Made by a program: the position numbers and the translations under genes
The notes under the pieces: generated by a model
Database searches by the model: none
Told to the model about the DNA's origin: nothing
The model's input: the letters and a program-made list of their open reading frames with translations, nothing else
Origin: Aquisphaera giovannonii
GTDB taxonomy: Bacteria; Planctomycetota; Planctomycetia; Isosphaerales; Isosphaeraceae
NCBI RefSeq assembly: GCF_008087625.1
Contig: NZ_CP042997.1
Coordinates: forward strand, 4,712,001 to 4,776,000
Reading direction: 5' to 3'
Length of the DNA stretch: 64,000 bases
In this document: piece by piece, positions 1 through 64,000 of the stretch
How the letters are laid out: each line of letters opens with the position of its first letter
Position numbering within the stretch: position 1 is the stretch's first letter

Positions 1-697
1 GCGGCGAGTGGGGCATCGACAGCCCGCGGGCGATCACCCGGCCCGAGTCCACGTCCATCACGATGCCGCCCCCGGCCTTGTTGGCCCGCCAGCCGGCCGG
101 CTCGTCGGTCTCGCCCAGCGCCGTGACGTAGCGAGGGCGGCCGTCGACCATGCCCAGGCCGTTGAGGTGGCAGCGGTCGGTGGGCTCCAGCGCGGTGACG
201 AACGGCGGCCGCCACCGCGGCGCGAAGCTGGCCGAGCCGTCCAGCGTGCAGAGGCAGGAGAACCGGGTGTTGACGACCCAGAGTTCGTTGCCGGTCCCCC
301 AGGCCATCTCGTGGATCTGGATGTTGCCCGTGACATGGCTGGAGCGGGGCAGGAAGCAGGCGTCGTGGCGGCCCGGCGGCGCCAGCCTGGCCGTCACGGC
401 CGGGACGTCGACGAACTCCCAGACCTGGATCTTGGTGCCGACGGCCAGCCGGTCGCCGGCCAGGGCCATGCCCATGGGGGCCTGGAAGCCGCGGAAGTGG
501 GTGTTGAGGTGGTCCCCCTCGTCGCGGACCAGCACGAGCTTGCCGGCCTGGTAGGTGGTGACCAGCAGCGATGCGCCGAGCTGCCGCAAGAGCGAGGGGA
601 AGTTCGACGTGTGCACCGCCCGCAACGGGGCCGGGTCGGCGGCCCCGGTGGGGTCGAGGTCGAGCGTCGGTTCGGCGGGGGAGGTGGCCGTCGCCAT
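1..697 (-). CDS. TIGR03032-type protein, C-terminus cut off by window edge
   Basis: The reading frame opens with ATG at 697 (protein starts MATATSPAEPTLDLD) and stays open to base 1, so about 232 residues are visible and the C-terminus is missing. Recognisable features are LLVTTYQAGKLVLVR, a GFQAPMGMAL segment, IQIHEMAWG and a DRCHLNGLGMVDG segment. These match what I know of the TIGR03032/DUF4915 family, a beta-propeller-like family of unknown function that often sits near surface or glycan genes. No signal peptide is seen, so it is probably cytoplasmic. It is transcribed away from the sigma factor at 1007. The opposite-strand open frame over the same bases is low-complexity and is a shadow. 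Confidence 0.72.
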   Translation of the reverse strand, partial: MATATSPAEPTLDLDPTGAADPAPLRAVHTSNFPSLLRQLGASLLVTTYQAGKLVLVRDEGDHLNTHFRGFQAPMGMALAGDRLAVGTKIQVWEFVDVPAVTARLAPPGRHDACFLPRSSHVTGNIQIHEMAWGTGNELWVVNTRFSCLCTLDGSASFAPRWRPPFVTALEPTDRCHLNGLGMVDGRPRYVTALGETDEPAGWRANKAGGGIVMDVDSGRVIARGLSMPHSP

Positions 698-1006
698 GGT
701 GCCTTGCCTGCTTTCGTCAAGAGGTGAGACGTGGGATCCGCGGCGCATGGGACGATCGCTCCGGCCGCCGGGTCGGACGGGGCGTGTACGAACGGCCGGG
801 GGATCGGTGGGCTGGACGCGCCCGAAGGAGTTCGAGCTCAATATCGAGCGTCGCGGCCCCGGTCGGGCTTCGACCGGGGCCGGATCTCCGCGACTGCCCC
901 TTATACCGCGGGGGTACCGCGATCATTGACCGGGCCCGATGAAAAATCGGCGAGTTCCGTCCACATCCGTTTGAAACCCGCGGTATCCATAAGTATTGTG
1001 GATGAA
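698..1006. other. Divergent intergenic region
   Basis: This is the shared upstream region of the TIGR03032 gene (leftward) and the sigma factor gene (rightward). It becomes more A/T-rich from about 935 to 1006, where a promoter and ribosome site for the sigma gene would be expected. I could not assign -35/-10 boxes with confidence. Confidence 0.4.
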
Positions 1007-1645
1007 ATGTCACCACCCCCAGGTGAGATCCCGGGCCTCGTCGTCCGAGCCGCCGCCGGCGATCGCGTGGCCATTGCTGAGCTGCTCGAGCGCTACCGGG
1101 GCCGGCTGAGGCGGATGGTGGCCTTGCGCCTCGACCCCCGGCTCCAGGGGCGAGTCGACCCCTCGGACGTGATCCAGGAGGGCTACCTGGCGGCGATGCG
1201 GCGGATCGACGAATTCATTCGGAATCCGTCGGTTCCGTTCTATATCTGGCTCCGGTTCCTGGTCGGCCAGCAGGTGCATGACCACTACCGGCGGCACCTG
1301 GCCACGCCCAGCCGCGACGTCGGCCGCGAGGTCTCGATCGATCGGGGTGTCATGCCCGGCGCCAGCACCGGGATCCTGGCGGCCCGGCTCCTCGGCAAGC
1401 AGTCCAGCCCCAGCGACGCGGCGGTGCGGGCCGAGCGGAAGGCCCAGCTCCAGGAGGCTCTCGAACGGATGGACCCGCTGGACCGCGAGGTCCTCGTCCT
1501 GCGCCACTACGAGCAGATGACCAACGGCCACGCCGCCGCGGCCCTGGGCCTGAGCCAATCGGCCGCGAGCAAGCGCTACGCCCGGGCGGTGCAACGGCTC
1601 AGGGAGATCCTGGCCGCCTTGCCGGGCGAGGAGTCCGGGCCCTGA
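1007..1645 (+). CDS. ECF-type RNA polymerase sigma factor, kinase-coupled
   Basis: The protein has 212 residues from ATG 1007 (MSPPPGEIPGLVV). The frame is open further upstream, but that extension is low-complexity and crosses the A/T-rich leader, so 1007 is preferred. Region 2 is seen as the ELLERYRGRLRRMV helix and DPSDVIQEGYLAAMRRI, where DVIQE is typical of core-binding region 2 in planctomycete ECF factors. Region 4 is seen as LDREVLVLRHYEQMTNGHAA followed by the ALGLSQSAASKRYARAVQRL helix-turn-helix. The gene ends two bases before the ATG of a large kinase, so the two are probably translated from one message. This sigma-kinase pairing recurs at 32.8 kb and 63 kb, and regulation by the partner kinase is inferred from that. 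Confidence 0.9.
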   Translation: MSPPPGEIPGLVVRAAAGDRVAIAELLERYRGRLRRMVALRLDPRLQGRVDPSDVIQEGYLAAMRRIDEFIRNPSVPFYIWLRFLVGQQVHDHYRRHLATPSRDVGREVSIDRGVMPGASTGILAARLLGKQSSPSDAAVRAERKAQLQEALERMDPLDREVLVLRHYEQMTNGHAAAALGLSQSAASKRYARAVQRLREILAALPGEESGP

Positions 1646-1647
1646 GC

Positions 1648-6666
<5,019 letters not shown>

Positions 6667-6727
6667 TCGAGGGCCCGGGCGGGCGGCGGCCGGATCGAGG
6701 CGGCAGGATCGCCCTCGACGGACCGAC

Positions 6728-7153
6728 TCACTCCTCCAGCGTCGCGTCCAGGGTGATCTCCGCCTTGAGGAGCTTGGACACCGGGCAGCCGGCCTTGGCC
6801 TTGCCGGTGAGCTCCTCGAACTTCGCCCGGTCGGCGCCGGGGATCTTCGCCTTGAGGGTCAGGTGGACGGCCGTGATGGCGAAGCCGTCGCCCTGCTTGT
6901 CCAGCGTGACGTCGGCCCGCGTCTCCATCCGCTCCGCGGTGAGGCCGGCCTCGCCCAGGATCAGGGACAGCGCCATGGTGAAGCAGCCGGCGTGCGCGGC
7001 GCCGATGAGCTCCTCCGGGTTGGTGCCGGGCTTGCCCTCGAACCGGGCGGCGAAGCCGTAGGGATAGTTCTTCAGGGCGCCGCTGCGAGTGGAGATGGCC
7101 CCCACGCCGTCCTTCAACCCGCCCTGCCACACCGCCGATCCGTAGGTCTTCAT
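6728..7153 (-). CDS. osmC: OsmC-family peroxiredoxin
   Basis: The protein has 141 residues, the normal length for OsmC/Ohr, and starts MKTYGSAVWQGGLKDGVG. OsmC proteins are cytoplasmic thiol peroxidases that reduce organic hydroperoxides with a pair of cysteines. Both are visible: Cys57 in HAGCFTMAL and Cys123 in AGCPVSKLL. The NPEELIGAAHAGC context favours the OsmC branch over Ohr. A good GGAGGA ribosome site lies just upstream of the ATG. It converges on the kinase gene, with 61 bases between stops. The next gene on the same strand is the efflux pump, whose stop lies 80 bases upstream of this start, but there is no sign of a shared function. Confidence 0.93.
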   Translation of the reverse strand: MKTYGSAVWQGGLKDGVGAISTRSGALKNYPYGFAARFEGKPGTNPEELIGAAHAGCFTMALSLILGEAGLTAERMETRADVTLDKQGDGFAITAVHLTLKAKIPGADRAKFEELTGKAKAGCPVSKLLKAEITLDATLEE

Positions 7154-7232
7154 GGGGTCCTCCTCGATGGGGATGCATGCCGGCCCCTCGGCCGGGCCGA
7201 GGGCCGATGATACGACACGCCGAACGCCGCGA

Positions 7233-10200
7233 TCAGGCGTCCGCCCGGCGATCCTCCGGCGAGCGGTCCTGCGCGGCCGGCTCGCGGCCGGGGTGGCCGT
7301 CGCCGTTCCCGTCGGAGGCGACCGGGTGCGAGCCGTTCCCGTCGGGCGCCGGCTGCGGGTGCCCGCCGGAGGGGTGGACGTGGTGCGGGCGGCCGGCGTG
7401 GCCGGGGAGCTGGGCCTCGTCCTCGTCCTCCTCGTCGGCGCCTCGGAGGCGGGCCAGGTAGTCGCCGATCCGCTCGCCCAGGACGTAATAGATCGGGATC
7501 ACGAAGCGGCCCAGCACCGTGCTCACGGCGATGCCGAAGGCGATCACGATGCCCAGCGAGTTCCGGCTGCCGGCGCCGGCGCCGGTCGCCCTGGCCATCG
7601 GCAGCACGCCCATGACGAACGCCAGCGAGGTCATGAGGATCGGCCGGAGCCGCTCGCGCGAGGCCGCCTTGGCGGACTCGATGATGCTCATCCCGCGCTT
7701 CTCGCGCATCTCGACGGCGAACTCGACGATGAGGATCGCGTTCTTGGTCTCCAGGCCGATGAGCATGACCAGGCCGATCTGCCCGAAGACGTCCAGCGGC
7801 ATGTCGAACAGCCACAGGCCCAGGATGGCCCCGAACATGGCCAGCGGGACCGTCAGGACGATGACCGTCGGCCGGATCCAGCTCTCGTACAGCGCGGCCA
7901 TGAACAGGAAGACGCAGACGACCGACAGGGCGAAGATGTACGTCGCCTGGTTGCCGGTCTTCAGCTCCTGGAAGGTCGTCCCGGTCCACTCGTAGTCGAA
8001 TCCCTCCGGGAGGACCTCGGCGGCGATCTGCTGCATCGCCTCGATGGCCTGGCCCGAGCTGAACCCGGGCGCGGGCACGCCGTTGATCTTGGACGAGGCG
8101 AAGAGGTTGTAGTGGGGCACCTCGATCGGCCCGAGCTTGTAGCCGATCTCGCCCAGCGCGCTCAGGGGCACCTTCTCCCCCTTGCGGTTCAGCACGGTCA
8201 GCGCGGCGATGTCCTGCGGCTTGCGGCGGGCCTCGCCCTCCGCCTGCATGAGCACCTTCCAGACCTTGCCGAAGAGGTTGAAGTCGTTGATGTAGTACGC
8301 GCCCAGGTTCGTCTGGAGGGTGGCGAAGACGTCGGAGACCGGCACGTCGAGGCGGCGCGCCTTGACGCGGTCGAGGTCGAACTTGAGCTGCGGGACGCGG
8401 GCGGAGAAGCTGGTGAACGCCACGGCCAGCTCGGGCCGCTTGCGGGCGGCGGCCAGGACCTGGTCGGTGACCCGCTGGAGCGCCTCCACACCCTTGCCGG
8501 CGCGGTCCTCGATCATCACCTCGAAGCCGCCGGTCATGCTCAGGCCGCGGATCGGCGGCGGCTCGATGACCATCACGATCGCCTCGCGGACCGAGGCGAG
8601 CTTCTCCTGGAGCACCCTCGTCAGGGCCCCGGACCGCAGCTCCGGCGCCCGCCGCTCGCGCCACGGGATCAGGGGGAGGAAGATGATGCCGGAGTTGCTC
8701 TGGTTCGTGAGGCTGAGGATGTTCAGCCCCTCCAGCGTCACGACGTGCTCCACGCCGGGCAGCTCCTTGGCGATCTTCTCCACCCGCTTGATGATCCGGC
8801 TCGTCGCCTCGCGGCTCGTGCCGTCGGGCGCCTGGATGTTGACGATCAGGTAGCCCTGGTCCTCCGCCGGGGCGAACGACCTGGGGCGGGTGGCGACCAT
8901 CCAGCCCGTCAGGGCCAGCAGGCCGATCGACGGGATCACGATCGTCCACCAGTGGTGCGCCGTGAACTCCAGGACCGAGTCGTACGAGTCCTCCAGCCAC
9001 TTCATCAGGCGGTTGAACCAGCGGAACAGGAAGAACCGCGTCTCGCCGTGCTGGGCCTTCAGGAACAGCCGGGCCATCGCCGGGCTGAACGTGAGCGAGT
9101 TGAACGCCGAGAAGACGAACGAGAAGACGATCGTCATCGCGAACTGGTTGTACAGCTTCCCGGTCATCCCCGGGATGAACGCCACCGGCACGAAGACCGC
9201 CGCGAGGACCAGCGTGATCGTCACGATGGGCGCCGTGATCTCCGCCATGGCGGCGCGCGACGCGGCCAGCGGGCGGTAGCCGCGTCCCAGGTACTTCTCG
9301 ATGTTCTCCACGACGATGATGGCGTCGTCCACGACCAGGCCGATGGCCAGGATCAGGCCGCAGAGCGTCAGCGTGTTGAGCGAGAACCCGAAGGCCGCCA
9401 TGAGGGCGAACGTGGCCACCAGCGACGTCGGGATGGCCAGCATCGGGATGATCGTGGCCCGGAAGCCCTGGAGGAAGATGAAGACCACCACCATGACGAG
9501 GAGGAACGCCTCGACGAGCGTGTGCAGCACCTCGTCGATGTTCTCCTCGACGTACCGCGTGGTGTCGTACGCCGTGCGGTACTCCAGGCCCGGCGGGAAG
9601 CTCTTCGCCAGCCGGTCCATCTCCCTGCGGACGCTCTCCACGATCGTCAGGGCGTTGCCGTCGGCGTACTGGTAGACGAGGATCGAGCCGGCGGGCTGGC
9701 TGTCCAGGAAGCCCGCCGTCTCGTAGTTCTCCGAGGAGAGCTCCACGCGGGCGACGTCCCTCAGCCGGACGATCGAGCCCTCGTCCTTGCGGCGGACGAT
9801 GATCTCCTCGAACTCCGCCACCTTGGTGAGCCGGCCCTTGACCGTCAGCGGGAACTCGAACGCCTGGCCCTCCGGCACCGGCAGGGCGCCGATCTTGCCG
9901 GCGGCCGCCTGCACGTTCTCCTGCTGCACGGCCTGGATCACCTCCGTCGGCGCGATCCTCAGCTCGGCCATCTTGTTCGGGTCCAGCCAGATCCGCATCG
10001 CGTACTTGCGGCCGAAGACGGTCACGTCGCTCACGCCCGGGATCCGCTTCAGCGCGTCGGCGATGTAGATCTGGCCGTAGTTGTCCAGGAAGTTGGCGTC
10101 GTACCGGCCGTCCGGCGAGATCAGGTTGACGACGCAGACCATGTCCGTGGAGGTCTTCTTGATCGTCACCCCGTACTGCTTCACCTCCGGCGGGAGCTGC

Positions 10201-10547
10201 GGCGTCGCCGTCTGCACCTTGTTCTGGATGTCGACCGCGGCGATGTCCTGGTCGTAGCCGACCTCGAACGTCGCCGTGATGCTCGACACCCCGTTCGCGG
10301 TGCTGCTGGAGCTGAAGTAGATCATCCCCTTGGTGCCGTTGACCTGCTGCTCGATCGGCGTGGTGACCGTCTCGGCCACCGTGAGCGCATCGGCCCCGGT
10401 GTACGTCGTCTGGATCTGCACCTGCGGCGGCGCGATCGGCGGGTACTGGGCGATCGGCAGCAGCGCCGCGCAGATGCCGCCGATGAGGATCATGAGCACG
10501 GCCAGCACGGTCGCGAAGATCGGCCGGGTGATGAAGAAGTTGACCAT
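7233..10547 (-). CDS. RND multidrug efflux transporter, HAE1/AcrB type
   Basis: This 1104-residue inner-membrane pump starts MVNFFITRPIFATVLAVLMI, the classic AcrB-type first helix. The proton-relay motif GLVVDDAIIVVENIEKYL is in the fourth helix, and SRAAMAEITAPIVTITLVL and FALSVVCVFLFMAALYESW mark the fifth and later helix groups. GLETKNAILIVEFA marks the tenth helix. The two large periplasmic loops are present and the length is normal for the family. It should work as a trimer with the adaptor encoded upstream at 10938-12293 and a TolC-like channel that is not in the window. The C-terminal 60 residues are His/Pro/Gly-rich and have no family counterpart. Expression is probably controlled by the TetR gene at 12457. 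Confidence 0.96.
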   Translation of the reverse strand: MVNFFITRPIFATVLAVLMILIGGICAALLPIAQYPPIAPPQVQIQTTYTGADALTVAETVTTPIEQQVNGTKGMIYFSSSSTANGVSSITATFEVGYDQDIAAVDIQNKVQTATPQLPPEVKQYGVTIKKTSTDMVCVVNLISPDGRYDANFLDNYGQIYIADALKRIPGVSDVTVFGRKYAMRIWLDPNKMAELRIAPTEVIQAVQQENVQAAAGKIGALPVPEGQAFEFPLTVKGRLTKVAEFEEIIVRRKDEGSIVRLRDVARVELSSENYETAGFLDSQPAGSILVYQYADGNALTIVESVRREMDRLAKSFPPGLEYRTAYDTTRYVEENIDEVLHTLVEAFLLVMVVVFIFLQGFRATIIPMLAIPTSLVATFALMAAFGFSLNTLTLCGLILAIGLVVDDAIIVVENIEKYLGRGYRPLAASRAAMAEITAPIVTITLVLAAVFVPVAFIPGMTGKLYNQFAMTIVFSFVFSAFNSLTFSPAMARLFLKAQHGETRFFLFRWFNRLMKWLEDSYDSVLEFTAHHWWTIVIPSIGLLALTGWMVATRPRSFAPAEDQGYLIVNIQAPDGTSREATSRIIKRVEKIAKELPGVEHVVTLEGLNILSLTNQSNSGIIFLPLIPWRERRAPELRSGALTRVLQEKLASVREAIVMVIEPPPIRGLSMTGGFEVMIEDRAGKGVEALQRVTDQVLAAARKRPELAVAFTSFSARVPQLKFDLDRVKARRLDVPVSDVFATLQTNLGAYYINDFNLFGKVWKVLMQAEGEARRKPQDIAALTVLNRKGEKVPLSALGEIGYKLGPIEVPHYNLFASSKINGVPAPGFSSGQAIEAMQQIAAEVLPEGFDYEWTGTTFQELKTGNQATYIFALSVVCVFLFMAALYESWIRPTVIVLTVPLAMFGAILGLWLFDMPLDVFGQIGLVMLIGLETKNAILIVEFAVEMREKRGMSIIESAKAASRERLRPILMTSLAFVMGVLPMARATGAGAGSRNSLGIVIAFGIAVSTVLGRFVIPIYYVLGERIGDYLARLRGADEEDEDEAQLPGHAGRPHHVHPSGGHPQPAPDGNGSHPVASDGNGDGHPGREPAAQDRSPEDRRADA

Positions 10548-10937
10548 GAGAGCACCTGCCGGGGCGTGGGGATGGTCGACGATTGGGATCGGGACGCGGG
10601 CCGTGGACGCATGGACGCAGCGCGGGGCATCCGGCCCCGGTGGATCCCCGGCACCCCTTCAATGGTCGGGACGCGACCCTCCGGTCCCCTCCCCCCACCG
10701 TGAGGGAGGGCTAGGGAGAGGGGGGCCTGCGGGCCTGGGGTTGCCGAGCGAGCCTTCACATAAGGGCGGGCCTCGACGAATGATTGCCGGTCTTCCTTTC
10801 ATGCCCGAGGCGGTCGCCCCCTCTCCCTAACCCTCCCCCACGGTGGGGGGAGGGGACATGAAGGGCCTGCCGGCCTAAGTTATGGGCTACGGCAAGGCTT
10901 ACCGGAGGGGCCAAGCGGAGTCTCAGGTGATGAGCCC
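10548..10937. repeat. Intergenic palindromic repeat pair inside the efflux operon
   Basis: The 390-base gap between the adaptor and pump genes holds an imperfect inverted repeat. The left arm is 10686-10723 (core CCACCGTGAGGGAGGG) and the right arm is 10818-10855 (core CCTCCCCCACGGTGGGG), about 95 bases apart. A related single arm occurs at about 46277-46315. If transcribed, the arms would form a long hairpin that could stabilise or attenuate the operon message. No gene is seen here. Confidence 0.6.
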
Positions 10938-12293
10938 TCAGCCCTCGCGGCCGCTCGCCGCGTCGGTGGCGGTCAGCTTCTCGCCCACCGGCTTGGCCAG
11001 GTTCGCCGGCTCGACCTTCACGGGGATGCCGGGGCGGACGAGCTGGAGGCCCTCGACGATCACCTGCACGCCCTCGTCGAGGCCCTTGGAGACGATCCGC
11101 ACCCCCTCGTAGGTCTCGCCCGCTTCGACCCGCCGGGACTCCACCTTGCCGTCCTGGTCCACGACGTAGACGACCGGCCCGGCGCCGGTCTCGATGACGC
11201 ACTGCTCCGGCACGACGACCGCCCCCTGGGAGTGCTCGACCACCGACCGCAGGCGGACGTACTCGCCCGGCAGGATCGAGCCGGCGGCGTTGGGGAACTT
11301 GATCTTGGCCAGGAACGTGGACGTGGTCTGGTCGATCGTGTTGTCGATGAAGTACCACTCGCCCTGCTCGCCGCCCTCCTGGTTGACGCCCAGACCCGGC
11401 CGGATGAGGGTCGCCTTCAGGCCCCGCTTCACCCAGCCGGTGGCCCGCTCCAGGTCCCTGCCGGCCACGCGGACGTCCACGGCCATCGGGTCGAGCTGCT
11501 GGATCGTCGCCAGCTCGCTGAAGGCCCCGCCGCCGGTCGCCTCCGGGCCGACGAGGTTGCCGATCTTCACCCTCGCCTCGCCGATCCGGCCGGTGATCGG
11601 CGCGACCATCCGGCAGTAGCCGAGGTTCAGCTCCGCGTCGCGGACGGCCGCGAGCGACGCCTCCACCTGCGCCTTGGCCGCGAGGATGCCCACCTCGTAG
11701 TCGGCCTCCGCCTGCTGGTAGCTCGCCTCGTCGGCGGCGACCTGGGCCTCGTACTTCTTCCGCTCCGCCTCGGCCCGGTCGAAGTCCTCGCGCGAGCCCG
11801 CCTGGCGGGCCATCAACGCCCGCATGCGGCCCTCCTCCACCACCGCCAGGTGGAGCTGCGCCTTGTCGAGCTGGACCTTTGCCGCGGCGACCTCCCGGCC
11901 CTTCGACTTCTCCGCCTTCGTGAGCGAGGCCTCGGCCTCGTCCTTCCTGGCCTGGGCCGACTTCAGCGCGACCTTGTACGGCTCCTCGTCGATCACGAAC
12001 AGGAGGTCGCCGGCCTTGACCGTCGTGCCCTCCTTGAAGTGCCGCTCCGTGAGGAACCCGCGCACCCGCGCCCGGATCACCACCTCCTCGATCGCCCGGG
12101 TCGTCCCGTTGGTGATCGACTCGATCGGCACGTCCATCCGCCGCGACGGCACGACGCCCACCGTCGGCGCCGCCGGCGCCGGCGGCGCGCCCTGGTTGCG
12201 GCAGCCGCCCAGGGCCGCCAGCACCACGCAGGCCGCGACGGGCCCGGCCCACTTCACCCGCCGGGGGGTTGACGATGATGCGACGCCGTTCAC
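10938..12293 (-). CDS. RND efflux periplasmic adaptor (membrane fusion lipoprotein)
   Basis: The open frame can begin at a TTG at 12311, but a GTG at 12293 has AGGGA at suitable spacing and gives MNGVASSSTPRRVKWAG, so 12293 is preferred (451 residues). A signal peptide ends in a lipobox-like LAALGGC, so the mature protein is probably a lipoprotein. The N-terminal barrel segment GFLTERHFKEGTTVKAGDLLFVI is typical of AcrA/MexA. A long Ala/Glu/Lys coiled-coil hairpin (about 100-185) and NLGYCRMVAPITGRIGEARV follow, which is the lipoyl-domain return strand. It should link the pump encoded downstream to an outer-membrane channel and is the first gene of the efflux operon. Confidence 0.94.
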   Translation of the reverse strand: MNGVASSSTPRRVKWAGPVAACVVLAALGGCRNQGAPPAPAAPTVGVVPSRRMDVPIESITNGTTRAIEEVVIRARVRGFLTERHFKEGTTVKAGDLLFVIDEEPYKVALKSAQARKDEAEASLTKAEKSKGREVAAAKVQLDKAQLHLAVVEEGRMRALMARQAGSREDFDRAEAERKKYEAQVAADEASYQQAEADYEVGILAAKAQVEASLAAVRDAELNLGYCRMVAPITGRIGEARVKIGNLVGPEATGGGAFSELATIQQLDPMAVDVRVAGRDLERATGWVKRGLKATLIRPGLGVNQEGGEQGEWYFIDNTIDQTTSTFLAKIKFPNAAGSILPGEYVRLRSVVEHSQGAVVVPEQCVIETGAGPVVYVVDQDGKVESRRVEAGETYEGVRIVSKGLDEGVQVIVEGLQLVRPGIPVKVEPANLAKPVGEKLTATDAASGREG

Positions 12294-12337
12294 GTTCCCG
12301 TCCCTCAGCAACCGCGGGGGCCCGCCGTTCGGGACAA

Positions 12338-12353
12338 GTCAACGCCCGTTGAC
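12338..12353. promoter_or_regulatory. Perfect palindrome, likely TetR operator 1
   Basis: GTCAACG-CC-CGTTGAC is a perfect 7-base inverted repeat in the 163-base divergent region between the adaptor and the TetR regulator. Its position and symmetry fit a TetR-family operator. The binding protein is inferred. Confidence 0.65.
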
Positions 12354-12391
12354 CTGCATTGACAGACACTCTAAGCCCGGCGATACTCTAA

Positions 12392-12407
12392 GTCAACCCC
12401 CGTTTAC
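12392..12407. promoter_or_regulatory. Second operator-like palindrome
   Basis: GTCAACCCCCGTTTAC repeats operator 1 with one mismatched position between arms, 54 bases downstream of it. Between the two lie direct copies of ACTCTAAG at 12368-12375 and 12385-12392. Two operators would let one regulator control both its own gene and the efflux operon. Confidence 0.55.
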
Positions 12408-12456
12408 TTCACGCGTTGACGCCCGGGGGCGGGGCGTCGCGGCCCGGAGGAGAGGC

Positions 12457-13101
12457 ATGACCAGAGCCGTTCACGGCCCGGCGCCCCGGAGGCGGGACGC
12501 CTCCCTGACGCGCGAGGCGATCCTGGCGGCGGCCACGCGGCGGTTCGCGCAGCGGGGGTACGAGCATGCGGGGGTCCGGGAGATCGCCTCGGACGCCGGG
12601 GTGACGGCCGCGCTGGTCAACCGCTACTTCGACTCCAAGGAGGGGCTCTTCGCCGAGGTCATCGAGCGTGCGTTCGTCTCCAAGATCCGCTTCGAGGACC
12701 GCGCGACGCTGGCCGAGCAGTTCGCGCGGCTGATGGTCTACAACAAGGACGACGAGCCGGACGACGAGCGGACGATCCTGCTCCTGCTGCTCCGCTCGGC
12801 GACCGAGCCCCGCGCGGCGGAGGTCCTCCGCACCAACCTGGAGGACAGGCACCTGAAGCCCCTCGCCGCGGCCCTCGACGGCCCGGACGGTGCCGTCCGG
12901 GCCGCGCTCGTCATGGCCCACCTCGCCGGCTTCGCCATGATCGACCAGATGATCGCCCCGGCGTCGCTCGCAGGTGCCGACCGCGAGCGGCTCGTCGCCC
13001 TGCTCACGGAGGGCCTGTCCGTCTACATCGACCCGCCCGCGCCGTCGGCCTCGCGGGACACCATCCCGGCGCGCGGCGGGCGGAGGAGGGCGCCTGCATG
13101 A
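12457..13101 (+). CDS. TetR-family regulator of the efflux operon
   Basis: The protein has 214 residues from ATG 12457, preceded by GGAGGAGAGG; the frame is open further upstream but crosses the operators. The N-terminal helix-turn-helix is clear: [39 protein letters not shown] and [10 protein letters not shown]. The C-terminal half is a ligand-binding TetR domain. It diverges from the adaptor/pump genes, and the palindromes at 12338 and 12392 lie between them, so local repression of the efflux operon released by a pump substrate is the likely role (inference). Its last four bases overlap the start of the exonuclease gene. Confidence 0.93.
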
Positions 13102-13655
13102 GCGAGATCTACGTCAGCACCGACGTCGAGACCGACGGCCCGATCCCTGGGCCGCATTCGATGCTCAGCTTCGGCTCGGCGGCCTACACGCCCGACAAGC
13201 GGCTCGTCGCCACCTTCGAGGCGAACCTCCAGACCTTGCCGGGCGCGGAGGGCCATCCCGACACCATGGCCTGGTGGCGGACACAGCCGGAGGCCTGGGC
13301 CGCCCACCGGGAGAATCCCCGCGACCCGGCCGAGGTCATGCCCGAGTACGTCGCCTGGATCAAGGCCCTCCCGGGCAAGCCCGTCTTCGTCGCCTACCCG
13401 GCGGGATTCGATTTCCTGTTCATCTACTGGTACCTCATCCGCTTCGCCGGCGAGTCCCCGTTCTCGTTCTCCGCGCTCGACATCAAGACCTACGCCATGG
13501 CCGTCCTCGGCACCGAGTACCGCAACGCCACCAAGCGGAACATGCCCAAGGCGTGGTTCGACAAACTCCCGCACACCCACAAGGCCCTCGACGACGCCAT
13601 CGGCCAGGGCGCCCTCTTCTGCAACATGCTGGCGGCCAACCCGCGGAAGAAGTAG
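13098..13655 (+). CDS. DEDDh-type 3'-5' exonuclease-like protein
   Basis: The protein has 185 residues and its ATG overlaps the TetR stop (ATGA). Exonuclease motif I is STDVETDGP (Asp9, Glu11). Motif II is in [17 protein letters not shown] and motif III is [14 protein letters not shown] with the expected His and Asp. This is the fold of DnaQ, RNase T and oligoribonuclease. The short length and lack of partner domains fit a stand-alone small exonuclease. The substrate (DNA or short RNA) is not evident. Overlap with the TetR gene implies co-transcription, but no functional link to efflux is obvious. Confidence 0.82.
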
Positions 13656-14189
13656 CAGCCGCCTCCGCCCGGCGACCGGGCGAGCCGCGGCCGGCCAGGC
13701 CGTTGAAAGGGACGCAACCTCGCGCGCGGGCCGGGGCGATCCCGCGGCATCGCCTGCGGCTCCGCCGCAGCCACCCGGAGGGGCGCGCCGGGCCTCGGAT
13801 CGGGCGCACGAGCCATGGGTGGCTGTGGCGGAGCGCAGCGACGCCACGGTCGGGCAGGCCGTTGCGAGGGACGCAACCTCGCGCGCGGGCCGGGGCGATC
13901 CCGCGGCATCGCCGGCGGCTCTGCCGCAGCCGCCCGGAGGGCAGGTCCGGGCGCCGGGCCTCATCGCGAGAGCCGGCCTCGGCCGGCGAACGCGTGAGCC
14001 GCGGCGGCCGTGTGCATCGGAAGCCCCCCGGGCCGAGGCCCGTTTGGACCCGTTTCGTTCGGGATTTCGCCGCGATTTCGCTGGACGACGCGCCCGCGCC
14101 GGTGTCCAATGCACCGGCGCGGGGCCGAGGCCGGGGCCGCGCCCACCCGTCATCACGTCAGGGCCGCTCCTCCAGCGCGAGGCAACACG
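13656..14189. repeat. GC-rich palindromic repeat cluster (family R1)
   Basis: This 534-base gap holds two copies of a unit containing CCCGCGGCATCGCC followed by GCCGCAGCC(A/G)CCCGG, at about 13738 and 13897. A complementary unit, GGTGGCTGTGGCGGAGCGCA, starts at 13818. Each copy of the first unit is preceded by GGGACGCAACCTCGCGCGCG. The two unit types can pair into hairpins. The same family occurs at 39.7-40.0 kb. Frames open through it are compositional. Confidence 0.75.
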
Positions 14190-15860
14190 ATGAAGCTTGC
14201 GACCCTCGACCTCCTGCCCTCGGACGTCTCCGTCCTCCTGCTGCTGCTCCCGGCTTACCTCGCGGCGATCCTCGCCCACGAGATCGGCCACGCCGTCGCC
14301 GGCCGGCTCTGCGGCTACGTGGTGACGTCGTCCGGCTCGGGCTTCCTCCGCCCCTTGCTGGTGCTCGACGTGCGCGGCACGCGCTTCTACGCCTGCCGCT
14401 CGCGTCCGCTTCAGGGGATGACGTTCTTCTGGATCCCTCAGCTCGTTCCATCCCGATTCCGGCTCGCCTGCGCCCTCGGCGGTGGGATCCTTGCGAACGG
14501 CCTGCTCGCGATGGCGGCCCTCGCACTCCTGGCGGGGACGCCCTGGTGCCACGGGCTCTGGCAGGTGACCTTCGCGGTGAACGCCTTCGCCGCGGTCGTG
14601 TCCCTGATCCCCCTCCGGTTCCAGCTCGGCCAAATGTCCCTGCGGACCGACGGCATGCTCATGTTCGAGGCGATCCGCGACGGGACGGTCTCCTTTCCGG
14701 TGCCTCACCTCATCGAGTCCTCCCTGGACCTGCGCCCGCACCTCGAGGCGATCGGCGACTCCGAGGGCGTCCGGCTGACCCTCCTCAACGCGACCGTCGG
14801 ATACCTCGAGCTCGGCGACCCGGCCCGCGCCGGGGCAATCTACCGGGAGGTCGAGTCCCGACCGCCGGCCGAGGTCCCGGCGATCCGGGCCTGGCAGTCC
14901 CTCGTCGGGGGCATGCTCGCGACGAGGCTGGGGGACCGGGAGCGGGCGTCGCTCCTCGTCGATGCGGCCGGTGGCGAGTATCGCGCCCTGGCCCATGCGG
15001 CGGGGTCCTTCCTGGTGTCCCTGCATCGCGCGGAGCTGAAGGCGGCGGACGGCGACCTCGCGGGCCACCTCGCGGACCTCGACGCCCTGGCGTCGGGCGA
15101 GGCCGCCTCGCGCCACCCGTCGCTCCGGACGAGGCTCCTGGCGGCTCGCCTGGAATCCGAGGCGATCTACTCCGACGTGGCGGAACCCGCCGCGCTCGTC
15201 GAGGGCTACGAGCGACTCGGGAAGGTCCACGTCACCCCGGCGCTCGACCTGCGGTTCTATCGCGCCGTCGCCCGGGCCTGCCTGAAGCGAGGCGATGAAG
15301 CCGGCGCCGAGCGTGCCCATCGCCGGGCGCTCGCGGCCGTGAAGTCGCTCGCCGATTTGTGGGTCGGCCCGCAGGAGCGGGCGCACTTCCTCGACGTCCA
15401 GGCGCCCCTGCTCGCCGAGATCCGCGAGAACTTCGAGGCCCGGGGCAAGGTGGACGAGACCGCGGCGCTGCTGGCGCCGCTCGAAGCCCCTCATCCGGCC
15501 GCGAGCGTCCGTGCCGAATCCGCGTCGGAGCGCGAGGCGAGGCTGCGACGCCGCGGGATGCGCGTGCTCGGCCTGAACGTGATCGTGATCTTCCTGGCCA
15601 TCGTCGGCCTACTCGTGACGACGCCTTCCCCGGAAGGCAGAGGGCTGGCCCCGATCGTCGTCCCCGTGCTGATGATCGCCATGTTCACGGGGCTGGCCCT
15701 CGTCTACGCCGCCTTCCACTTCACGATCGGCCGATTCATCCCGGCCCTGCGCCGGAGCGGCGGCGCCGTCATCCTGATCCTGGCCCTCGCCGGCTGGGGC
15801 GGATGGCTCATCGCCCCGGTCCTGTTCCTGCTCGACGGGGGGCTCCCGTCCGCCCCCTAG
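14190..15860 (+). CDS. M50-like membrane metalloprotease with TPR-like region
   Basis: The protein has 556 residues from ATG 14190, preceded by GAGGC; the upstream in-frame extension lies in repeat DNA. A hydrophobic first helix carries AHEIGHAVAG (His30, Glu31, His34), the zinc site of site-2 type M50 proteases. More hydrophobic segments follow (GGGILANGLLAMAALALLAG and the VTFAVNAFAAVVSLIPL segment). RFQLGQMSLRTDGMLMFEA occupies the place of the third zinc ligand motif (usually NxxPxxxLDG), where Asp is present. Residues about 175-440 are helical repeats, and two more membrane helices close the protein. The role could be intramembrane proteolysis or maturation of a secreted product; the substrate is unknown. 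Confidence 0.75.
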   Translation: MKLATLDLLPSDVSVLLLLLPAYLAAILAHEIGHAVAGRLCGYVVTSSGSGFLRPLLVLDVRGTRFYACRSRPLQGMTFFWIPQLVPSRFRLACALGGGILANGLLAMAALALLAGTPWCHGLWQVTFAVNAFAAVVSLIPLRFQLGQMSLRTDGMLMFEAIRDGTVSFPVPHLIESSLDLRPHLEAIGDSEGVRLTLLNATVGYLELGDPARAGAIYREVESRPPAEVPAIRAWQSLVGGMLATRLGDRERASLLVDAAGGEYRALAHAAGSFLVSLHRAELKAADGDLAGHLADLDALASGEAASRHPSLRTRLLAARLESEAIYSDVAEPAALVEGYERLGKVHVTPALDLRFYRAVARACLKRGDEAGAERAHRRALAAVKSLADLWVGPQERAHFLDVQAPLLAEIRENFEARGKVDETAALLAPLEAPHPAASVRAESASEREARLRRRGMRVLGLNVIVIFLAIVGLLVTTPSPEGRGLAPIVVPVLMIAMFTGLALVYAAFHFTIGRFIPALRRSGGAVILILALAGWGGWLIAPVLFLLDGGLPSAP

Positions 15861-16067
15861 GATCGGAGAGGGCCCAGCAGCCGAGGTCCGCCCGGTCGCC
15901 GGGCGGGGCCGGCCCCCGAGGGTGGTGCCCCGCGCCCCGGGCTCGGTTATGCTGGGGGACGTCCCGCCCGCGAGACCTTCCGAGCCAGAGTCCGGCCTCC
16001 CGCACGGTCAGGACCCTGGGGCTCGACGACGATCCGGCCCCGCCTGCACGATCCGGAGCATCCCAGG

Positions 16068-19058
16068 ATGAATACCCCCCCGCTGTCTCGCCGCGCGTTC
16101 GGCCTCCGCATCGCGGAGCTCGGCCTGGCCGGCTCGGCTGTCGCCAACGGCCTTCCCGCGTGGGCCGACATGCCTCGCCCGCTGCCGAATCCCGTGGTCG
16201 CCGTCCCGCCCGAGATGCGGCCCAAGCCGGGGCTCATCCTGGTCTCCGACCAGCAGCTCCTGGACCTCCGCGACCCGGACAAGCCGGTGGACATCAGCCT
16301 CAGCTCCACGCCGCAGGTCGCGACGCTCCGCCAGCTCTGCGAGCAGGCGAAGGCCGGGCACGGGCGGAAGATCGTCCTGGCGTTCGATCAGTTCTTCGAG
16401 CAGTATCGACCCGGGCAGAAGGGCAAGCCGCGGACGCTCACGCCGGACTCCGATGCGTACATCGAATGCCTCGCGAAGATCGGCCAGACGCTCCGGCCGT
16501 ATGGGCTGGGCCTGGAACTGAGCCTGCTCTCGCCGCTGGAGATCGGCGCCGCGTACGCGAAGGCCACCGGCGAGTCCGGCCGGTGGGTCCAGTACCGCGA
16601 GGGCTACCGCAACCCCCGCAGCGGGCGCTTCAGCGTCTCGCTCTGGCAGCAGCTCCGCTGGACGAACAACAAGGGGACGATCGAGCTGGCCCGCGACTCC
16701 GTACAGGCCTACGCCTTCCGCGAGCGACAGGTCGGCGGGGGCCGGTTCTACCACGTCGCCCCGGAGCAGATCGTGCGGCTGGACCACCCGCTCGTCGTCG
16801 AGGAGGACGGCGAGGGGGACGAGGGGCAGGGGGGCCGTCGGCGGCGGATCACGGTCCTCGGCGAGGGCGGGGACCAAGCCCGGGGCCTCGACCGCGTGCT
16901 CGTGGTCGTCCGCTACCGGACGCCGGAGATGGACTACTTCAGCGACCGGGCGCTGCCCTACCTGAAGGGCCTCGTCGACAGGTACCACGCCGCCGGCGTC
17001 CCGCTGGCCGGCCTCTACTCCGACGAGGTCCACATCCAGCAGGACTGGCACTACGATGCCCACCACGACGAGGGGCAGCTCGCGATCCGGTACCTCACGC
17101 CGAACCTCGCCCGCCGGTTCGCGGCGAAGTATGGCGCGGAGTTCGAGGACTTCGAGAAGTTCCTCGTCTACTTCGCCTACGCCCAGCATGCCTTCGATCC
17201 GACCCTGGACGCGAGGCTCCCTGCGCTTCACGTCCTTGCCCCGAATCCGGACGGCGTGGCCCGCACGGCCCTGCTCCGCCGCCGCTACTTCGACCTGCTG
17301 GACCGCACGGTCGTGGACCTGTTCGTCGCCGCGAAGCGCCACGCCGAGGGCGTCTTCGGCCGCGAGCTGGAGGCCACCGCGCACGCCACCTGGGCGGAGA
17401 GCCCGACCATCGACTTCTGGTCCCCGGGCGACGGCCGCCCGATGAACCCGATGAAATATGAGTACACGCCCAATTTCCTCTGGTCGAACACCGTCCACCA
17501 GGCGTCGGCCGCCTGCGACGACTATTTCCGCTGGGGCGAGTTCCTGACCGGCGGCGGCACCGACCACGCGGAGGGGGGCTGGTCGGATCGCGACTACTAC
17601 GGCCTGGCCCTCGGCTGCTCGCTCGGGATCACCAACCCCAACCGCCCGTATGCCTACGCCGCCGGCTGGGGCTGGCCCGCCGCCGTGGGCGAGCGCTACG
17701 AGGCCCTCCAGGCCGCGTACGGCGTCGGCGGCCATCCGGCATTCCAGGCCATCGCGGAGAAGCGCGGGCGCGACGTCGAGGTGCTGATGCTCTACCCGCT
17801 CTCCCTCGTCGCCTGCGAGGAGCGGTTCGGCTCCTGGATGGCCCAGTACGGCTACGCGACCTACGCCACGCCCGAGGTCCTGCTGACGCGGGGCAAGCTC
17901 ACCGACGACGGAGCGATCCTCCTCGGCGGCCGGCGGTTCACCACGCTCGCGATCCTCTTCGAGCCGCTGCCCCCGGCCGGGCTCCTCCCGCTGATCGAGG
18001 ACTTCGTGGAACGCGGCGGCCGCCTCGTCTGGTCCGGCCCTCCCCCACGCGTGGACATGGACGGCACCGCGGTCCTGGATCGCTGGAGCCGCCTCATCGG
18101 CGCGGGGGCCCGCCACTTCCACCTCGAAGGACAGGCCGCCGCCGGCAGCGTCGTCGAGTTCACGGACGCGCTCGGACCGGTCCCCCCGCAGACCATCCTG
18201 ACCGACTTCCTCGTCGATCAGGTCCACCCGATCGATCCGGCGGAGGGCTCCGGCGCCACGGTCGTCGCCCGCGTCGCGGGGCGGCCGGTCGGGTTGCACC
18301 GGGCGAAGGGCAGGGGGACGGTGACCTTCCTCGGCTTCCGCCCGCGCGATGACCAATCGGCCTCGCTCGGCCACGAGAGCCGCACCTGGTTCGAGGTCCT
18401 CAAGGCCCTGGGCGCCTACCCGAAGAGTCGCGAGGATGCCCCGACCAACGACAACCCGTCGGTCGTCTCCCGCGAGTCTCCCCATCTGGCCACCCGCTTC
18501 CCCAACGGGACGATCATACTGGCCGCGCACTACCGTTCGCACGTCGAGAGCTGGGGCGGCGGCTTCCAGCGGGACGAGGCTGAGGACCGCGCGGCGATCG
18601 CCCGCAACCCGCTGCCGCCCGACGCCGTCGAGCTCGACGAGCGTTGGGTCGGCGGCCATCGCGTGACGTATCGCGGCCGGCTCCTCGTCGCCTTCCGGGT
18701 CGATGACTCCGGCCGTCTGATCGCCTTCGGCGGCCAGGCGACCGGCGGCATCCGGATCGACGGCCGCGAGCATCGCCTCGCCGACCGGCCGCTCGACCTC
18801 CTCGCGTTCGCGCCCGTCCCCGAGCCCCGCCGCGTCCCCGGCGGGGCCTCGATGATGATCTGGCTGGGCAACCAGGGCGAGTCCGAGGTCCGCATCCCCG
18901 CCCCGCCCGGGCTGAACGCCCCGCGCGTCTACCAGCAAGGCGCCGAGGAGGGCTCCGCCGGCGCCGAGGTCCCCTCCTCCGTGCGCGGCGGCGTTCTGGC
19001 CCTCCCCGGCCGCCACGACTTCGAAGGGGAGCGGCTGCTGTACGTCGTGCCGGGCTGA
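16068..19058 (+). CDS. Large secreted protein, glycoside-hydrolase-like
   Basis: This 996-residue protein has a Tat-like N-terminus (LSRRAFGLRIAELGLAGSA). Residues about 60-470 have the texture of a TIM-barrel glycosidase: PYGLGLELSLLSPLEIGAAY, RYHAAGVPLAGLYSDEVHI and ATAHATWAESPTIDFW. A later segment (about 565-700, VLMLYPLSLVACEERFGSW, then LLPLIEDFVERGGRLVWSG) resembles the glutamine-amidotransferase-like trimerisation domain of GH42-type beta-galactosidases. A beta-rich C-terminus follows. I cannot place it in a defined GH family, and the acid/base residues are not certain. Its 3' end faces the NACHT gene, 130 bases away. Confidence 0.5.
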   Translation: MNTPPLSRRAFGLRIAELGLAGSAVANGLPAWADMPRPLPNPVVAVPPEMRPKPGLILVSDQQLLDLRDPDKPVDISLSSTPQVATLRQLCEQAKAGHGRKIVLAFDQFFEQYRPGQKGKPRTLTPDSDAYIECLAKIGQTLRPYGLGLELSLLSPLEIGAAYAKATGESGRWVQYREGYRNPRSGRFSVSLWQQLRWTNNKGTIELARDSVQAYAFRERQVGGGRFYHVAPEQIVRLDHPLVVEEDGEGDEGQGGRRRRITVLGEGGDQARGLDRVLVVVRYRTPEMDYFSDRALPYLKGLVDRYHAAGVPLAGLYSDEVHIQQDWHYDAHHDEGQLAIRYLTPNLARRFAAKYGAEFEDFEKFLVYFAYAQHAFDPTLDARLPALHVLAPNPDGVARTALLRRRYFDLLDRTVVDLFVAAKRHAEGVFGRELEATAHATWAESPTIDFWSPGDGRPMNPMKYEYTPNFLWSNTVHQASAACDDYFRWGEFLTGGGTDHAEGGWSDRDYYGLALGCSLGITNPNRPYAYAAGWGWPAAVGERYEALQAAYGVGGHPAFQAIAEKRGRDVEVLMLYPLSLVACEERFGSWMAQYGYATYATPEVLLTRGKLTDDGAILLGGRRFTTLAILFEPLPPAGLLPLIEDFVERGGRLVWSGPPPRVDMDGTAVLDRWSRLIGAGARHFHLEGQAAAGSVVEFTDALGPVPPQTILTDFLVDQVHPIDPAEGSGATVVARVAGRPVGLHRAKGRGTVTFLGFRPRDDQSASLGHESRTWFEVLKALGAYPKSREDAPTNDNPSVVSRESPHLATRFPNGTIILAAHYRSHVESWGGGFQRDEAEDRAAIARNPLPPDAVELDERWVGGHRVTYRGRLLVAFRVDDSGRLIAFGGQATGGIRIDGREHRLADRPLDLLAFAPVPEPRRVPGGASMMIWLGNQGESEVRIPAPPGLNAPRVYQQGAEEGSAGAEVPSSVRGGVLALPGRHDFEGERLLYVVPG

Positions 19059-19188
19059 ACACCCGCATGCTTTCACGGATGTCACCGTTCGACCGACCTC
19101 ATGAAGACCCTGCCTTGCGGCATCCCGAGGTCGATCGCCTCGCGTATCGCATCGGGGCTGCCTGTACCTCGGCCGCGGCCCTCGCCGA

Positions 19189-22100
19189 TCATGGGCCGGA
19201 GAGGTCGGAGACCCGGCGGGCAGTCCAGATCCTCCCTTCGGGCCCGGCGTCCATGAAGAAGCGGATGCCCAGCTCGTGGTAGCGTCCGATGACCTGAGCG
19301 GTCTCAGCTCGTAGTTCGATGCCCGTGCCTTCAAATACCCGGAAGATCCCCCGGATCACTCCGTCCGAGAGGTCCGGCTCGGTCGCCTCGGCGAGCGTCC
19401 GCAGCGCGTCTTCTCGCCTCTGGGTCTCCTCGCATGCGAGGGCAAGTGCCAGTGATGTCGAATCCCGAAGTTTCCGGTCGGGGGGACCGGTCTTCCCGAG
19501 GATGGACGCCGCATACTCCCGCACAGCCGGGTTGGAGTCGTGCGAAAGGTCCTCGACGACCCGCAGGATGGATCGCCAGGTCTCCCGCTCCCGGCTGTGG
19601 GGAGAGGCCAGGGCATCGAGGACCTGCAGGGTCTTCTCGTCTCTCGCCGGCTCCGCCGCGGACCTCACGAGCCTGCGATACAGATGGCCGAGGACGGCCT
19701 CGTTCCAACTCAACGCAGCGAAGAGGCGACTCGACCGCTGCCGAAGGTCCTCGTCGCCGCGGAGCTCCTTCAACGTCAGCAGGAATCGGACGAGCGAGGC
19801 ATCGGCATCGTCCAGGAACATGGCCAGCTCCGCCGCGAGCTCCTCGATCGGCCAGTGTTCCAGGATCGAGGATGCCAGCCCCGGCCCTTCGAGCTCCTCG
19901 ATGATCTCGTCGACGAGGTCGAGACGACCCAGGTTGTCGGCGAGCCGGAGGAGTGTCCGGTAGCTCTCGAAGTAACGAGGCCCCTGCATGGCCGCGGAAC
20001 GGAGGCGATCGAAGTAACGCGGATCTCGAGAAGATCGGCAGACCTCTCCCAGGACCTCGACGGCCTTCGATCGCACCGAGTCGTCCTCGTCCTCCAGGGA
20101 GAAGGCCAATCGCTCCAGGTCCTCGTCCGCGACGGGACGAGCGAACAGGATCGCCAGACCTTCGATGGCCGCGATCCGGACCCTGGACGACGGATCGACC
20201 GTGAGTCGCTCGATGCGGAGCGCATCCATGGCGTCGCCGGACTCTCGCCTCAGTTCGGCGAGCGTCGACACGGCCTCGGCCCGCGTCTCCTCCTCGAGGT
20301 CGCCGAGCAGCAGGATCTCCGCGACCTCGGCGAGGAACTCACGGTCCGTCGCGAGGTCGGGCAGGCTCCGGGCCGTCTTCAGCACCTTGACGCGGTGCAC
20401 CGGGTCGCGTACCAGCGCGCGGAGGGGCGACTTCAGGGCCTCGGGCAGCGGGGTCTGGCCCAGGGCGGCGGCCGTCTCGAGTGTCCATGACCTGACGAAA
20501 GAATCCTCCGAATGCGAGAGGATCTGCCCCAGCCGGTCCACGAAGCTCGGATGCGCGAAGCGGGTGCCCCGAGCCCTCTTCGCGAGGTCCTCGATCGCGT
20601 GGCATGCGTAGTATTTGGCGCCGGCCATCCAGAGCTCCGGCACGCCCGTGTAATCGGGGCCGCGCCAGATACGAGAGATCCGCTCATTGCCCCGCTCCAG
20701 GGCGCGCTCGCTTGGTTCCTCCAGGATCTTCGCCAGTTCGAGTTGCACGGCCTCGTCCAGGAACGTGGCGCCCAGCGATGCCATGGCGGTCTGCCAGCCC
20801 GCGGTCAGGAGCTCCTGCCCGCCGTCGCTCGGCCACTCCAGCATCCTGGACAGGGCGCAGATCACGTCCGGGCGATTGACCCTCGCGCCGATGACTCGGA
20901 TCACCTCGAGTGCGAACATCCGCACGGAAGAGCTCCAATGATCGAAGGCCTGTATCAGGAGCTCCGCGAACGGGCGTTCTTCCTCTCCTTCCTGCGTCGG
21001 CTCATCGGGGAGGAGGATTCGCAGCGGCTCTTGCGCCTCGTCCTCCGAAAACTCGCGGAGCAGGAGGAAACGGACCGAGCCGTTCGCCAGGAAGATCGGA
21101 GGGACGGCCCGCCACAGGTGCTCGACGTGGCGGTAGGTCCGGAAGCACTGATGGTTGTTCAGGAGGAGATGGAGGACGTCGCTGCTGATCCGATCGACGA
21201 GCCCGCGCACCCCGTCGAGGGCCGACTTCCTGAGCTCGGCCAGGCAGAGGGCCGCGAGGGCGCGGGGATGGGCGAAGCAATCGGTGCGTTCCTTCTTCAG
21301 GAGGTAATCCAGGAGGGCCGACGGATCGCGGACCCGGCCGGCGAGGAACACGATGACGCGCTCCGCGGACGGGTTCCACATATGCGCGGCGAGGGTTTCC
21401 GCAACCTCCTCCGACGCGAGCGCGCACGCCGCGAGGAACTCGCCGATCGATCGATGCGCGAAGCCGAGCGCCGTATCGGGCGTGTCGGGGCCCAGGGGCA
21501 CGAGGACTCCGGCCTTGAGGAGGTCCCCCAGCAGGTCCGGGCGCTGGCCCAGGGCCGGGAACTGCGGCCGCAGGGCGTCCACGTATGCGCCGACGCTCTC
21601 CCTGTCCCAGATCGTGCGATCGGCCGACTCGCGCCACATGCGGAGGGCGAGGGAGGCCAGGAAGGGCCGGAGCCGGCTCGCCTGATCCCGGGTCGGAATC
21701 TCGCGCTCCTGGCCGGGGTACGCCCAGGAGGCGGGATCGGTCCACCGCTGCACGGCATCGTCGAGGAAGTGGTCGAGCAGGTCTCCGCTCGTCTCCCACC
21801 TCGGTATCGATCCCCGCGGGATGCTCACGCTCCGTTGGATGGCCCGGCAGGCCAGGTTCAACAGTAAGGGGCAACGGAGGAGTTCGCGGAGGTCCGGGTG
21901 CAGGTCGAGCCCGCGGCGGACGGCGTCGCGATCCCGAGGCACCTCCGGTGCGAGCCATCGCTCCAGTGCCTGGTCCATCTGGAGATCGTCCAGCGCGAGG
22001 ATCTCGAAGTGGTCCTCGGCGGCGACCCCGACCGGAGGGCTCACGAAGCCGGCGAACCGGGAGCTGAAGCAGAGCCTCACCTCGGGCGACTGGCGGACGA

Positions 22101-23064
22101 GCGTCGCGAGGTGGGCGTCCAGCCGCCGACGGAGGCCGGGGGGGAGCTCGTCGAGGCCGTCGATCGCGACCAGGCAGGCGCCCTCGCGGATCCGCGAGCC
22201 GACCCAGCGGCGGCCGGAAGGATCCAGGCCGAGGCGTGTGGCGATCATGTCGAGGAGGCTGTCCAGGCCCCTCGGGCTGTGGATGTCGGCCGGGAGCTTC
22301 TCGCCGAGCTCGAGCGCCCGCACGAAGAGGCCGAAGGGCGCGGACGTCGAGGCGGCCTCGGGCCGCGAGAGGGCCTCGATGGCCTCGTTGCAGCGGCGGG
22401 CCGTCTCGGCGAGGAGCAAGGTTGTCTTCCCGTAACCCGGATCGGCGAGGACGATGGCGTGCTTCAGGCCGGCCGCCACCTCATCCCACCCCACGATCGG
22501 CCTCGCGACCCGCTCCCGGACGGCGGCGGCGCGCTCCCTCCTCGACACCTGCACGGCCGCGTCCGATCCCTCGTCCGAGGGAAGGACGTCCAGCTCCTCG
22601 AAGCTGCCCCGGGCTCGGCGTCGCTCCATCTCCTCCCCGTCCAGGCGAGTCAGGCTCCGGGTGAGCCCCCGGGCGAGGATGAACTTCACGAGCGACCCCT
22701 CGAGGCCCGCGTAATCGGGCAGCGGCCTCCCGGCTCGCCGCCCGGCCTCCTCGAGGACGTAACGCAACTCCGCGCGGAGGAGCCGCACTACCTCGGATTG
22801 CCCGACCGCCGCGCCGCGATCGAGATCGATCGAGCTCGCCAAGTGGTCCATCAGGCCACGCTGCTCGCACCACTGGACGACGTCGAAGGCCTTGGCCGCC
22901 AGGGATGGCTTCGTCGTGATCACCTCGAGCCGGAGGCTCTCGGTGTCCTTCGCTAGGCCCCGGAGGTGCCTGACGACGAATTCCTCCAGCTCGTGTTCGG
23001 TGAACCCATCGAGGATTCGTCGATAGACGACCTCCCAGGGGCGCGGTGCGGACTGATCAGACAT
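19189..23064 (-). CDS. NLR-like immune receptor: EAD1-like domain, NACHT, HEAT-like repeats
   Basis: The protein has 1291 residues from ATG 23064 (MSDQSAPRPWEVVYRRI), which has GAGGA upstream. Residues 1-84 resemble an effector-associated domain of the EAD1 type (FTEHELEEFVVRHL, AKAFDVVQWCEQRGLMDHL). The STAND NTPase follows: Walker A DPGYGKTTLL with Lys213, Walker B VAIDGLDELP with Asp302, Asp305 and Glu306, and LCFSSRFAGF as the sensor-1 region. A winged-helix-like segment follows (GFAHRSIGEFLAACAL). From about 650 to the end are HEAT/PBS-lyase-type alpha repeats (SSRVRIAAIEGLAILFARP, DDSVRSKAVEVLGEV). EAD-NACHT proteins are known as predicted conflict-system switches that recruit an effector through a matching EAD. 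No EAD partner is encoded next to it. Its codon use is visibly richer in A/T than its neighbours. Confidence 0.82.
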   Translation of the reverse strand: MSDQSAPRPWEVVYRRILDGFTEHELEEFVVRHLRGLAKDTESLRLEVITTKPSLAAKAFDVVQWCEQRGLMDHLASSIDLDRGAAVGQSEVVRLLRAELRYVLEEAGRRAGRPLPDYAGLEGSLVKFILARGLTRSLTRLDGEEMERRRARGSFEELDVLPSDEGSDAAVQVSRRERAAAVRERVARPIVGWDEVAAGLKHAIVLADPGYGKTTLLLAETARRCNEAIEALSRPEAASTSAPFGLFVRALELGEKLPADIHSPRGLDSLLDMIATRLGLDPSGRRWVGSRIREGACLVAIDGLDELPPGLRRRLDAHLATLVRQSPEVRLCFSSRFAGFVSPPVGVAAEDHFEILALDDLQMDQALERWLAPEVPRDRDAVRRGLDLHPDLRELLRCPLLLNLACRAIQRSVSIPRGSIPRWETSGDLLDHFLDDAVQRWTDPASWAYPGQEREIPTRDQASRLRPFLASLALRMWRESADRTIWDRESVGAYVDALRPQFPALGQRPDLLGDLLKAGVLVPLGPDTPDTALGFAHRSIGEFLAACALASEEVAETLAAHMWNPSAERVIVFLAGRVRDPSALLDYLLKKERTDCFAHPRALAALCLAELRKSALDGVRGLVDRISSDVLHLLLNNHQCFRTYRHVEHLWRAVPPIFLANGSVRFLLLREFSEDEAQEPLRILLPDEPTQEGEEERPFAELLIQAFDHWSSSVRMFALEVIRVIGARVNRPDVICALSRMLEWPSDGGQELLTAGWQTAMASLGATFLDEAVQLELAKILEEPSERALERGNERISRIWRGPDYTGVPELWMAGAKYYACHAIEDLAKRARGTRFAHPSFVDRLGQILSHSEDSFVRSWTLETAAALGQTPLPEALKSPLRALVRDPVHRVKVLKTARSLPDLATDREFLAEVAEILLLGDLEEETRAEAVSTLAELRRESGDAMDALRIERLTVDPSSRVRIAAIEGLAILFARPVADEDLERLAFSLEDEDDSVRSKAVEVLGEVCRSSRDPRYFDRLRSAAMQGPRYFESYRTLLRLADNLGRLDLVDEIIEELEGPGLASSILEHWPIEELAAELAMFLDDADASLVRFLLTLKELRGDEDLRQRSSRLFAALSWNEAVLGHLYRRLVRSAAEPARDEKTLQVLDALASPHSRERETWRSILRVVEDLSHDSNPAVREYAASILGKTGPPDRKLRDSTSLALALACEETQRREDALRTLAEATEPDLSDGVIRGIFRVFEGTGIELRAETAQVIGRYHELGIRFFMDAGPEGRIWTARRVSDLSGP

Positions 23065-23554
23065 GGATCGTCCTCGTTCCACGATTCGGGGATCGGCGGA
23101 GGGCTCGTCCGTGCGCCCGCAGGATCGAGACGTGCCGAAGGATCGAGACGTGCCGACCCGCGCGGCCCGAGGCCGCCGGCCGATTCTATCTCGCGACGTC
23201 CGGCGGCTTCCAGGTGCAACGGCCGGCCGCTGGCGTCGCCCCGCGGGCTTCGGTCGCACGCGTAACGGCTTCGGATCGCGGCCACATCCACGGCGGCGAG
23301 AGCCTGAAGGCGAACGGGGCGATCCGCCGATCGACATCAAGAGTGTGCTGGATTTCGCCCCCTCCGTGGATCGAAAAGAGGCCGAAGAGGGCCGTCCGAT
23401 GAGCCTCGCGTCTGTCCTCGTGAAGGCGTCGCGGCCTACGCCTCCGACGGGGACGCGACGACGCTTGCCGCATCATCCGCCGACTTGAGTCCCGAGGCGC
23501 CCGAGAATTATCATCGTGGCAATCACCCCTCAACGCCGATCGCGGAGGCCCGTC

Positions 23555-24637
23555 ATGATCCGCTTCCTCGCGCCGTCCCTGTCGATCCTCCCGTTGGCCG
23601 CCGGTCTCCAGGTCCCCGCGCAGGACGTCGGCGCCGCGAGGGAGAAGCACGTGCAACGAGTGCTGTCGGTCCGGTTCTCGCCCGACGGCCGGCTGATCGC
23701 GGGGGCGGTCTGCGGCAAGGAGCGGGTGAGGGGCTGGTACGTGGAGTCCGGCCGCGTGCAGGTGTGGGACGCGGCGACAGGCAACCCGGTGAGGGCGCTG
23801 GCGAGGCCCGCCGCGGAGACGCTGTCCGGCACAGGCAACTGGACGCGGGCGATCGCCGTCGCGCCGGGCGGCAAGGCCGTGGCGATCGGCCGGGACGACC
23901 GCACGGTCCAGCTCCGGGACCGGGAGACCGACGCCGAGCTCGCGGCCTGGCAGGGCCCCGCCGAGGTGGACGTGCTCGCCTTCTCGCCGGACGGCAAGGC
24001 GCTGGCCTGCGCGTACCGGGGCAATTCGGAGCGGGGCGCGGAGCTGTCGTTCCTGGACCTCGCCACGAGGAAGCCCCGGTGGCGTGAGACGATCCCGCGG
24101 TCCTCGATCACGGCCATCGCGTTCTCGCCCGACGGGGCGAGGGTCGCCGTCGCCAGCCTCGAGCACACGCACGCCCGGGGCGGTCCCAGCCCGGTGGCCA
24201 TCCTCGACGCGAAGACGGGGCGGGAGGAGCGGACGGTCCGGGGAGGGCCGGAAGGGGCGAGGGCCCTCGCCTTCTCGCCCGACGCCACCACGCTAGCCGC
24301 GGCCTACGCGGTCGGCCCCGTGCTGTCGTGGGACGCCCGGACCGGGGTGCAGACGCGGGCCCTCCCGGTGCGCTCGCCGGGCCGGGTGGCCGCGGTCGCC
24401 TTCTCGCCCGACGGCGCGACGCTCGCGACCGCGAGCCTCCGCGACCGGATCCAGGTCGAGCGGCCCGGCAACCTCCGCCTGTGGGATGCCCACACCGGCG
24501 AGCTCCGCCGCGAGCTGACGACCGACGCCGACCCGGCGAGCTCCGCGGCGTTCTCCCCCGACGCCACGAGCCTGGCCATCGGCCGCGACGACGGCACCGT
24601 GACCCGGATCCGCCTCGCGGACGAGCAGGGCCGGTAG
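23555..24637 (+). CDS. Secreted WD40-repeat protein
   Basis: The protein has 360 residues from ATG 23555, with GGAGG upstream; the longer in-frame start at 23516 adds a poor N-terminus. A signal peptide is seen (MIRFLAPSLSILPLAAG, cleavage near VPAQD). The rest is a single propeller of about seven WD40 units: VRFSPDGRLIA, VLAFSPDGKALACA, ITAIAFSPDGARVAVAS, ARALAFSPDATTLAAAY, VAAVAFSPDGATLATAS and SSAAFSPDATSLAIG. The propeller is probably a protein-binding platform outside the cytoplasmic membrane. It diverges from the NACHT gene, with 490 bases between the starts. No enzymatic domain is seen. Confidence 0.85.
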   Translation: MIRFLAPSLSILPLAAGLQVPAQDVGAAREKHVQRVLSVRFSPDGRLIAGAVCGKERVRGWYVESGRVQVWDAATGNPVRALARPAAETLSGTGNWTRAIAVAPGGKAVAIGRDDRTVQLRDRETDAELAAWQGPAEVDVLAFSPDGKALACAYRGNSERGAELSFLDLATRKPRWRETIPRSSITAIAFSPDGARVAVASLEHTHARGGPSPVAILDAKTGREERTVRGGPEGARALAFSPDATTLAAAYAVGPVLSWDARTGVQTRALPVRSPGRVAAVAFSPDGATLATASLRDRIQVERPGNLRLWDAHTGELRRELTTDADPASSAAFSPDATSLAIGRDDGTVTRIRLADEQGR

Positions 24638-24720
24638 GCATCCCCGGTGAAGAGATCGTCCGAGTTCGCCACGGCTCCGGGTCCCGGAGGTTGGCGATTG
24701 ACACGCCCCTCGCACGAGTG

Positions 24721-24900
24721 TGACCACGATCGTCAGATCGTGGTTCGGACGGGGCGAAGCCCTCCAGCCTCGCACGTCAGTGCGATCCCGGCGCCGGCTG
24801 ACTCCGGCCCATCGTCCGACATCGCCGAGGGGCGGTCGGGCTCACGCCCGAGGCTGGAGGCTTCGCCCGTCCGAACCACCCGCTCACGCGGGTGGTCACC
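24721..24900. repeat. Palindromic miniature element (family R6)
   Basis: Two inverted arms, 24721-24772 and 24849-24900, share TGGTTCGGACGGG(G)CGAAGCC and CTCCAGCCTCG in opposite orientation. Each arm carries its own small hairpin near the outer end: CCACGAT-loop-ATCGTGG on the left and CCACCCGC-loop-GCGGGTGG on the right. The centre (24773-24848) is unique. It occupies most of the gap between the WD40 and TetR genes, has no coding capacity, and looks like a non-autonomous mobile or REP-type element. Confidence 0.65.
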
Positions 24901-24975
24901 TGCTTGCGAAGTCCCCGTCGAAGTGCCAGATCAGGCCCTGGCAGTTGGGACGGCGGCCTGGAGGTCTTATCCGCG

Positions 24976-25614
24976 TCAAGGATTCCACCCCGCCGCGAAC
25001 ACGGCGACCGCCTCGCGGATCCGCTTCATCTCCACGCGCGTCCCGAGCCGCTGCGGGTCCGGGAACTCCTCGGCCGGCGCCTCGACGCCGTAGAGGAGGC
25101 GGATGAACGGGCCGCCGATCGTCGCCCAGAGGATGAGCTCGGCGAGCCGCTCGGGGTTCCTCGCGAGCTTCCGCCCCCGGAGGTAGGCGGCCAGGGCCCG
25201 GCAGCCCTCGGCGAACATCGTGTCGTGGACGGCGCGGGTGAGCGAAGGGGACCGGCCGGCCGCCGCCAGCGCCACTCGCTGGAAGCCGACGGCGTCCCGC
25301 CAGCTCACCAGCTCCAGGAACCGGGCGCAGAAGAGGGCCACCGCCTCCGCCGGCTCGTCCGCGTAGTCGGCCGGGCCCCGCAGCTTGACCAGGAAGAGCC
25401 CCCGGATGTACTCGACCACCGCCGCGAACAGCTCGTCCTTGGACTTGAAGTGCGCGTAGACCGTCGGCTTCGTCGTCCCCGCGCGGGCCGCCACGTCGTC
25501 CATGCTGGCCGCGTCCACGCCCTTCTCCAGCATCACGCGCTTCGCCGCCACCAGGATGCGCTCCCGCCGCTCGTCGCGCGGGAGGGACCGGAATGACGGC
25601 TCCTCGCTCCCCAT
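24976..25614 (-). CDS. TetR-family regulator divergent from an NmrA-type gene
   Basis: The protein has 212 residues from ATG 25614 with GAGGAG just upstream; a TTG 12 bases earlier is less likely. The helix-turn-helix region is RRERILVAAKRVMLEKGVD, SMDDVAARAGTTKPTVYAHF and SKDELFAAVV. The C-terminal half fits the AcrR-type ligand-binding domain. It is transcribed away from an NmrA-family gene, with a symmetric TTGACGGT/ACCGTCAA pair between them. The probable role is local repression of that gene. Confidence 0.92.
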   Translation of the reverse strand: MGSEEPSFRSLPRDERRERILVAAKRVMLEKGVDAASMDDVAARAGTTKPTVYAHFKSKDELFAAVVEYIRGLFLVKLRGPADYADEPAEAVALFCARFLELVSWRDAVGFQRVALAAAGRSPSLTRAVHDTMFAEGCRALAAYLRGRKLARNPERLAELILWATIGGPFIRLLYGVEAPAEEFPDPQRLGTRVEMKRIREAVAVFAAGWNP

Positions 25615-25634
25615 GGCTCTCCTCAACTTGACTT

Positions 25635-25681
25635 GACGGTAAAGTATATTCGAGGCACACTGCCGGCATCAACCGTCAACC
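25635..25681. promoter_or_regulatory. Inverted repeat in the TetR/NmrA divergent region
   Basis: TTGACGGT at 25635-25642 is matched by ACCGTCAA at 25674-25681, 31 bases apart, in the 88-base region between the two start codons. The wide spacing suggests two operator half-sites or two operators, one near each gene. The A/T-rich AAAGTATATTC lies between them and may be a -10 region. Confidence 0.5.
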
Positions 25682-25702
25682 TTAACAGAAAGGCAGGCCC
25701 GC

Positions 25703-26584
25703 ATGATCGTCGTCACCACGCCGACGGGGCAGATTGGCCGCCGGGTCCTCGCCGGGCTGGCCGCGGCCGGGGAGCCGGTCCGCGCGGTCGCCCGCGACCG
25801 GGGGAGGCTGGAGGCGGGGCATCCCCCGGGCGGCATCGAGGTGGTCGAGGGGAGCCACGGCGAGCCCGCGATCGCGAGGAAGGCCCTGGACGGCGCCGAG
25901 GCCGTCTTCTGGTGCGTCCCGCCGGACCTCTCGGCCCCCGACGCGAGGGAGCATTACCTGCGATACGGCAGGGCGCTGGCCGACGCCCTGGCGGCCCCGG
26001 GCTCGACGGTCCGCCGGGTCGTCCTCGTGTCGAGCGGCGGCCGGGGGCGGGCGAAGGTCGGGGCCATCGCGGCGGTTCACGCCGTGGAGGAGCTGCTCGA
26101 GCGGACCGGGGTCCACCTGCGGTCGCTGCGGGCCGGGGCCTTCATGGAGAACATGCTCCACCAGCTCGAGCCGCTCCGGCACCAGGGGGCGTTCTATTAC
26201 CCGATCGACGGCGACTTCGCGGTCCCCGTCTGCGCCACCCGCGACATCGGCGACATCGCCGTGGGCCTGCTCCGCGACCGGTCGTGGACGGGCCAGGCCG
26301 GCCCGGCCGTGCACGGGCCCGCCGACCTCTCGATGAACGACCTGGCCCGGATCATGACCGAGGTGCTCGGCCGCCCGATCCGGTACCAGCAGGTCCCGGA
26401 GGCCGCCTACGAGGCCAGCCTCGTCGAGCACGGCGCGAGCGAGGGCTTCGCCCGGAGCCTGGTCGCGATGTGGCGGGAGATCGCCGCGGGCCTCCACGCC
26501 GCCGACCCGAGGACCCCCGAGTCCACCACGCCGACCACGTTCGAGGCCTGGTGCCGCGAGGTCCTGAAGCCCGCGATCGGCTGA
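25703..26584 (+). CDS. NmrA-family NAD(P)-binding oxidoreductase-like protein
   Basis: The protein has 293 residues, starting MIVVTTPTGQIGRRVLAGL. TPTGQIGR is the glycine-rich dinucleotide-binding loop of the atypical short-chain dehydrogenase (NmrA/azoreductase-like) fold. VRAVARDRGRLEAG, AVFWCVPPD and VVLVSSGGRG follow in the expected order, then FMENML and the ATRDIGDIAV segment. The family includes NADPH sensors and quinone or azo reductases. No catalytic Tyr-Lys pair is obvious, so either a sensor or reductase role is possible. Control by the divergent TetR gene is likely. Confidence 0.86.
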   Translation: MIVVTTPTGQIGRRVLAGLAAAGEPVRAVARDRGRLEAGHPPGGIEVVEGSHGEPAIARKALDGAEAVFWCVPPDLSAPDAREHYLRYGRALADALAAPGSTVRRVVLVSSGGRGRAKVGAIAAVHAVEELLERTGVHLRSLRAGAFMENMLHQLEPLRHQGAFYYPIDGDFAVPVCATRDIGDIAVGLLRDRSWTGQAGPAVHGPADLSMNDLARIMTEVLGRPIRYQQVPEAAYEASLVEHGASEGFARSLVAMWREIAAGLHAADPRTPESTTPTTFEAWCREVLKPAIG

Positions 26585-26674
26585 CGCGATTCTGCCGCGG
26601 GGGTCTGCGACCGGCCGGCCGGGGGCTTCCTCGGGGCCGGTCCTCGCTCGGTAGGCCCGCCGGGGCCGGGCCGG

Positions 26675-27214
26675 TCAGGCCACCCGGAAGACCCGGATCC
26701 GGATCGGCTCCTTGCTCCCCGGCTCGAATCCCAGCGTGCCGACGAACACGGACCGGTTGAGCCAGTCGTACTTCCCCTTCGGCGCCTCGAACCGCGGGGT
26801 CGTGAAGCGGAGCCCGAGCGGCGGGCCGCCGACGCCGGCGTTCGTGATGCGGATGACCACGCCGTCATCCGTCTTCATGTAATAGGACGCCTCCACGACC
26901 GTCGCGCCGTCGGACCGCGAGAGGTTCCAGTCGGCGCCGCCGGGGAGCACGAGGCCGCGGATCTTCGGGCCCTCGAAGGTCCCGCCGGTGATCGGGATGA
27001 CGCGGCGGTGGCCGTCCGGCGTGTCGCCGAAGTCCACCGGCTTCGCGATGCCGACGTGCGCCGTGTAGACGTACTCGAGTCGGGGAATGTCGCCAGGCTC
27101 GGGCTCCTCCCCGCCGGACGCCGCATGACCGCCGCCCGCGACGATCAGGCCGCCCGCGGCCGGCAGCCCGGCCCGGAGCAGGGATCGCCGGCTGAATTCG
27201 CTGGCCGATGACAT
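26675..27214 (-). CDS. DUF3237-domain secreted protein
   Basis: The protein has 179 residues from ATG 27214. A twin-arginine signal is visible (EFSRRSLLRAGLPAAGGLIV). The mature part contains EYVYTAHVGIAKPVDFG, GGTFEGPKIRGLVLPGGADW, YYMKTDDGVVIRITN and LNRSVFVGTLGF. These are the signature segments of the DUF3237/UPF0311 family, a single beta-barrel domain of unknown function. It starts 14 bases after the stop of the hydrolase gene on the same strand, so the two form an operon. Confidence 0.86.
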   Translation of the reverse strand: MSSASEFSRRSLLRAGLPAAGGLIVAGGGHAASGGEEPEPGDIPRLEYVYTAHVGIAKPVDFGDTPDGHRRVIPITGGTFEGPKIRGLVLPGGADWNLSRSDGATVVEASYYMKTDDGVVIRITNAGVGGPPLGLRFTTPRFEAPKGKYDWLNRSVFVGTLGFEPGSKEPIRIRVFRVA

Positions 27215-27228
27215 GCTTCGCCCCCGTC

Positions 27229-28158
27229 TCACTTCGCCTTGAGGTACGTGTCGAACCAGTCGGCCATCCGCTCGGTGTCCTTCTCCATGCCCGGCCAGCC
27301 GTGGTCGCCGCCCGGCTTGACGGAGAGCTCCGCCTTCACGCCGGCGGCCCGGAGGGCCTTGAGGAAGGACTCGGATTGCTGGAGCGGCACCAGGCCGTCC
27401 CTATCCCCGTGGATCAGGAGGATCGGCGGGTCGTCCGGCGTGACGGCGTAGATCGGCGAGATCCCCTTCGTGATGGCGCGGAGCTTCTCCGGGTCGGTGA
27501 TCCGCTCCGCCGTCCCCTTCGCGCGGTCCATCTCGCGGTGGTCGAACGCCGCCTTGAACGGCTGCGGGTGGCCCTGGGTGCCGACGTGCTCCACGCCCGG
27601 CTTGCCCCAGTTCAGCAGGTCGGTGAGCGGGAAGAAGACCGCGGCGGCCTGGACCCGGCTGGACTCGCGGTCGATCGGGTCGCGGGCCTTCGGGTCGCCG
27701 GCGTCGCCGGCCGTGGCGACCAGGAGCGAGAGGTTTCCCCCCGCGGAGCCCCCGGTGATGCCGATGCGGTTCGGGTCGATGCCGTACGCCTTCGCGTTGT
27801 GGCGGATGAACCGGACGGCCCGGTTCAGGTTCTTCTCGATCTCCGGCACCTGGTAGCGCGGCTGGCTCCCCGGCACGACGGCGAACACCGTGTACCCCCG
27901 GTCCAGCAGCGGCCGGATGGAGCCCGGCTGGATCATCTCGTGCGCCGCGAAATACCCGCCGCTGATCACCTGGATGACGCCCAGGCCGTTGGGCTTCGCG
28001 GGCCGGAAGACGTCGAGCGTCAGCGCCATGCCGTCGCGACGGCCGTAGACGACGTCCTCGGTGCGGGTGAACGCCGGCGGGTCCCCGGCCGCGGTGGCCG
28101 GCCGAGCCGGCAGGACGCTCAGGGTGACGAGCAGGGCGAACGAGACGCGTCGGGGCAT
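27229..28158 (-). CDS. Secreted alpha/beta hydrolase, esterase-like
   Basis: The protein has 309 residues from ATG 28158; the longer frame upstream is repeat DNA. It has a signal peptide (MPRRVSFALLVTLSVLPARP). The fold markers of a BD-FAE/acetyl-xylan-esterase type hydrolase are present: LDVFRPAKPNGLGVIQVISG, the nucleophile elbow GITGGSAGGNLSLL with its Ser, DDPPILLIHGDRDGLVP with the acid Asp, and GGDHGWPGM with the catalytic His. The substrate is probably an ester on a polysaccharide or small molecule (inference). It is co-transcribed with the DUF3237 gene and has a clear paralogue at 47250-48203. Confidence 0.9.
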   Translation of the reverse strand: MPRRVSFALLVTLSVLPARPATAAGDPPAFTRTEDVVYGRRDGMALTLDVFRPAKPNGLGVIQVISGGYFAAHEMIQPGSIRPLLDRGYTVFAVVPGSQPRYQVPEIEKNLNRAVRFIRHNAKAYGIDPNRIGITGGSAGGNLSLLVATAGDAGDPKARDPIDRESSRVQAAAVFFPLTDLLNWGKPGVEHVGTQGHPQPFKAAFDHREMDRAKGTAERITDPEKLRAITKGISPIYAVTPDDPPILLIHGDRDGLVPLQQSESFLKALRAAGVKAELSVKPGGDHGWPGMEKDTERMADWFDTYLKAK

Positions 28159-28519
28159 GCTTCCTCCCGGGGCGGATCGGTCATGGCGGGGATGGGCGAG
28201 GCTCGCGGCCGCCACGCGGGTCGAAAGTCCGTCCCTCGAGCCTGCGGCGTGCAGCCCGGGATCCCGTCCAACTCCCCCGGCCACGGGTGGAGCCGAATTC
28301 GCTCCCCCCCTTACCAAGGGGGGATACAGGGGGGTTCATCCGATCACCTCGGCCGACCCCATACACCCCCTCCAACTCCCCCTCGGTAAGGGGGAGAGCC
28401 GGATTGGATTCCCCTCGCCGGGGAGTTCTCGGGACGGAACGAGGTCCGATCCTATGCCCCGGTCATCGCGCGGTCAATCTCCCGCCGTCCCCCGAGGCGC
28501 GACCGGGATATCCTCCCGA
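28159..28519. repeat. Intergenic gap with family R2 element (28303-28398)
   Basis: The element is about 96 bases long. It opens CCCCCCCTTACCAAGGGG, then GGATACAGGGGGGTT, and closes with ATACACCCCCTCC and CCCCCTCGGTAAGGGGGAG, so its ends are inverted copies of each other. The same element occurs at 46479-46574 and 57947-58041. No gene is seen in the rest of the gap. Confidence 0.75.
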
Positions 28520-28987
28520 TTAACCGGGGCGCGTCATGCTCGTGATGCCGCGATGGGCGAGCGCCGCGGCCAGGCCGCCGATCAGGTACCAGGAGAACGC
28601 CATGGCCGCCGTCTGCGGCGTGCGGGCGCTCGGGCGCCCCCCCAGGCCGAGCACCGGCGGCAGCGCGACGGCGCCGAGCCCCGCGGCGGCGCCCAGGCCC
28701 ACCCCGCGGGCGAGCGTCCCGGCCGGCGACCCGAGGCCGACGAGCGAGTAATAGAGCGCGTTGCTCACGATGTCGCCGCCGAGGGCCGCGGCCTGGAGCT
28801 CGTCCTCCGGCGGCACCTCCATCCCGGCCGCCTCCAGCCCCGAGGCGATCGCCCGCCGGCCGAGCGTGTCCATCCTCGGCGCGTCCGGGTGGACGCGGCG
28901 GACCGTCTCGTGGATCAGCGTCACCACCGACGCCCCGACCAGGCCGCTGAGCAGGGCCTTGGACCAACCGGGTATACCGCCGTTCAT
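28520..28987 (-). CDS. Small glycine/alanine-rich membrane protein, unknown function
   Basis: The protein has 155 residues from ATG 28987, eight bases after GGAGG; a second ATG six bases upstream is too close to that site. Hydrophobic segments are seen at about 8-26 (WSKALLSGLVGASVVTLI), at 77-110 (NALYYSLVGLGSPAGTLARG and a Gly/Ala-rich stretch) and at about 127-145 (AAMAFSWYLIGGLAAALA). Between them is a polar part with HETVRRVHPDAPRMD. I do not recognise a family. It lies divergent from a sigma factor gene, 207 bases from its start. Confidence 0.6.
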   Translation of the reverse strand: MNGGIPGWSKALLSGLVGASVVTLIHETVRRVHPDAPRMDTLGRRAIASGLEAAGMEVPPEDELQAAALGGDIVSNALYYSLVGLGSPAGTLARGVGLGAAAGLGAVALPPVLGLGGRPSARTPQTAAMAFSWYLIGGLAAALAHRGITSMTRPG

Positions 28988-29194
28988 GAGCATCGCCTCC
29001 GGAAGAGAAATTGCGTTTCCTTAACCCAAAGCAACTGGCGTGCCCGGTCGCCTCGAAGGCCCGAGGCCAGCTCCCCCCGATCGCCGATCGGACGCGTCGA
29101 TTTCCCGCCGGCCGCGCTCATTTCCGGCCGGCCCGATGCACTAACCTGTGGAGACCCGCGGATCCGTCCCGACCGGGACAGGGAGACCCACGAC

Positions 29195-29734
29195 TTGCTC
29201 ATCCCCGACGCGAAGCTCGTCGAGGCCGCCCGCGGGGGAGACCTCGCGAGCTTCGGCCTGCTGTACGAGCGGCACTACCGCATGGCGGTCGGGATCGCCC
29301 GCTGCCGGCTGAACGACCCCCACCTGGCGGAGGACGCCGCGCAGGAGGCGTTCGCGATCGCCTGCCGCACCATCCACGCCCTCCGGGACCCCCGCCGGTT
29401 CGCGGAGTGGCTGGGGACGATCTGCCGCCGGGCCGCCTCGCGGCTGGACGCCGACCGGCCGCCCCACGAACCGCTCGACGAGGCCCCCGAGGGCGCCGAC
29501 GATCCCGGCCTCCGCACGCTGCGGCTCCAGGTCCGCGAGGCCCTCCAGTCGCTGGACGAGACCGCCAGGGAGGTCGTCGTGCTCCGCCACTTCAGCGGCC
29601 TCTCCTACGAGGAGATCGGCCGGGCGCTCGGCCTCTCGGCCCAGAGCGTCCACGGCCACCTCCAGCGGGCCCGCGGCAAGCTCGCCCGGGCCCTCGACCC
29701 CCACGACCCCTCAGGAGCAGGAGCCCGATCATGA
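29195..29734 (+). CDS. ECF sigma factor with downstream anti-sigma-like partner
   Basis: The protein has 179 residues, probably from TTG 29195 (MLIPDAKLVEAARGG), preceded by GGGACAGGGAG. The open frame upstream carries no family sequence. Region 2 is FGLLYERHYRMAVGIARCRL and HLAEDAAQEAFAIACRTIHA. Region 4 is LDETAREVVVLRHFSGLSYE followed by the EIGRALGLSAQSVHGHLQRA helix-turn-helix. The SYEEIGRALGLS context is that of ordinary group-4 ECF sigma factors and differs from the kinase-linked ones in this window. The stop overlaps the start of the membrane protein gene (ATGA), which is the usual arrangement for a sigma/anti-sigma pair. Confidence 0.9.
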   Translation: MLIPDAKLVEAARGGDLASFGLLYERHYRMAVGIARCRLNDPHLAEDAAQEAFAIACRTIHALRDPRRFAEWLGTICRRAASRLDADRPPHEPLDEAPEGADDPGLRTLRLQVREALQSLDETAREVVVLRHFSGLSYEEIGRALGLSAQSVHGHLQRARGKLARALDPHDPSGAGARS

Positions 29735-31083
29735 CCACGCCCCGCCCCGACGCGGACCTCGACGGCTGGCTGAAGGCCGGCCTCGGCGAGGCACCCAAGC
29801 CCGACTTCGAAGCCTGGCGGGCCCGCCACGCCGGCGACCTCGCCGCCCTCGCCGCCCCGGCCGACGCCCGGCCGCGACGATCCCGCCGAGCCCTTTCGTT
29901 CGCCTCGCGAGCCCTCGCCGCGTCGCTGATCCTGGCGGCCGGGCTGTACGCATCCTGGCCGGGCGGGGACCTGGGCCCGAAGGCGATGGCCGGCACCATC
30001 CCCGGCATCGACGACCCCCGGGCCATCACCTGGACGACCGTCTTCTACAACCGGGCCACCAGCCTCGACGGCAGGCGGACGTGGATTCAGCAGGAGCGCC
30101 GGCTCAACGCCTACCGCCACCCCGGCCAGTACCGCGAGACCTTCCTCGACGAGGCGGGCAAGCCGTACCGCGTCGACATCACGGACGCCGGGGCCGGGCG
30201 GACCCTCGCCCTCGACCTGAAGGCGAAGACCGCCGTCCTGAAGATGCCCGTCTCCCACCCCGACGCCCGCGGCCCGTTCGCCTGGGTCGGCGAGGCGCTC
30301 CGCGACCGGATCGTCGCCAGGACCCTGCGGGTCAAGTCGGTCTCGCTCGTCGGCAGGAAGGAGCTCGATGGCGTACAGGCCAACGTCCTCCGCGCCCTGA
30401 TCGACCGGGGCGACGACCTCGGCTACGCCCGCCACGACTTCCTCTTCGACGCCGCCTCGAAGCGGCTGGTCGGGATCTGGATCCCCAACGAGAACGGCTT
30501 CAACCTCGAGGACGCCCCGGACCGCGACAAGCCCGCCGAGGAGAAGATCTCCATGTGGATGCCCCTCGGCTACTGGCAGCGCGAGATCGTCGTGGACGCG
30601 AAGGTCAAGGACGACGACTTCAGTTTGACGCCCCCGGCGGGCTTCGCCTTCAAGGCGATCGCGAAGCCGACGATCACGGAGGCGGAGATGGTCGCCTTCC
30701 TCGGCGCCGCGGCGAGGTTCAACGGCGACACCTTCCCCGACTCGCCCTATGCGGCCTTCGACCAGGCGAAGTTCAACGCGGCCAGCATGAAGCCCGACGA
30801 GTCCCGGACGCCCGCCGAGCGCGAGCTGATCAAGCTGCACGACGCCTTCCTGGCCCGCGAGGTCTACCGCTCGCCGGTCCTCCAGTTCGTCGAGGATCAC
30901 GCCGAGCCCCGGTCGTTCCGCTACGTCGGCGCGGGGGCCAAGGTCGGCCAGGCCGACCGGATCGTCGCCTGGTTCAGCCCCCGGGGGACGACCCGGCACC
31001 GCGCCCTCTTCGGCGACCTCTCGGTCCGCGACGTCGAGAAGTCCGACCTCCCGATGGAGCTCGACGCGACCGCGACGCCCTGA
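29731..31083 (+). CDS. Anti-sigma-like single-pass membrane protein
   Basis: The protein has 450 residues from ATG 29731. An N-terminal cytoplasmic stretch of about 55 residues (MTTPRPDADLDGWLKAGLGE) is followed by one membrane helix at about 60-75 (ALAASLILAAGLYASW). The large outer domain contains AITWTTVFYNRATSLDGRRT, YRETFLDEAGKPYRVDI and KLDELDGV-like strands resembling LolA/outer-membrane lipoprotein carrier-like domains found in planctomycete sigma partners. No zinc-binding HxxxCxxC motif is seen in the N-terminus. The role as anti-sigma factor is inferred from the four-base overlap with the sigma gene and the topology. Confidence 0.65.
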   Translation: MTTPRPDADLDGWLKAGLGEAPKPDFEAWRARHAGDLAALAAPADARPRRSRRALSFASRALAASLILAAGLYASWPGGDLGPKAMAGTIPGIDDPRAITWTTVFYNRATSLDGRRTWIQQERRLNAYRHPGQYRETFLDEAGKPYRVDITDAGAGRTLALDLKAKTAVLKMPVSHPDARGPFAWVGEALRDRIVARTLRVKSVSLVGRKELDGVQANVLRALIDRGDDLGYARHDFLFDAASKRLVGIWIPNENGFNLEDAPDRDKPAEEKISMWMPLGYWQREIVVDAKVKDDDFSLTPPAGFAFKAIAKPTITEAEMVAFLGAAARFNGDTFPDSPYAAFDQAKFNAASMKPDESRTPAERELIKLHDAFLAREVYRSPVLQFVEDHAEPRSFRYVGAGAKVGQADRIVAWFSPRGTTRHRALFGDLSVRDVEKSDLPMELDATATP

Positions 31084-31605
31084 CCTTCGAGCGACGCCAC
31101 CACCTCGGAACATCCCGACACCACCCCGGCGGCCGGTCGACAACCGGTGCCGGGGTGCTGTCGTTGTCCGTCCGGCGATGGGAATCCCCTTGCGGTCGCG
31201 AGGCCCGCCCCTCATGCTGGTCTGGCGAAAATGGGGCGAGCCGCGGTGCGGACCATCGGACAGCTCCGATTCGGCCGCCGAATCACGATTCCTCTCCCTC
31301 TCCCGCTCGGCGGGAGAGGGCTGGGGTGAGGGTCTTCGATCGCCTCGGCCTTGGTGGAGGGCTCTCGCCTCACGGCTACCCGGATTCGCGACGGCAGACT
31401 GCCAGGAATGAAGGCCGGCCCTACCCTCACCCCAGCCCTCTCCCGCCGAGCGGGAGAGGGAGAGATTCGCACTCGCCGCGCGTTGGTGGACCGCCTCCGC
31501 GCCTCGAGGGCGATCGCTGGTGTCACCGCAAACCGCTCCTTTCCATCAGCCCAGCCTCATGCTGTCCCGGTCCACCCCCCTCCCCGGGCCAACGGAGACC
31601 CTCCC
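31084..31605. repeat. Gap with a 42-base perfect inverted repeat (family R4, 31292-31464)
   Basis: The arms 31292-31333 and 31423-31464 are perfect reverse complements over 42 bases. Each contains its own hairpin (CCCTCTCCCGC and GCGGGAGAGGG). The 89 bases between are unique. A degenerate copy lies at about 46975-47140. It is probably a non-autonomous miniature element. No gene is seen in the gap. Confidence 0.8.
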
Positions 31606-32550
31606 ATGCGTCGCGACCGGATCATGCCGATGCTCGCCCTCGCGTTCGCCTCGCTCGCGGCCCCGGCCCGGGCGGAGGACGGCAAGCGGTACCTGATCGT
31701 CCACGCCGACGACGCCGGCATGTCCCACTCGGCGAACCGCGCGACGATCCGGGCGATGGAGGGCGGACTCGTCTCGTCGTGCAGCGTCATGATGCCCTGC
31801 CCGTGGGTCAAGGAGTTCGCCGAGTACGCCCGCACGCACCCGGAGAAGGACTACGGCGTCCACCTCACGCTCAACTCCGAGTGGCCCACCTACCGCTGGG
31901 GCCCGGTCGCCGGCCGCGATAAGGTGCCGAGCCTCGTGGACGCCGACGGCTACCTGCACGGCGGCGTCGAGCCCGTGGCCAAGGGCGCGAAGGCCGAGGA
32001 GGCGGCGATCGAGCTGACCGCCCAGGTGGAGCGGGCCCGGGCGATGGGCATCCCGCTCAGCCACCTGGACACCCACATGGGCGCCGTGGTCACCCGCCCG
32101 GACCTGCTGGAGGTCTACGTCCGCCTCGGCCTGAAGTACGACCTCCCCGTCCTCTTCCTACGCGACACCGACGGGCCGATCGGGCAGGAATATCCGGCCA
32201 TCCGCGAACGCGGCAAGGCGCTGCTCAAGGAGCTGGACGCGAGGCGGCTTCCGGTGCTCGACAACCTGCTCCAGTTCTACGGCGGCGACTCGCACGAGGC
32301 CCGCCTGGCGACCTACCGGAAGGCCCTCCGCTCGCTGCCGCCGGGCGTCACCCAGCTGATCATCCACTGCGGCTACGACGACGAGGAGCTCCGCGCCGCG
32401 ACCACCAGCGCGCCCCGCCGCGACGGCGACCGCCGGATCTTCACCGACCCCGCCACCGCCGCCGAGATCAAGGAGCTCGGCATCGAGATCATCACCTGGA
32501 AGCGGTTCCGGGAGATGGCCCGGGCCCGGCCCGCCGCCGCACGCCCCTGA
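31606..32550 (+). CDS. Secreted YdjC/ChbG-family carbohydrate deacetylase
   Basis: The protein has 314 residues from ATG 31606. A signal peptide is seen ([20 protein letters not shown]). The metal site is visible as [15 protein letters not shown] (His33, Asp35, Asp36) and [10 protein letters not shown], and HLTLNSEWP and [11 protein letters not shown] are family motifs. YdjC/ChbG/HpnK proteins remove acetyl groups from amino sugars or related molecules. The secretion signal suggests action on extracellular chitin- or glycan-derived oligosaccharides (inference). It is a single gene with repeat DNA upstream. Confidence 0.88.
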
Positions 32551-32779
32551 GCCCTCCCCTCGGGGCCGCGACGATGCGGGCCGCCACCCGGGCCGGCGGG
32601 CCGAACCGGCAGCGGCCCAAAAAGTGCTTGATATCGCCCGAGGGTTCATCTATCGTCGAAAACGTCCCGTCCGATCCGGTCGGCGGCCCTCGCGAGCGGG
32701 GCAGAAATCGGCGGCCCCGTTTCGGGCCGGGGGCGGCGATCCCTGATTCTCCAACGGGGACGGACGGGACGGCACACCC

Positions 32780-33475
32780 ATGAGGGCCCGCCCGACGGCC
32801 CGGGCCGAGGCCCTGGAGGCGGCGGACGTGGAATCCGAAGGATCGCTGACGCGGTTCGCGCAGGAGCTGTACTCGCCGGAGCAGGCCGTGCGCGAGGAGG
32901 CCGCGCGCCAGCTCTGGCTGCGGTTCTCGGGCCGGCTCGCCGCCGTCGTCCGCCGGCGGCTGGACCCGCGCATCCTCCGCCGCTCGGGCGAGGAGGACGT
33001 GGTCCAGAGCCTCTTCGCCAGCTTCTTCGGCGCCCCGCCGGGCCCGAACGGCCCGCCGCGCGACCGGGCCGAGCTCTGGGGTCGCCTCGTCCGCTTCACC
33101 ATGTGCAAGGTCGCCAACACGGCCGATCGCCACAGGGCCCAGCGCCGCGACGTCTTCCGCGAGCGTCCCCTCGAGGCGCCGGGCGAGGCCGACTCGCGGC
33201 GAGGGCCGGCCGAGCCCGAGGACGCGCGGGCGCTCGGCCCGGAGGAAGAGGCGATGGCCCGCGAGGAGTTCCAGCGGCTCCTCGCGGCGCTCCCCGCCGA
33301 CCTCCAGCTCGTCTTCGCGAGGCGGCTGGAGGGCTACACCAACGGCGAGATCGCCGCGGAGATCGGGCGGTCGGAGCGGATGGTGGAGCTGAAGATGAAG
33401 GCGATCCGCGGGCTCCTCAGGTCGCGCCTCGAGGGGCCGGGCTCGATCGCGCGTCGCGACGACGCCACGCGTTAA
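32780..33475 (+). CDS. ECF-type sigma factor of the sigma-kinase-CHAT unit
   Basis: The protein has 231 residues. Region 2 is seen as LWLRFSGRLAAVVRRRLDPR and GEEDVVQSLFASFFG, where EEDVVQS replaces the usual D-x-x-Q-E of planctomycete ECF factors. Region 4 is LPADLQLVFARRLEGYTNGE followed by IAAEIGRSERMVELKMKAIR. The first 25 residues are less conserved, so the true start may be a later codon. It is followed at 30 bases by a membrane kinase and then a TPR-CHAT protein on the same strand, which suggests one operon whose expression or activity is set by this sigma factor (inference). Confidence 0.88.
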   Translation: MRARPTARAEALEAADVESEGSLTRFAQELYSPEQAVREEAARQLWLRFSGRLAAVVRRRLDPRILRRSGEEDVVQSLFASFFGAPPGPNGPPRDRAELWGRLVRFTMCKVANTADRHRAQRRDVFRERPLEAPGEADSRRGPAEPEDARALGPEEEAMAREEFQRLLAALPADLQLVFARRLEGYTNGEIAAEIGRSERMVELKMKAIRGLLRSRLEGPGSIARRDDATR

Positions 33476-33505
33476 CACCCCCTCGTCCCCAGCGAGGCCC
33501 CGGCC

Positions 33506-35425
33506 ATGGAGACCGTCGAAGGGCAGCCCCTCCTCGAGATCCTCCGGGCCGTCGAGGCCTTCGAGGACGGATGGCATCGCGGCGAGCCCATCCGCCTGGA
33601 GGAGCTGCTCGCCCCGTGGCGAGGCCCCGCACGCCGCGAGCTCTTCGCGCAGGCCCTGGGGATCGAGCTGCACTACCGGCGGCGTCGCGGCGAGCGGCCC
33701 ACGCCCGACGAGTACGAGGGGCGGTTCCCCGACCTCGCCGCGGCGGTCCAATCCGAGTTCGGCGAGGGGCCGCGGACGGTGACGCACTCCGCCGGGAGCG
33801 ACGAGGGCACCGAGCGCGACTCGTCCGACCTCTCCGCGTCGGCGTCCCCCGGGCCCGGGCCGCGGCGGATCGGCAAGTACGAGGTGATCCGCATCCTCGG
33901 CGGGGGCGGGCAGGGCTCCGCCCTCCTGGCCCGCGACCCGGACCTCGGCCGCCGGGTGGTCCTGAAGCGCTACCACGCGGGCCGCGGCGACGCGCCGGCG
34001 GAGATCGAGGAGGGCAGGGCCCTCGCCCGCGTCATCAGCCCGTATGTCGCCCGCTGCCACGGCATCGAGCGGATCGACGGCGAGGTCTACCTGGTCGTCG
34101 AGTACATCCCGGGCCGTTCCCTGGAGGAGGCCCGTCGCGCCGGGGCGCTCGACCTGGGGCGGACCGTGGAGGTCATCGCCCGGCTGGCCGAGGGGGTCGC
34201 CGCCGTGCACGCCCGCGGCCTGATCCACCGCGACATCAAGCCGGCCAACGTCATCCTCCACGACGACGGCACGCCCCGCCTCGTGGACTTCGGCCTGGCG
34301 GCGCACCTGGGCAGCGACCGCCTCCGCGAGCTGGGCGGTTCCCCGCCCTACATGGCGCCCGAGCAGGCGCGATGCGACTCCGACCGCATCGACCACCGGA
34401 CCGACGTCTTCGGGCTCGGGGCGCTGCTGTACAAGATGCTCGCGGGGATGGCCCCCCACAGCGGGTCGACGGCCGCCGAGATCCTCCGGGGGGCGACGCG
34501 GGGCGAGACCATCCCGCTCCGCCAGTTGGCCCCGGAGGTCCCGCCGGCCGTCGAGGCCGCCTGCATGAAGGCCCTGGCCCCGGCGCCGGAGAACCGCCAG
34601 TCGACCGCCCTGGAGTTCGCCGCCGACCTGCGCCGGGCGATCGCGCACGGCGCGGAGGCGCCCCGCCGGCCCTCGCGGAGGCCGCTCGCCGCGACGGCCG
34701 CCCTCCTCGCCGGCCTGGCCGTGGCGGCCCTCGTCTGGGCCAGGCCCGGGACGCCGACGGCCGCGACGCCCCCCGGCGACGCGCCTCCCGCCCCCGCCAC
34801 CGCGCCCGAGCCGGCCGCGGGGACGCTCCGGGCCGAGATCGGCGTGGAGCACTTCAAGGAGCTGGGCGACGCCCGGCACGTCGAGAGGTCGGGGACGATC
34901 TCCCGGGCCTCCCTGCCCGCAAGCCCGCCCCGGCTCAGGGACCTCGTGCGGGTGCACGTCACGCTGTCGCGGCCGGCCTACGGCCGCCTGATCGCCCTGA
35001 ATCCCGACGGCACGGTCCAGCCCTGCCTGCCGGCCCGCGAAGTCCCCGCCGACGCCCCGCGCACCAGCCTGGATTTCCCCGAGGACCCGCGCGATTATTT
35101 CGGGCTGACCGACGGCGTCGGGCTCCAGGCCTTCGTGTTCGTCGCCTCCGACCGGCCGCTCCCCGCCTTCGACGCGTGGAAGGCCCGGGTCCCCGGCGAC
35201 CTGGCCTGGTCGCCGGTCCATTACGAGGGGTTCTGGGCCTACGACGAGGCGGTGCCGTCCGCGGCCGGGCCCGGCACGCGGACCCTCCGCGGCGACATCC
35301 TGCGCCGCGAGTCGGCCCCCGAGGCGCTGGTCGGCCTCTGCGATCGAATCCGCCGGGCCGAGGGCGTGACGCTCGTGCGCGCGGTCGCCTTCCCCGTGGA
35401 GCCCGCGGACACCGTCGCGAAATAG
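33506..35425 (+). CDS. Membrane Ser/Thr kinase with outer DUF4384-like domain
   Basis: This 639-residue protein has a helical N-terminal segment (RRELFAQALGIELHYRRRRG, TPDEYEGRFPDL) common to planctomycete kinases. The kinase domain spans about 125-395: loop GGGGQGSALLARD, Lys154 in VVLKRY, HRDIKPAN with catalytic Asp243, DFGLAAHL, and a normal YMAPEQAR. The activation segment is short. One membrane helix lies at about 395-415 (LAATAALLAGLAVAALVWA), then a Pro/Ala linker. The outer domain (about 450-639, VHVTLSRPAYGRLIALNPDG, FPEDPRDYFGLTDGVGLQAF) resembles DUF4384-type domains that accompany caspase-like proteins. Its neighbour downstream is indeed a CHAT protein, 58 bases away. Confidence 0.9.
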   Translation: METVEGQPLLEILRAVEAFEDGWHRGEPIRLEELLAPWRGPARRELFAQALGIELHYRRRRGERPTPDEYEGRFPDLAAAVQSEFGEGPRTVTHSAGSDEGTERDSSDLSASASPGPGPRRIGKYEVIRILGGGGQGSALLARDPDLGRRVVLKRYHAGRGDAPAEIEEGRALARVISPYVARCHGIERIDGEVYLVVEYIPGRSLEEARRAGALDLGRTVEVIARLAEGVAAVHARGLIHRDIKPANVILHDDGTPRLVDFGLAAHLGSDRLRELGGSPPYMAPEQARCDSDRIDHRTDVFGLGALLYKMLAGMAPHSGSTAAEILRGATRGETIPLRQLAPEVPPAVEAACMKALAPAPENRQSTALEFAADLRRAIAHGAEAPRRPSRRPLAATAALLAGLAVAALVWARPGTPTAATPPGDAPPAPATAPEPAAGTLRAEIGVEHFKELGDARHVERSGTISRASLPASPPRLRDLVRVHVTLSRPAYGRLIALNPDGTVQPCLPAREVPADAPRTSLDFPEDPRDYFGLTDGVGLQAFVFVASDRPLPAFDAWKARVPGDLAWSPVHYEGFWAYDEAVPSAAGPGTRTLRGDILRRESAPEALVGLCDRIRRAEGVTLVRAVAFPVEPADTVAK

Positions 35426-35483
35426 GCCGCGCCGCGGCGATCGCGGCGGGACATCCCCGCGGCGACGACCTGACCCTGTTGCC

Positions 35484-38400
35484 ATGGAGTCGACGTCGAT
35501 CATGAAGCGCCCCCGCCGGTCTCTCGCGGCTGTCACGTTCGGGATCGCGCTGGGGGCCTTCGCGTGCGGCATGCCCGCCGCGAGCCCCGGCCAGGACCCT
35601 CCGGCCGGCACGCCGCCCGCCGCGAAGCCCGGCCAAATGAAGCCCCGCGACGAGGCCCCGCCGGACGACGCCGAGGGCTGCGAGGAGCAGGCCCGCGCCC
35701 TCCGGGGCCGGGCGAAGTATGCCGAGGCCGAGGCCCTCTACCGCCGCGCCCTGGACATCCGGCTGAAGTCCCAGGGCCCGGACCATCCCGGCACGGCGGG
35801 GGCCTGCAACGGCCTCGCCTCCGTCCTCCGCGACCTGGGGAAGTTCGACGAGGCCGAGGCGATGAACCGCCGCGCCCTGGCCATCCGAATCAAGGCCCTC
35901 GGCGAAGGACATCCCGACACCGCCCTGAGCTACAACGACCTCGGCGTCAGCCTGTTCTTGCTGGCGAAGTCCGCCGAGGCCGAGGCCATGTTCCGCCGCG
36001 CCCTGGACATCCGCCGCAAGGCCCTGGGCGAGGGCCACCTCGACACCGCGGAAAGCTACAACAACGTGGCGACCTTCCTCCAGTCCCAGGGCAAGTACGC
36101 CGAGGCCGAGGCGATGCATCGCCGCGCCCTGGACATCCGCGTCAAGGCCGCGGGCGAGGGCCATCCCCTCGTCGCGGCCAGCTACGTCAACCTCGCCTCG
36201 ACGCTCCGCATCCTGGCCAGGTACGCCGAGGCCGAGGCGATGGCCCGCCGCGCCCTGGACGCCCGGCTGAAGGACCCGGGCGAGGACCACCCCGACACGG
36301 CCGAAGGCCTCAACCTCCTGGCGGAGATCCTCCACGATCGGGCCAGGTATCCGGAAGCCGAGGCGATGCATCGCCGCGCCCTGGCCATCCGACGGAAGGT
36401 GCTGGGCGAGGACCACCCGCTCACCTCGATGAGCTACAACAACCTGGCCGGGGTCCTCATCGTCGAGGGCAAGCACGCCGAGGCCGAGTCCCTGTTCCGC
36501 CGCGCCCTGGACATCGACACCCGGATCCTGGGGGCGGACCACCCCGACACCGCCACCGACCGCTTCAACCTCTCGGAGACCCTCAGGGTCCTCGGCAAGT
36601 ATGCCGAGGCCGAGGCCCTGAACCGCCGCGCCCTGGAGGCCATCCTCAAGTCCAGGGGCGACGGCCATCCCCTCACCGCCATGGCCTACTCCAACCTGGC
36701 CTCCATCCGCCGCGACCAGGCCCGATACGCCGAGGCGGAGGAGTCCTTCCGACGCGCGCTCGAGATCCGCCGCAAGGCCCTCGGCGAGGGCCACCCCGAC
36801 ACCGCCAACGCCTACATCAACCTCGCGGCGGTCCTGTACGACGAGGGCAAGTACGCCGAGGCCGAGGCCGCGAATCGCCGCGCCCTGGCGATCCGCCTCA
36901 AGGTCGTCGGCGAGGACAACCAGGACACGGCCATGGTCTACAACAACCTCGCGCAGGACCTCGGCGCCCAGGGCAGGCACGCCGAGGCCGAGGCGATGAA
37001 CCGCCGCGCCCTGGCCATCCGGCTGAAGGTCCTGGGAGAGGGCCACGCGGACACCGCCCTGAGCTACGGCAACGTGGGCCACGCCCTGTTCAGCATGGGC
37101 AAGTTCGCCGACGCCGAGGCGATGCACCGCCGCGCCCTGGACATCCGCCGCAAGGCCCTGGGGATCGGGCATCCCGCGGTCGTCGAGAGCGGCAACAACC
37201 TCGCGGCGGCCCTCCGGGGCCAGGAGAAGTACGCCGAGGCCGAGGCGCTGCTCCGGGAGTCCCTCGCCATCTCGCTGAAGGCCCTGGGCGAAGACCACCC
37301 CATCACGGCCACCTGCTGCAACAACCTGGCCGCGTCGCTCGCCGAGCGGGGCCATAACGCGGAGGCCGAGGCGATGCACCGCCGGGCCCTGGCCATCTGC
37401 CTGAAGGCCCTGGGCGAAGACCATCCCGCCACGGCCGCCTGCTGCAACAACCTGGCCCAGGGCCTGGCCGCCCAGCGGAAATACGCCGAGGCCGAGGCGA
37501 TGAGCCGCCGGGCGCTGGAGATCGACCTCAAGGCCCTGGGCGACGGCCACCCCGGCACGGCCGACGCCCGGAACAACCTCGCCTTCGCCCTGGACCGGCA
37601 GGGCAAGCGGGGCGACGCCCTGGAGGCGTGGGAGGCGGCCGCGGCGAGCTTCGAGAAGGCCCGGGCCCTCGGGGCGAAGGGGCTCGATTCCGCGCCGACG
37701 GCGAGCCGCTCCCCGCTCCCACCGCTGGCCGCGGCGCTCGCCCGCGCCGGCCGCCCTCGCGAGGCCTGGGCCCGGTGGGAGCAGGGGCTGGCCCGCGGCA
37801 TCGCCGACGAGGTCGCCGGCAGGGCCGCCCGGCCGCTCACCCCCGAGGAGCGGGGGCGAGAGGCCGACCTCCTGGGGCACGCCCAGGCCGCCGAGGAACG
37901 CATCAGCAAGCTCAGGTCCGTCAAGGCGCCCTCGGCGGAGCAGGGCCGGCAGCTCGAGGAGCTGGAGCGCCGGCAGGGCGAGCTGCGCCGACAGGCCCTC
38001 GAGCTCGAGCAGCAGTTCGAGGCGAAATATGGCGCCCTGGCCGGCCGCCCCGCGTCGCTGGAGGACGTCCAGAAGACCCTCCCCGAGGGGACGGCGCTGA
38101 TCGGCTGGGTGGACCAGGGGCCCTATCACTGGGCCTGCCTGCTGCGGGCCACGGGCGACCCGGCCTGGATCCGCCTCCCCGGCTCCGGCGAGGGCGGCGA
38201 CTGGACCGCCGAGGAGGAGGGGCGGGCCCGCAAGCTCCGCGCCGAGCTGAAGCCGGAGACGACACGAGGCAACGCCCGGGCCCTGGCCGAGGCCGTGGCG
38301 AGGCAGCGGCTCGATCCCCTGGAGGGGCAGCTCGGGGGGATCAGGCGGCTGGTCGTCGTGAACTCCCCGGGGCTGGACGGCGTCCCGATCGACGTCCTGC

Positions 38401-39599
38401 TGGCGGCCCGGCCGGGCCGGCCCTGGGACGGGATCGCGGTCGCCAACGCCCCGTCCGCGTCGTTGTACGTCTACCTGAAGGGCAGGCCGGCGCCCCGAGG
38501 GGCCGCCACGCTGCTGGCCCTCGCCGACCCGGCCTACCCGGAGCCGAAGGGCCCCACCCCCGCCCCCGAGCCGCCCGGCGAGGGGCTCCTCATCGCCCGC
38601 GTCGCCCCCCTCGGCAACGCCTTCCTCAACGGCATGCGCGCCGGGGACGTGCTCCTGTCCTACGGCGGGACGACGCTCCGCGAGCGCGCCGACCTGAAGA
38701 CCGTCGCCGGGGGGGGGCCCGCCAAGGTCCCGGTGCGCTACTGGCGGGCGGGCGTCACCCGCGAGGCGAGCGTCGCCGCGGGGCCGCTCGGCGTCCAGGT
38801 CGACCCGCGCCCGGCCCGGGCCGCCGTCGCGGCCGGGCGGGCCGCGGAGGGGGTCCTGGTGGGGATGCGGGGCGGCTCCTACACGCGCCTGCCGGGCACG
38901 CGCCGCGAGGCCGAAGCGATCGCCCGGCTGTTCCCGGCGGAGGCGGCCAGCACCGTGACGGGCGAGCGGGCCCGCGAATCCACCGTGCAGGAGCTCGCGC
39001 GATCGGGGAAGCTGAAATCGTTCCGCTACCTCCACTTCGCCACCCACGGCGAGTCGGACCCGCTGCACGCCTACGGCTCCGCGCTGATCCTGGCGCCCGA
39101 CGACGCCGCCTCGGCGGATGCGCCGGCGCTCGACGCCGACGGGCGGATCACCGCCGAGCAGATCGCCCGGACCTGGGACCTGGACGCCGACCTCGTGGTC
39201 CTCTCCGCCTGCGAGAGCGGCCTGGGCGTCGCGGCCGGCAGCGAGGGCTACCTCGGCTTCTCCCAGCCGCTGCTGGCCCGCGGGGCCCGCAGCCTGATCC
39301 TGAGCCTCTGGAAGGTCGACGACCAGGCCACGGCCCTGCTCATGGAACGCTTCTACCGCAACCTGCTGGGCAAGCGGCCGGGCCTGTCGGCCCCCATGCC
39401 CAAGGCCGAGGCGCTGGCCGAGGCAAAGGCGTGGCTGCGGGGCGCGACCGCGGCGGATGTCGGCGAGGCCCTCGCCGCTCTGCCCCGCGGCGAGATCGTC
39501 CGGCGTGAGGCCGTGGCGCCGAAGCGTGCGGATGCGGCCACCCCTTACGCCGACCCCACGTACTGGGCGGCATTCATCCTGATCGGGTCCACGGACTGA
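35484..39599 (+). CDS. Secreted TPR-CHAT protease-like protein with internal PDZ-like domain
   Basis: This 1371-residue protein may really begin at the second ATG, 35502 (MKRPRRSLAAVTFGIALGAF), which looks like a signal peptide. Residues about 70-700 hold 15 regular kinesin-light-chain-type TPR units with a 42-residue period (YAEAEAMHRRALDIR). A coiled coil follows (about 790-860). The CHAT domain, a caspase-like fold, begins near 865. Its dyad is present: His1188 in LHFATHGE and Cys1243 in LSACESG, with ARSLILSLWKVDD after it. Between the two CHAT halves, at about 1031-1106, is a PDZ-like domain (GLLIARVAPLGNAFLNGMRA, GDVLLSYGGTTL). The order sigma factor, kinase, CHAT suggests a stress- or infection-triggered protease; target unknown. 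Confidence 0.9.
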   Translation: MESTSIMKRPRRSLAAVTFGIALGAFACGMPAASPGQDPPAGTPPAAKPGQMKPRDEAPPDDAEGCEEQARALRGRAKYAEAEALYRRALDIRLKSQGPDHPGTAGACNGLASVLRDLGKFDEAEAMNRRALAIRIKALGEGHPDTALSYNDLGVSLFLLAKSAEAEAMFRRALDIRRKALGEGHLDTAESYNNVATFLQSQGKYAEAEAMHRRALDIRVKAAGEGHPLVAASYVNLASTLRILARYAEAEAMARRALDARLKDPGEDHPDTAEGLNLLAEILHDRARYPEAEAMHRRALAIRRKVLGEDHPLTSMSYNNLAGVLIVEGKHAEAESLFRRALDIDTRILGADHPDTATDRFNLSETLRVLGKYAEAEALNRRALEAILKSRGDGHPLTAMAYSNLASIRRDQARYAEAEESFRRALEIRRKALGEGHPDTANAYINLAAVLYDEGKYAEAEAANRRALAIRLKVVGEDNQDTAMVYNNLAQDLGAQGRHAEAEAMNRRALAIRLKVLGEGHADTALSYGNVGHALFSMGKFADAEAMHRRALDIRRKALGIGHPAVVESGNNLAAALRGQEKYAEAEALLRESLAISLKALGEDHPITATCCNNLAASLAERGHNAEAEAMHRRALAICLKALGEDHPATAACCNNLAQGLAAQRKYAEAEAMSRRALEIDLKALGDGHPGTADARNNLAFALDRQGKRGDALEAWEAAAASFEKARALGAKGLDSAPTASRSPLPPLAAALARAGRPREAWARWEQGLARGIADEVAGRAARPLTPEERGREADLLGHAQAAEERISKLRSVKAPSAEQGRQLEELERRQGELRRQALELEQQFEAKYGALAGRPASLEDVQKTLPEGTALIGWVDQGPYHWACLLRATGDPAWIRLPGSGEGGDWTAEEEGRARKLRAELKPETTRGNARALAEAVARQRLDPLEGQLGGIRRLVVVNSPGLDGVPIDVLLAARPGRPWDGIAVANAPSASLYVYLKGRPAPRGAATLLALADPAYPEPKGPTPAPEPPGEGLLIARVAPLGNAFLNGMRAGDVLLSYGGTTLRERADLKTVAGGGPAKVPVRYWRAGVTREASVAAGPLGVQVDPRPARAAVAAGRAAEGVLVGMRGGSYTRLPGTRREAEAIARLFPAEAASTVTGERARESTVQELARSGKLKSFRYLHFATHGESDPLHAYGSALILAPDDAASADAPALDADGRITAEQIARTWDLDADLVVLSACESGLGVAAGSEGYLGFSQPLLARGARSLILSLWKVDDQATALLMERFYRNLLGKRPGLSAPMPKAEALAEAKAWLRGATAADVGEALAALPRGEIVRREAVAPKRADAATPYADPTYWAAFILIGSTD

Positions 39600-39600
39600 T
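39554..39600. repeat. 47-base direct repeat, copy 1 (end of CHAT gene)
   Basis: The last 46 bases of the CHAT gene plus one base reappear at 40040-40086 with a single T-to-C difference. The two copies flank the R1 repeat cluster, suggesting that the cluster was inserted or amplified between duplicated gene ends. Confidence 0.9.
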
Positions 39601-40039
39601 TCCCGCCCGTCCCTGGGTCGGACCTGGGGCGCATCGGGAATGGGCGACGCGCCCTCGCGTCCGGAGGCGCATCCCGCCGCCCGATGCACCGGCCAGCCCG
39701 CGCACGGGCGATCCCGCGTGCCGCGGCGGTCCCGCGGCATCGCCTCCGGCTCTGCCGCAGCCACCCGGCCCGGCGTCACGCCGGCGCCCCTCCCGGGTGG
39801 CTGTGGCGGAGCGCAGCGACGCCACGGGATCGCCTCGGCCCGCGCGGACGCCGCGGGATCGCCCGCCCGCCTCGGCGGTCCCGCGGCATCGCCTCCGGCT
39901 CTGCCGCAGCCACCCGGCCCGGCGTCACGCCGGCGCCCCTCCCGGGTGGCTGTGGCGGAGCGCAGCGACGCCGCGGGATCGCCTCGGCCCGCGAGAACGG
40001 CGCGGGATCGCCCGCGTGCCGCGGCGGTCCCGCCGCCGC
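39601..40039. repeat. R1 palindromic repeat cluster with tandem duplication
   Basis: A block of about 120 bases at about 39725-39848 is repeated at 39874-39997, a period of 149 bases. Each block carries CCCGCGGCATCGCC, GCCGCAGCCACCCGG and GGTGGCTGTGGCGGAGCGCA. These are the same units as at 13.7-13.95 kb. No gene is seen. Confidence 0.8.
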
Positions 40040-40086
40040 CCCCACGTACCGGGCGGCATTCATCCTGATCGGGTCCACGGACTGAT
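40040..40086. repeat. 47-base direct repeat, copy 2 (orphan CHAT 3' end)
   Basis: This is a copy of the CHAT gene 3' end, including its TGA stop, at 40040-40086. It has no gene in front of it. One base differs from copy 1 at 39554-39600. Confidence 0.9.
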
Positions 40087-40110
40087 GCGGACGGCCGGGT
40101 CGATGGAAAC

Positions 40111-40145
40111 GCGAAGGGCCCTCCCGAATCGGGAGGGCCCTTCGC
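40111..40145. terminator. Strong hairpin between convergent genes
   Basis: GCGAAGGGCCCTCCCGA is followed by one base and its exact reverse complement, giving a 17-base-pair stem. It lies between the CHAT gene (rightward) and the LGFP-repeat gene (leftward), 28 bases from the latter's stop, so it can end transcription from both sides. No T-run follows, as is usual in such high-GC genomes. Confidence 0.8.
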
Positions 40146-40173
40146 CCGGCACTCGCCTCCGCCGCCGGAGACC

Positions 40174-43100
40174 TCAGTAGAGGATCGTCCGCTCGGCGAC
40201 GCCCAGGAGGCCCGTCAGGAAGTCGCCGACGGAGCCGCCGGCCGACCAGTTCCACTGCTGGTAGAACGCGCCGAAGCTCTCGGTGACGGGGCTGCCGGTC
40301 GTGTCCATGTAGGTGATCGTGCCGTCGTGGCGGTCGTAGCCGGTCAGCACGACCCAGTGGAGGTCGTTGGGCAGGTGGCCGGCGGTGAAGGGGCCGAAGT
40401 CGCCGACGTCGTGGCTCTGGCCGGTGGGATTGATCAGGGCGATCACCGGCCGGCCCGTGGCCAGGATGTCCAGCACGTGGTCCAGCCCGCCGTCGCCGTA
40501 GTTCACGCTCACCCGGGACTCGAGCCGGGTGGACGGGCGGAACAGCCGGAGCGTATCGAGCAGGCTGGACGGCCGGGTGCCCATGTGGACCAGGGAGATC
40601 AGGTCGGTGTTGTGCTCGATGTAGCCGCGGACCTGCGGGTAGGTGACGTCGAAGCCGTAATACTGGAGGAACCTCGCCGCCGAGTTCGCGCCGCAGCTCC
40701 AGTCGTCGGTCTGCGCCTCGCCGCCGGGGACGCCGTGGATGGTGATCGTCTCCTGGACGCCCGTCGAGGGCGACCAGTAGAGGTCGCCGTTCTGGAAGTG
40801 GCTGATGCGGCCGCCCGTGGCATTCATCTCGTCGGAGGTCGGCAGGCCGAGGACGCCCGCCGGCCCGCCCATCGCGGCATAGCGGTCGCCGATCGCCCCG
40901 TAGACGACGTGGGCGCCCGTGGCATTCGACCAGTAGATCACGCCGTGCTGGAAGGTATTCATCCGGGCCCCGGCGACGCCCGGCACGTCCATCTCATCGG
41001 AGGTGGGCAGGCCGATCCCGCTCGCCGGGCCGCCCTGGCGGAGGTACTCGTCGCGGATCACGCCGTAGACGACGTGTGCGCCCGTGGCATTCGACCAGTA
41101 GATCGTCCCGCGCTGGAAGGTGTTCATCCGCCCGCCCGCGACGCCCGGGATGTCCACCTCGTCGGTGATCGGCAGGCCGATCCCGCTCGCCGGGCCGGCC
41201 TGATGGAGATATTCGTCGCGGATCACGCCGTAGACGACGTGGGCGCCCGTGGCATTCGACCAGTAGATCGTCCCGCCCTGGAAGGTATTCATGCGGGCCC
41301 CGGCGACCCCCGGCACGTCGACCTCGTCGGTGATCGGCAGCCCGATGCCGCTGGTCGGGCCGCCCTGATAGAGATACTCCCCGCCGATCGAGCCGTAGAC
41401 CGCACGGGCGCCGGTCGCATTCGAGTAGTAGGCCGCCCCGTGCTGGAAGGTGTTCATCCGGCCGCCCGCGACGCCCGGGATGTTGACCTCATCGGAGGTC
41501 GGCAGGCCGAGCGGGCCGGCCGGCCCGCCCTGGGCGACGTAATCCACCCCGATCGAGCCGTAGACGACGTGGGCCCCCGTCGCGTTGGACCAGTAGATCG
41601 TCCCGCCCTGGAACGTCGCCCGGTCGGCGCCGGTGACGCCCGCGATGCTCGCCTCGTCGGCGGTCGGCAGGCCGAGGATCGCCTTGACGTTGGTCCCGTT
41701 GACGTCGCCCTCGTTGCCCGTCGCCAGGTACTCGTTGGCGACCGCGGTCGTGACGCTGTGCGCCCCCGTGGCGGCCGACCAGAGGATCGTCCCGTGCTGG
41801 AAGTTCTGCATCCGGCCCCCGCCGATGCCGGCAACCGCCACCTCCTCGCCCGTCGGCAGGCCGAGGCTCCCCGCGGGCCCGCCCAGCGCCTTGTACTTCG
41901 CCGCGATGCTCTCCGACACCGCATGCGCCCCGGTGCCGCTGGCGTAATAGATGGTCCCGCCCTGGAACGTCGCCATGCGCGCCCCGCTGACCCCGGCCAC
42001 GCTCGCCTCGTCGGCGGTCGGCAGGCCCAGCACCCTCTGGAGGTTCTTGCCGGACGCGTCGGTCTCCTTCGCCGTCGCCAGGTACTCGTTGGCGATGGCC
42101 GTCGAGACGCTGTGTGCCCCGGCGGTCGCGGACCAGAAGACCGTCCCGTTCTTGAAGGCCTGGGAGCGGGCCCCGCTCACCCCGGACACGTTCGCCTCGT
42201 CGGCGGTCGGCAGGCCGAGGCTCCCCGACGGCCCGCCCAGGGCCGCGAATTTCGCGGCGATGCTCCCCGCGATGGCGTGCGCACCGGCCGAGCTCGACCA
42301 GTAGATCGTCCCGTGCTGGAACGACTCCATCCGCCCGCCGCTCACCCCGGCGATGGCCACCTCCTCGCCCGTCGGCAGGCCGAGGCTCCCCGCGGGCCCG
42401 CCCAGCGCCTTGTACTTCGCGGCGATGCTCTCCGACACCGCATGCGCCCCGGTGCCGCTGGCGTAATAGATGGTCCCGCCCTGGAACGTCGCCATGCGCG
42501 CCCCGCTGACCCCGGCCACGCTCGCCTCGTCGGCCGTCGGCAGGCCCAGGACCGTCTGGAGGTTCTTGCCGGACGCGTCGGTCTCCTTCGCCGTCGCCAG
42601 GTATTCGTTGGCGATGGCCGTCGAGACGCTATGCGCCCCGGTCGCGCCCGACCAGAGGATCGTCCCGTGCTGGAACGACTCCATCCGCCCGCCGCTCACC
42701 CCGGCGATGGCCACCTCCTCGCCCGTCGGCAGGCCCAGGCCCCCGGCGGGCCCGCCCAGCGCCTTGTACTTCGCCGCGATGCTCTCCGACACCGCGTGGG
42801 CCCCGGTGCCGCTGGAGGAGTAGATCACCCCGCCCTGGAACGTCGCCATGCGCCCCCCGCTCACCCCGGACACGTTCGCCTCGTCGGCGGTCGGCAGGCC
42901 CAGCACCCTCTGGAGGTTCTTGCCGGACGCGTCGGTCTCCTTCGCGGTCGCCGCGTACTCGGTCGCGACCGCCTTCGAGACGGCGTGGGCGCCGGTGGAG
43001 GTCGACCAGTAGATCGCCCCGCCCTGGAAGGTCTCGTACTTGCCGCCGGGGACGCTGGTGGCGATCTCGGCCGAGGTCGACTTGCCGAGGAAGCTGCTCG

Positions 43101-43263
43101 CCCCGCCGAGGGCCGCGTACTTGGCCGCGATCGGGTCGATGCCGCTCAGGAGCTGCCGCGGTTCCATGGCCTCCATCCCGAGGACGGCCTTGCGCCCGCG
43201 GCGGAGCTCCCGGTGATTCGGACGGATCGAGGCGGAGACGCGGAGATTCGAGTTCTTCGACAT
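40174..43263 (-). CDS. Secreted LGFP-repeat protein with C39-like peptidase domain
   Basis: The protein has 1029 residues. Near the N-terminus is the planctomycete export-associated motif MEAMEPRQLLSG (about 30-41) without a classical signal peptide. Residues about 45-820 form 14 LGFP repeats of roughly 50 residues (AAKYKALGGPAG, LGLPTADEANVSG, MATFQGGxIYWS, TGAHAV), a module known from cell-wall-bound proteins. The C-terminus is a papain-like C39-type peptidase: Cys857 in DDWSCGANSAARFLQYYGFD, His969 in LHWVVLTGYD and an Asp in TYMDTTGSP. The likely role is surface-anchored peptidase. Repeats in the middle are almost identical at the DNA level (about 41930-42160 and 42460-42690), a sign of recent internal duplication. 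Confidence 0.88.
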   Translation of the reverse strand: MSKNSNLRVSASIRPNHRELRRGRKAVLGMEAMEPRQLLSGIDPIAAKYAALGGASSFLGKSTSAEIATSVPGGKYETFQGGAIYWSTSTGAHAVSKAVATEYAATAKETDASGKNLQRVLGLPTADEANVSGVSGGRMATFQGGVIYSSSGTGAHAVSESIAAKYKALGGPAGGLGLPTGEEVAIAGVSGGRMESFQHGTILWSGATGAHSVSTAIANEYLATAKETDASGKNLQTVLGLPTADEASVAGVSGARMATFQGGTIYYASGTGAHAVSESIAAKYKALGGPAGSLGLPTGEEVAIAGVSGGRMESFQHGTIYWSSSAGAHAIAGSIAAKFAALGGPSGSLGLPTADEANVSGVSGARSQAFKNGTVFWSATAGAHSVSTAIANEYLATAKETDASGKNLQRVLGLPTADEASVAGVSGARMATFQGGTIYYASGTGAHAVSESIAAKYKALGGPAGSLGLPTGEEVAVAGIGGGRMQNFQHGTILWSAATGAHSVTTAVANEYLATGNEGDVNGTNVKAILGLPTADEASIAGVTGADRATFQGGTIYWSNATGAHVVYGSIGVDYVAQGGPAGPLGLPTSDEVNIPGVAGGRMNTFQHGAAYYSNATGARAVYGSIGGEYLYQGGPTSGIGLPITDEVDVPGVAGARMNTFQGGTIYWSNATGAHVVYGVIRDEYLHQAGPASGIGLPITDEVDIPGVAGGRMNTFQRGTIYWSNATGAHVVYGVIRDEYLRQGGPASGIGLPTSDEMDVPGVAGARMNTFQHGVIYWSNATGAHVVYGAIGDRYAAMGGPAGVLGLPTSDEMNATGGRISHFQNGDLYWSPSTGVQETITIHGVPGGEAQTDDWSCGANSAARFLQYYGFDVTYPQVRGYIEHNTDLISLVHMGTRPSSLLDTLRLFRPSTRLESRVSVNYGDGGLDHVLDILATGRPVIALINPTGQSHDVGDFGPFTAGHLPNDLHWVVLTGYDRHDGTITYMDTTGSPVTESFGAFYQQWNWSAGGSVGDFLTGLLGVAERTILY

Positions 43264-43746
43264 GATGGCCTCGGGACTCTTCGTGGTGTTGCGGATCTTC
43301 CGGGATGGCTCGCCCCGCCCGCGATTCGGGGGGAGGCGACCGCCGACACCCGGGAATTGGGAATTCCCGCCCGAGGCCCGAAATCAAAATCGCGAGAAAT
43401 CCCGAGGAACGCCGAACTCCAATCGCAAGCCCCTATGAGGTAAGACATTCCGCCCGACACACGCGGCCAGGACGGGCCGAATGCGCGACGCATACGCATC
43501 GGGCCAAGCCCCGGACGGCGGGGCCCCGACCCTCGCAGGGTGCATCTCGACGCACCGGACCGCCGCGTCATGAAGACGATGCGGCGACAGGGCGGACGTG
43601 GGCCTCCGTGCGGGACGGCCGGGGCCCTTCGCGGTGCCGGGCCGGTCCGGTGCGTCGAGACGCACCCTGCGAGGGTCGGACCGATTCATGGCGGCTCAAC
43701 CGCACGCCCGTCGCGTTGCGCGGGCCCGCGTCCCGTCACGCCCCGT
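43264..43746. repeat. Gap with intact miniature element R3 (43531-43674)
   Basis: The element is 144 bases long and bounded by 26-base inverted ends (CCTCGCAGGGTGC, CTCGACGCACC), one mismatch apart. It has no coding capacity. A second copy at 46342-46735 is split by another element. The rest of the gap is the A/T-richer upstream region of the LGFP gene, containing GAAATCCCGAGGAACGCC but no clear promoter. Confidence 0.8.
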
Positions 43747-45987
43747 TCACCGGACGACCTGCGAGAACCCGCCCCCGCCCCCCGCGCCGGCCGGCGACCC
43801 TGGGACAACGCTCACGGATACCTGGACGGGGCCCCGATAGGGGGCCCGGAGCGTGAGCGTCAAGCGGTGCGTGGCCGCGACATACCGGACGCTCCCGATG
43901 ATGAGCTTCCGGGTGAAGGCGAGCCTCCCGCGCCGGAGGACCCCGCCCAGGACGCGATAGAGCGACGGGTTCGCGACCGGGGCGGGGGCCATCGCCTCGC
44001 TGAAGGCGATCGTCACCGCGCCCACCTTCCCGTCCCGTCGCGTCACGCCGACCACGCCGAGGACCGAGGGCGGGGCCGCCGCGACGCCCCCTCCTGCCTG
44101 CGCCTCGCCCCCGCCGCCGGCCGGGCCGACGCCCCCGCCGGCCTTCGCCGGCGTCACGGCGACCGTGTTCGAGTCCGGCGACACCCACGCGGGCGTCGCG
44201 GACGAGGGGCCGAGGATGGCCGCGTGCACCCGGAACCAGTACGTGGCCCCGGAGGCCGCGAGGCCCGGGACCGCGTAGGCCGTCGTCCCCGGGCCCAGCG
44301 TGGCGATCGTCGCGAAGCTCGACCCGTCGAGGCTCTCCTCGACGAAGGACGTGGCCGCGCCGCCGGTCGGGTCGTCCCAGGACAGGGTCAGCGCCCCGGT
44401 GCCGTCCGGGAGCAGGGACGAGGTCAGCGCGATCGGCGGGGCCTGCGGCATCGCCACGGCGACGGCCGCCGTGCCGCCGCGGGCCCCGTTGACGACGACC
44501 CGATAGGAGGCCAGGCTCCCCGGCGGGACGGCCGGATCCACGAAGCTCGCGGTCCCGGCGGCGACCGCCGCGATCGGCTGGAAGGCCGAGCCGTCGAGCG
44601 ACCGCTCGACCAGCGAGCCCAGCAGGTAGGACGGCCGGACGCGCCGCGGGCTCGCGTCGGCCCAGCTCAGCCGCACCGTCGAAGGCCCCTGCGCGGCGGC
44701 CGACAGGTCCGCGGGCGCCGGGTATTGCAGGCTCACGACGACCTGCACCGGGGCGGAGGCGCTGACCTGCTGCCCGTAATACGCCGCGACGCGGTATTCG
44801 GCCGTCCCGGCCGCCCCGAGGCCGGCGCCGGCGTCCGCGTAGCTCGTCGCCCCCGGGTCCAGCGTCGCGACCACCGAGAACGGGCCGCCGTCGAGCGAGC
44901 GCTCGATCCGGGTGCCCGCGAGCCCTCCGCTGGGGTCGGACCACGAGAGGGTGACCGGCCCGGGATACTCGAACGCGGCCGCGACGCCCGCCGGGGGCGC
45001 CGGGATCGTGGCCGCGCTCACGATCCGTGAGGCCGGCGACGTGCCCTGGCCGATCTGGGAGGTCACGCGATATTGGTAGACCGTCCCCGCCGCCGCCGTG
45101 CCGTCCTTGAAGCGGGTGCTGCCGGCCGGCAGCGTCGCGATCGGCCGGAAGGCCTGGCCCGGGGCCGCCCGCACCACCGTGTACGTCGCCCGCCCGCCGT
45201 TCGTGTCGAACCAGCTCACGTCGATCTCGCCCGGCGACGCGCCCGCGGCGGCCACGAGCCGGGGGACCTGCGCCTGGCCCGCGGGCGCGGGGTAGAGCCC
45301 GTCGATGGTGGAGACGTCCTCGGCGCTCAGCGTCGTCGCCTGGTCGATGAGCGAGCCGTCCCGCCTCGTGATCGCCGGCCGCCCGCCCACCGAGAACGCG
45401 CCGCTGTCGTACTGCATGATCGAGGAAACATCGTACGGCCCGACGTCGAAGATGGGGTTGCTGACCTTCGCGAACGCGTCGTCGTGCGCGGGATCGATGG
45501 CCTGCCAGTTCACGATCACGTGGTCGTCCCGGTCGTACCGCTGCTGCTCGTGGAGCAGCCCCAGCACGTGCCCCATCTCGTGCAGCATCAAGGGCACGCC
45601 GGTGGAGGCGTCGAAGGCCGAGCTCACGTCCACGTAATCGACGGCCTGGTTGTAGCCCACGCTCGCGGTCTCGACGAGCGAATACCCCTCCGACCGGAAG
45701 AGGACGTAGCTCGCCTGGCCGGCCCTGGGCACCCACTGGACGGTCGTCATGTCGTGGTATTCGTCGATCGCCTCGGCGATCACCGCGGCCTGCGCCGGCG
45801 CAATCGAGGGGTCGATCGCGTAGGGGATCTGATTCGTGGGCCAGATGTTCGAGACGACGCACGAGGGCAGCAGCCGCGATTCCAGCGGCTCCCACGAGGG
45901 CGCGACGGCCCGGCGGCTCGCGGCGCGCGGCCTCCCGCCGGCTCCGGTGCGGGCCTTCCGTCCGCTCGGGTCGGGTGCTCCGGGCAT
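43747..45987 (-). CDS. Secreted astacin-type metalloprotease with FN3-like modules
   Basis: The start is uncertain; ATG 45987 (MPGAPDPSGRKARTG) has GGGAG upstream, while 46065 and 46092 are in frame but lack a ribosome site. From 45987 it has 746 residues. The N-terminus carries WEPLESRLLPS, the planctomycete LExRxLLS-type motif. The catalytic domain holds HEMGHVLGLLHEQQRYDRD (His136, Glu137, His140, His146), the full astacin (M12A) zinc signature, and SSIMQYDSGAFS as the Met-turn. Four or five FN3-like beta modules follow (EIDVSWFDTNGGRATYTVVR, PVTLSWSDPSGGLAGTRIER). A C-terminal Ig-like domain (VTIAFSEAMAPAPVANPSLY) ends the protein. It is probably an extracellular or surface protease with substrate-binding modules. 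Confidence 0.87.
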   Translation of the reverse strand: MPGAPDPSGRKARTGAGGRPRAASRRAVAPSWEPLESRLLPSCVVSNIWPTNQIPYAIDPSIAPAQAAVIAEAIDEYHDMTTVQWVPRAGQASYVLFRSEGYSLVETASVGYNQAVDYVDVSSAFDASTGVPLMLHEMGHVLGLLHEQQRYDRDDHVIVNWQAIDPAHDDAFAKVSNPIFDVGPYDVSSIMQYDSGAFSVGGRPAITRRDGSLIDQATTLSAEDVSTIDGLYPAPAGQAQVPRLVAAAGASPGEIDVSWFDTNGGRATYTVVRAAPGQAFRPIATLPAGSTRFKDGTAAAGTVYQYRVTSQIGQGTSPASRIVSAATIPAPPAGVAAAFEYPGPVTLSWSDPSGGLAGTRIERSLDGGPFSVVATLDPGATSYADAGAGLGAAGTAEYRVAAYYGQQVSASAPVQVVVSLQYPAPADLSAAAQGPSTVRLSWADASPRRVRPSYLLGSLVERSLDGSAFQPIAAVAAGTASFVDPAVPPGSLASYRVVVNGARGGTAAVAVAMPQAPPIALTSSLLPDGTGALTLSWDDPTGGAATSFVEESLDGSSFATIATLGPGTTAYAVPGLAASGATYWFRVHAAILGPSSATPAWVSPDSNTVAVTPAKAGGGVGPAGGGGEAQAGGGVAAAPPSVLGVVGVTRRDGKVGAVTIAFSEAMAPAPVANPSLYRVLGGVLRRGRLAFTRKLIIGSVRYVAATHRLTLTLRAPYRGPVQVSVSVVPGSPAGAGGGGGFSQVVR

Positions 45988-46396
45988 CGGCACGCTCCCG
46001 CCCCGCCACGCGCCGTTCCCGGCCGTGGGCGGGGATCGTCGTCGAGACTCGGCCTCGGCCGCCATGCCGGGATCGCAACTCCGAGGGCCCATCAGTGGGC
46101 CGCGGCCACTCCGCTCGCGGAGAAGCCTAGTACCTGAATATCCCCGAGGCGCGGGACAATCCGCCAGCCTCTGGACGCGAGGTCGCATCGGCGCCGGGTC
46201 GTGGCCAAACGGCTCCCGACCTCTCCTCGCGGCGGGCTGACCGTCAACCACACCTCGAGCCGAGCGGTCCTTCCTGTCCCCTCCCCCGCGGTGGGGGAGG
46301 GTCAGGGGGAGCGGGCGGCCGCCTCTGACATGAAAAGTGTAGTAGGGTGCGTCTTGACGCACCGGATCGCCGCGTCATGCAGACGATGCGGCGATA

Positions 46397-46650
46397 TTAC
46401 CCCGGCGAGGAAGAAGATCACGTTGTGCGGGTCCTGAGGCTCTCATACCCCTCGGTGAGGGGTGGGCCGGATTCGATTCCCCCCTTACGAAGGGGGGGAT
46501 ACAGGGGGGTTTATTCGAGCGCCTCGGCCTGAGGAATCCACCCCCTCCCACTCCCCCTTCGTAAGGGGGAGAGCCGGATCGGCTCCCCCTGCCGGGGGAT
46601 GAACAGCACTTCCGGTAGCCGGAGCCTGACCTCCTTTCTCGCCGGGGTAA
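46397..46650. mobile_element. Miniature inverted-repeat element inserted at TA
   Basis: The 254-base insert begins TTACCCCGGCGAGGAAG and ends CTTTCTCGCCGGGGTAA, inverted ends with one mismatch over 17 bases. TA flanks it on both sides (46395-46396 and 46651-46652), as expected for an IS630/mariner-type TA target duplication. It has no transposase. It contains the R2 element copy 46479-46574. The family assignment is inference from the target site. Confidence 0.75.
46479..46574. repeat. R2 element, copy 2
   Basis: It opens with CCCCCCTTACGAAGGGG and GGATACAGGGGGGTT and closes with CCCCCTTCGTAAGGGGGAG. It lies inside the miniature element at 46397-46650. Confidence 0.8.
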
Positions 46651-46735
46651 TAAGGGAGGGACGTGCCCCGCCGTGCGAGACGGCCGGGGCCCTTCGCGGT
46701 GCCGAGCCGGTCCGGTGCGTCGAGACGCACCCTAC

Positions 46736-47249
46736 AAGAATCGGGCCCGACCATCGCGGCTTGACCTGATGCCCATGAGCCCGCGCCAACGCTCGACGCA
46801 CCGTACGACACTCGGGGCCCGCCGGGATTCGTCGCCCGGGCCCGGCGATCGGCCGCCCCCGGCCCCCCTCTCCCCGGCCCTGGGTGCGGAAAGCCGGCCG
46901 TTCTCGACGGCGCCGCTGTGAGATCGCGAAGGTCCTATCCGTTGCGCCAGACGAGTCGAAGAGCGAAGATATCTCCCTCTCCCGCTCGGCGGGAGAGGGG
47001 CGGGGTGAGGGCGGAGTAAGCCTTCCGGCGAGTGCCGACGCTTCCGCCGCCGTGGCGTGCCCGAGATCGACTCAGCCCCGCGAAGGTCGAGGCGATCGAA
47101 GACCCTCGCCCGCGAGCCCGCGAGCGGGCGAGGGAGAGGAATCTCGGCCCGTCCACGCAACAAGGACCGAGGGATGATCCAATGCGGGGATCGCCCGCCT
47201 TCCAACACCCCTCCATGGCCCTCCTCCAGGGCGCCTCGCGAGCCCGAGC
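46736..47249. repeat. Gene-free gap with degenerate R4 element
   Basis: The arms at about 46975-47010 (CTCCCTCTCCCGCTCGG) and about 47100-47140 (CCCTCGCCCGCGAGC) form a loose inverted pair like the perfect R4 element at 31.3-31.5 kb. No gene is seen between the R3 element and the hydrolase stop. Confidence 0.6.
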
Positions 47250-48203
47250 TCAGCGGCCCTTCCTCAGGTGCGCGTCGAACCAGTCGGCGAACGCCTCCAG
47301 GTCCTTCTCCATGCCCCCCCAGCCGTGCTGGGCGCCCTTGTGGGGGACGAGCACCGCCTCGACGCCCGCGGCCTTCAGCTTGCCGACGACGAGCTCCGAC
47401 TGCTGGATCGGCACCAGCGCGTCGGCGTCGCCGTGGTGGATGAGCACCGGCGGGTCGTCCGAGGAGGCGTGGGTCACCGGCGAGATCGTGCTCATGATCT
47501 CCTTGCGGCGGGCCCGGTCGGCGATCGGCACGAGCTTGTGGCTGGCCGGGTCGGCCTCCTGGAAGTCGAACGGCGGCTGGAAATCCTTGAGCACGCCGCT
47601 CTCCAGCGCGTCCTTGCCCGGCTCGCCGTAGTTCAGGAAGTCGGTGGGCGGGAAGAAGCAGGCCACGCAGGCCACCCGGCTCGATTCCGCCTCGACCGGG
47701 TCCTTCGCCTTCGGGTCGCCCGCCGCGCCGGCGAGCCCCTGCATGAGCGACAGGTGCCCGCCCGCCGATCCGCCGAAGATCCCCAGGCGGTCGGGGTCGA
47801 CCCCGTACGCCTTCGCGTTGTGCCGGATGAACCGGACCGCCCGATTCATGTCCTGGAGCACGTCCGGGATCGCGAACCGCGGCTGGCTGCCGTGGACGAC
47901 GGCGAACACCGTGTACCCGCGGTCGAGGAACGGCTTCAGGTACTCCCCGTTGATCCAGTCGTGCGACGAGTACCACCCGCCGCTGACCACCCAGACCAGC
48001 CCCACGCCATTCGCCGGCGCCGCCTTCGGCCGGAAGACGTCGAGCGTCAGCGCCATCCCGTGCTTGCGGCCATAGACGACGTCCTGGATCCGCTCATACG
48101 ACGGCATCCCGGTCCCCGCCGTCTGCGCCCCCGCGGCCGGCGCGAGCCAGAGGATGACGGCGGCGACGGGGACGAATGCGGATCGGGTCACGATGCTCGA
48201 CAT
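47250..48203 (-). CDS. Secreted alpha/beta hydrolase, paralogue of the 27.2 kb gene
   Basis: The protein has 317 residues from ATG 48203, with GGGGAG upstream. A signal peptide is seen (FVPVAAVILWLAPAAGAQ). The same family markers as in the 27229-28158 gene are present: LDVFRPKAAPANGVGLVWVV, RGYTVFAVVHGSQPRF, nucleophile elbow GIFGGSAGGHLSLM, PPVLIHHGDADALVPIQQSE with the acid Asp, and KGAQHGWGGM with the His. The two proteins align throughout, so they are paralogues with probably related ester substrates. It is a single gene without the DUF3237 partner. Confidence 0.9.
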   Translation of the reverse strand: MSSIVTRSAFVPVAAVILWLAPAAGAQTAGTGMPSYERIQDVVYGRKHGMALTLDVFRPKAAPANGVGLVWVVSGGWYSSHDWINGEYLKPFLDRGYTVFAVVHGSQPRFAIPDVLQDMNRAVRFIRHNAKAYGVDPDRLGIFGGSAGGHLSLMQGLAGAAGDPKAKDPVEAESSRVACVACFFPPTDFLNYGEPGKDALESGVLKDFQPPFDFQEADPASHKLVPIADRARRKEIMSTISPVTHASSDDPPVLIHHGDADALVPIQQSELVVGKLKAAGVEAVLVPHKGAQHGWGGMEKDLEAFADWFDAHLRKGR

Positions 48204-48620
48204 GGCTTGGCGGCTCCCCTGCAAGAAAAACACGGGCCTCCACCGGCCCTCGCCCTCGCGCGAGATAGCCTACCCGACCCCGCCGCCGAAGTTCAGGGGC
48301 CAGCGGACTCCGGACTCTCCATCTCCTTCGGCCCTCCAGGTACGCCAACCATCGTTCGCCGTTGAGGACGCTCCTTTCGGGCTCATGTGCCCCTTTGGCT
48401 TTCCTGGAAAGAGAACTGACACCGACGGGCCCCTGACACCGACGGGCCCCCTAGGACACGGATGATCAGTAGTAGAACAAAAGGCACAAGTCTTCGTATA
48501 GTCAGTAATAGCGCCCGCGGTAAGTTGCCAGTCGTCCAGTTCGACTTGTTCTATTTGCCGGTTCCTGGCAATCTGCCCGCGCCGCCCCCCAGGGTTCGCG
48601 AGTAATCAAACGGATGTTGC
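48204..48620. other. A/T-richer gap at the left edge of the defence island
   Basis: Two perfect tandem copies of CTGACACCGACGGGCCC lie at 48416-48449. From about 48455 to 48560 the base composition becomes clearly A/T-richer than the neighbourhood (for example GTAGAACAAAAGGCACAAG), which fits both a promoter zone for the rightward ATPase gene and a boundary of acquired DNA. No open frame of interest is present. Confidence 0.55.
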
Positions 48621-49610
48621 ATGGCCAGGTCCGACCTGCTGATAAATCTGGTGAAAGCAGGGACTCAGGGAGACCAATCTCTCTTCCGGAGGACCGTGGA
48701 GGCCGTCATCGCTGAAGAACGGGGCAAGAACCATACTGTGCTCGCCGATCGGCTCGCCGACGCCGCTTCGTCGGTCCGGCAGAACGGGCACTCGAAACAC
48801 CAGCCGACCCTCTTCCCAATTTCGAACGGCATCGCGAACGACCTGTACTTCGAGACAACACCCCAACGATCGCTGGAAGACCTGGTGCTCCCCAAGGCGA
48901 CCCGGGACGTCTGCCTCGAGCTGATCGAGGAGCAGCATCGTCACTCCCTCCTCCGCTCATACAGCCTCGAGCCCCGGAACCGGATCCTCCTGGCAGGTGA
49001 CCCGGGAAACGGCAAAACGTCCCTGGCCGAAGCAATCGCCCACGCACTGATGGTTCCCCTTGTGGTAGTGCGTTATGATGGCTTGATCGCGAGCTACCTG
49101 GGGGAAACGGCTTCTCGACTCAACAAGCTGTTCGAATACGTCCGGACGAGGAGCTGCGTCCTCTTCTTCGACGAATTCGACACGATCGGTAAGGAGCGGG
49201 GCGACGTTCACGAGACTGGCGAGATCAAGCGAGTCGTCAGCTCACTCCTCCTCCAGATCGACGCCCTCCCTTCGCACGTTGTCGTCGTGACGGCCACGAA
49301 TCACCCCGAACTCCTCGATCGCGCGGTCTGGCGTCGGTTCCAACTCCGTTTGGAGCTTCCGCGGCCGACGATTCGGGACGTCGAAGCGTACTTCGCGAGC
49401 GTCGAGGCCCGGTTGAAATTTTCCCTCGAGATCTCACCCAAGGTATTGGCCGATAGACTTCAGGGGGCGAGCTATTCCGAACTGGAAGACTTCGTGTCCG
49501 ACATCTCGCGCCGATACGTTCTGTCGCTGCCCGACGCCAACATCAAGAAGATAGTGCAGCAACGGCTCGTCCAGTGGCAGGACCGCTTCGACGCCAAACG
49601 CACGAGCTGA
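48621..49610 (+). CDS. ietA: AAA+ ATPase of an IetAS-type defence pair
   Basis: The protein has 329 residues. It has a helical N-terminus (about 1-85) and one AAA+ module: Walker A AGDPGNGKTSLAEAI with Lys132, Walker B VLFFDEFD with Asp184 and Glu185, sensor-1 VVVVTATNHPELLD, and an arginine-finger-like RRF in AVWRRFQLRLELP. The C-terminal helical lid is present. It is 25 bases upstream of a subtilisin-like protease. This ATPase-plus-S8 pairing is the known IetAS arrangement, first described as a plasmid toxin-antitoxin pair and later as a phage-defence system. In that model the ATPase restrains or regulates the protease. Assignment rests on gene order, domain content and sizes. Confidence 0.85.
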   Translation: MARSDLLINLVKAGTQGDQSLFRRTVEAVIAEERGKNHTVLADRLADAASSVRQNGHSKHQPTLFPISNGIANDLYFETTPQRSLEDLVLPKATRDVCLELIEEQHRHSLLRSYSLEPRNRILLAGDPGNGKTSLAEAIAHALMVPLVVVRYDGLIASYLGETASRLNKLFEYVRTRSCVLFFDEFDTIGKERGDVHETGEIKRVVSSLLLQIDALPSHVVVVTATNHPELLDRAVWRRFQLRLELPRPTIRDVEAYFASVEARLKFSLEISPKVLADRLQGASYSELEDFVSDISRRYVLSLPDANIKKIVQQRLVQWQDRFDAKRTS

Positions 49611-49635
49611 CCCGTAGTGCCATGACGAGACCACA

Positions 49636-52212
49636 ATGGCTGTGCATCCGTTGTTGTTCTTCCCGCCCCCCGCGGTCCAGCCTCCTGCGAAGCGTGGCGG
49701 TGGCGGCGGGAAGATAAAGACGCCCACCCCCGAAGAGCAGCGTGCCCGCCTGGATGCGAAGTTCAGGCACATCGCCAAGAGTTTCGCGGGTGCCCAGACC
49801 ACCTCCCAGGGGCTCGAGCCCGAGCAGGTGGTTGTCTTCGAAACGCTCGGCATCTCAGTCGATGGGCTCGCCAAGGCCGCCGCTGCGGTTCCTGGCCTCG
49901 AGTGGCTTTCGGAGATCGATCTCGAAGACGTCGCGCCCGGAGAAGGCTTCGAGGACGCAAAAGAGCCGGCCGCTGCCCTGAGTTGCCGACTCTACGCGCT
50001 GATGTCGAATCAGCAGGCGATCACCCAGCTCATAGGGCTCTGGGGAAACTGGCTGGCGAACCCGGGCGAGCGCGCGAAGAACAACTTCGGCCCATTCAAG
50101 ACGATCTTCATCCACTTGAAGGACATCCGTCGCTGGGGGGTGAAGGATCGGCTCGCGGAGACGCAGGTCGTCGAGTATTGGAAAGAGCGCCTCGAAGACG
50201 AGGACCCGAAGAAGAGCATCCGATTCGAGGTCGAACTCTGGTGTCGGGGCGAGGAGTCGAAGCGGAGGCGGGCTTATGACCATCTCAGGCGGCTCGTCAC
50301 CTCCGCCGGCGGCCAGTGCGTCACCGAGACGACGATCGCCGAAATCCTCTATCACGGCGTCCTGGTAGACCTCCCGCGCGAGAAGGTCCGCGATACCTTC
50401 GATTCGATCATGAGCGAGAGCTATTCGCAGCTGCTGCGGTGCGAAGACGTGATGCTCTTCCGGCCGCTCGGGCAGTCCAGCTTCCCGGCGCTAGAGATCG
50501 AAGACGGACGGGTCGAGCCGGCCGTGGCAGACTCCAGGCCGCTGCCGGCGGGCAAGCCCGTGGTCGCGCTCCTCGACGGCCTGCCCCTGGAGCACCACGA
50601 CCTGCTCGAGGGACGCCTGGTCATCGACGACGAGAACGACCACGCGAGCCGATACCAGGCGCGACAGCAGCAGCACGGCACCTCGATGGCGTCCCTCATC
50701 GCGCATGGGGATCTCGGGGCCGACGGCCCACCGCTCGAAACGCCGATCTACGTCCGCCCGATCCTGGTGCCATTCGAGGACTTCAGCAAGAACGTCGTCG
50801 AGCGGACGCCCGACGATCGGCTGCTCGTGGACATCATCCACGAAGCCGTCGTCCGGATTAAGGGGACGGGCGATCGCAAGGGAGAGGCGCCGACGGTCAA
50901 GGTCATCAACCTTTCCTTCGGCAACACGTGGCAGCCATTCGACCGCCAGATGAGCCCGCTGGCGAAGCTCCTCGATTGGCTGTCCTGGGAGTACAACGTC
51001 CTGTTCCTCGTCAGCGCCGGCAACCAATCCCAGACGATCGACCTCGACGCGGAGAATGACGAACTCAACGGCATGACCGAGGAGGAGTTCCGGGCAAAGG
51101 CGCTCGAGGCCATCCGCCAGGATCAACTCAAGCGCCGGCCGTTCTCCCCGGCCGAGGCGATGAACGTGCTGACCGTGGGCGCGACGCACGCCGACCATTC
51201 GTCGTGGGATCAGGTCGGGAACCGGATCGACTTGCTCAAGGGGGCGAGGCTCCCGAGCCCGCTCAGCACGGTGGCGAACGGCTTCAAGCGTTCGGTGAAG
51301 CCGGACATCTACTTCCCGGGCGGGAGGCAGCTTTATCAGAAGGATTGGAGGGGGCCGAGCTTCAAGGTCGCTCATTCTTCGCTCCCGCCCGGTCTCCGCG
51401 TCGCGGCACCCGGGGCCAGGGCGATGGAACTCGGCCGGACGACTCACAGCCGAGGGACGAGCAACGCGACCGCGCTGGCGAGTCGGACGGCCGGCCTCAT
51501 CCATTCGAACCTCGAGAAGCTCCGTTCGACGCCGGGAGGCGATCTCCTGAGCGACGAATACACAGCGGTCATCCTCAAAGCCCTGCTCGTGCACGGCGCA
51601 TCCTGGGGAGAAGCGGGCGACATTATCGAGAATGTGCTCGGTGGCGGCCTGACTAAGTGGCAGGACAAGCTGCGTCTCAAGAGTCGATTCCTCGGCTACG
51701 GGGAAGTCGACCCGGAGAGGGCATTGTTCTCGACGGATCAGCGGGTCGCGATGCTCGGCTGGCAATCCCTGACCTGCGGGAGCGCGCACGTTTTCCGCGT
51801 ACCCCTCCCGCCCTCGTTGAGCGGCAAGAAGGTGAAGCGCCGGCTCACCATTTCGCTCGCCTGGTTCTCGCCGATAAATCCCCATCACAAGGACTATCGG
51901 CGGGCGTCGCTCTGGTTCAGTTCCAACAAGGACGTGCTCGCGCTGGACAAGAAGGACCTCGACTACGACAGCGCGAAGCGAGGGACTGTCCAGCACCAGA
52001 TCTTCGAGGGCGACACGGCGCGCGCGTTCAGCGACGGCGACGCGATCGAGATCAAGGTGAGCTGCGCGGAGGATGCCGGGAGCTGCTTGGAGAAGATCCC
52101 CTACGCCCTGGCGGCCACGCTCGAGATCGCGGAGCCCATCGACCTGAAAATATTCCGCGAGGTCGAGGCCCGCATCCGCATGAAGGTCGGCATCAACCCT
52201 ACCGGCACCTGA
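49636..52212 (+). CDS. ietS: Subtilisin-like (S8) protease of an IetAS-type defence pair
   Basis: The protein has 858 residues with no signal peptide, so it is probably cytoplasmic, which is unusual for subtilases but normal for IetS. The catalytic triad is visible: Asp314 in VVALLDGLPLEHHDLL, His347 in QQHGTSMASLIAHG and Ser609 in RGTSNATALASRTAG. The oxyanion Asn is in VLFLVSAGNQS. About 310 residues precede the protease domain and show no known domain; this region could sense the trigger or bind the ATPase. The C-terminal 200 residues are beta-rich (RRLTISLAWFSPI). It follows the ATPase gene at 25 bases, so the two are co-expressed. Confidence 0.87.
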   Translation: MAVHPLLFFPPPAVQPPAKRGGGGGKIKTPTPEEQRARLDAKFRHIAKSFAGAQTTSQGLEPEQVVVFETLGISVDGLAKAAAAVPGLEWLSEIDLEDVAPGEGFEDAKEPAAALSCRLYALMSNQQAITQLIGLWGNWLANPGERAKNNFGPFKTIFIHLKDIRRWGVKDRLAETQVVEYWKERLEDEDPKKSIRFEVELWCRGEESKRRRAYDHLRRLVTSAGGQCVTETTIAEILYHGVLVDLPREKVRDTFDSIMSESYSQLLRCEDVMLFRPLGQSSFPALEIEDGRVEPAVADSRPLPAGKPVVALLDGLPLEHHDLLEGRLVIDDENDHASRYQARQQQHGTSMASLIAHGDLGADGPPLETPIYVRPILVPFEDFSKNVVERTPDDRLLVDIIHEAVVRIKGTGDRKGEAPTVKVINLSFGNTWQPFDRQMSPLAKLLDWLSWEYNVLFLVSAGNQSQTIDLDAENDELNGMTEEEFRAKALEAIRQDQLKRRPFSPAEAMNVLTVGATHADHSSWDQVGNRIDLLKGARLPSPLSTVANGFKRSVKPDIYFPGGRQLYQKDWRGPSFKVAHSSLPPGLRVAAPGARAMELGRTTHSRGTSNATALASRTAGLIHSNLEKLRSTPGGDLLSDEYTAVILKALLVHGASWGEAGDIIENVLGGGLTKWQDKLRLKSRFLGYGEVDPERALFSTDQRVAMLGWQSLTCGSAHVFRVPLPPSLSGKKVKRRLTISLAWFSPINPHHKDYRRASLWFSSNKDVLALDKKDLDYDSAKRGTVQHQIFEGDTARAFSDGDAIEIKVSCAEDAGSCLEKIPYALAATLEIAEPIDLKIFREVEARIRMKVGINPTGT

Positions 52213-52232
52213 GACCACCCGAGGCGGCACCA

Positions 52233-52745
52233 ATGCTCGCCACGATCATCCTCGATCGCTTCCGACAAGACGAAATCAACGACGTCGCGCGGGCGATGGA
52301 CAAATTCTGCCAGCCTGGCGACACGCACCTCTTCGCGAGCTCGCTCGTCTACTGCTTCTCCGATCCCGTGACGCACGAGATCCTCTACATCGGACTCACG
52401 ACGAACATCGGCCTCCGGTTCCGCCAACACACCGGGATCATCGAATGCGACCCGGAATGCTGCAAGCTGGACGTGCCAACGAGACGTGCCAACGGGGTCA
52501 TTCTGATTCTCCCCGGCGAGTTGGGTGATCTGGGCAGAAAGCTCGGTAGCGACCATAGGATATTCCGTAACGCGCTGGGAACCTGGCGAACTCAGGTAGG
52601 ATCAACATGTGAGGGTCTCGGTGGTATCGGTCGCCTGCCGGTGCATGTCCTCAGGCCCGCTCAAGCCCGCTCAAGCCCGTGGGTGTGGGGAAAGGCTCCA
52701 AGAACCGATCCAGTCATCCCGACCGTCGGGCGACGAGGCTGGTGA
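52233..52745 (+). CDS. GIY-YIG-like protein next to ietAS, possibly degenerate
   Basis: The frame from ATG 52233 gives 170 residues. Residues about 36-70 show the GIY-YIG pattern: ASSLVYCFSDP, then EILYIGLTTNIGLRFRQHTG with Tyr, Gly, Arg and His in place. The remainder (from about 85) is weakly constrained, and a 13-base tandem duplication (GACGTGCCAACGA) lies at the point where the match fades, near 52470-52496. The classical catalytic Glu cannot be located. It may be a compact nuclease, a truncated one, or a decayed remnant. It begins 20 bases after the ietS stop and on the same strand, so it could be a third member of the operon. Confidence 0.55.
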   Translation: MLATIILDRFRQDEINDVARAMDKFCQPGDTHLFASSLVYCFSDPVTHEILYIGLTTNIGLRFRQHTGIIECDPECCKLDVPTRRANGVILILPGELGDLGRKLGSDHRIFRNALGTWRTQVGSTCEGLGGIGRLPVHVLRPAQARSSPWVWGKAPRTDPVIPTVGRRGW

Positions 52746-52845
52746 GCTAATCCGCGGGATCTCTTTGCTACAATGAAGACAGTCGCGATCCCCCTCGAGA
52801 TCCGGGGGGCATCGAGCTTGTCGCATGGTCAGGAGGCCGGCCGTA

Positions 52846-53169
52846 ATGACATCTTCCGCGAGCCTCAGGGGCATCGTCCGCGGCAGGACGATCGAGCTCG
52901 AGAGTGAATCGGGGCTGCCCGACGGCCAGGTGGTCTCGGTCACGTTGACGTCCGTCGGCGCGTCGTCCCTCGCCGGCCTCTTCGCAACGCCCCCACACAA
53001 GCTCGACCCTCGGCTCGCCGAGGCCCTGTCCAAGGTCAAGGACCTTCCCCCGGGCGAGGGGCTTCGCCGCAGCGCCGGGGCCTGGGCGGAGGATGCCGCG
53101 GAGCTGGACGAGTATCTCGAGGAGAATCGACGACGACGGAAGATCGGCCGACCCGAGATCGAGCCTTGA
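52846..53169 (+). CDS. VapB-like antitoxin
   Basis: The protein has 107 residues from ATG 52846, nine bases after AGGAGG; an ATG at 52825 is less likely. The N-terminus SLRGIVRGRTIELESESGLP resembles the short beta-strand (AbrB/DUF104-like) DNA-binding antitoxins, with VVSVTLT. The C-terminal tail is acidic and basic (WAEDAAELDEYLEENRRRRK), typical of the toxin-binding part. Its stop overlaps the TTG start of the PIN-domain gene. The pairing with a PIN toxin makes the antitoxin call likely although the family is loose. Confidence 0.72.
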   Translation: MTSSASLRGIVRGRTIELESESGLPDGQVVSVTLTSVGASSLAGLFATPPHKLDPRLAEALSKVKDLPPGEGLRRSAGAWAEDAAELDEYLEENRRRRKIGRPEIEP

Positions 53170-53519
53170 AATTCCTCCTGGACACCGACATTTGTTCGGC
53201 CAACCTCAAGGGCCATCACGCGGTTTGCAGCCGGTGCGCGCAGTACAGGGGGCGGCTTTACGCCTCGACCGTCACCGTGGGAGAGCTATTCACCTGGGCT
53301 CTCCGGAGCAAGGCGCCTCCGAACAGACTGGCCGACATCCTCGCCTTCCTCAGCGAGGTGACCGTCCTCGATCTCGACTGGGCGGTGGCATGGAAGTTCG
53401 CTGAAATTCGGGCTCTCTTATTCGACATGGGCTCTCCGCCCCCCGACATGGACCTGGTCAATGCAGCGACCGCCCTCGTCCACGGGCTGACGATGGTGAC
53501 TCACAACACCCAGGTGTAA
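53166..53519 (+). pseudogene. VapC-like PIN toxin, 3' end cut off by IS66 insertion
   Basis: The start is a TTG overlapping the antitoxin stop. The visible 117 residues contain the PIN acidic residues: Asp6 in FLLDTDIC, Glu40 in VTVGELF and Asp94/Asp96 in PPDMDLVNAATAL. The last normal residues are LTMVTHNTQ; the next codon runs into the insertion sequence at 53516 and stops at 53519. The missing end, YATVPGLDLTDWMKP, is found after the element at 55029-55077. Loss of about 15 C-terminal residues removes the last strand of the fold, so the toxin is probably inactive or weakened. The element looks fresh, so excision could restore the gene. Confidence 0.85.
53507..53515. repeat. IS66 target duplication, left copy
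   Basis: CACCCAGGT precedes the left end of the element and is repeated at 55020-55028. IS66 elements normally duplicate 8 bases, so one base of the nine may be coincidental. Confidence 0.85.
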
Positions 53520-55019
53520 CCGTTCACAGGTCGGGGCGGGGTTTTGAGAAACCGGGGTTCGCGCCGCCGGGAAAACTGGCAACATCTCATCCATGTCGCT
53601 GGAAATCACGGACGACCTGATTGCCCGTCAATCGCCTGAAGCGCAGGCGATCATCCGGCTCTTGTTGGCCAGGATCGCCGAGCAAGATCGTCGGATCGCC
53701 CGGTTGGAAGCCGAATTGGAGTCGCTGCGCAAGACGCCGCAGAACTCCTCGCTGCCCCCCAGCACTCAGCACCCGCATGCCAGGCCCGCGAGCCGCGAGG
53801 CGAAGTCGAGACGGAAAAGGGGCGGGCAGCCCGGGCATCGCAAGCATGAGCGCCCCCTGATTCGCACCGAGGACTGCCAGGCGGTCGTCACCCTCATGCC
53901 CGGGGGATGTCGCCGTTGTGGGACGAGGCTGTCGGGGGTCGATCCCGAGCCGTTGCGCCATCAAGTCTGGGAACTGCCCGAGATCAAGCCGGTCGTCACG
54001 GAGTATCAGCGGCATCGCCTGAGCTGCCCCCGCTGCGGGGAGAGCACGTGTGCCGAACTCCCCGCGGGCGTCCCTCGTGGCCAGTCGGGGCCGCGGCTGA
54101 TCGCCTTCGTCGCCACGCTCATGGCCCACTTCCGGCAGAGCAAGCGCCGCACGTCGCTATTCGTGACCTCGGTCCTGAACATCCCCTGCTGCCCGTCGTT
54201 GACGGTCAAGCACCAGCGGATCGCGACCCGGGCGCTGCAGCCCGCGTACGATCGACTCGTGGCCGCCCTGCCATCGCAGCCCCATCTCAACGGGGACGAA
54301 TCGCCGACCAAGGAAGGCACGACGAAGGCATGGCTCTGGACGTTCGTGGCCGGGACCTTCACGGTGTTCGCCCTCCGCGGCAGTCGCGCCGCCACGGCGA
54401 TCGGCGAGCTGCTGGGCGAGGCGTTCGCCGGCGTGATGACCTGCGATCGAGCGAAGATGTACTGGCGATGTGGCCGGCTTCAGTGGTGCTGGGCCCATCT
54501 GAAGCGGGACTTCCAGGCGCTGGTGGATCATGCCGATCCGCAGGTGCGGCGGTTGGGCCACGACCTGATGCGGCCGACCCGAGAACTGTTTCGGCAGTGG
54601 TCGCGGTGCCGTGACGGGACGATCAGCCGCGGCGAATTGGGACGGGCCCTGGCGCCGGTCCGCCATCGAGTGGAGGCCTTGCTGCTGCGCGGCGCGTTCA
54701 GCGGCAATCCGCGCCTGACGGGCATGTCCCGGGAGCTCTACGATCATCGCGACTGGCTCTGGTCATTCCTGGACGTGGATGGGGTCGAACCGACGAACAA
54801 TGCCGGCGAGCGCTCATTGCGCCATGCGGTGATCTGGCGAAAGCTCTCGTTCGGGACGCAGAGCCCGCACGGGAGCCGGTTCGTGGAGACGCTGTTGAGC
54901 GTCATCGAGACCTGCCGTCAGCAGGACCGCAACGTCCTCGACTTCGTGACTCACGCCGTCACCGCCCACTTTCGCGGTGAAACATCCCCTTCGCTCCTCC
55001 CCGGGCCGTGAACGATTAC
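53516..55019 (+). mobile_element. IS66-family insertion sequence, single transposase gene
   Basis: The element is 1504 bases. The left end is GTAACCGTTCACAG and the right end is GGCCGTGAACGATTAC, inverted with one mismatch in the outer 12. It is flanked by CACCCAGGT repeats. It carries only the main transposase gene and lacks the small tnpA/tnpB genes, as in the ISBst12-type subgroup. It splits the VapC gene. Confidence 0.9.
53593..55011 (+). CDS. IS66-family transposase
   Basis: The protein has 472 residues. The N-terminal part (about 20-55, IAEQDRRIARLEAELESLRK) is the coiled coil of IS66 transposases, followed by QNSSLPPSTQHPHARPASRE and a basic KSRRKRGGQPGH stretch. A zinc-ribbon-like CRRCGTRL and LSCPRCGEST follow. 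The catalytic core contains HLNGDESPTKEG (first Asp), MTCDRAKMYW (second Asp) and VDGVEPTNNAGERSLRHAVI (Glu), which carry the DDE triad of the family. The C-terminus FVETLLSVIETCRQQDRNVL is also typical. The frame is intact, so the element may be active. Confidence 0.95.
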   Translation: MSLEITDDLIARQSPEAQAIIRLLLARIAEQDRRIARLEAELESLRKTPQNSSLPPSTQHPHARPASREAKSRRKRGGQPGHRKHERPLIRTEDCQAVVTLMPGGCRRCGTRLSGVDPEPLRHQVWELPEIKPVVTEYQRHRLSCPRCGESTCAELPAGVPRGQSGPRLIAFVATLMAHFRQSKRRTSLFVTSVLNIPCCPSLTVKHQRIATRALQPAYDRLVAALPSQPHLNGDESPTKEGTTKAWLWTFVAGTFTVFALRGSRAATAIGELLGEAFAGVMTCDRAKMYWRCGRLQWCWAHLKRDFQALVDHADPQVRRLGHDLMRPTRELFRQWSRCRDGTISRGELGRALAPVRHRVEALLLRGAFSGNPRLTGMSRELYDHRDWLWSFLDVDGVEPTNNAGERSLRHAVIWRKLSFGTQSPHGSRFVETLLSVIETCRQQDRNVLDFVTHAVTAHFRGETSPSLLPGP

Positions 55020-55028
55020 CACCCAGGT

Positions 55029-55077
55029 CTACGCGACCGTACCCGGCCTGGACCTGACGGACTGGATGAAACCGTAG
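55029..55077 (+). pseudogene. VapC-like 3' remnant beyond the IS66 element
   Basis: With the target duplication collapsed, bases 55029-55077 continue the PIN frame as YATVPGLDLTDWMKP and end at TAG. This matches the VapC C-terminal pattern (VPGLxLxDWL). Together with 53166-53515 it would encode an intact toxin of about 132 residues. Confidence 0.85.
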
Positions 55078-55387
55078 GTGGCCAAAGCGGACGTAGCGAT
55101 TGGTCATCGATAGCCAGCGAAGTTAAGGGTCACGGAAAGGGTCACGGGAAAGGTCACACGGAAAGGAGTCACGCACGGAAAGGGTGCAGGAGCCGAATCG
55201 ACAAGAGTCGGGAAGGGTTCACGACCCGAGTCGACCCCCGTAGTTGCCCCTGACGCCCCGGCTTCGCACTCGCCTCTGTTCACCATTCGTAGGACGGCCG
55301 CCGATGCGGCTCCGGACCGCCTCCCGGGCTGCGGCCCGTTTCCGGGCTGTGACGCCTTCCCGGGCTCCTGTGGGAGGGGTCCCGACG
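55078..55387. other. Gap with short imperfect tandem repeats
   Basis: Bases about 55129-55182 repeat the motif GGTCACGGAAAGG four times with small changes (GGTCACGGGAAAGG, GGTCACACGGAAAGG, AGTCACGCACGGAAAGG). No gene is seen. It marks the right border of the defence island. Confidence 0.6.
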
Positions 55388-56677
55388 TCAGATCTCGACG
55401 CTCACCGGGCCGGAGACCGAACCGTCCTCGTCGACCACCCGGATCCGCAGCTTGCCCCGCGGTAGCATCAGGGCTGGGACCTCCTGCCCCGGACGGATCG
55501 GGACCTGGTCGACCGGGATCGCCGCGTCGGGCTCGCCTTCGTAATGGGCCTGGGCCAGGCGCAGGCCCTTGCCCTTCAGGAGGGCCGGGGGGATCGGGTA
55601 TGGGATGCGCCCCAGGTCGCGTGCCATCCAGTCGGGCCGGCCGCGCTCCAGCTTCACCCGGGGGAAGAAGACCGTGGCGTCGAACCCCTCGTGCTCCGAC
55701 CACGGCCTCCCGTCTCGCCGCACGAAGACCGTCGGGCGCGCCACCAGCCGCCTCGCCGCGGCGTAGCGGTACAGGGGGGTCTCGTGCTCGGGGCGGATCG
55801 CCTCGACGTGCCGGGACGCGTGGACCGTGAACGGGTCCAGCCCGCTGATCTCCTTGAGGTGCAGGGCCATCATCTTGTCGGGCCCGAGCGACCCCTTCAG
55901 GGCGTGGCCGCGCCCGACCCAGACGAAGACCCTGGCGTGCGGATCCTCGTCGAGGATGCGCCCCTTGATGTTCCGGGCCTGGCCCGATTCGCGGGCCGAC
56001 TGGCGCCCCGCCGCCGGGACATCGGGCCCGGGGATCGACTCGTACGGGACGAGCCGGTAGCCGAGCCGGATCGCCTCGCGCACCCCCGACGCGAAGACGG
56101 GGTCCGCGGTGTACGTGCCGGTCTTGCTCGTGGGGTAGCCGGCCTCCTGGGTGGCGGCGATCTCGCGATGGAAGGTCTCGGCCGCGAAGTATCGGAAGCC
56201 CTTCCCGCGGAGGCCGCGCAGGAGCGGCTCCATCAGGACGCGCGTCTGGGGGAGGTGGTGCTCCTCCCCCACGATCACGACCCGGCGGTCGCCGACGGCG
56301 TCGAGGATCGCCCCGGCGGCCTCCGCGGGGCGGCACGCGTCGATGGGGGACTTCTCGGGCGGCGGCCCCAGCTTCAGGTCGCCGTAGATGAGGTCGAGCC
56401 CACGGGGCCCGGCCGTCGGATCGCCGAGGAACTCCTCGAACATGAGCTCGATCTCGGGGTACATCGGCTTCCACATCGGCGACTCGAGGTAGCGCGGCCG
56501 CAGCCGCTTCAGCTCCACGTAGCGGGCCAGGGGGTTGCCCGCCTCGACCTGCTCCTTCTTCACCCGGAATGGGTCGGGGAGGTCGCGATCGGGCCTGGGC
56601 TCCTGCCCGGCCGCGGAGAGGCCGAGGGCGAGGGCGAGGGCGATCATCGCCGCGAGGGGGCGAGGCGGGATGGACAC
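55388..56677 (-). CDS. Secreted ChaN/erythromycin-esterase-like protein
   Basis: A GTG at 56677 with GGAGG seven bases upstream gives 429 residues; the longer ATG frame to 56965 is not convincing. A signal peptide is seen (PPRPLAAMIALALALGLSAA). The core resembles the ChaN/EreA-like fold: VVIVGEEHHLPQTRVLMEPL, FRYFAAETFHREIAAT, YRLVPYESIPGPD and RVFVWVGRGHALKG. Proteins of this group bind haem or carry a TIKI/EreA-type protease or esterase site with Glu and His residues. Which function applies here is not clear. The C-terminus has a short beta-rich tail (LRIRVVDEDGSVSGPVSVE). Confidence 0.65.
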   Translation of the reverse strand: MSIPPRPLAAMIALALALGLSAAGQEPRPDRDLPDPFRVKKEQVEAGNPLARYVELKRLRPRYLESPMWKPMYPEIELMFEEFLGDPTAGPRGLDLIYGDLKLGPPPEKSPIDACRPAEAAGAILDAVGDRRVVIVGEEHHLPQTRVLMEPLLRGLRGKGFRYFAAETFHREIAATQEAGYPTSKTGTYTADPVFASGVREAIRLGYRLVPYESIPGPDVPAAGRQSARESGQARNIKGRILDEDPHARVFVWVGRGHALKGSLGPDKMMALHLKEISGLDPFTVHASRHVEAIRPEHETPLYRYAAARRLVARPTVFVRRDGRPWSEHEGFDATVFFPRVKLERGRPDWMARDLGRIPYPIPPALLKGKGLRLAQAHYEGEPDAAIPVDQVPIRPGQEVPALMLPRGKLRIRVVDEDGSVSGPVSVEI

Positions 56678-57350
56678 GGGGACCTCCACTCCGTGCTCGG
56701 GGCGGTTCTCCGGGGCCCGGATCGCCACGCCCCCAATCCTTCGATTTTGTCGGAAAAGCTGAATCTGAGGGTTATACGACAATCGGGGGCTGCCGGGGAC
56801 TGCCGGTGGAGGTTCTCTTTTCCCGCCCGGCTGGACACCCCGGGTTGACCGAGCGCACCATCCTCGATGTCGCCGGCGTCGGGCCACGACTCGTCGTCCG
56901 CCGGGGTGATCCGCCCCGCCGCGGCCCGACTCGCCGCCCTCTCGCCCGCTCGTCGCCGTCGCCATGCCTCCATCGCCCGCCGGCCGCGCGCAAAGCCCCC
57001 CATCCGAGCGAGGCGCCGAGGCCCGTGATCGGGCATCCCACCGAGGCCGCGGGCAACTGCTCGACGGGGTTCATCGCGTCGCCGGAGGACTCGCGGCCAG
57101 TCAGGGAGTCTCGACCCACGGCCGGTGCCCGGCCACCTCGATCGACGCGAGACCACTCCTCATCGTCCGCAGGCGTCCGGCGCCGTACGCGATGTTCCGA
57201 TCGGTCCTCATGCGCCAACCCGGCGACGATGCGGGCCGGGAGCCGAGGGACCAGGCGAGCGGCACAAGACTTGCCAAGAGGGGTTAAACGCCTAAATAAG
57301 TCGTAGAGGGCAAGGCCTCATGGCCACCGCCCGAGGGAGGGGAGTGGCCG
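56678..57350. other. Intergenic region, nothing recognised
   Basis: This 673-base stretch holds frames that are compositional (Arg/Pro/Gly-rich, no family). It includes the upstream regions of the ChaN-like gene (leftward) and the small zinc-ribbon-like gene (rightward). A/T-richer bases occur at about 56735-56780 and 57280-57315. Confidence 0.45.
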
Positions 57351-57569
57351 GTGAGCGACAGTACGCTGCGTGTGCTCAGGTTGGTTTGCCCCATGGGGCA
57401 CGAGATCGCTCGCGCCTTCCATCGCGACAACGCCGACGACCTGGCGTGGGCCGCGTACAATCTCGGCCGGCGGGTCAGCTCCACGCTGGAGGGCCATTTC
57501 TGCCTGGAGTGTCGGACGGCGGACCTCACCCTGGTGGACCAGGCGGCCCGGCCATCCCAGGAGGAGTGA
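57351..57569 (+). CDS. Small zinc-ribbon-like protein, unknown function
   Basis: The protein has 72 residues from a GTG at 57351 preceded by GGGAGGGGAG. It has CPMGHE near residue 14 and CLECRT near residue 51, a two-plus-two Cys/His arrangement that could bind one zinc ion. The middle (DNADDLAWAAYNLGRRVSST) is helical. I do not know the family. It stands alone, with repeats downstream. It could be a real small protein because its codon use is even and its start has a good ribosome site. Confidence 0.55.
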   Translation: MSDSTLRVLRLVCPMGHEIARAFHRDNADDLAWAAYNLGRRVSSTLEGHFCLECRTADLTLVDQAARPSQEE

Positions 57570-58984
57570 CGCGAGAGGCCGCGTGCCATCTTCGTTCAGA
57601 CCTCGTGGGCCTCGCACCCCGCAACAGGAAGACGCGATGATCCGTCGCCCGAATCAACCTGTTACCCACTACCCGCCCGCCACCCGCGGGACAGCGCAAC
57701 GGGGACGTCCTGCAATCGCCCGGAGATCAGGGCAATGCGGGCTCCACGGCTTACCGGGAGGCCGGGGTAGGGCCGAATGCCGAGTTCGTCTACCGAGGCG
57801 GCCGGGCCGGCGATCCTTCGCGCATGCAGCCCGGAGGGGCGGCCTGTGGGGGATGGCGATCGACTGAGTGACTGTCTCATGAGCCCGCGCCGAGGGCCCC
57901 TGACTCCTTCGGAGTGCCCCGGCCATCGCGGAGGTCCGGATCCGCTTCCCCCCTTACGAAGGGGGGATACAGGGGGGTGATTTCGATCGCCTCGGCCTCG
58001 ACCGATACACCCCCTCTGACTGCCCCTTCGTAAGGGGGAGAACCGGGATCGGCCGGCCTTCTTCACGAGGCTTCCAGGAAGCGTCGCTTCTGGGACAGGC
58101 TCTGAGCCTCGGGTCGGTTGCACCGCGTGGTCGAGTTCGGGCGCCCGCTCCATATCATCCCGGGAGGCCCGGCCGTAGTTGAAGGCGCGCGGGGCCCGCT
58201 CCCGGGCCGGCCGCTCGGGTGCCGCCTCATGGCGGGCCCGTCCCTCATCCTCCGCGCGACGGCCGCGCGTCCTCGGGAGGGGCGGCCCTTCGCACCACCA
58301 CCACGGACTCGCGAGGGCCTCGGTGTATTTCGTGGGGTGCCATGAAACCAGCACGCTCCGTCGCGGGATCGTGCTGGGTAGAGGCTATGAGATGGCGCGG
58401 GCCCGCGACTCGATCGCTCGCGGGCGGGGTGCAGAGGGCAGGGGGGTCGGAGGATTGCCCGGCCTCCGCGAGGGGCTGCGGGCCGGGGACGTCGACGGAC
58501 GTGCCGGTCCCGCCCGCCTTGACGACGGCGCGGCCCGTGAAATCGTCGGGCCCTGCATCGCAAATGGCGAAACATGGCGCTAGTCCTATGTAGGGGGCCG
58601 TCATGGCCTCGCCGGCTCCTTGGCAATTCGGCGGGACACGATCGCCCCCCGCGGGCCCGCTCCGGGGACGGCGATCGCTCCGAGGGTTCCGGGGCAGGCG
58701 GCGCCCATCGTGAGGAAAACGCGTTGTCGCAGGACTGCCAATTCATGAGCGAACATCTTGCGGCGTTGAACTTTGCATCCGATGGCTTTGATGGTCGTGC
58801 CGACGGGCGAACCCACGGCCGCGGAGGAAGGGCCGCCCCGGGACGCGAGCCGCGGGCGAGGAGGGTCGGCGGGGCAGGCGAGCGGGGACGGGAGCCGGGA
58901 TGACGCCGAATCCGGCAAGGGGAACCGGCACCGTCCCGAGGCTTGGGGACGCGGCTTGACGATCTGTCGAGGCGGCGGGGCGAG
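57570..58984. other. Long gene-poor region with R2 element
   Basis: The only structure recognised is the R2 element at 57947-58041. All open frames are Arg/Pro/Gly-rich without homology-like motifs, several overlap each other on both strands, and none has a convincing start. A decayed gene cannot be excluded. The right end adjoins the 3' end of the third kinase gene. Confidence 0.5.
57947..58041. repeat. R2 element, copy 3
   Basis: It opens with CCCCCCTTACGAAGGGG and GGATACAGGGGGGT and closes with ATACACCCCC and CCCCTTCGTAAGGGGGAG, the same layout as copies 1 and 2. Confidence 0.8.
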
Positions 58985-61900
58985 TCAGGGGGCGGCCGCG
59001 GGTGGACCGTCGGGGTCGGGCACGGCCGGGCCGGCGTGCCAGAGCCTCACCTCGCCGTCGTGGGAGCAGGAGGCGAGCGAGGACTGGTCGGGCGCGAAGG
59101 CGAGGCCGTTGACCTGGGACTTGTGGCCCTTCAGGACGAGGAGCGGCTGGCCGGTGAGGGCGTCCCAGACCCGGACGGCGCCGGAGGTGCCGTGGGTCGC
59201 GAGGGAGCGGCCGTCGGCGGCGTAGGCCAGGCCCAGCAGGCGGTCGCTCGGGCCCCGGATCGTCATCCGGGCCTCCAGGCTCTCCGCGTCCCGGACGGTC
59301 ACCGCGCCCTCGCCGTTGGCGACGGCGATCGCCCGGCCGTCGGGCGCGAACGCCGCGGCGGCGAGGTCGTCCACGCCCCTGGCGGACCGCAGCAGCCGGG
59401 CGGTCTCGACGTCCCAGAGGCGGACGTGCCGGTCGTTGCCGGCGGAGGCGAGGCGCCGGCCGTCCGGGGAGAACGCCACGGATCGGACCGGGTTCGCGTG
59501 GCCATCGAGCTCGCGGACGAGGCGGCCCGAGTCGATGTGCCACAGCCGGATCTTCCAGTCCCCGGCCCCGTCCTCCCGGATGCCCCCCGCCGCGGCGACG
59601 AGCGTGCCGTCGGGCGAGATCGCCAGCGACCGCACGCCCTGGGGATGGGCCCGGATCGGCCGGACCAGCCGCCCCGTCTCGACGTCCCAGACCCGCAGGT
59701 TGGCGCCCGGGGCGAGGTGGCCGGAGAGCAGGCGCCGGCCGTCCGCCGAGAAGGCGAGGGAGGTCACCGTCCCCGGCCCGCCGTACCAGCCGCGGATCGG
59801 CCGGCTCCGCCCCGCGTCCCAGAGCCGGATCGTTTGCCGGTCGTCCGTGTCGTCGCTCCCGGACGCCAGGACGCGGCCGTCGGCCGAGTAGGCCACGGCC
59901 CAGGCCTCGTCCCGGTGTCCGGCGGGCTGCGGCGGCTCCGGCTCGGGCTCGTAGTGCCAGATCCTCGGCGACCGCCGGCCGCCGACGACCAGGGACCGGC
60001 CGTCGGGCAGGAAGGCGTGATTCTCGGTGCCGTAGCTGGAGGCCGGCAGGACGCCGAGCCGGGCGCCCGTGCGCACGTCCCGGATGACCGTCGGCTGGGT
60101 GCCGCCGGGGTTCCCCACGGGCGTGATCGCCAGCAGGCGGCCGTCGGGCGAGAAGTCGAAGGGGACCTTGGTCCGCCGGCGGTCCAGGTCGTCGGGGGCG
60201 AACGCGGACACCCGGCCCGAGCGCCGGTCCCAGAGCCGGCACATCCCCGCCTCGTCCACCGCCAGGAGGGACTCGCCGGTGGGGTCGAAGCCCAGGGACG
60301 CGACGCGGGCCCCCGCCGGGATCGCGACCGCCGCGGGCCCGCCCGGCCCGCCCAGGTCCCGGACCAGGATCGCCTTGCCCGGCGGGGCGACGGCCAGCGA
60401 CCTCCCGTCGCGCGAGAGGGCGAGCAGGGCCCCCCCGTCCGCCCCGCCGAGGTCGCGCACCACCTCCCCGGTCGAGGCGGAGCGGAGGCACAGGCGCCCG
60501 CGCTCGCGGGTGGCGAAGTGCGGGCCCTCCTCGGCGAAGGCCACCGCGTCGAGATCCTCCAGGGAGGCGAGCGGCAGCGACTCCCTCGGCGCGGAGTCGA
60601 GCGACCAGATCCGGATGGAGAGGCGTCCCGACGGGAGCTCCAGCACGCTGGCGACGAGGTGCCCGCCCCCCAGGCGGCGGGTCCATTGGCCGTCCGAGGA
60701 CGGGTCGTCGAGCGGCGTCGCCCCCGGCCGGAGGTCCCCGAGGTGGCCGCCCGTCCGGGCGTCCCAGATCCCCATCCGGTGCGAGCAGGCCCGCGAGGCC
60801 GGGCATCGCATCGCGACGAGGAGGCCGTCGCCCGCGAAGACCGGGGCCCCGAGGTTGTTCGACTCGTCCTCGATCGCGGCCGTGGCGCGTTCCGAGCGGA
60901 GGTCCCAGATCACCATCGAATGGTCGCCGTGGCTGGTCGCCGACGCGAGTCCGTCCCCGCCGACGGCCATGGCGTGGCTGTAGATGGGCCGCTCGGGCAG
61001 GCGGACGACCTCCCGCCTCGCGAGCCTGCGCAGGTACCGCCAGGCGAACTCGCCGCCGACGCCGGGGTTGGAGCCCGGCCCGACGTCGTCGAGCAGGTCC
61101 TGCGCCGCCTCGAAGTCGCGGTCGTCGACGGCCTGCTGCGCCAGGCGGAGCTGCGCGGCGAGGTCGTGGCGCTCGGAGCGCCGGCGATGGCGGTTGGCGT
61201 CGTCGATGGCGGCCCGGAGCTCGCCGTTGTGGATCCGGAGCAGGCGGGTGTACTGGAGGCCCGCCAGGCCGACGCCCGCCGCCAGCAGGGCCAGGCCCGT
61301 CGCCGCGGCCGCGGCCAGGCCCCGATTGCGGCGGACCCACCGGGCGGCCCGCTCCGCGACGCCGGGCCGGCGGGCCCGGATCGCGCGGCCGTCGAGGAAC
61401 CGGCGCAGGTCCTCGGCCATCTCCAGGGCGGTGGGATACCGGTCCCCCGGCTCGACCGCCATCGCCTTGAGGACGATCGTCTCCAGGTCGCGCGGGATGG
61501 ACGGGTCGACGGCCCGCGGGGGGCGGCACTCGCCCCGGGCGACCTTGCCGAGGAGCTCGATCCGATCCTCGCCCTCGAAGGCCGGCCGCAGGGCCAGCAG
61601 CTCGTAGAACGTCACCCCCAGCGAATAGATGTCGCCCCGGGGGTCCGGCGGGGCACGCCGGCCCGCCGCCTGCTCCGGCGTCATGTACCGCGGCGTGCCG
61701 ACGGCCTCGCCCGTGGCCGTGAGGTCCAGGCCGCCCCGGATCCGGGCCACGCCGAAGTCGGTGATCCAGAGCTTCCCGGCGCCGTCCACGAGGAGGTTGG
61801 AGGGCTTGACGTCGCGGTGGAGGATCTCGTTCTCGTGGGCGTGCGCCAGGGCCTCCGCCGCCTGCCCGGCCAGCCGGGCCACCTCGCGGGCGAACGACGG

Positions 61901-62443
61901 CCCGCGCGCGGCGAGGGGCCCGGGCGCGGGCTCGCCGGCCCGGAGGCGGCGGATGACCTCGGACAGGTCGCGGCCGTCGATGAACCGCATCGCGTAGTAG
62001 GGGATCCCCTCCGCCGTCCCGGTGGCGAAGACCGGCACGATGTGCGGGTGGTCGAGGCTCGCGGCGGCCCTGGACTCGTTGCGGAACCTCCGGAGCTGCC
62101 TCTCGCCGAACCGCCCCGAGACGTGGAGGACCTTGAGCGCGACCCGGCGGCCGAGCGGCTCCTGGACGGCCTCGTACACGACCCCCATGCCCCCGCGGCC
62201 GACCTCGCGGACCAGCCGGAATTCGCCCAGGCGGCTGAGCCCCCCGGGGAGGGACGGCGGCGGCGGTTCCGCCAGCTCGCAGACCATCCTCAGGGCCGGC
62301 AGCAGCTCGCGGACGACCTCCGCGTGCCGCGGGTACTCCTCCGGGCGCACGTCCTCCCCGCGCTGGAGCCGCTCGCCGACCTCCAGGGCGATCTCCGCGC
62401 GCTCGATGTCGTCGGGGCCGGGGCCCGCCTCCGCATCGCTCAC
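58985..62443 (-). CDS. Membrane Ser/Thr kinase with WD40 domains
   Basis: A GTG at 62443, which overlaps the stop of the upstream sigma gene, gives 1152 residues. The kinase domain spans about 72-350: loop GRGGMGVVYEA, Lys104 in VALKVL, HRDVKPSN with catalytic Asp211, TDFGVARIR, and a TPE motif (YMTPEQAAG) in place of APE. A membrane helix lies at about 395-415 (GLAAAAATGLALLAAGVGLA). The rest (about 510-1150) is WD40 propeller sequence (VRSVAFSPDGRRLASAGNDR, HVRLWDVETARLL). It differs from the first kinase by lacking the N-lobe insert and the TPR tail. Co-expression with the sigma gene is likely from the overlap. Confidence 0.93.
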   Translation of the reverse strand: MSDAEAGPGPDDIERAEIALEVGERLQRGEDVRPEEYPRHAEVVRELLPALRMVCELAEPPPPSLPGGLSRLGEFRLVREVGRGGMGVVYEAVQEPLGRRVALKVLHVSGRFGERQLRRFRNESRAAASLDHPHIVPVFATGTAEGIPYYAMRFIDGRDLSEVIRRLRAGEPAPGPLAARGPSFAREVARLAGQAAEALAHAHENEILHRDVKPSNLLVDGAGKLWITDFGVARIRGGLDLTATGEAVGTPRYMTPEQAAGRRAPPDPRGDIYSLGVTFYELLALRPAFEGEDRIELLGKVARGECRPPRAVDPSIPRDLETIVLKAMAVEPGDRYPTALEMAEDLRRFLDGRAIRARRPGVAERAARWVRRNRGLAAAAATGLALLAAGVGLAGLQYTRLLRIHNGELRAAIDDANRHRRRSERHDLAAQLRLAQQAVDDRDFEAAQDLLDDVGPGSNPGVGGEFAWRYLRRLARREVVRLPERPIYSHAMAVGGDGLASATSHGDHSMVIWDLRSERATAAIEDESNNLGAPVFAGDGLLVAMRCPASRACSHRMGIWDARTGGHLGDLRPGATPLDDPSSDGQWTRRLGGGHLVASVLELPSGRLSIRIWSLDSAPRESLPLASLEDLDAVAFAEEGPHFATRERGRLCLRSASTGEVVRDLGGADGGALLALSRDGRSLAVAPPGKAILVRDLGGPGGPAAVAIPAGARVASLGFDPTGESLLAVDEAGMCRLWDRRSGRVSAFAPDDLDRRRTKVPFDFSPDGRLLAITPVGNPGGTQPTVIRDVRTGARLGVLPASSYGTENHAFLPDGRSLVVGGRRSPRIWHYEPEPEPPQPAGHRDEAWAVAYSADGRVLASGSDDTDDRQTIRLWDAGRSRPIRGWYGGPGTVTSLAFSADGRRLLSGHLAPGANLRVWDVETGRLVRPIRAHPQGVRSLAISPDGTLVAAAGGIREDGAGDWKIRLWHIDSGRLVRELDGHANPVRSVAFSPDGRRLASAGNDRHVRLWDVETARLLRSARGVDDLAAAAFAPDGRAIAVANGEGAVTVRDAESLEARMTIRGPSDRLLGLAYAADGRSLATHGTSGAVRVWDALTGQPLLVLKGHKSQVNGLAFAPDQSSLASCSHDGEVRLWHAGPAVPDPDGPPAAAP

Positions 62444-63075
62444 GGCATCGTCCCCGAGTCGTCCGCCTGCAACGCCCCGCGCAGCCGCTCGAGGGCCCGG
62501 ACGTACCGCATCTTGGCGCAGCTCACCGAGATCTCCAGGATGCCGGCGATCTCGACGATGCGGAAGTCCTCGAGGTGCCGCATCACGAGGACCTCGCGGT
62601 CCGCCGGGGCCAGCCGCGCCAGGGCCTCGCGGACGCGGCGGCGGCGCTCCTCGCGGGCGAAGGCCTGCCCGGGCGTCGTGTCCGTGGCCACCAGCCGGTC
62701 CACGAGCAGCCCGGCCGAGTCGCCGAGGTCCGCGATCGGCTGCTCCCGCCGCGGATCCCCCTTCTTCGCCTGGAGCTTCCGGCGGAGGTCCGCCAGCCGG
62801 TCGGTCGCCAGCCGGTGCAGCCACGGATAGAACGGCAGCGGCCGCTCCCGCTCGTAGTCGGCCAGCCTCCTCGCCGCCTCGATCATCGCCGCCTGGACCA
62901 CGTCCGAGGCGTCTATCCGCGCCCTCACCCGCGAGTCCAGCCGCGACGCCACCATCCGCGTCAGCCTCTCCCGGTGCCTCTCCAGCAGGATCCCCAGCGC
63001 GCCCGGATCCCCGGCCGCGGCCTCCTTCAGCAGCCGCTCCGTCTCCGCCGCGTCGTCGACCGTCTTCGAATCCAT
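62440..63075 (-). CDS. ECF-type sigma factor, kinase-coupled
   Basis: The protein has 211 residues from ATG 63075 (MDSKTVDDAAETERLLKEA); the frame upstream is compositional. Region 2 is LGILLERHRERLTRMVASRL and IDASDVVQAAMIEAARRLAD. Region 4 is LAPADREVLVMRHLEDFRIV followed by the EIAGILEISVSCAKMRYVRA helix-turn-helix. The layout resembles the sigma factor at 1007. The stop codon overlaps the GTG start of the kinase, so the pair is translationally coupled. Confidence 0.9.
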   Translation of the reverse strand: MDSKTVDDAAETERLLKEAAAGDPGALGILLERHRERLTRMVASRLDSRVRARIDASDVVQAAMIEAARRLADYERERPLPFYPWLHRLATDRLADLRRKLQAKKGDPRREQPIADLGDSAGLLVDRLVATDTTPGQAFAREERRRRVREALARLAPADREVLVMRHLEDFRIVEIAGILEISVSCAKMRYVRALERLRGALQADDSGTMP

Positions 63076-63747
63076 CAGCGGGCCCGCCAAGGAGAGATCA
63101 CGCGGTTGCGGCCACAAGGTCACACCAATTCTTGCGAAGCAACTTCTTGAAAGCCAATCCCCTCCCGCCCGGCATCGCCGATGTGGCGATTTCTCGACTC
63201 GAGAATCGGCGGGCGGTGTGACCATTTCGCGTGGCGTGCATGATTCCTCCCTGGATGGCCGATGCGAGCCGGCACGATCCCCCGGATGCGAAGGGAGGCC
63301 GGCTCGCCCCCCGAGCCGGCCCGCTCCCCGCCGCTTTCCCCGAGGATGACACCCGTGAAGTTCCAGAGGATGCATCGAGACGGCTCGCCCCCGAGCGGGC
63401 CCCGGAATTCGGACCAACCGGCCGGTCGCCCTCGAGGGTGACTCATCGAGGGCGCGACGCGGGGCGATCCGCGGGCGGGCACCGTCGGCCATCGAGGCCG
63501 GGGCAGCCCTGCGGGGCTCCGGGACGTGAATCGCCTCCCCCTCGACGCCGGACGCTCGACTTCAGGGATTCGGACCGCCCGCCCTCCGCGAACAGACGAA
63601 GGCGCCTCGGTTTCGACCAGCGACGACAACGTCTTCGATCATAACCGACCCCAACAGCCCGGAATCCCGCCCCCGCCGCGGCCCGACGAGGCCCGGCCGG
63701 GTCGAGGAGCCGGCCGAACTCGCACCCCCCTGTCGAAGGATCAACAG
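63076..63747. other. Divergent intergenic region, nothing recognised
   Basis: This 672-base region lies between the leftward sigma gene and the rightward secreted-protein gene. An A/T-richer stretch around 63110-63160 could hold the sigma promoter. The frames are Arg/Pro-rich and not convincing. Confidence 0.4.
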
Positions 63748-64000
63748 ATGAATCGATCTGCGAACCACCGGGATGGGCGGCACCGCACCCGCCGCGCGAC
63801 GTCGCGGCGCCGCAACGCGCAGCTCCGGCTCACGCCGCGTGCCGACGGCCTGGAAGATCGCACGATGCTGTCGATCTCGATCCTCGACCTCTCGGTGCTG
63901 GAGGGCAACGGCGGCCCCGTCCAGGTCGCGGGATCCTTCGAGGAGAGCACCGAGACCGACTACTACCAGCTCCAGGGGGCCGCCGGGCGGACGATCTACT
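63748..64000 (+). CDS. N-terminus of a large secreted protein, cut by window edge
   Basis: The frame from ATG 63748 (MNRSANHRDGRHRTRRATSR) is open to the edge, 84 residues. It has the planctomycete N-terminal layout: a very basic start, then DGLEDRTMLSISILDLSVLE, which contains the LExRxLLS-like motif, and a beta-rich mature part (TETDYYQLQGAAGRTIY). Such proteins are usually large and exported. The domain content beyond the edge is not visible. Confidence 0.7.
   Translation, partial: MNRSANHRDGRHRTRRATSRRRNAQLRLTPRADGLEDRTMLSISILDLSVLEGNGGPVQVAGSFEESTETDYYQLQGAAGRTIY

Follow-up and report, generated by a model that had tools for sequence, protein, structure and literature searches.

The DNA analysed here, referred to as the window, is a stretch of 64,000 nucleotides from Aquisphaera giovannonii (contig NZ_CP042997.1). 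Three open reading frames follow one another on its plus strand with intergenic gaps of 30 and 58 bases, and they encode an ECF-type sigma factor, a membrane Ser/Thr kinase and a TPR-CHAT protein that is predicted to be exported (Table 1). A sequence-only reading made earlier had described the three as a single unit on one strand, and this description is borne out by the ORF coordinates and the Pfam domains.

Table 1. Features of the sigma-kinase-CHAT locus, in window coordinates
Feature	Position	Strand	Basis or remark
ECF-type sigma factor, 231 aa	32780..33475	+	regions 2 and 4; Sigma70_ECF E 8e-10 (Pfam)
Membrane Ser/Thr kinase, 639 aa	33506..35425	+	VLK, HRD and DFG motifs intact; Pkinase E 8e-36, residues 125-355
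Single transmembrane segment of kinase, residues 394-411	34685..34738	+	hydropathy 2.21
Kinase outer domain, DUF4384-like beta-sandwich	34739..35422	+	DUF4384 match in relatives; AF2 pLDDT 86
Motif RGDILRRESAP, kinase residues 595-605	35288..35320	+	disordered loop; Arg invariant in 24 aligned CHAT-linked kinases
TPR-CHAT(PDZ) protein, 1371 aa, exported (predicted)	35484..39599	+	Pfam and N-terminal hydropathy
15 TPR units of 42 residues, residues 79-708	35718..37607	+	
CHAT fold, first half, residues 860-1030	38061..38573	+	alignment, AF2 model
PDZ domain between CHAT halves, residues 1032-1106	38577..38801	+	AF2 model, family profile
CHAT fold, second half with catalytic dyad, residues 1134-1371	38883..39596	+	Pfam, alignment, AF2 model
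Catalytic His1188 (predicted)	39045..39047	+	invariant column
Catalytic Cys1243 (predicted)	39210..39212	+	invariant column
Motif RGEIVRREAVA, CHAT residues 1335-1345	39486..39518	+	disordered loop before last strand; partner of kinase motif

The sigma factor retains an acidic GEED motif in region 2.2. The sequence-only reading had found a sigma-kinase layer unfamiliar; ECF factors beside Ser/Thr kinases are, however, already known, and several ECF groups, some of them planctomycete, are predicted to be kinase-regulated (PMC8999054). In the kinase-adjacent groups ECF43, ECF59, ECF61, ECF62 and ECF217 a sigma gene is followed by a Ser/Thr kinase gene in planctomycetes, as in the window, and CHAT genes occur in the vicinity of the ECF54 group (PMC8999054). 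The window differs in that its kinase is paired with a CHAT protein and in that its sigma factor keeps the acidic motif of region 2.2. This motif is replaced by Ser/Thr in ECF43 factors (PMC8999054), and the window factor, with its GEED, departs from them on that count. Hence, activation by phosphorylation of the ECF43 type does not carry over to it.

Among the nearest neighbours scanned in the window, neither defence genes nor CRISPR parts were seen, and PADLOC gave no CHAT match for the window protein. A suicide or defence system is accordingly not supported. Regulated suicide, one of the roles proposed from the sequence alone, sits poorly also with the predicted export of the CHAT protein and its coupling to a membrane kinase. 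The surroundings include, on the plus strand, an ORF (28061-29734) ending at residues ~400-545 in another sigma-70 factor and, on the minus strand, a 1029-aa protein that has 14 LGFP repeats and ends in a Peptidase_C39-like part (40177-43263) and an fn3-containing astacin metalloprotease, encoded a few kb away from the CHAT gene (43750-46362). A 1606-aa ORF antisense to the CHAT gene (34959-39779, minus strand) is most likely a high-G+C artefact.

When the CHAT protein was compared with Pfam, sixteen TPR_10 matches were obtained, and CHAT (PF12770) matched over residues 933-1369 with E 1.2e-55 (189.5 bits against a cut-off of 24). The 15 regular TPR units counted earlier were recovered. A match to the FxSxx-COOH system (NCBIfam NF040586, 393 bits against a cut-off of 300) was rejected, the best-matched stretch being in the TPR array. 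The dyad residues His1188 and Cys1243, which the sequence-only reading had called kept, occupy invariant columns in an alignment of 25 rows. Asp1280, in a WKVDD motif, is invariant alongside them, at a position that would correspond to the Arg pocket of separase. The earlier suggestion that the protein is secreted agrees with a signal-like hydrophobic segment found at the N-terminus of nearly all complete CHAT relatives.

An AF2 model of residues 860-1371 was built from the 25-row alignment (pLDDT 84, pTM 0.78). The closest fold to the modelled core was that of separase (5fby; Z 26.9, rmsd 3.1 A over 315 residues); next came Csx29 (Z about 25) and then DdvA, through its CHAT-like part (8rot, chain 695-991; Z 20.3, 3.4 A). 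Unlike separase, the window CHAT lacks sequence-level membership of that family, belongs to a bacterial protein with predicted export and carries a PDZ insert. By these sequence and structure tests the window protein is a member of the CHAT and PDZ families, with predicted protease activity.

A PDZ-like domain inside the CHAT fold had been proposed from the sequence, and in the AF2 model residues 1032-1106 form a separate domain that superimposes on the S2P/RseP PDZ (3wkm) with Z 11.5 and rmsd 2.4 A over 75 residues. In the sequence of the window protein itself the PDZ is weak and below the Pfam cut-off (PDZ_6, E 0.083). Relatives of the window CHAT pass the Pfam cut-offs for PDZ, and the CHAT-family profile matched the HtrA/DegQ/DegP PDZ domains of solved structures with E 5e-11. 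The model, together with relatives without the insert, rules out an ordinary CHAT subdomain. On a CHAT tree of 49 rows the insert is present in 32 and absent in 17, with 11 changes, at least 8 of them forced by well supported branches; adjacent paralogues within one operon may differ in it (L010, L016). The PDZ is an optional cassette. The fetched CHATs that were attributed to other phyla by name all lack it. At its C-terminal end a GxLG[VI] sequence is conserved (residues 1100-1104, GxLGV in the window at 38781-38795). When this was moved to the front, the PDZ_2 score rose in 5/5 sequences and exceeded that of shuffled tails in 5/5, with small margins; the PDZ may be circularly permuted once more, with GxLG[VI] as its carboxylate-binding loop.

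The outer domain of the kinase matched DUF4384 (PF14326) with 19.7 bits and E 0.005, below the cut-off of 27 bits. In the aligned relatives DUF4384 was matched at E <= 0.05 in 24/24, the best at 3.8e-9, and nearly all kinase relatives possess one transmembrane segment like that of the window kinase. The AF2 model of the outer domain gave no confident match in the PDB (best Z 6.6, Foldseek E 0.026). Eight columns of the domain are invariant in the 24 aligned members, one of them being Arg595, which lies in a low-confidence loop of the model.

The three-gene order, proposed as something to be searched for in other planctomycetes, recurs there. In most of the fetched planctomycete loci a kinase with the same outer domain adjoins the CHAT gene. 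In the window and at about ten further loci the gene directly upstream, in the same orientation, encodes an ECF sigma factor; several Gemmataceae have it upstream but divergent, and for about eleven kinases no sigma was detected nearby. The sigma factor is frequent, yet not obligate, and the kinase-CHAT pair is the constant core of the unit. Of 297 genomes drawn from the class, 24 had the outer domain (E <= 1e-15), 23 had the CHAT family (E <= 1e-60) and 20 had both, nearly always side by side (Fisher p 3e-24, without kinship correction). In A. giovannonii itself the outer domain occurs twice and no more, and each occurrence adjoins a different one of the two PDZ-CHAT genes of the genome.

The second A. 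giovannonii copy (L080, 9251-11202, minus strand) is decayed, a sigma fragment running into kinase remains; the outer domain and the CHAT gene after this stretch are intact. Its sigma factor is of a different type from that of the window, and the sigma partner thus seems exchangeable while the kinase-CHAT pair stays constant. At another locus (L138, 3778-7919, minus strand) a sigma gene is followed by a WD40-repeat kinase, replacing the DUF4384-like one, and then by a CHAT(PDZ) gene; here the kinase is the exchanged partner. Broken copies were also met: kinase and CHAT are both interrupted by in-frame stops in the G285 copy (L139, 5883-11335, minus strand), and at L149 (1474-4190, minus strand) the sigma and kinase genes are intact but the neighbouring CHAT gene is split in two ORFs.

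The outer domain of the kinase and the protease encoded in the same operon carry a matching motif. In the window RGDILRRESAP of the kinase stands against RGEIVRREAVA of the CHAT protein, both in low-confidence (disordered) loops and both ~40 residues from the C-terminus of a part predicted to be exported. In 24/24 kinase loops Arg is followed by a small residue, Gly in 21 and Ala in 3. The sequence-only reading, right about the operon, the PDZ insert and the gene order, had missed this more telling feature.

The match was scored over 24 operons, the best R-anchored window per CHAT loop being picked alike for every pairing. Cognate 11-mers gave a mean BLOSUM62 score of 15.0 compared with 4.2 (sd 1.4) for shuffled pairings, and 0/20,000 shuffles were as high; it may be noted that the motif had been spotted by eye in the same alignments before testing, so these 24-operon figures are not independent of its discovery. 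A scan of fixed columns, involving no window choice, covered 218 kinase x 280 CHAT positions. Its 61,040 pairs contained a sole strong peak, at kinase 595 and CHAT 1335 (z 7.24); the next independent cells reached 4.3, with negative mean scores. The agreement between the loops lies at +2 to +6 after the Arg, as seen in the windows chosen for cognate pairs, a choice that favours those pairs. Codons at identical loop residues were the same in 55/120 cases, 48 being expected. Gene conversion as the source of the motif is thus ruled out, codon agreement being barely above that expected from codon usage.

The covariation is clearly one between lineages. When each pair was compared with its nearest relative alone, the own pairing was better in 13, worse in 8 and tied in 3, which is not significant. 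Four pairs had been left out of the alignments. The distant G121, present in neither alignment, has RGTKTRRNPPS in the kinase and RGDKTRRDVPV in the CHAT protein and ranked 1 of 28, and G267 ranked 2; the remaining 2 of the 4 do not match (G279, rank 8, and the pseudogene G285, rank 15 of 28). Among CHATs for which no paired kinase was found, seven lack the RG loop (L020, L022, L070, L076, L146, L153, L156) and seven have it (L004, L014, L015, L016, L145, L173, L176). Two kinases without the Arg (L165, L168) had no CHAT found nearby. The PDZ-less CHATs L018, L141 and L142 also match the motif of their cognate kinase, which makes it unlikely that the motif is read by the PDZ.

These observations suggest that the CHAT protein and the outer domain of the kinase probably meet at a site which reads the motif. 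The interpretation that we prefer, and to which we give about half of our belief, is an extracytoplasmic protease-kinase signalling unit of planctomycetes, in which the CHAT protein recognises the kinase outer domain and most likely cuts it after Arg595. Both loops would be recognised by the CHAT protein at one site, with cleavage most likely after Arg595 in the kinase and after Arg1335 in the protease itself. The cut would alter the state of the kinase and so pass an envelope signal through the membrane and, in many lineages, on to the sigma factor encoded alongside. The PDZ would act as an optional sensor or recruiting cassette, in a role comparable to that of the DegS PDZ, and the TPR array would hold partners. 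In a narrower version, which would amount to a novel kind of transmembrane signalling, an exported CHAT protein, gated by the PDZ within its own fold, would cleave the kinase outer domain at an Arg-Gly site of which it has a copy itself; protease and kinase, matched by this mimicry, would then switch the ECF sigma factor. This version is tentative and, taken as a whole, rather doubtful. That the protease senses peptides, as the sequence-only reading had suggested, is a fair guess.

Separase combines Arg specificity with substrate mimicry by its partner, and is our model for the motif. Cleavage is preferred because the protease is of separase type, with the dyad and an invariant Asp1280, and because the Arg lies in a disordered loop and precedes a small residue. 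Separase-type specificity, on the other hand, is mostly N-terminal to the cut, while the motif match is C-terminal to the Arg, at +2 to +6, which makes docking or a pseudosubstrate nearly as likely. The RG loop of the kinase would then take the site of the protease's own RG loop and remain uncut, inactivating the protease or tethering it to the membrane, much as securin blocks separase. Mimicry between the loops fits such competition, and the matching PDZ-less proteins would place the site in the CHAT core or the TPR array. However, a disordered loop in which an invariant Arg precedes Gly or Ala, facing a protease with an intact dyad, has the look of a cut site; taken in full, the docking account is possible but on the unlikely side.

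The CHAT protein might instead be the output, a secreted protease that sigma factor and kinase switch on for use against prey, phage, envelope or self, the kinase not being its target. The CHAT gene is often found behind sigma and kinase genes of the same orientation, and CHAT proteases do act as effectors in defence, as in Craspase (PMC10028731). This account leaves the cognate match of the motifs unexplained and has the PADLOC and neighbourhood results against it, and we consider it improbable. It is more improbable still that a third factor, such as a processing protease or a sorting machine, reads the loops of kinase and CHAT alike: the common position ~40 residues before the C-terminus of the exported parts would suit it, but the motif is lineage-specific and covaries within operons, so the reader should be operon-specific too, and no other operon-specific gene was seen. 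That the loops match simply through common descent and base composition, in keeping with the nearest-relative comparison and the two failing left-out pairs, seems very improbable given the lack of any comparable peak in the column scan, the codon counts and the matching of the very distant G121.

Under the preferred reading, in which the protease recognises and cuts the kinase, the unit resembles two known pathways. As in the DegS/RseP pathway (RseA, sigma E), an extracytoplasmic PDZ protease occurs together with an ECF sigma factor and a partner that spans the membrane once, and the window PDZ is HtrA/S2P-like. Of the marks of a DegS-type sensor, export, PDZ and membrane partner are supported for the window unit by sequence and model, and the cutting of that partner is predicted. 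Unlike that pathway, the window protease is of the CHAT cysteine type instead of the trypsin fold, its PDZ lies inside the catalytic fold and a kinase takes the place of the anti-sigma factor as membrane partner. The Craspase type III-E CRISPR system (Cas7-11, Csx29, Csx30, CASP-sigma; PMC10028731) shares the TPR-CHAT architecture, the core fold and the tie to an ECF sigma factor. There, recognition of RNA leads Csx29 to cleave an inhibitor of the sigma factor, and Strecker and colleagues have likened Csx29/CASP-sigma to DegS/RseA/RpoE (PMC10028731). In contrast to Csx29, the window CHAT has predicted export and a PDZ, and pairs with a membrane kinase. The window unit has parts of both, namely TPR-CHAT, PDZ, export signal, membrane partner and ECF sigma factor. 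DdvA, the transmembrane anti-sigma factor of DdvS (PMC4374960), likewise has a CHAT-like C-terminal part in a protein controlling an ECF sigma factor; in the window sigma factor, kinase and CHAT are three proteins.

CHAT and separase-like proteases had thus already been tied to ECF sigma factors, in Craspase and DdvA. What is new here is the matching, covarying Arg motif in a loop of the kinase outer domain and a loop of the protease of the same operon. We know of no bacterial CHAT protease that acts on a membrane kinase or holds a PDZ inside its fold, and among the papers searched none joined CHAT, PDZ and planctomycetes. The common motif turns a guess from gene neighbourhood into a named, testable contact, between kinase Arg595 and CHAT Arg1335, and offers a handle on the wiring of very many planctomycete kinases and ECF factors.

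In G121 the further CHAT genes L173 and L176 have tails of the form LRGATIV..EPGAEE, and no paired kinase of the window type was found for them; they may have other partners. In G258 a CHAT gene without an adjoining kinase (L136, 6210-10334) has the motif RGEVRPLAKAS, and the kinase at L149 of the same genome (4190-6031) has the similar RGAVRPLADLP. Judged from these motifs, cross-talk between the L136 CHAT protein and the L149 kinase is possible.

Follow-up and report, generated by a model that had tools for sequence, protein, structure and literature searches.

What is the role of the adjacent ATPase and protease genes carried by the planctomycete Aquisphaera giovannonii? The two genes lie in the window, which is the whole stretch of 64,000 nucleotides that was analyzed (contig NZ_CP042997.1, positions 4,712,001 to 4,776,000). 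The initial annotation, made from the sequence alone, took them for an IetAS pair, known both as a plasmid toxin-antitoxin module and as a phage-defence system. Many defence surveys list IetAS, and one published in 2023 stated that its mechanism had yet to be described (PMC9958689). The analysis presented here indicates that the window pair is an ordinary member of the IetAS kind and that the earlier observation was right in substance.

The gene pair and its family

The ietA gene (48621..49610, + strand) starts with ATG and encodes a classical AAA+ ATPase of the Cdc48/FtsH-like type of 329 aa, the putative antitoxin. It is followed on the same strand, after a gap of 25 bases (49611-49635), by ietS (49636..52212, + strand), which also starts with ATG and encodes a subtilase of 858 aa, the putative toxin. 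The neighboring 329-residue ATPase and 858-residue subtilisin with 25 bases between them, as initially described, were confirmed to the base. A scan for sigma-70-type promoters gave none in 48230-52900, with 0.5 expected by chance for that stretch.

IetA matches the PADLOC IetA profile PDLC04232 with 502 bits over residues 1-326 of 329 (profile positions 1-323 of 330), and IetS matches the PADLOC IetS profile PDLC04233 with 999.9 bits over residues 1-853 of 858. Both proteins also exceed the Pfam cut-offs for their enzyme classes, PF00004 (AAA) for IetA (105.6 bits, cut-off 21.2) and PF00082 (Peptidase_S8) for IetS (69.8 bits, cut-off 21.8). The Walker A (residues 126-133) and Walker B (residues 180-185) motifs are invariant in the IetA alignment. 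The closest solved sequences to IetA are p97/NSF-type ATPases, and its NCBIfam ranking places IteA first, followed by PAN/FtsH models.

The defence-system models that had been suggested as a check gave a divided answer, as the PADLOC IetA and IetS profiles were matched nearly end to end whereas the NCBIfam cut-offs were missed. IteA, labeled 'anti-phage', is the best NCBIfam match of IetA with 221.5 bits against a cut-off of 510. IteS is that of IetS, with 73.8 bits against a cut-off of 900, and covers residues 161-657 only. Pairs from a Rhizobium plasmid, a Shewanella plasmid and another planctomycete likewise miss the IteA and IteS cut-offs. The PADLOC name IetAS therefore spans at least two branches, and the window pair is, as judged from sequence comparison, a member of the broad IetAS family in a branch common to rhizobial plasmids. 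Membership of the IetAS family, as first proposed, is thus borne out by the PADLOC profiles, the gene order and the catalytic triad. In 2020, Gao and colleagues reportedly observed phage protection by IetAS in E. coli. Since the NCBIfam anti-phage cut-offs are missed, phage protection by the window pair would be a property transferred by analogy from a distant subfamily.

Domain organization of IetS

The AlphaFold model of the whole IetS protein has a mean pLDDT of 92.2 and a pTM of 0.94. The subtilase catalytic domain comprises residues 304-698 (50545..51729, + strand), and subtilisin structures superpose on residues 294-708 with Z of about 23. The complete Asp314/His347/Ser609 triad pointed out initially is intact, with codons at 50575, 50674 and 51460 (+ strand), respectively. 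Its three residues, like the oxyanion residue Asn463, are unchanged in all 78 IetS proteins of an alignment that comprises the window IetS and 77 of 79 intact relatives, two being left out. In a separate alignment of 13 IetS proteins, Thr replaces Ser609 in one row (L023). The catalytic domain is followed by a C-terminal β domain (residues 703-831; 51742..52128, + strand) as found in KP-43/SubHal subtilases. KP-43 (PDB 1wmd) superposes on residues 304-829 of the model with Z 25.8 over 386 residues (Foldseek E 5.9e-15), and SubHal (PDB 5fax) superposes with Z 25.7 over 386-387 residues (Foldseek E 2.6e-14). A sequence search of the PDB with IetS returned no IetS structure, the best match being the subtilase SubHal (E 0.018). 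ProN-Tk-SP, the top Foldseek match of the whole model (E 1e-18, 676 columns), was given no weight because it is absent from the 50 VIA-align matches listed. The protein lacks any strongly hydrophobic stretch, the highest Kyte-Doolittle mean over 19 residues being 1.35; this is consistent with the cytoplasmic location assigned to it initially.

The N-terminus had been described as having no known domain. Pfam indeed finds none there, and no propeptide (Inhibitor_I9-like) domain up to E 1, but the region has a confidently predicted fold. When residues 1-305 were modeled separately, with 69 sequences (the 78 alignment rows minus 9), the pLDDT was 88.3. Residues 1-191 (49636..50208, + strand) are predicted to form a long helix and an α/β region to which no fold is assigned. 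Residues 192-278 (50209..50469, + strand) are predicted to form a ferredoxin-like β-α-β-β-α-β domain, located at the position of a subtilisin propeptide. Residues 281-300 (50476..50535, + strand) form a variable, poorly ordered linker from the N-terminal domains to the protease domain; their column conservation of 0.19 is the lowest in the protein, and residues 286-296 have a pLDDT<50 in the N-terminal model.

Using VIA-align, residues 192-278 superpose with Z 7.2 on an engineered ferredoxin fold, and with Z 5.7 (72 of 76 residues, rmsd 4.1) on POIA1 (1v5i_B), a propeptide-like subtilisin inhibitor. Many unrelated ferredoxin folds score Z 5.4-7.2, some of them equal to or above POIA1, and these values under 8 therefore identify the fold class only. 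Apart from POIA1, no subtilisin propeptide is found for the N-terminus among the 50 VIA-align matches listed, which excludes nothing. A Foldseek search with the model of residues 1-305 gave no match at E≤0.001, and a sequence search for a solved relative of this region gave none (best E 0.52). The propeptide reading comes from the position of residues 192-278, which immediately precede the catalytic domain; the connecting residues 281-300 are disordered and are the least conserved of the protein. From this position and the common fold, we infer that the domain may inhibit the protease in the manner of a propeptide retained in the chain, or may assist its folding. The N-terminal region had also been proposed to be a sensor, a suggestion that finds no backing in the AlphaFold model: it shows folded domains, one of them ferredoxin-like and preceding the protease domain, and no result of the analysis suggests sensing. 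With this confident domain map, the idea of a sensor in an uncharacterized N-terminus gives way to a testable question, namely whether a ferredoxin-like domain inhibits the protease.

Distribution, linkage and genomic setting

The source genome (10.5 Mb, 3 contigs) harbors a single IetAS copy. Three genomes of the genus were searched, including this one; one of the others matches only weakly and in part (26% identity), the remaining one not at all. Matches at E≤1e-30 occur in 11 of the 392 genomes searched in the phylum, and matches at E≤1e-5 in 106 plasmid records. The closest intact pair shares 67% (IetA) and 54% (IetS) identity with that of the window. In 9 of the 10 other Planctomycetota loci ietA lies directly upstream of ietS, and the tenth contig begins inside ietS. 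In three of these ten loci ietS is disrupted, either by a break in the reading frame or by an in-frame stop, as a possible result of decay or of an error in assembly.

Scanning genomes with the IetA alignment gave 254 confirmed loci. In 79 of the best 80, IetA is immediately followed by IetS sequence, which scores >60 bits in 76 and 28-51 bits in three; the last locus (L067) has none. The pairing of ietA with ietS is thus far beyond chance. Drawn from 112 genome and viral loci, with starts picked by the analyst's rule, 79 intact pairs have a spacing between -95 and +29 bases, with a median of -1 and overlapping genes in 42 pairs; the 25-base gap of the window is within this range. The identities of IetA and IetS are correlated (r 0.845 for the 73 pairs left from 80 after 90% dereplication), the best of 1000 shuffles reaching 0.149. 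Phyla are intermixed in an IetA tree of 126 rows built with a quick method. The window IetA groups there, with support 86, with three Planctomycetota rows (L036-L038) and with a single row each from Acidobacteriota and from a virus. The pair is thus passed on as a unit across many phyla.

Searches with the window IetS alone gave no match on viral contigs and none in the phage collection, whereas the IetA alignment did recover viral copies. IetA scores >330 bits in 32 viral loci (L116-L147), and IetS scores >60 bits in 24 of them, as a mere piece in L116. Two loci (L122, L136) are cut by the contig end. The other six (L117, L120, L126, L132, L142, L144) have IetA without IetS despite about 7 kb of downstream sequence, and occupy five placements in the IetA tree. 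Exonuclease and endolysin genes surround the lone IetA gene of L120, and terminase genes follow that of L126. Terminase or portal genes occur close to the lone IetA genes of L142 and L144, and the gene of L132 is near one for a methyltransferase that includes a ParB-like part. Three neighbors of the L117 gene have no PHROG match. All seven IetA-like proteins scanned have PHROG 3757 ('unknown function') as their best-matching phage family. In L126, L132, L142 and L144 the first 58-69 profile residues are absent, and L142 and L144 also miss part of the Walker B region. Lone viral IetA genes may be anti-toxin genes, or remnants after loss of ietS. Such loss does occur, as four genome loci (L056, L072, L078, L107) retain ietS scraps, and the altered ATPase motif disfavors an anti-toxin role for L142 and L144. 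A weaker set of viral IetA-like loci (L148-L193) was left out of this count, since a distant IetS-like stretch, to which the profile gives a poor score or none, is present in at least four of them (L149, L150, L157, L171). A limited literature search gave no report of a lone phage IetA; these phage-borne genes could serve as natural tests of antitoxin function.

The GC content is 60-68% over about 48.3-55 kb of the window and 68-78% outside. GC3 is 0.72-0.85 for ietA, ietS, a GIY-YIG ORF downstream of them, a PIN pair and an IS66 transposase, compared with 0.91-0.97 for five neighbors. The pair therefore probably arrived with a short foreign segment, along with the PIN-domain gene (53166-53519) and the IS66 transposase (53593-55011).

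Proposed role, alternatives and comparison with known systems

We consider it likely that the window pair is an IetAS toxin-antitoxin/defence module in which the toxin IetS is restrained by the antitoxin IetA. IetS would be a subtilase kept inactive in the cell, with a working IetA restraining or remodeling it. When IetA is lost or disabled, through loss of the carrying element or through infection, IetS would be freed and would cleave host proteins, so that growth stops. This arrest would stabilize the carrying element and could abort phage infection. The roles of toxin for the protease and of antitoxin for the ATPase are transferred from the literature on relatives, and direct IetA-IetS binding, the trigger and the substrates are presumed. 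This reading is based on the nearly full-length PADLOC matches, the invariant triad and Asn463, the linkage of ietA to ietS and the correlated identities. The patchy spread, the low-GC segment and the published toxin-antitoxin results for SgiAT of SGI1 and for the mycoplasma pair A132/T133 point in the same direction. The missed NCBIfam anti-phage cut-offs count against it, as does the commonness of the propeptide fold (Z under 8). A more specific version, in which IetS is a cytoplasmic zymogen with a ferredoxin-like inhibitor, IetA acts on the latent form so that its loss or an infection frees the protease, and lone phage IetA is an anti-toxin with which phages survive in hosts carrying IetAS, is speculative and rather unlikely.

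The pair could also serve plasmid or island maintenance (addiction) only, with no anti-phage role, which we regard as possible though doubtful. Relatives are described as plasmid or island stabilizers, many copies are on plasmids, and the NCBIfam anti-phage cut-offs are missed; however, the window pair is on a 10.37-Mb contig with no plasmid genes in the nine neighboring ORFs examined, and PADLOC classes the family as defence. Addiction and anti-phage roles are compatible, and this explanation therefore overlaps with the toxin-antitoxin/defence module. An ATPase paired with a protease is also the layout of ClpXP-type machines, and the relatedness of IetA to the unfoldases p97/NSF (solved structures) and, after IteA, to PAN/FtsH models would suit a quality-control or processing protease, in which IetA unfolds substrates and feeds them to IetS in a housekeeping or stress role that is not toxic. 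Such a role appears improbable given the patchy presence (11 of 392 phylum genomes), the plasmid and viral carriage, the low-GC acquired segment, the broken ietS in three of the ten other Planctomycetota loci and the published behavior of relatives as toxins.

The GIY-YIG ORF (52233..52745, + strand, 170 aa) starts 20 bases after ietS on the same strand and could be the effector of a three-gene system. Similarity to GIY-YIG nucleases, which are about 257 and 317 aa long, is confined to its first 70-87 residues, the remainder being unlike them, and its Pfam GIY-YIG score of 17.8 bits is below the cut-off of 22.6; by sequence it is a probable truncation. A search of 130 loci for relatives gave none beyond the plasmid records of these two nucleases, neither of which is beside IetAS. 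With no recurring relative near IetAS, the ORF was rejected as a third gene and is regarded as a neighbor outside the system, a three-gene arrangement being highly improbable.

The toxin-antitoxin/defence module that we favor is reminiscent of several known systems. The pTi IetAS and SgiAT pairs share with the window pair the gene order and the AAA+ plus S8 architecture. SgiAT was tested as a toxin-antitoxin pair and has 50% and 36% identity to the IetA and IetS of pTiC58 (PMC5006074); the window pair has a similar 49% (IetA) and 31% (IetS) identity to a Rhizobium plasmid pair (L035), which matches the same PADLOC models with 474 and 892 bits. The rhizobial genes overlap by 95 bases, whereas the window genes are chromosomal, belong to a planctomycete-type branch and are separated by 25 bases. 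The window IetS differs from KP-43 and SubHal by an N-terminal extension of about 300 residues and by the lack of a strongly hydrophobic segment. Finally, the mycoplasma AAA-ATPase/subtilisin-like pair A132/T133, likened here by its description, combines the same two activities, demonstrated to be antitoxin and toxin, in a 353-aa ATPase and a 757-aa protease compared with 329 and 858 aa in the window. In that report (PMC8562856), loss of the ATPase alone was lethal whereas loss of both proteins, or of the protease, was not.

IetA relatives with a missing or altered partner

Six viral contigs carry an IetA gene, for the putative AAA+ antitoxin, with no IetS, the subtilase, alongside it. The gene lies near positions 7001-7970 at four of these loci (L117, L120, L126 and L132), at 5732-6502 in L142 and at 568-1347 in L144. 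These six sequences take five placements in the IetA tree, and four of them are missing the N-terminal region. The lone IetA of viral contigs are possibly phage anti-toxin genes.

At four other loci, L056, L072, L078 and L107, only a scrap of ietS is found downstream of IetA, that of L072 ending close to the contig end; these are remnants of ietS loss in which IetA was retained. The IetS relative at L023 (7986-10628) adjoins an intact IetA and has Thr at the position of the catalytic Ser609, a substitution that would perhaps leave the protease inactive.

Other proteins of the window

Two large proteins are encoded on the reverse strand. In the first (40177-43263; 1029 residues), a C39-like domain accompanies 14 stretches of LGFP repeats, which score 698 bits; such repeats are typical of Actinomycetota. 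The second (43750-46362; 871 residues) harbors a metallopeptidase domain of the astacin type, scoring 109.6 bits, and also matches fn3.

A probable acquired segment containing ietAS

Both GC and GC3 drop across window positions 48300-55000, and this dip marks a probable acquired segment, bordered by an esterase gene on one side and ORF 55391-56965 on the other. Upstream of ietA, a 17-base unit (CTGACACCGACGGGCCC) occurs twice, head-to-tail (48416-48449). A truncated GIY-YIG-like ORF (52233-52745) starts 20 bases 3' of ietS, and its N-terminal 70-87 residues are matched by longer plasmid GIY-YIG proteins. It is followed by a small ORF and an overlapping PIN-domain ORF (52825-53519; PF01850, 37.5 bits), after which an IS66 transposase is encoded (53593-55011). 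The layout of the small ORF and PIN-domain ORF is similar to that of a VapBC toxin-antitoxin pair.
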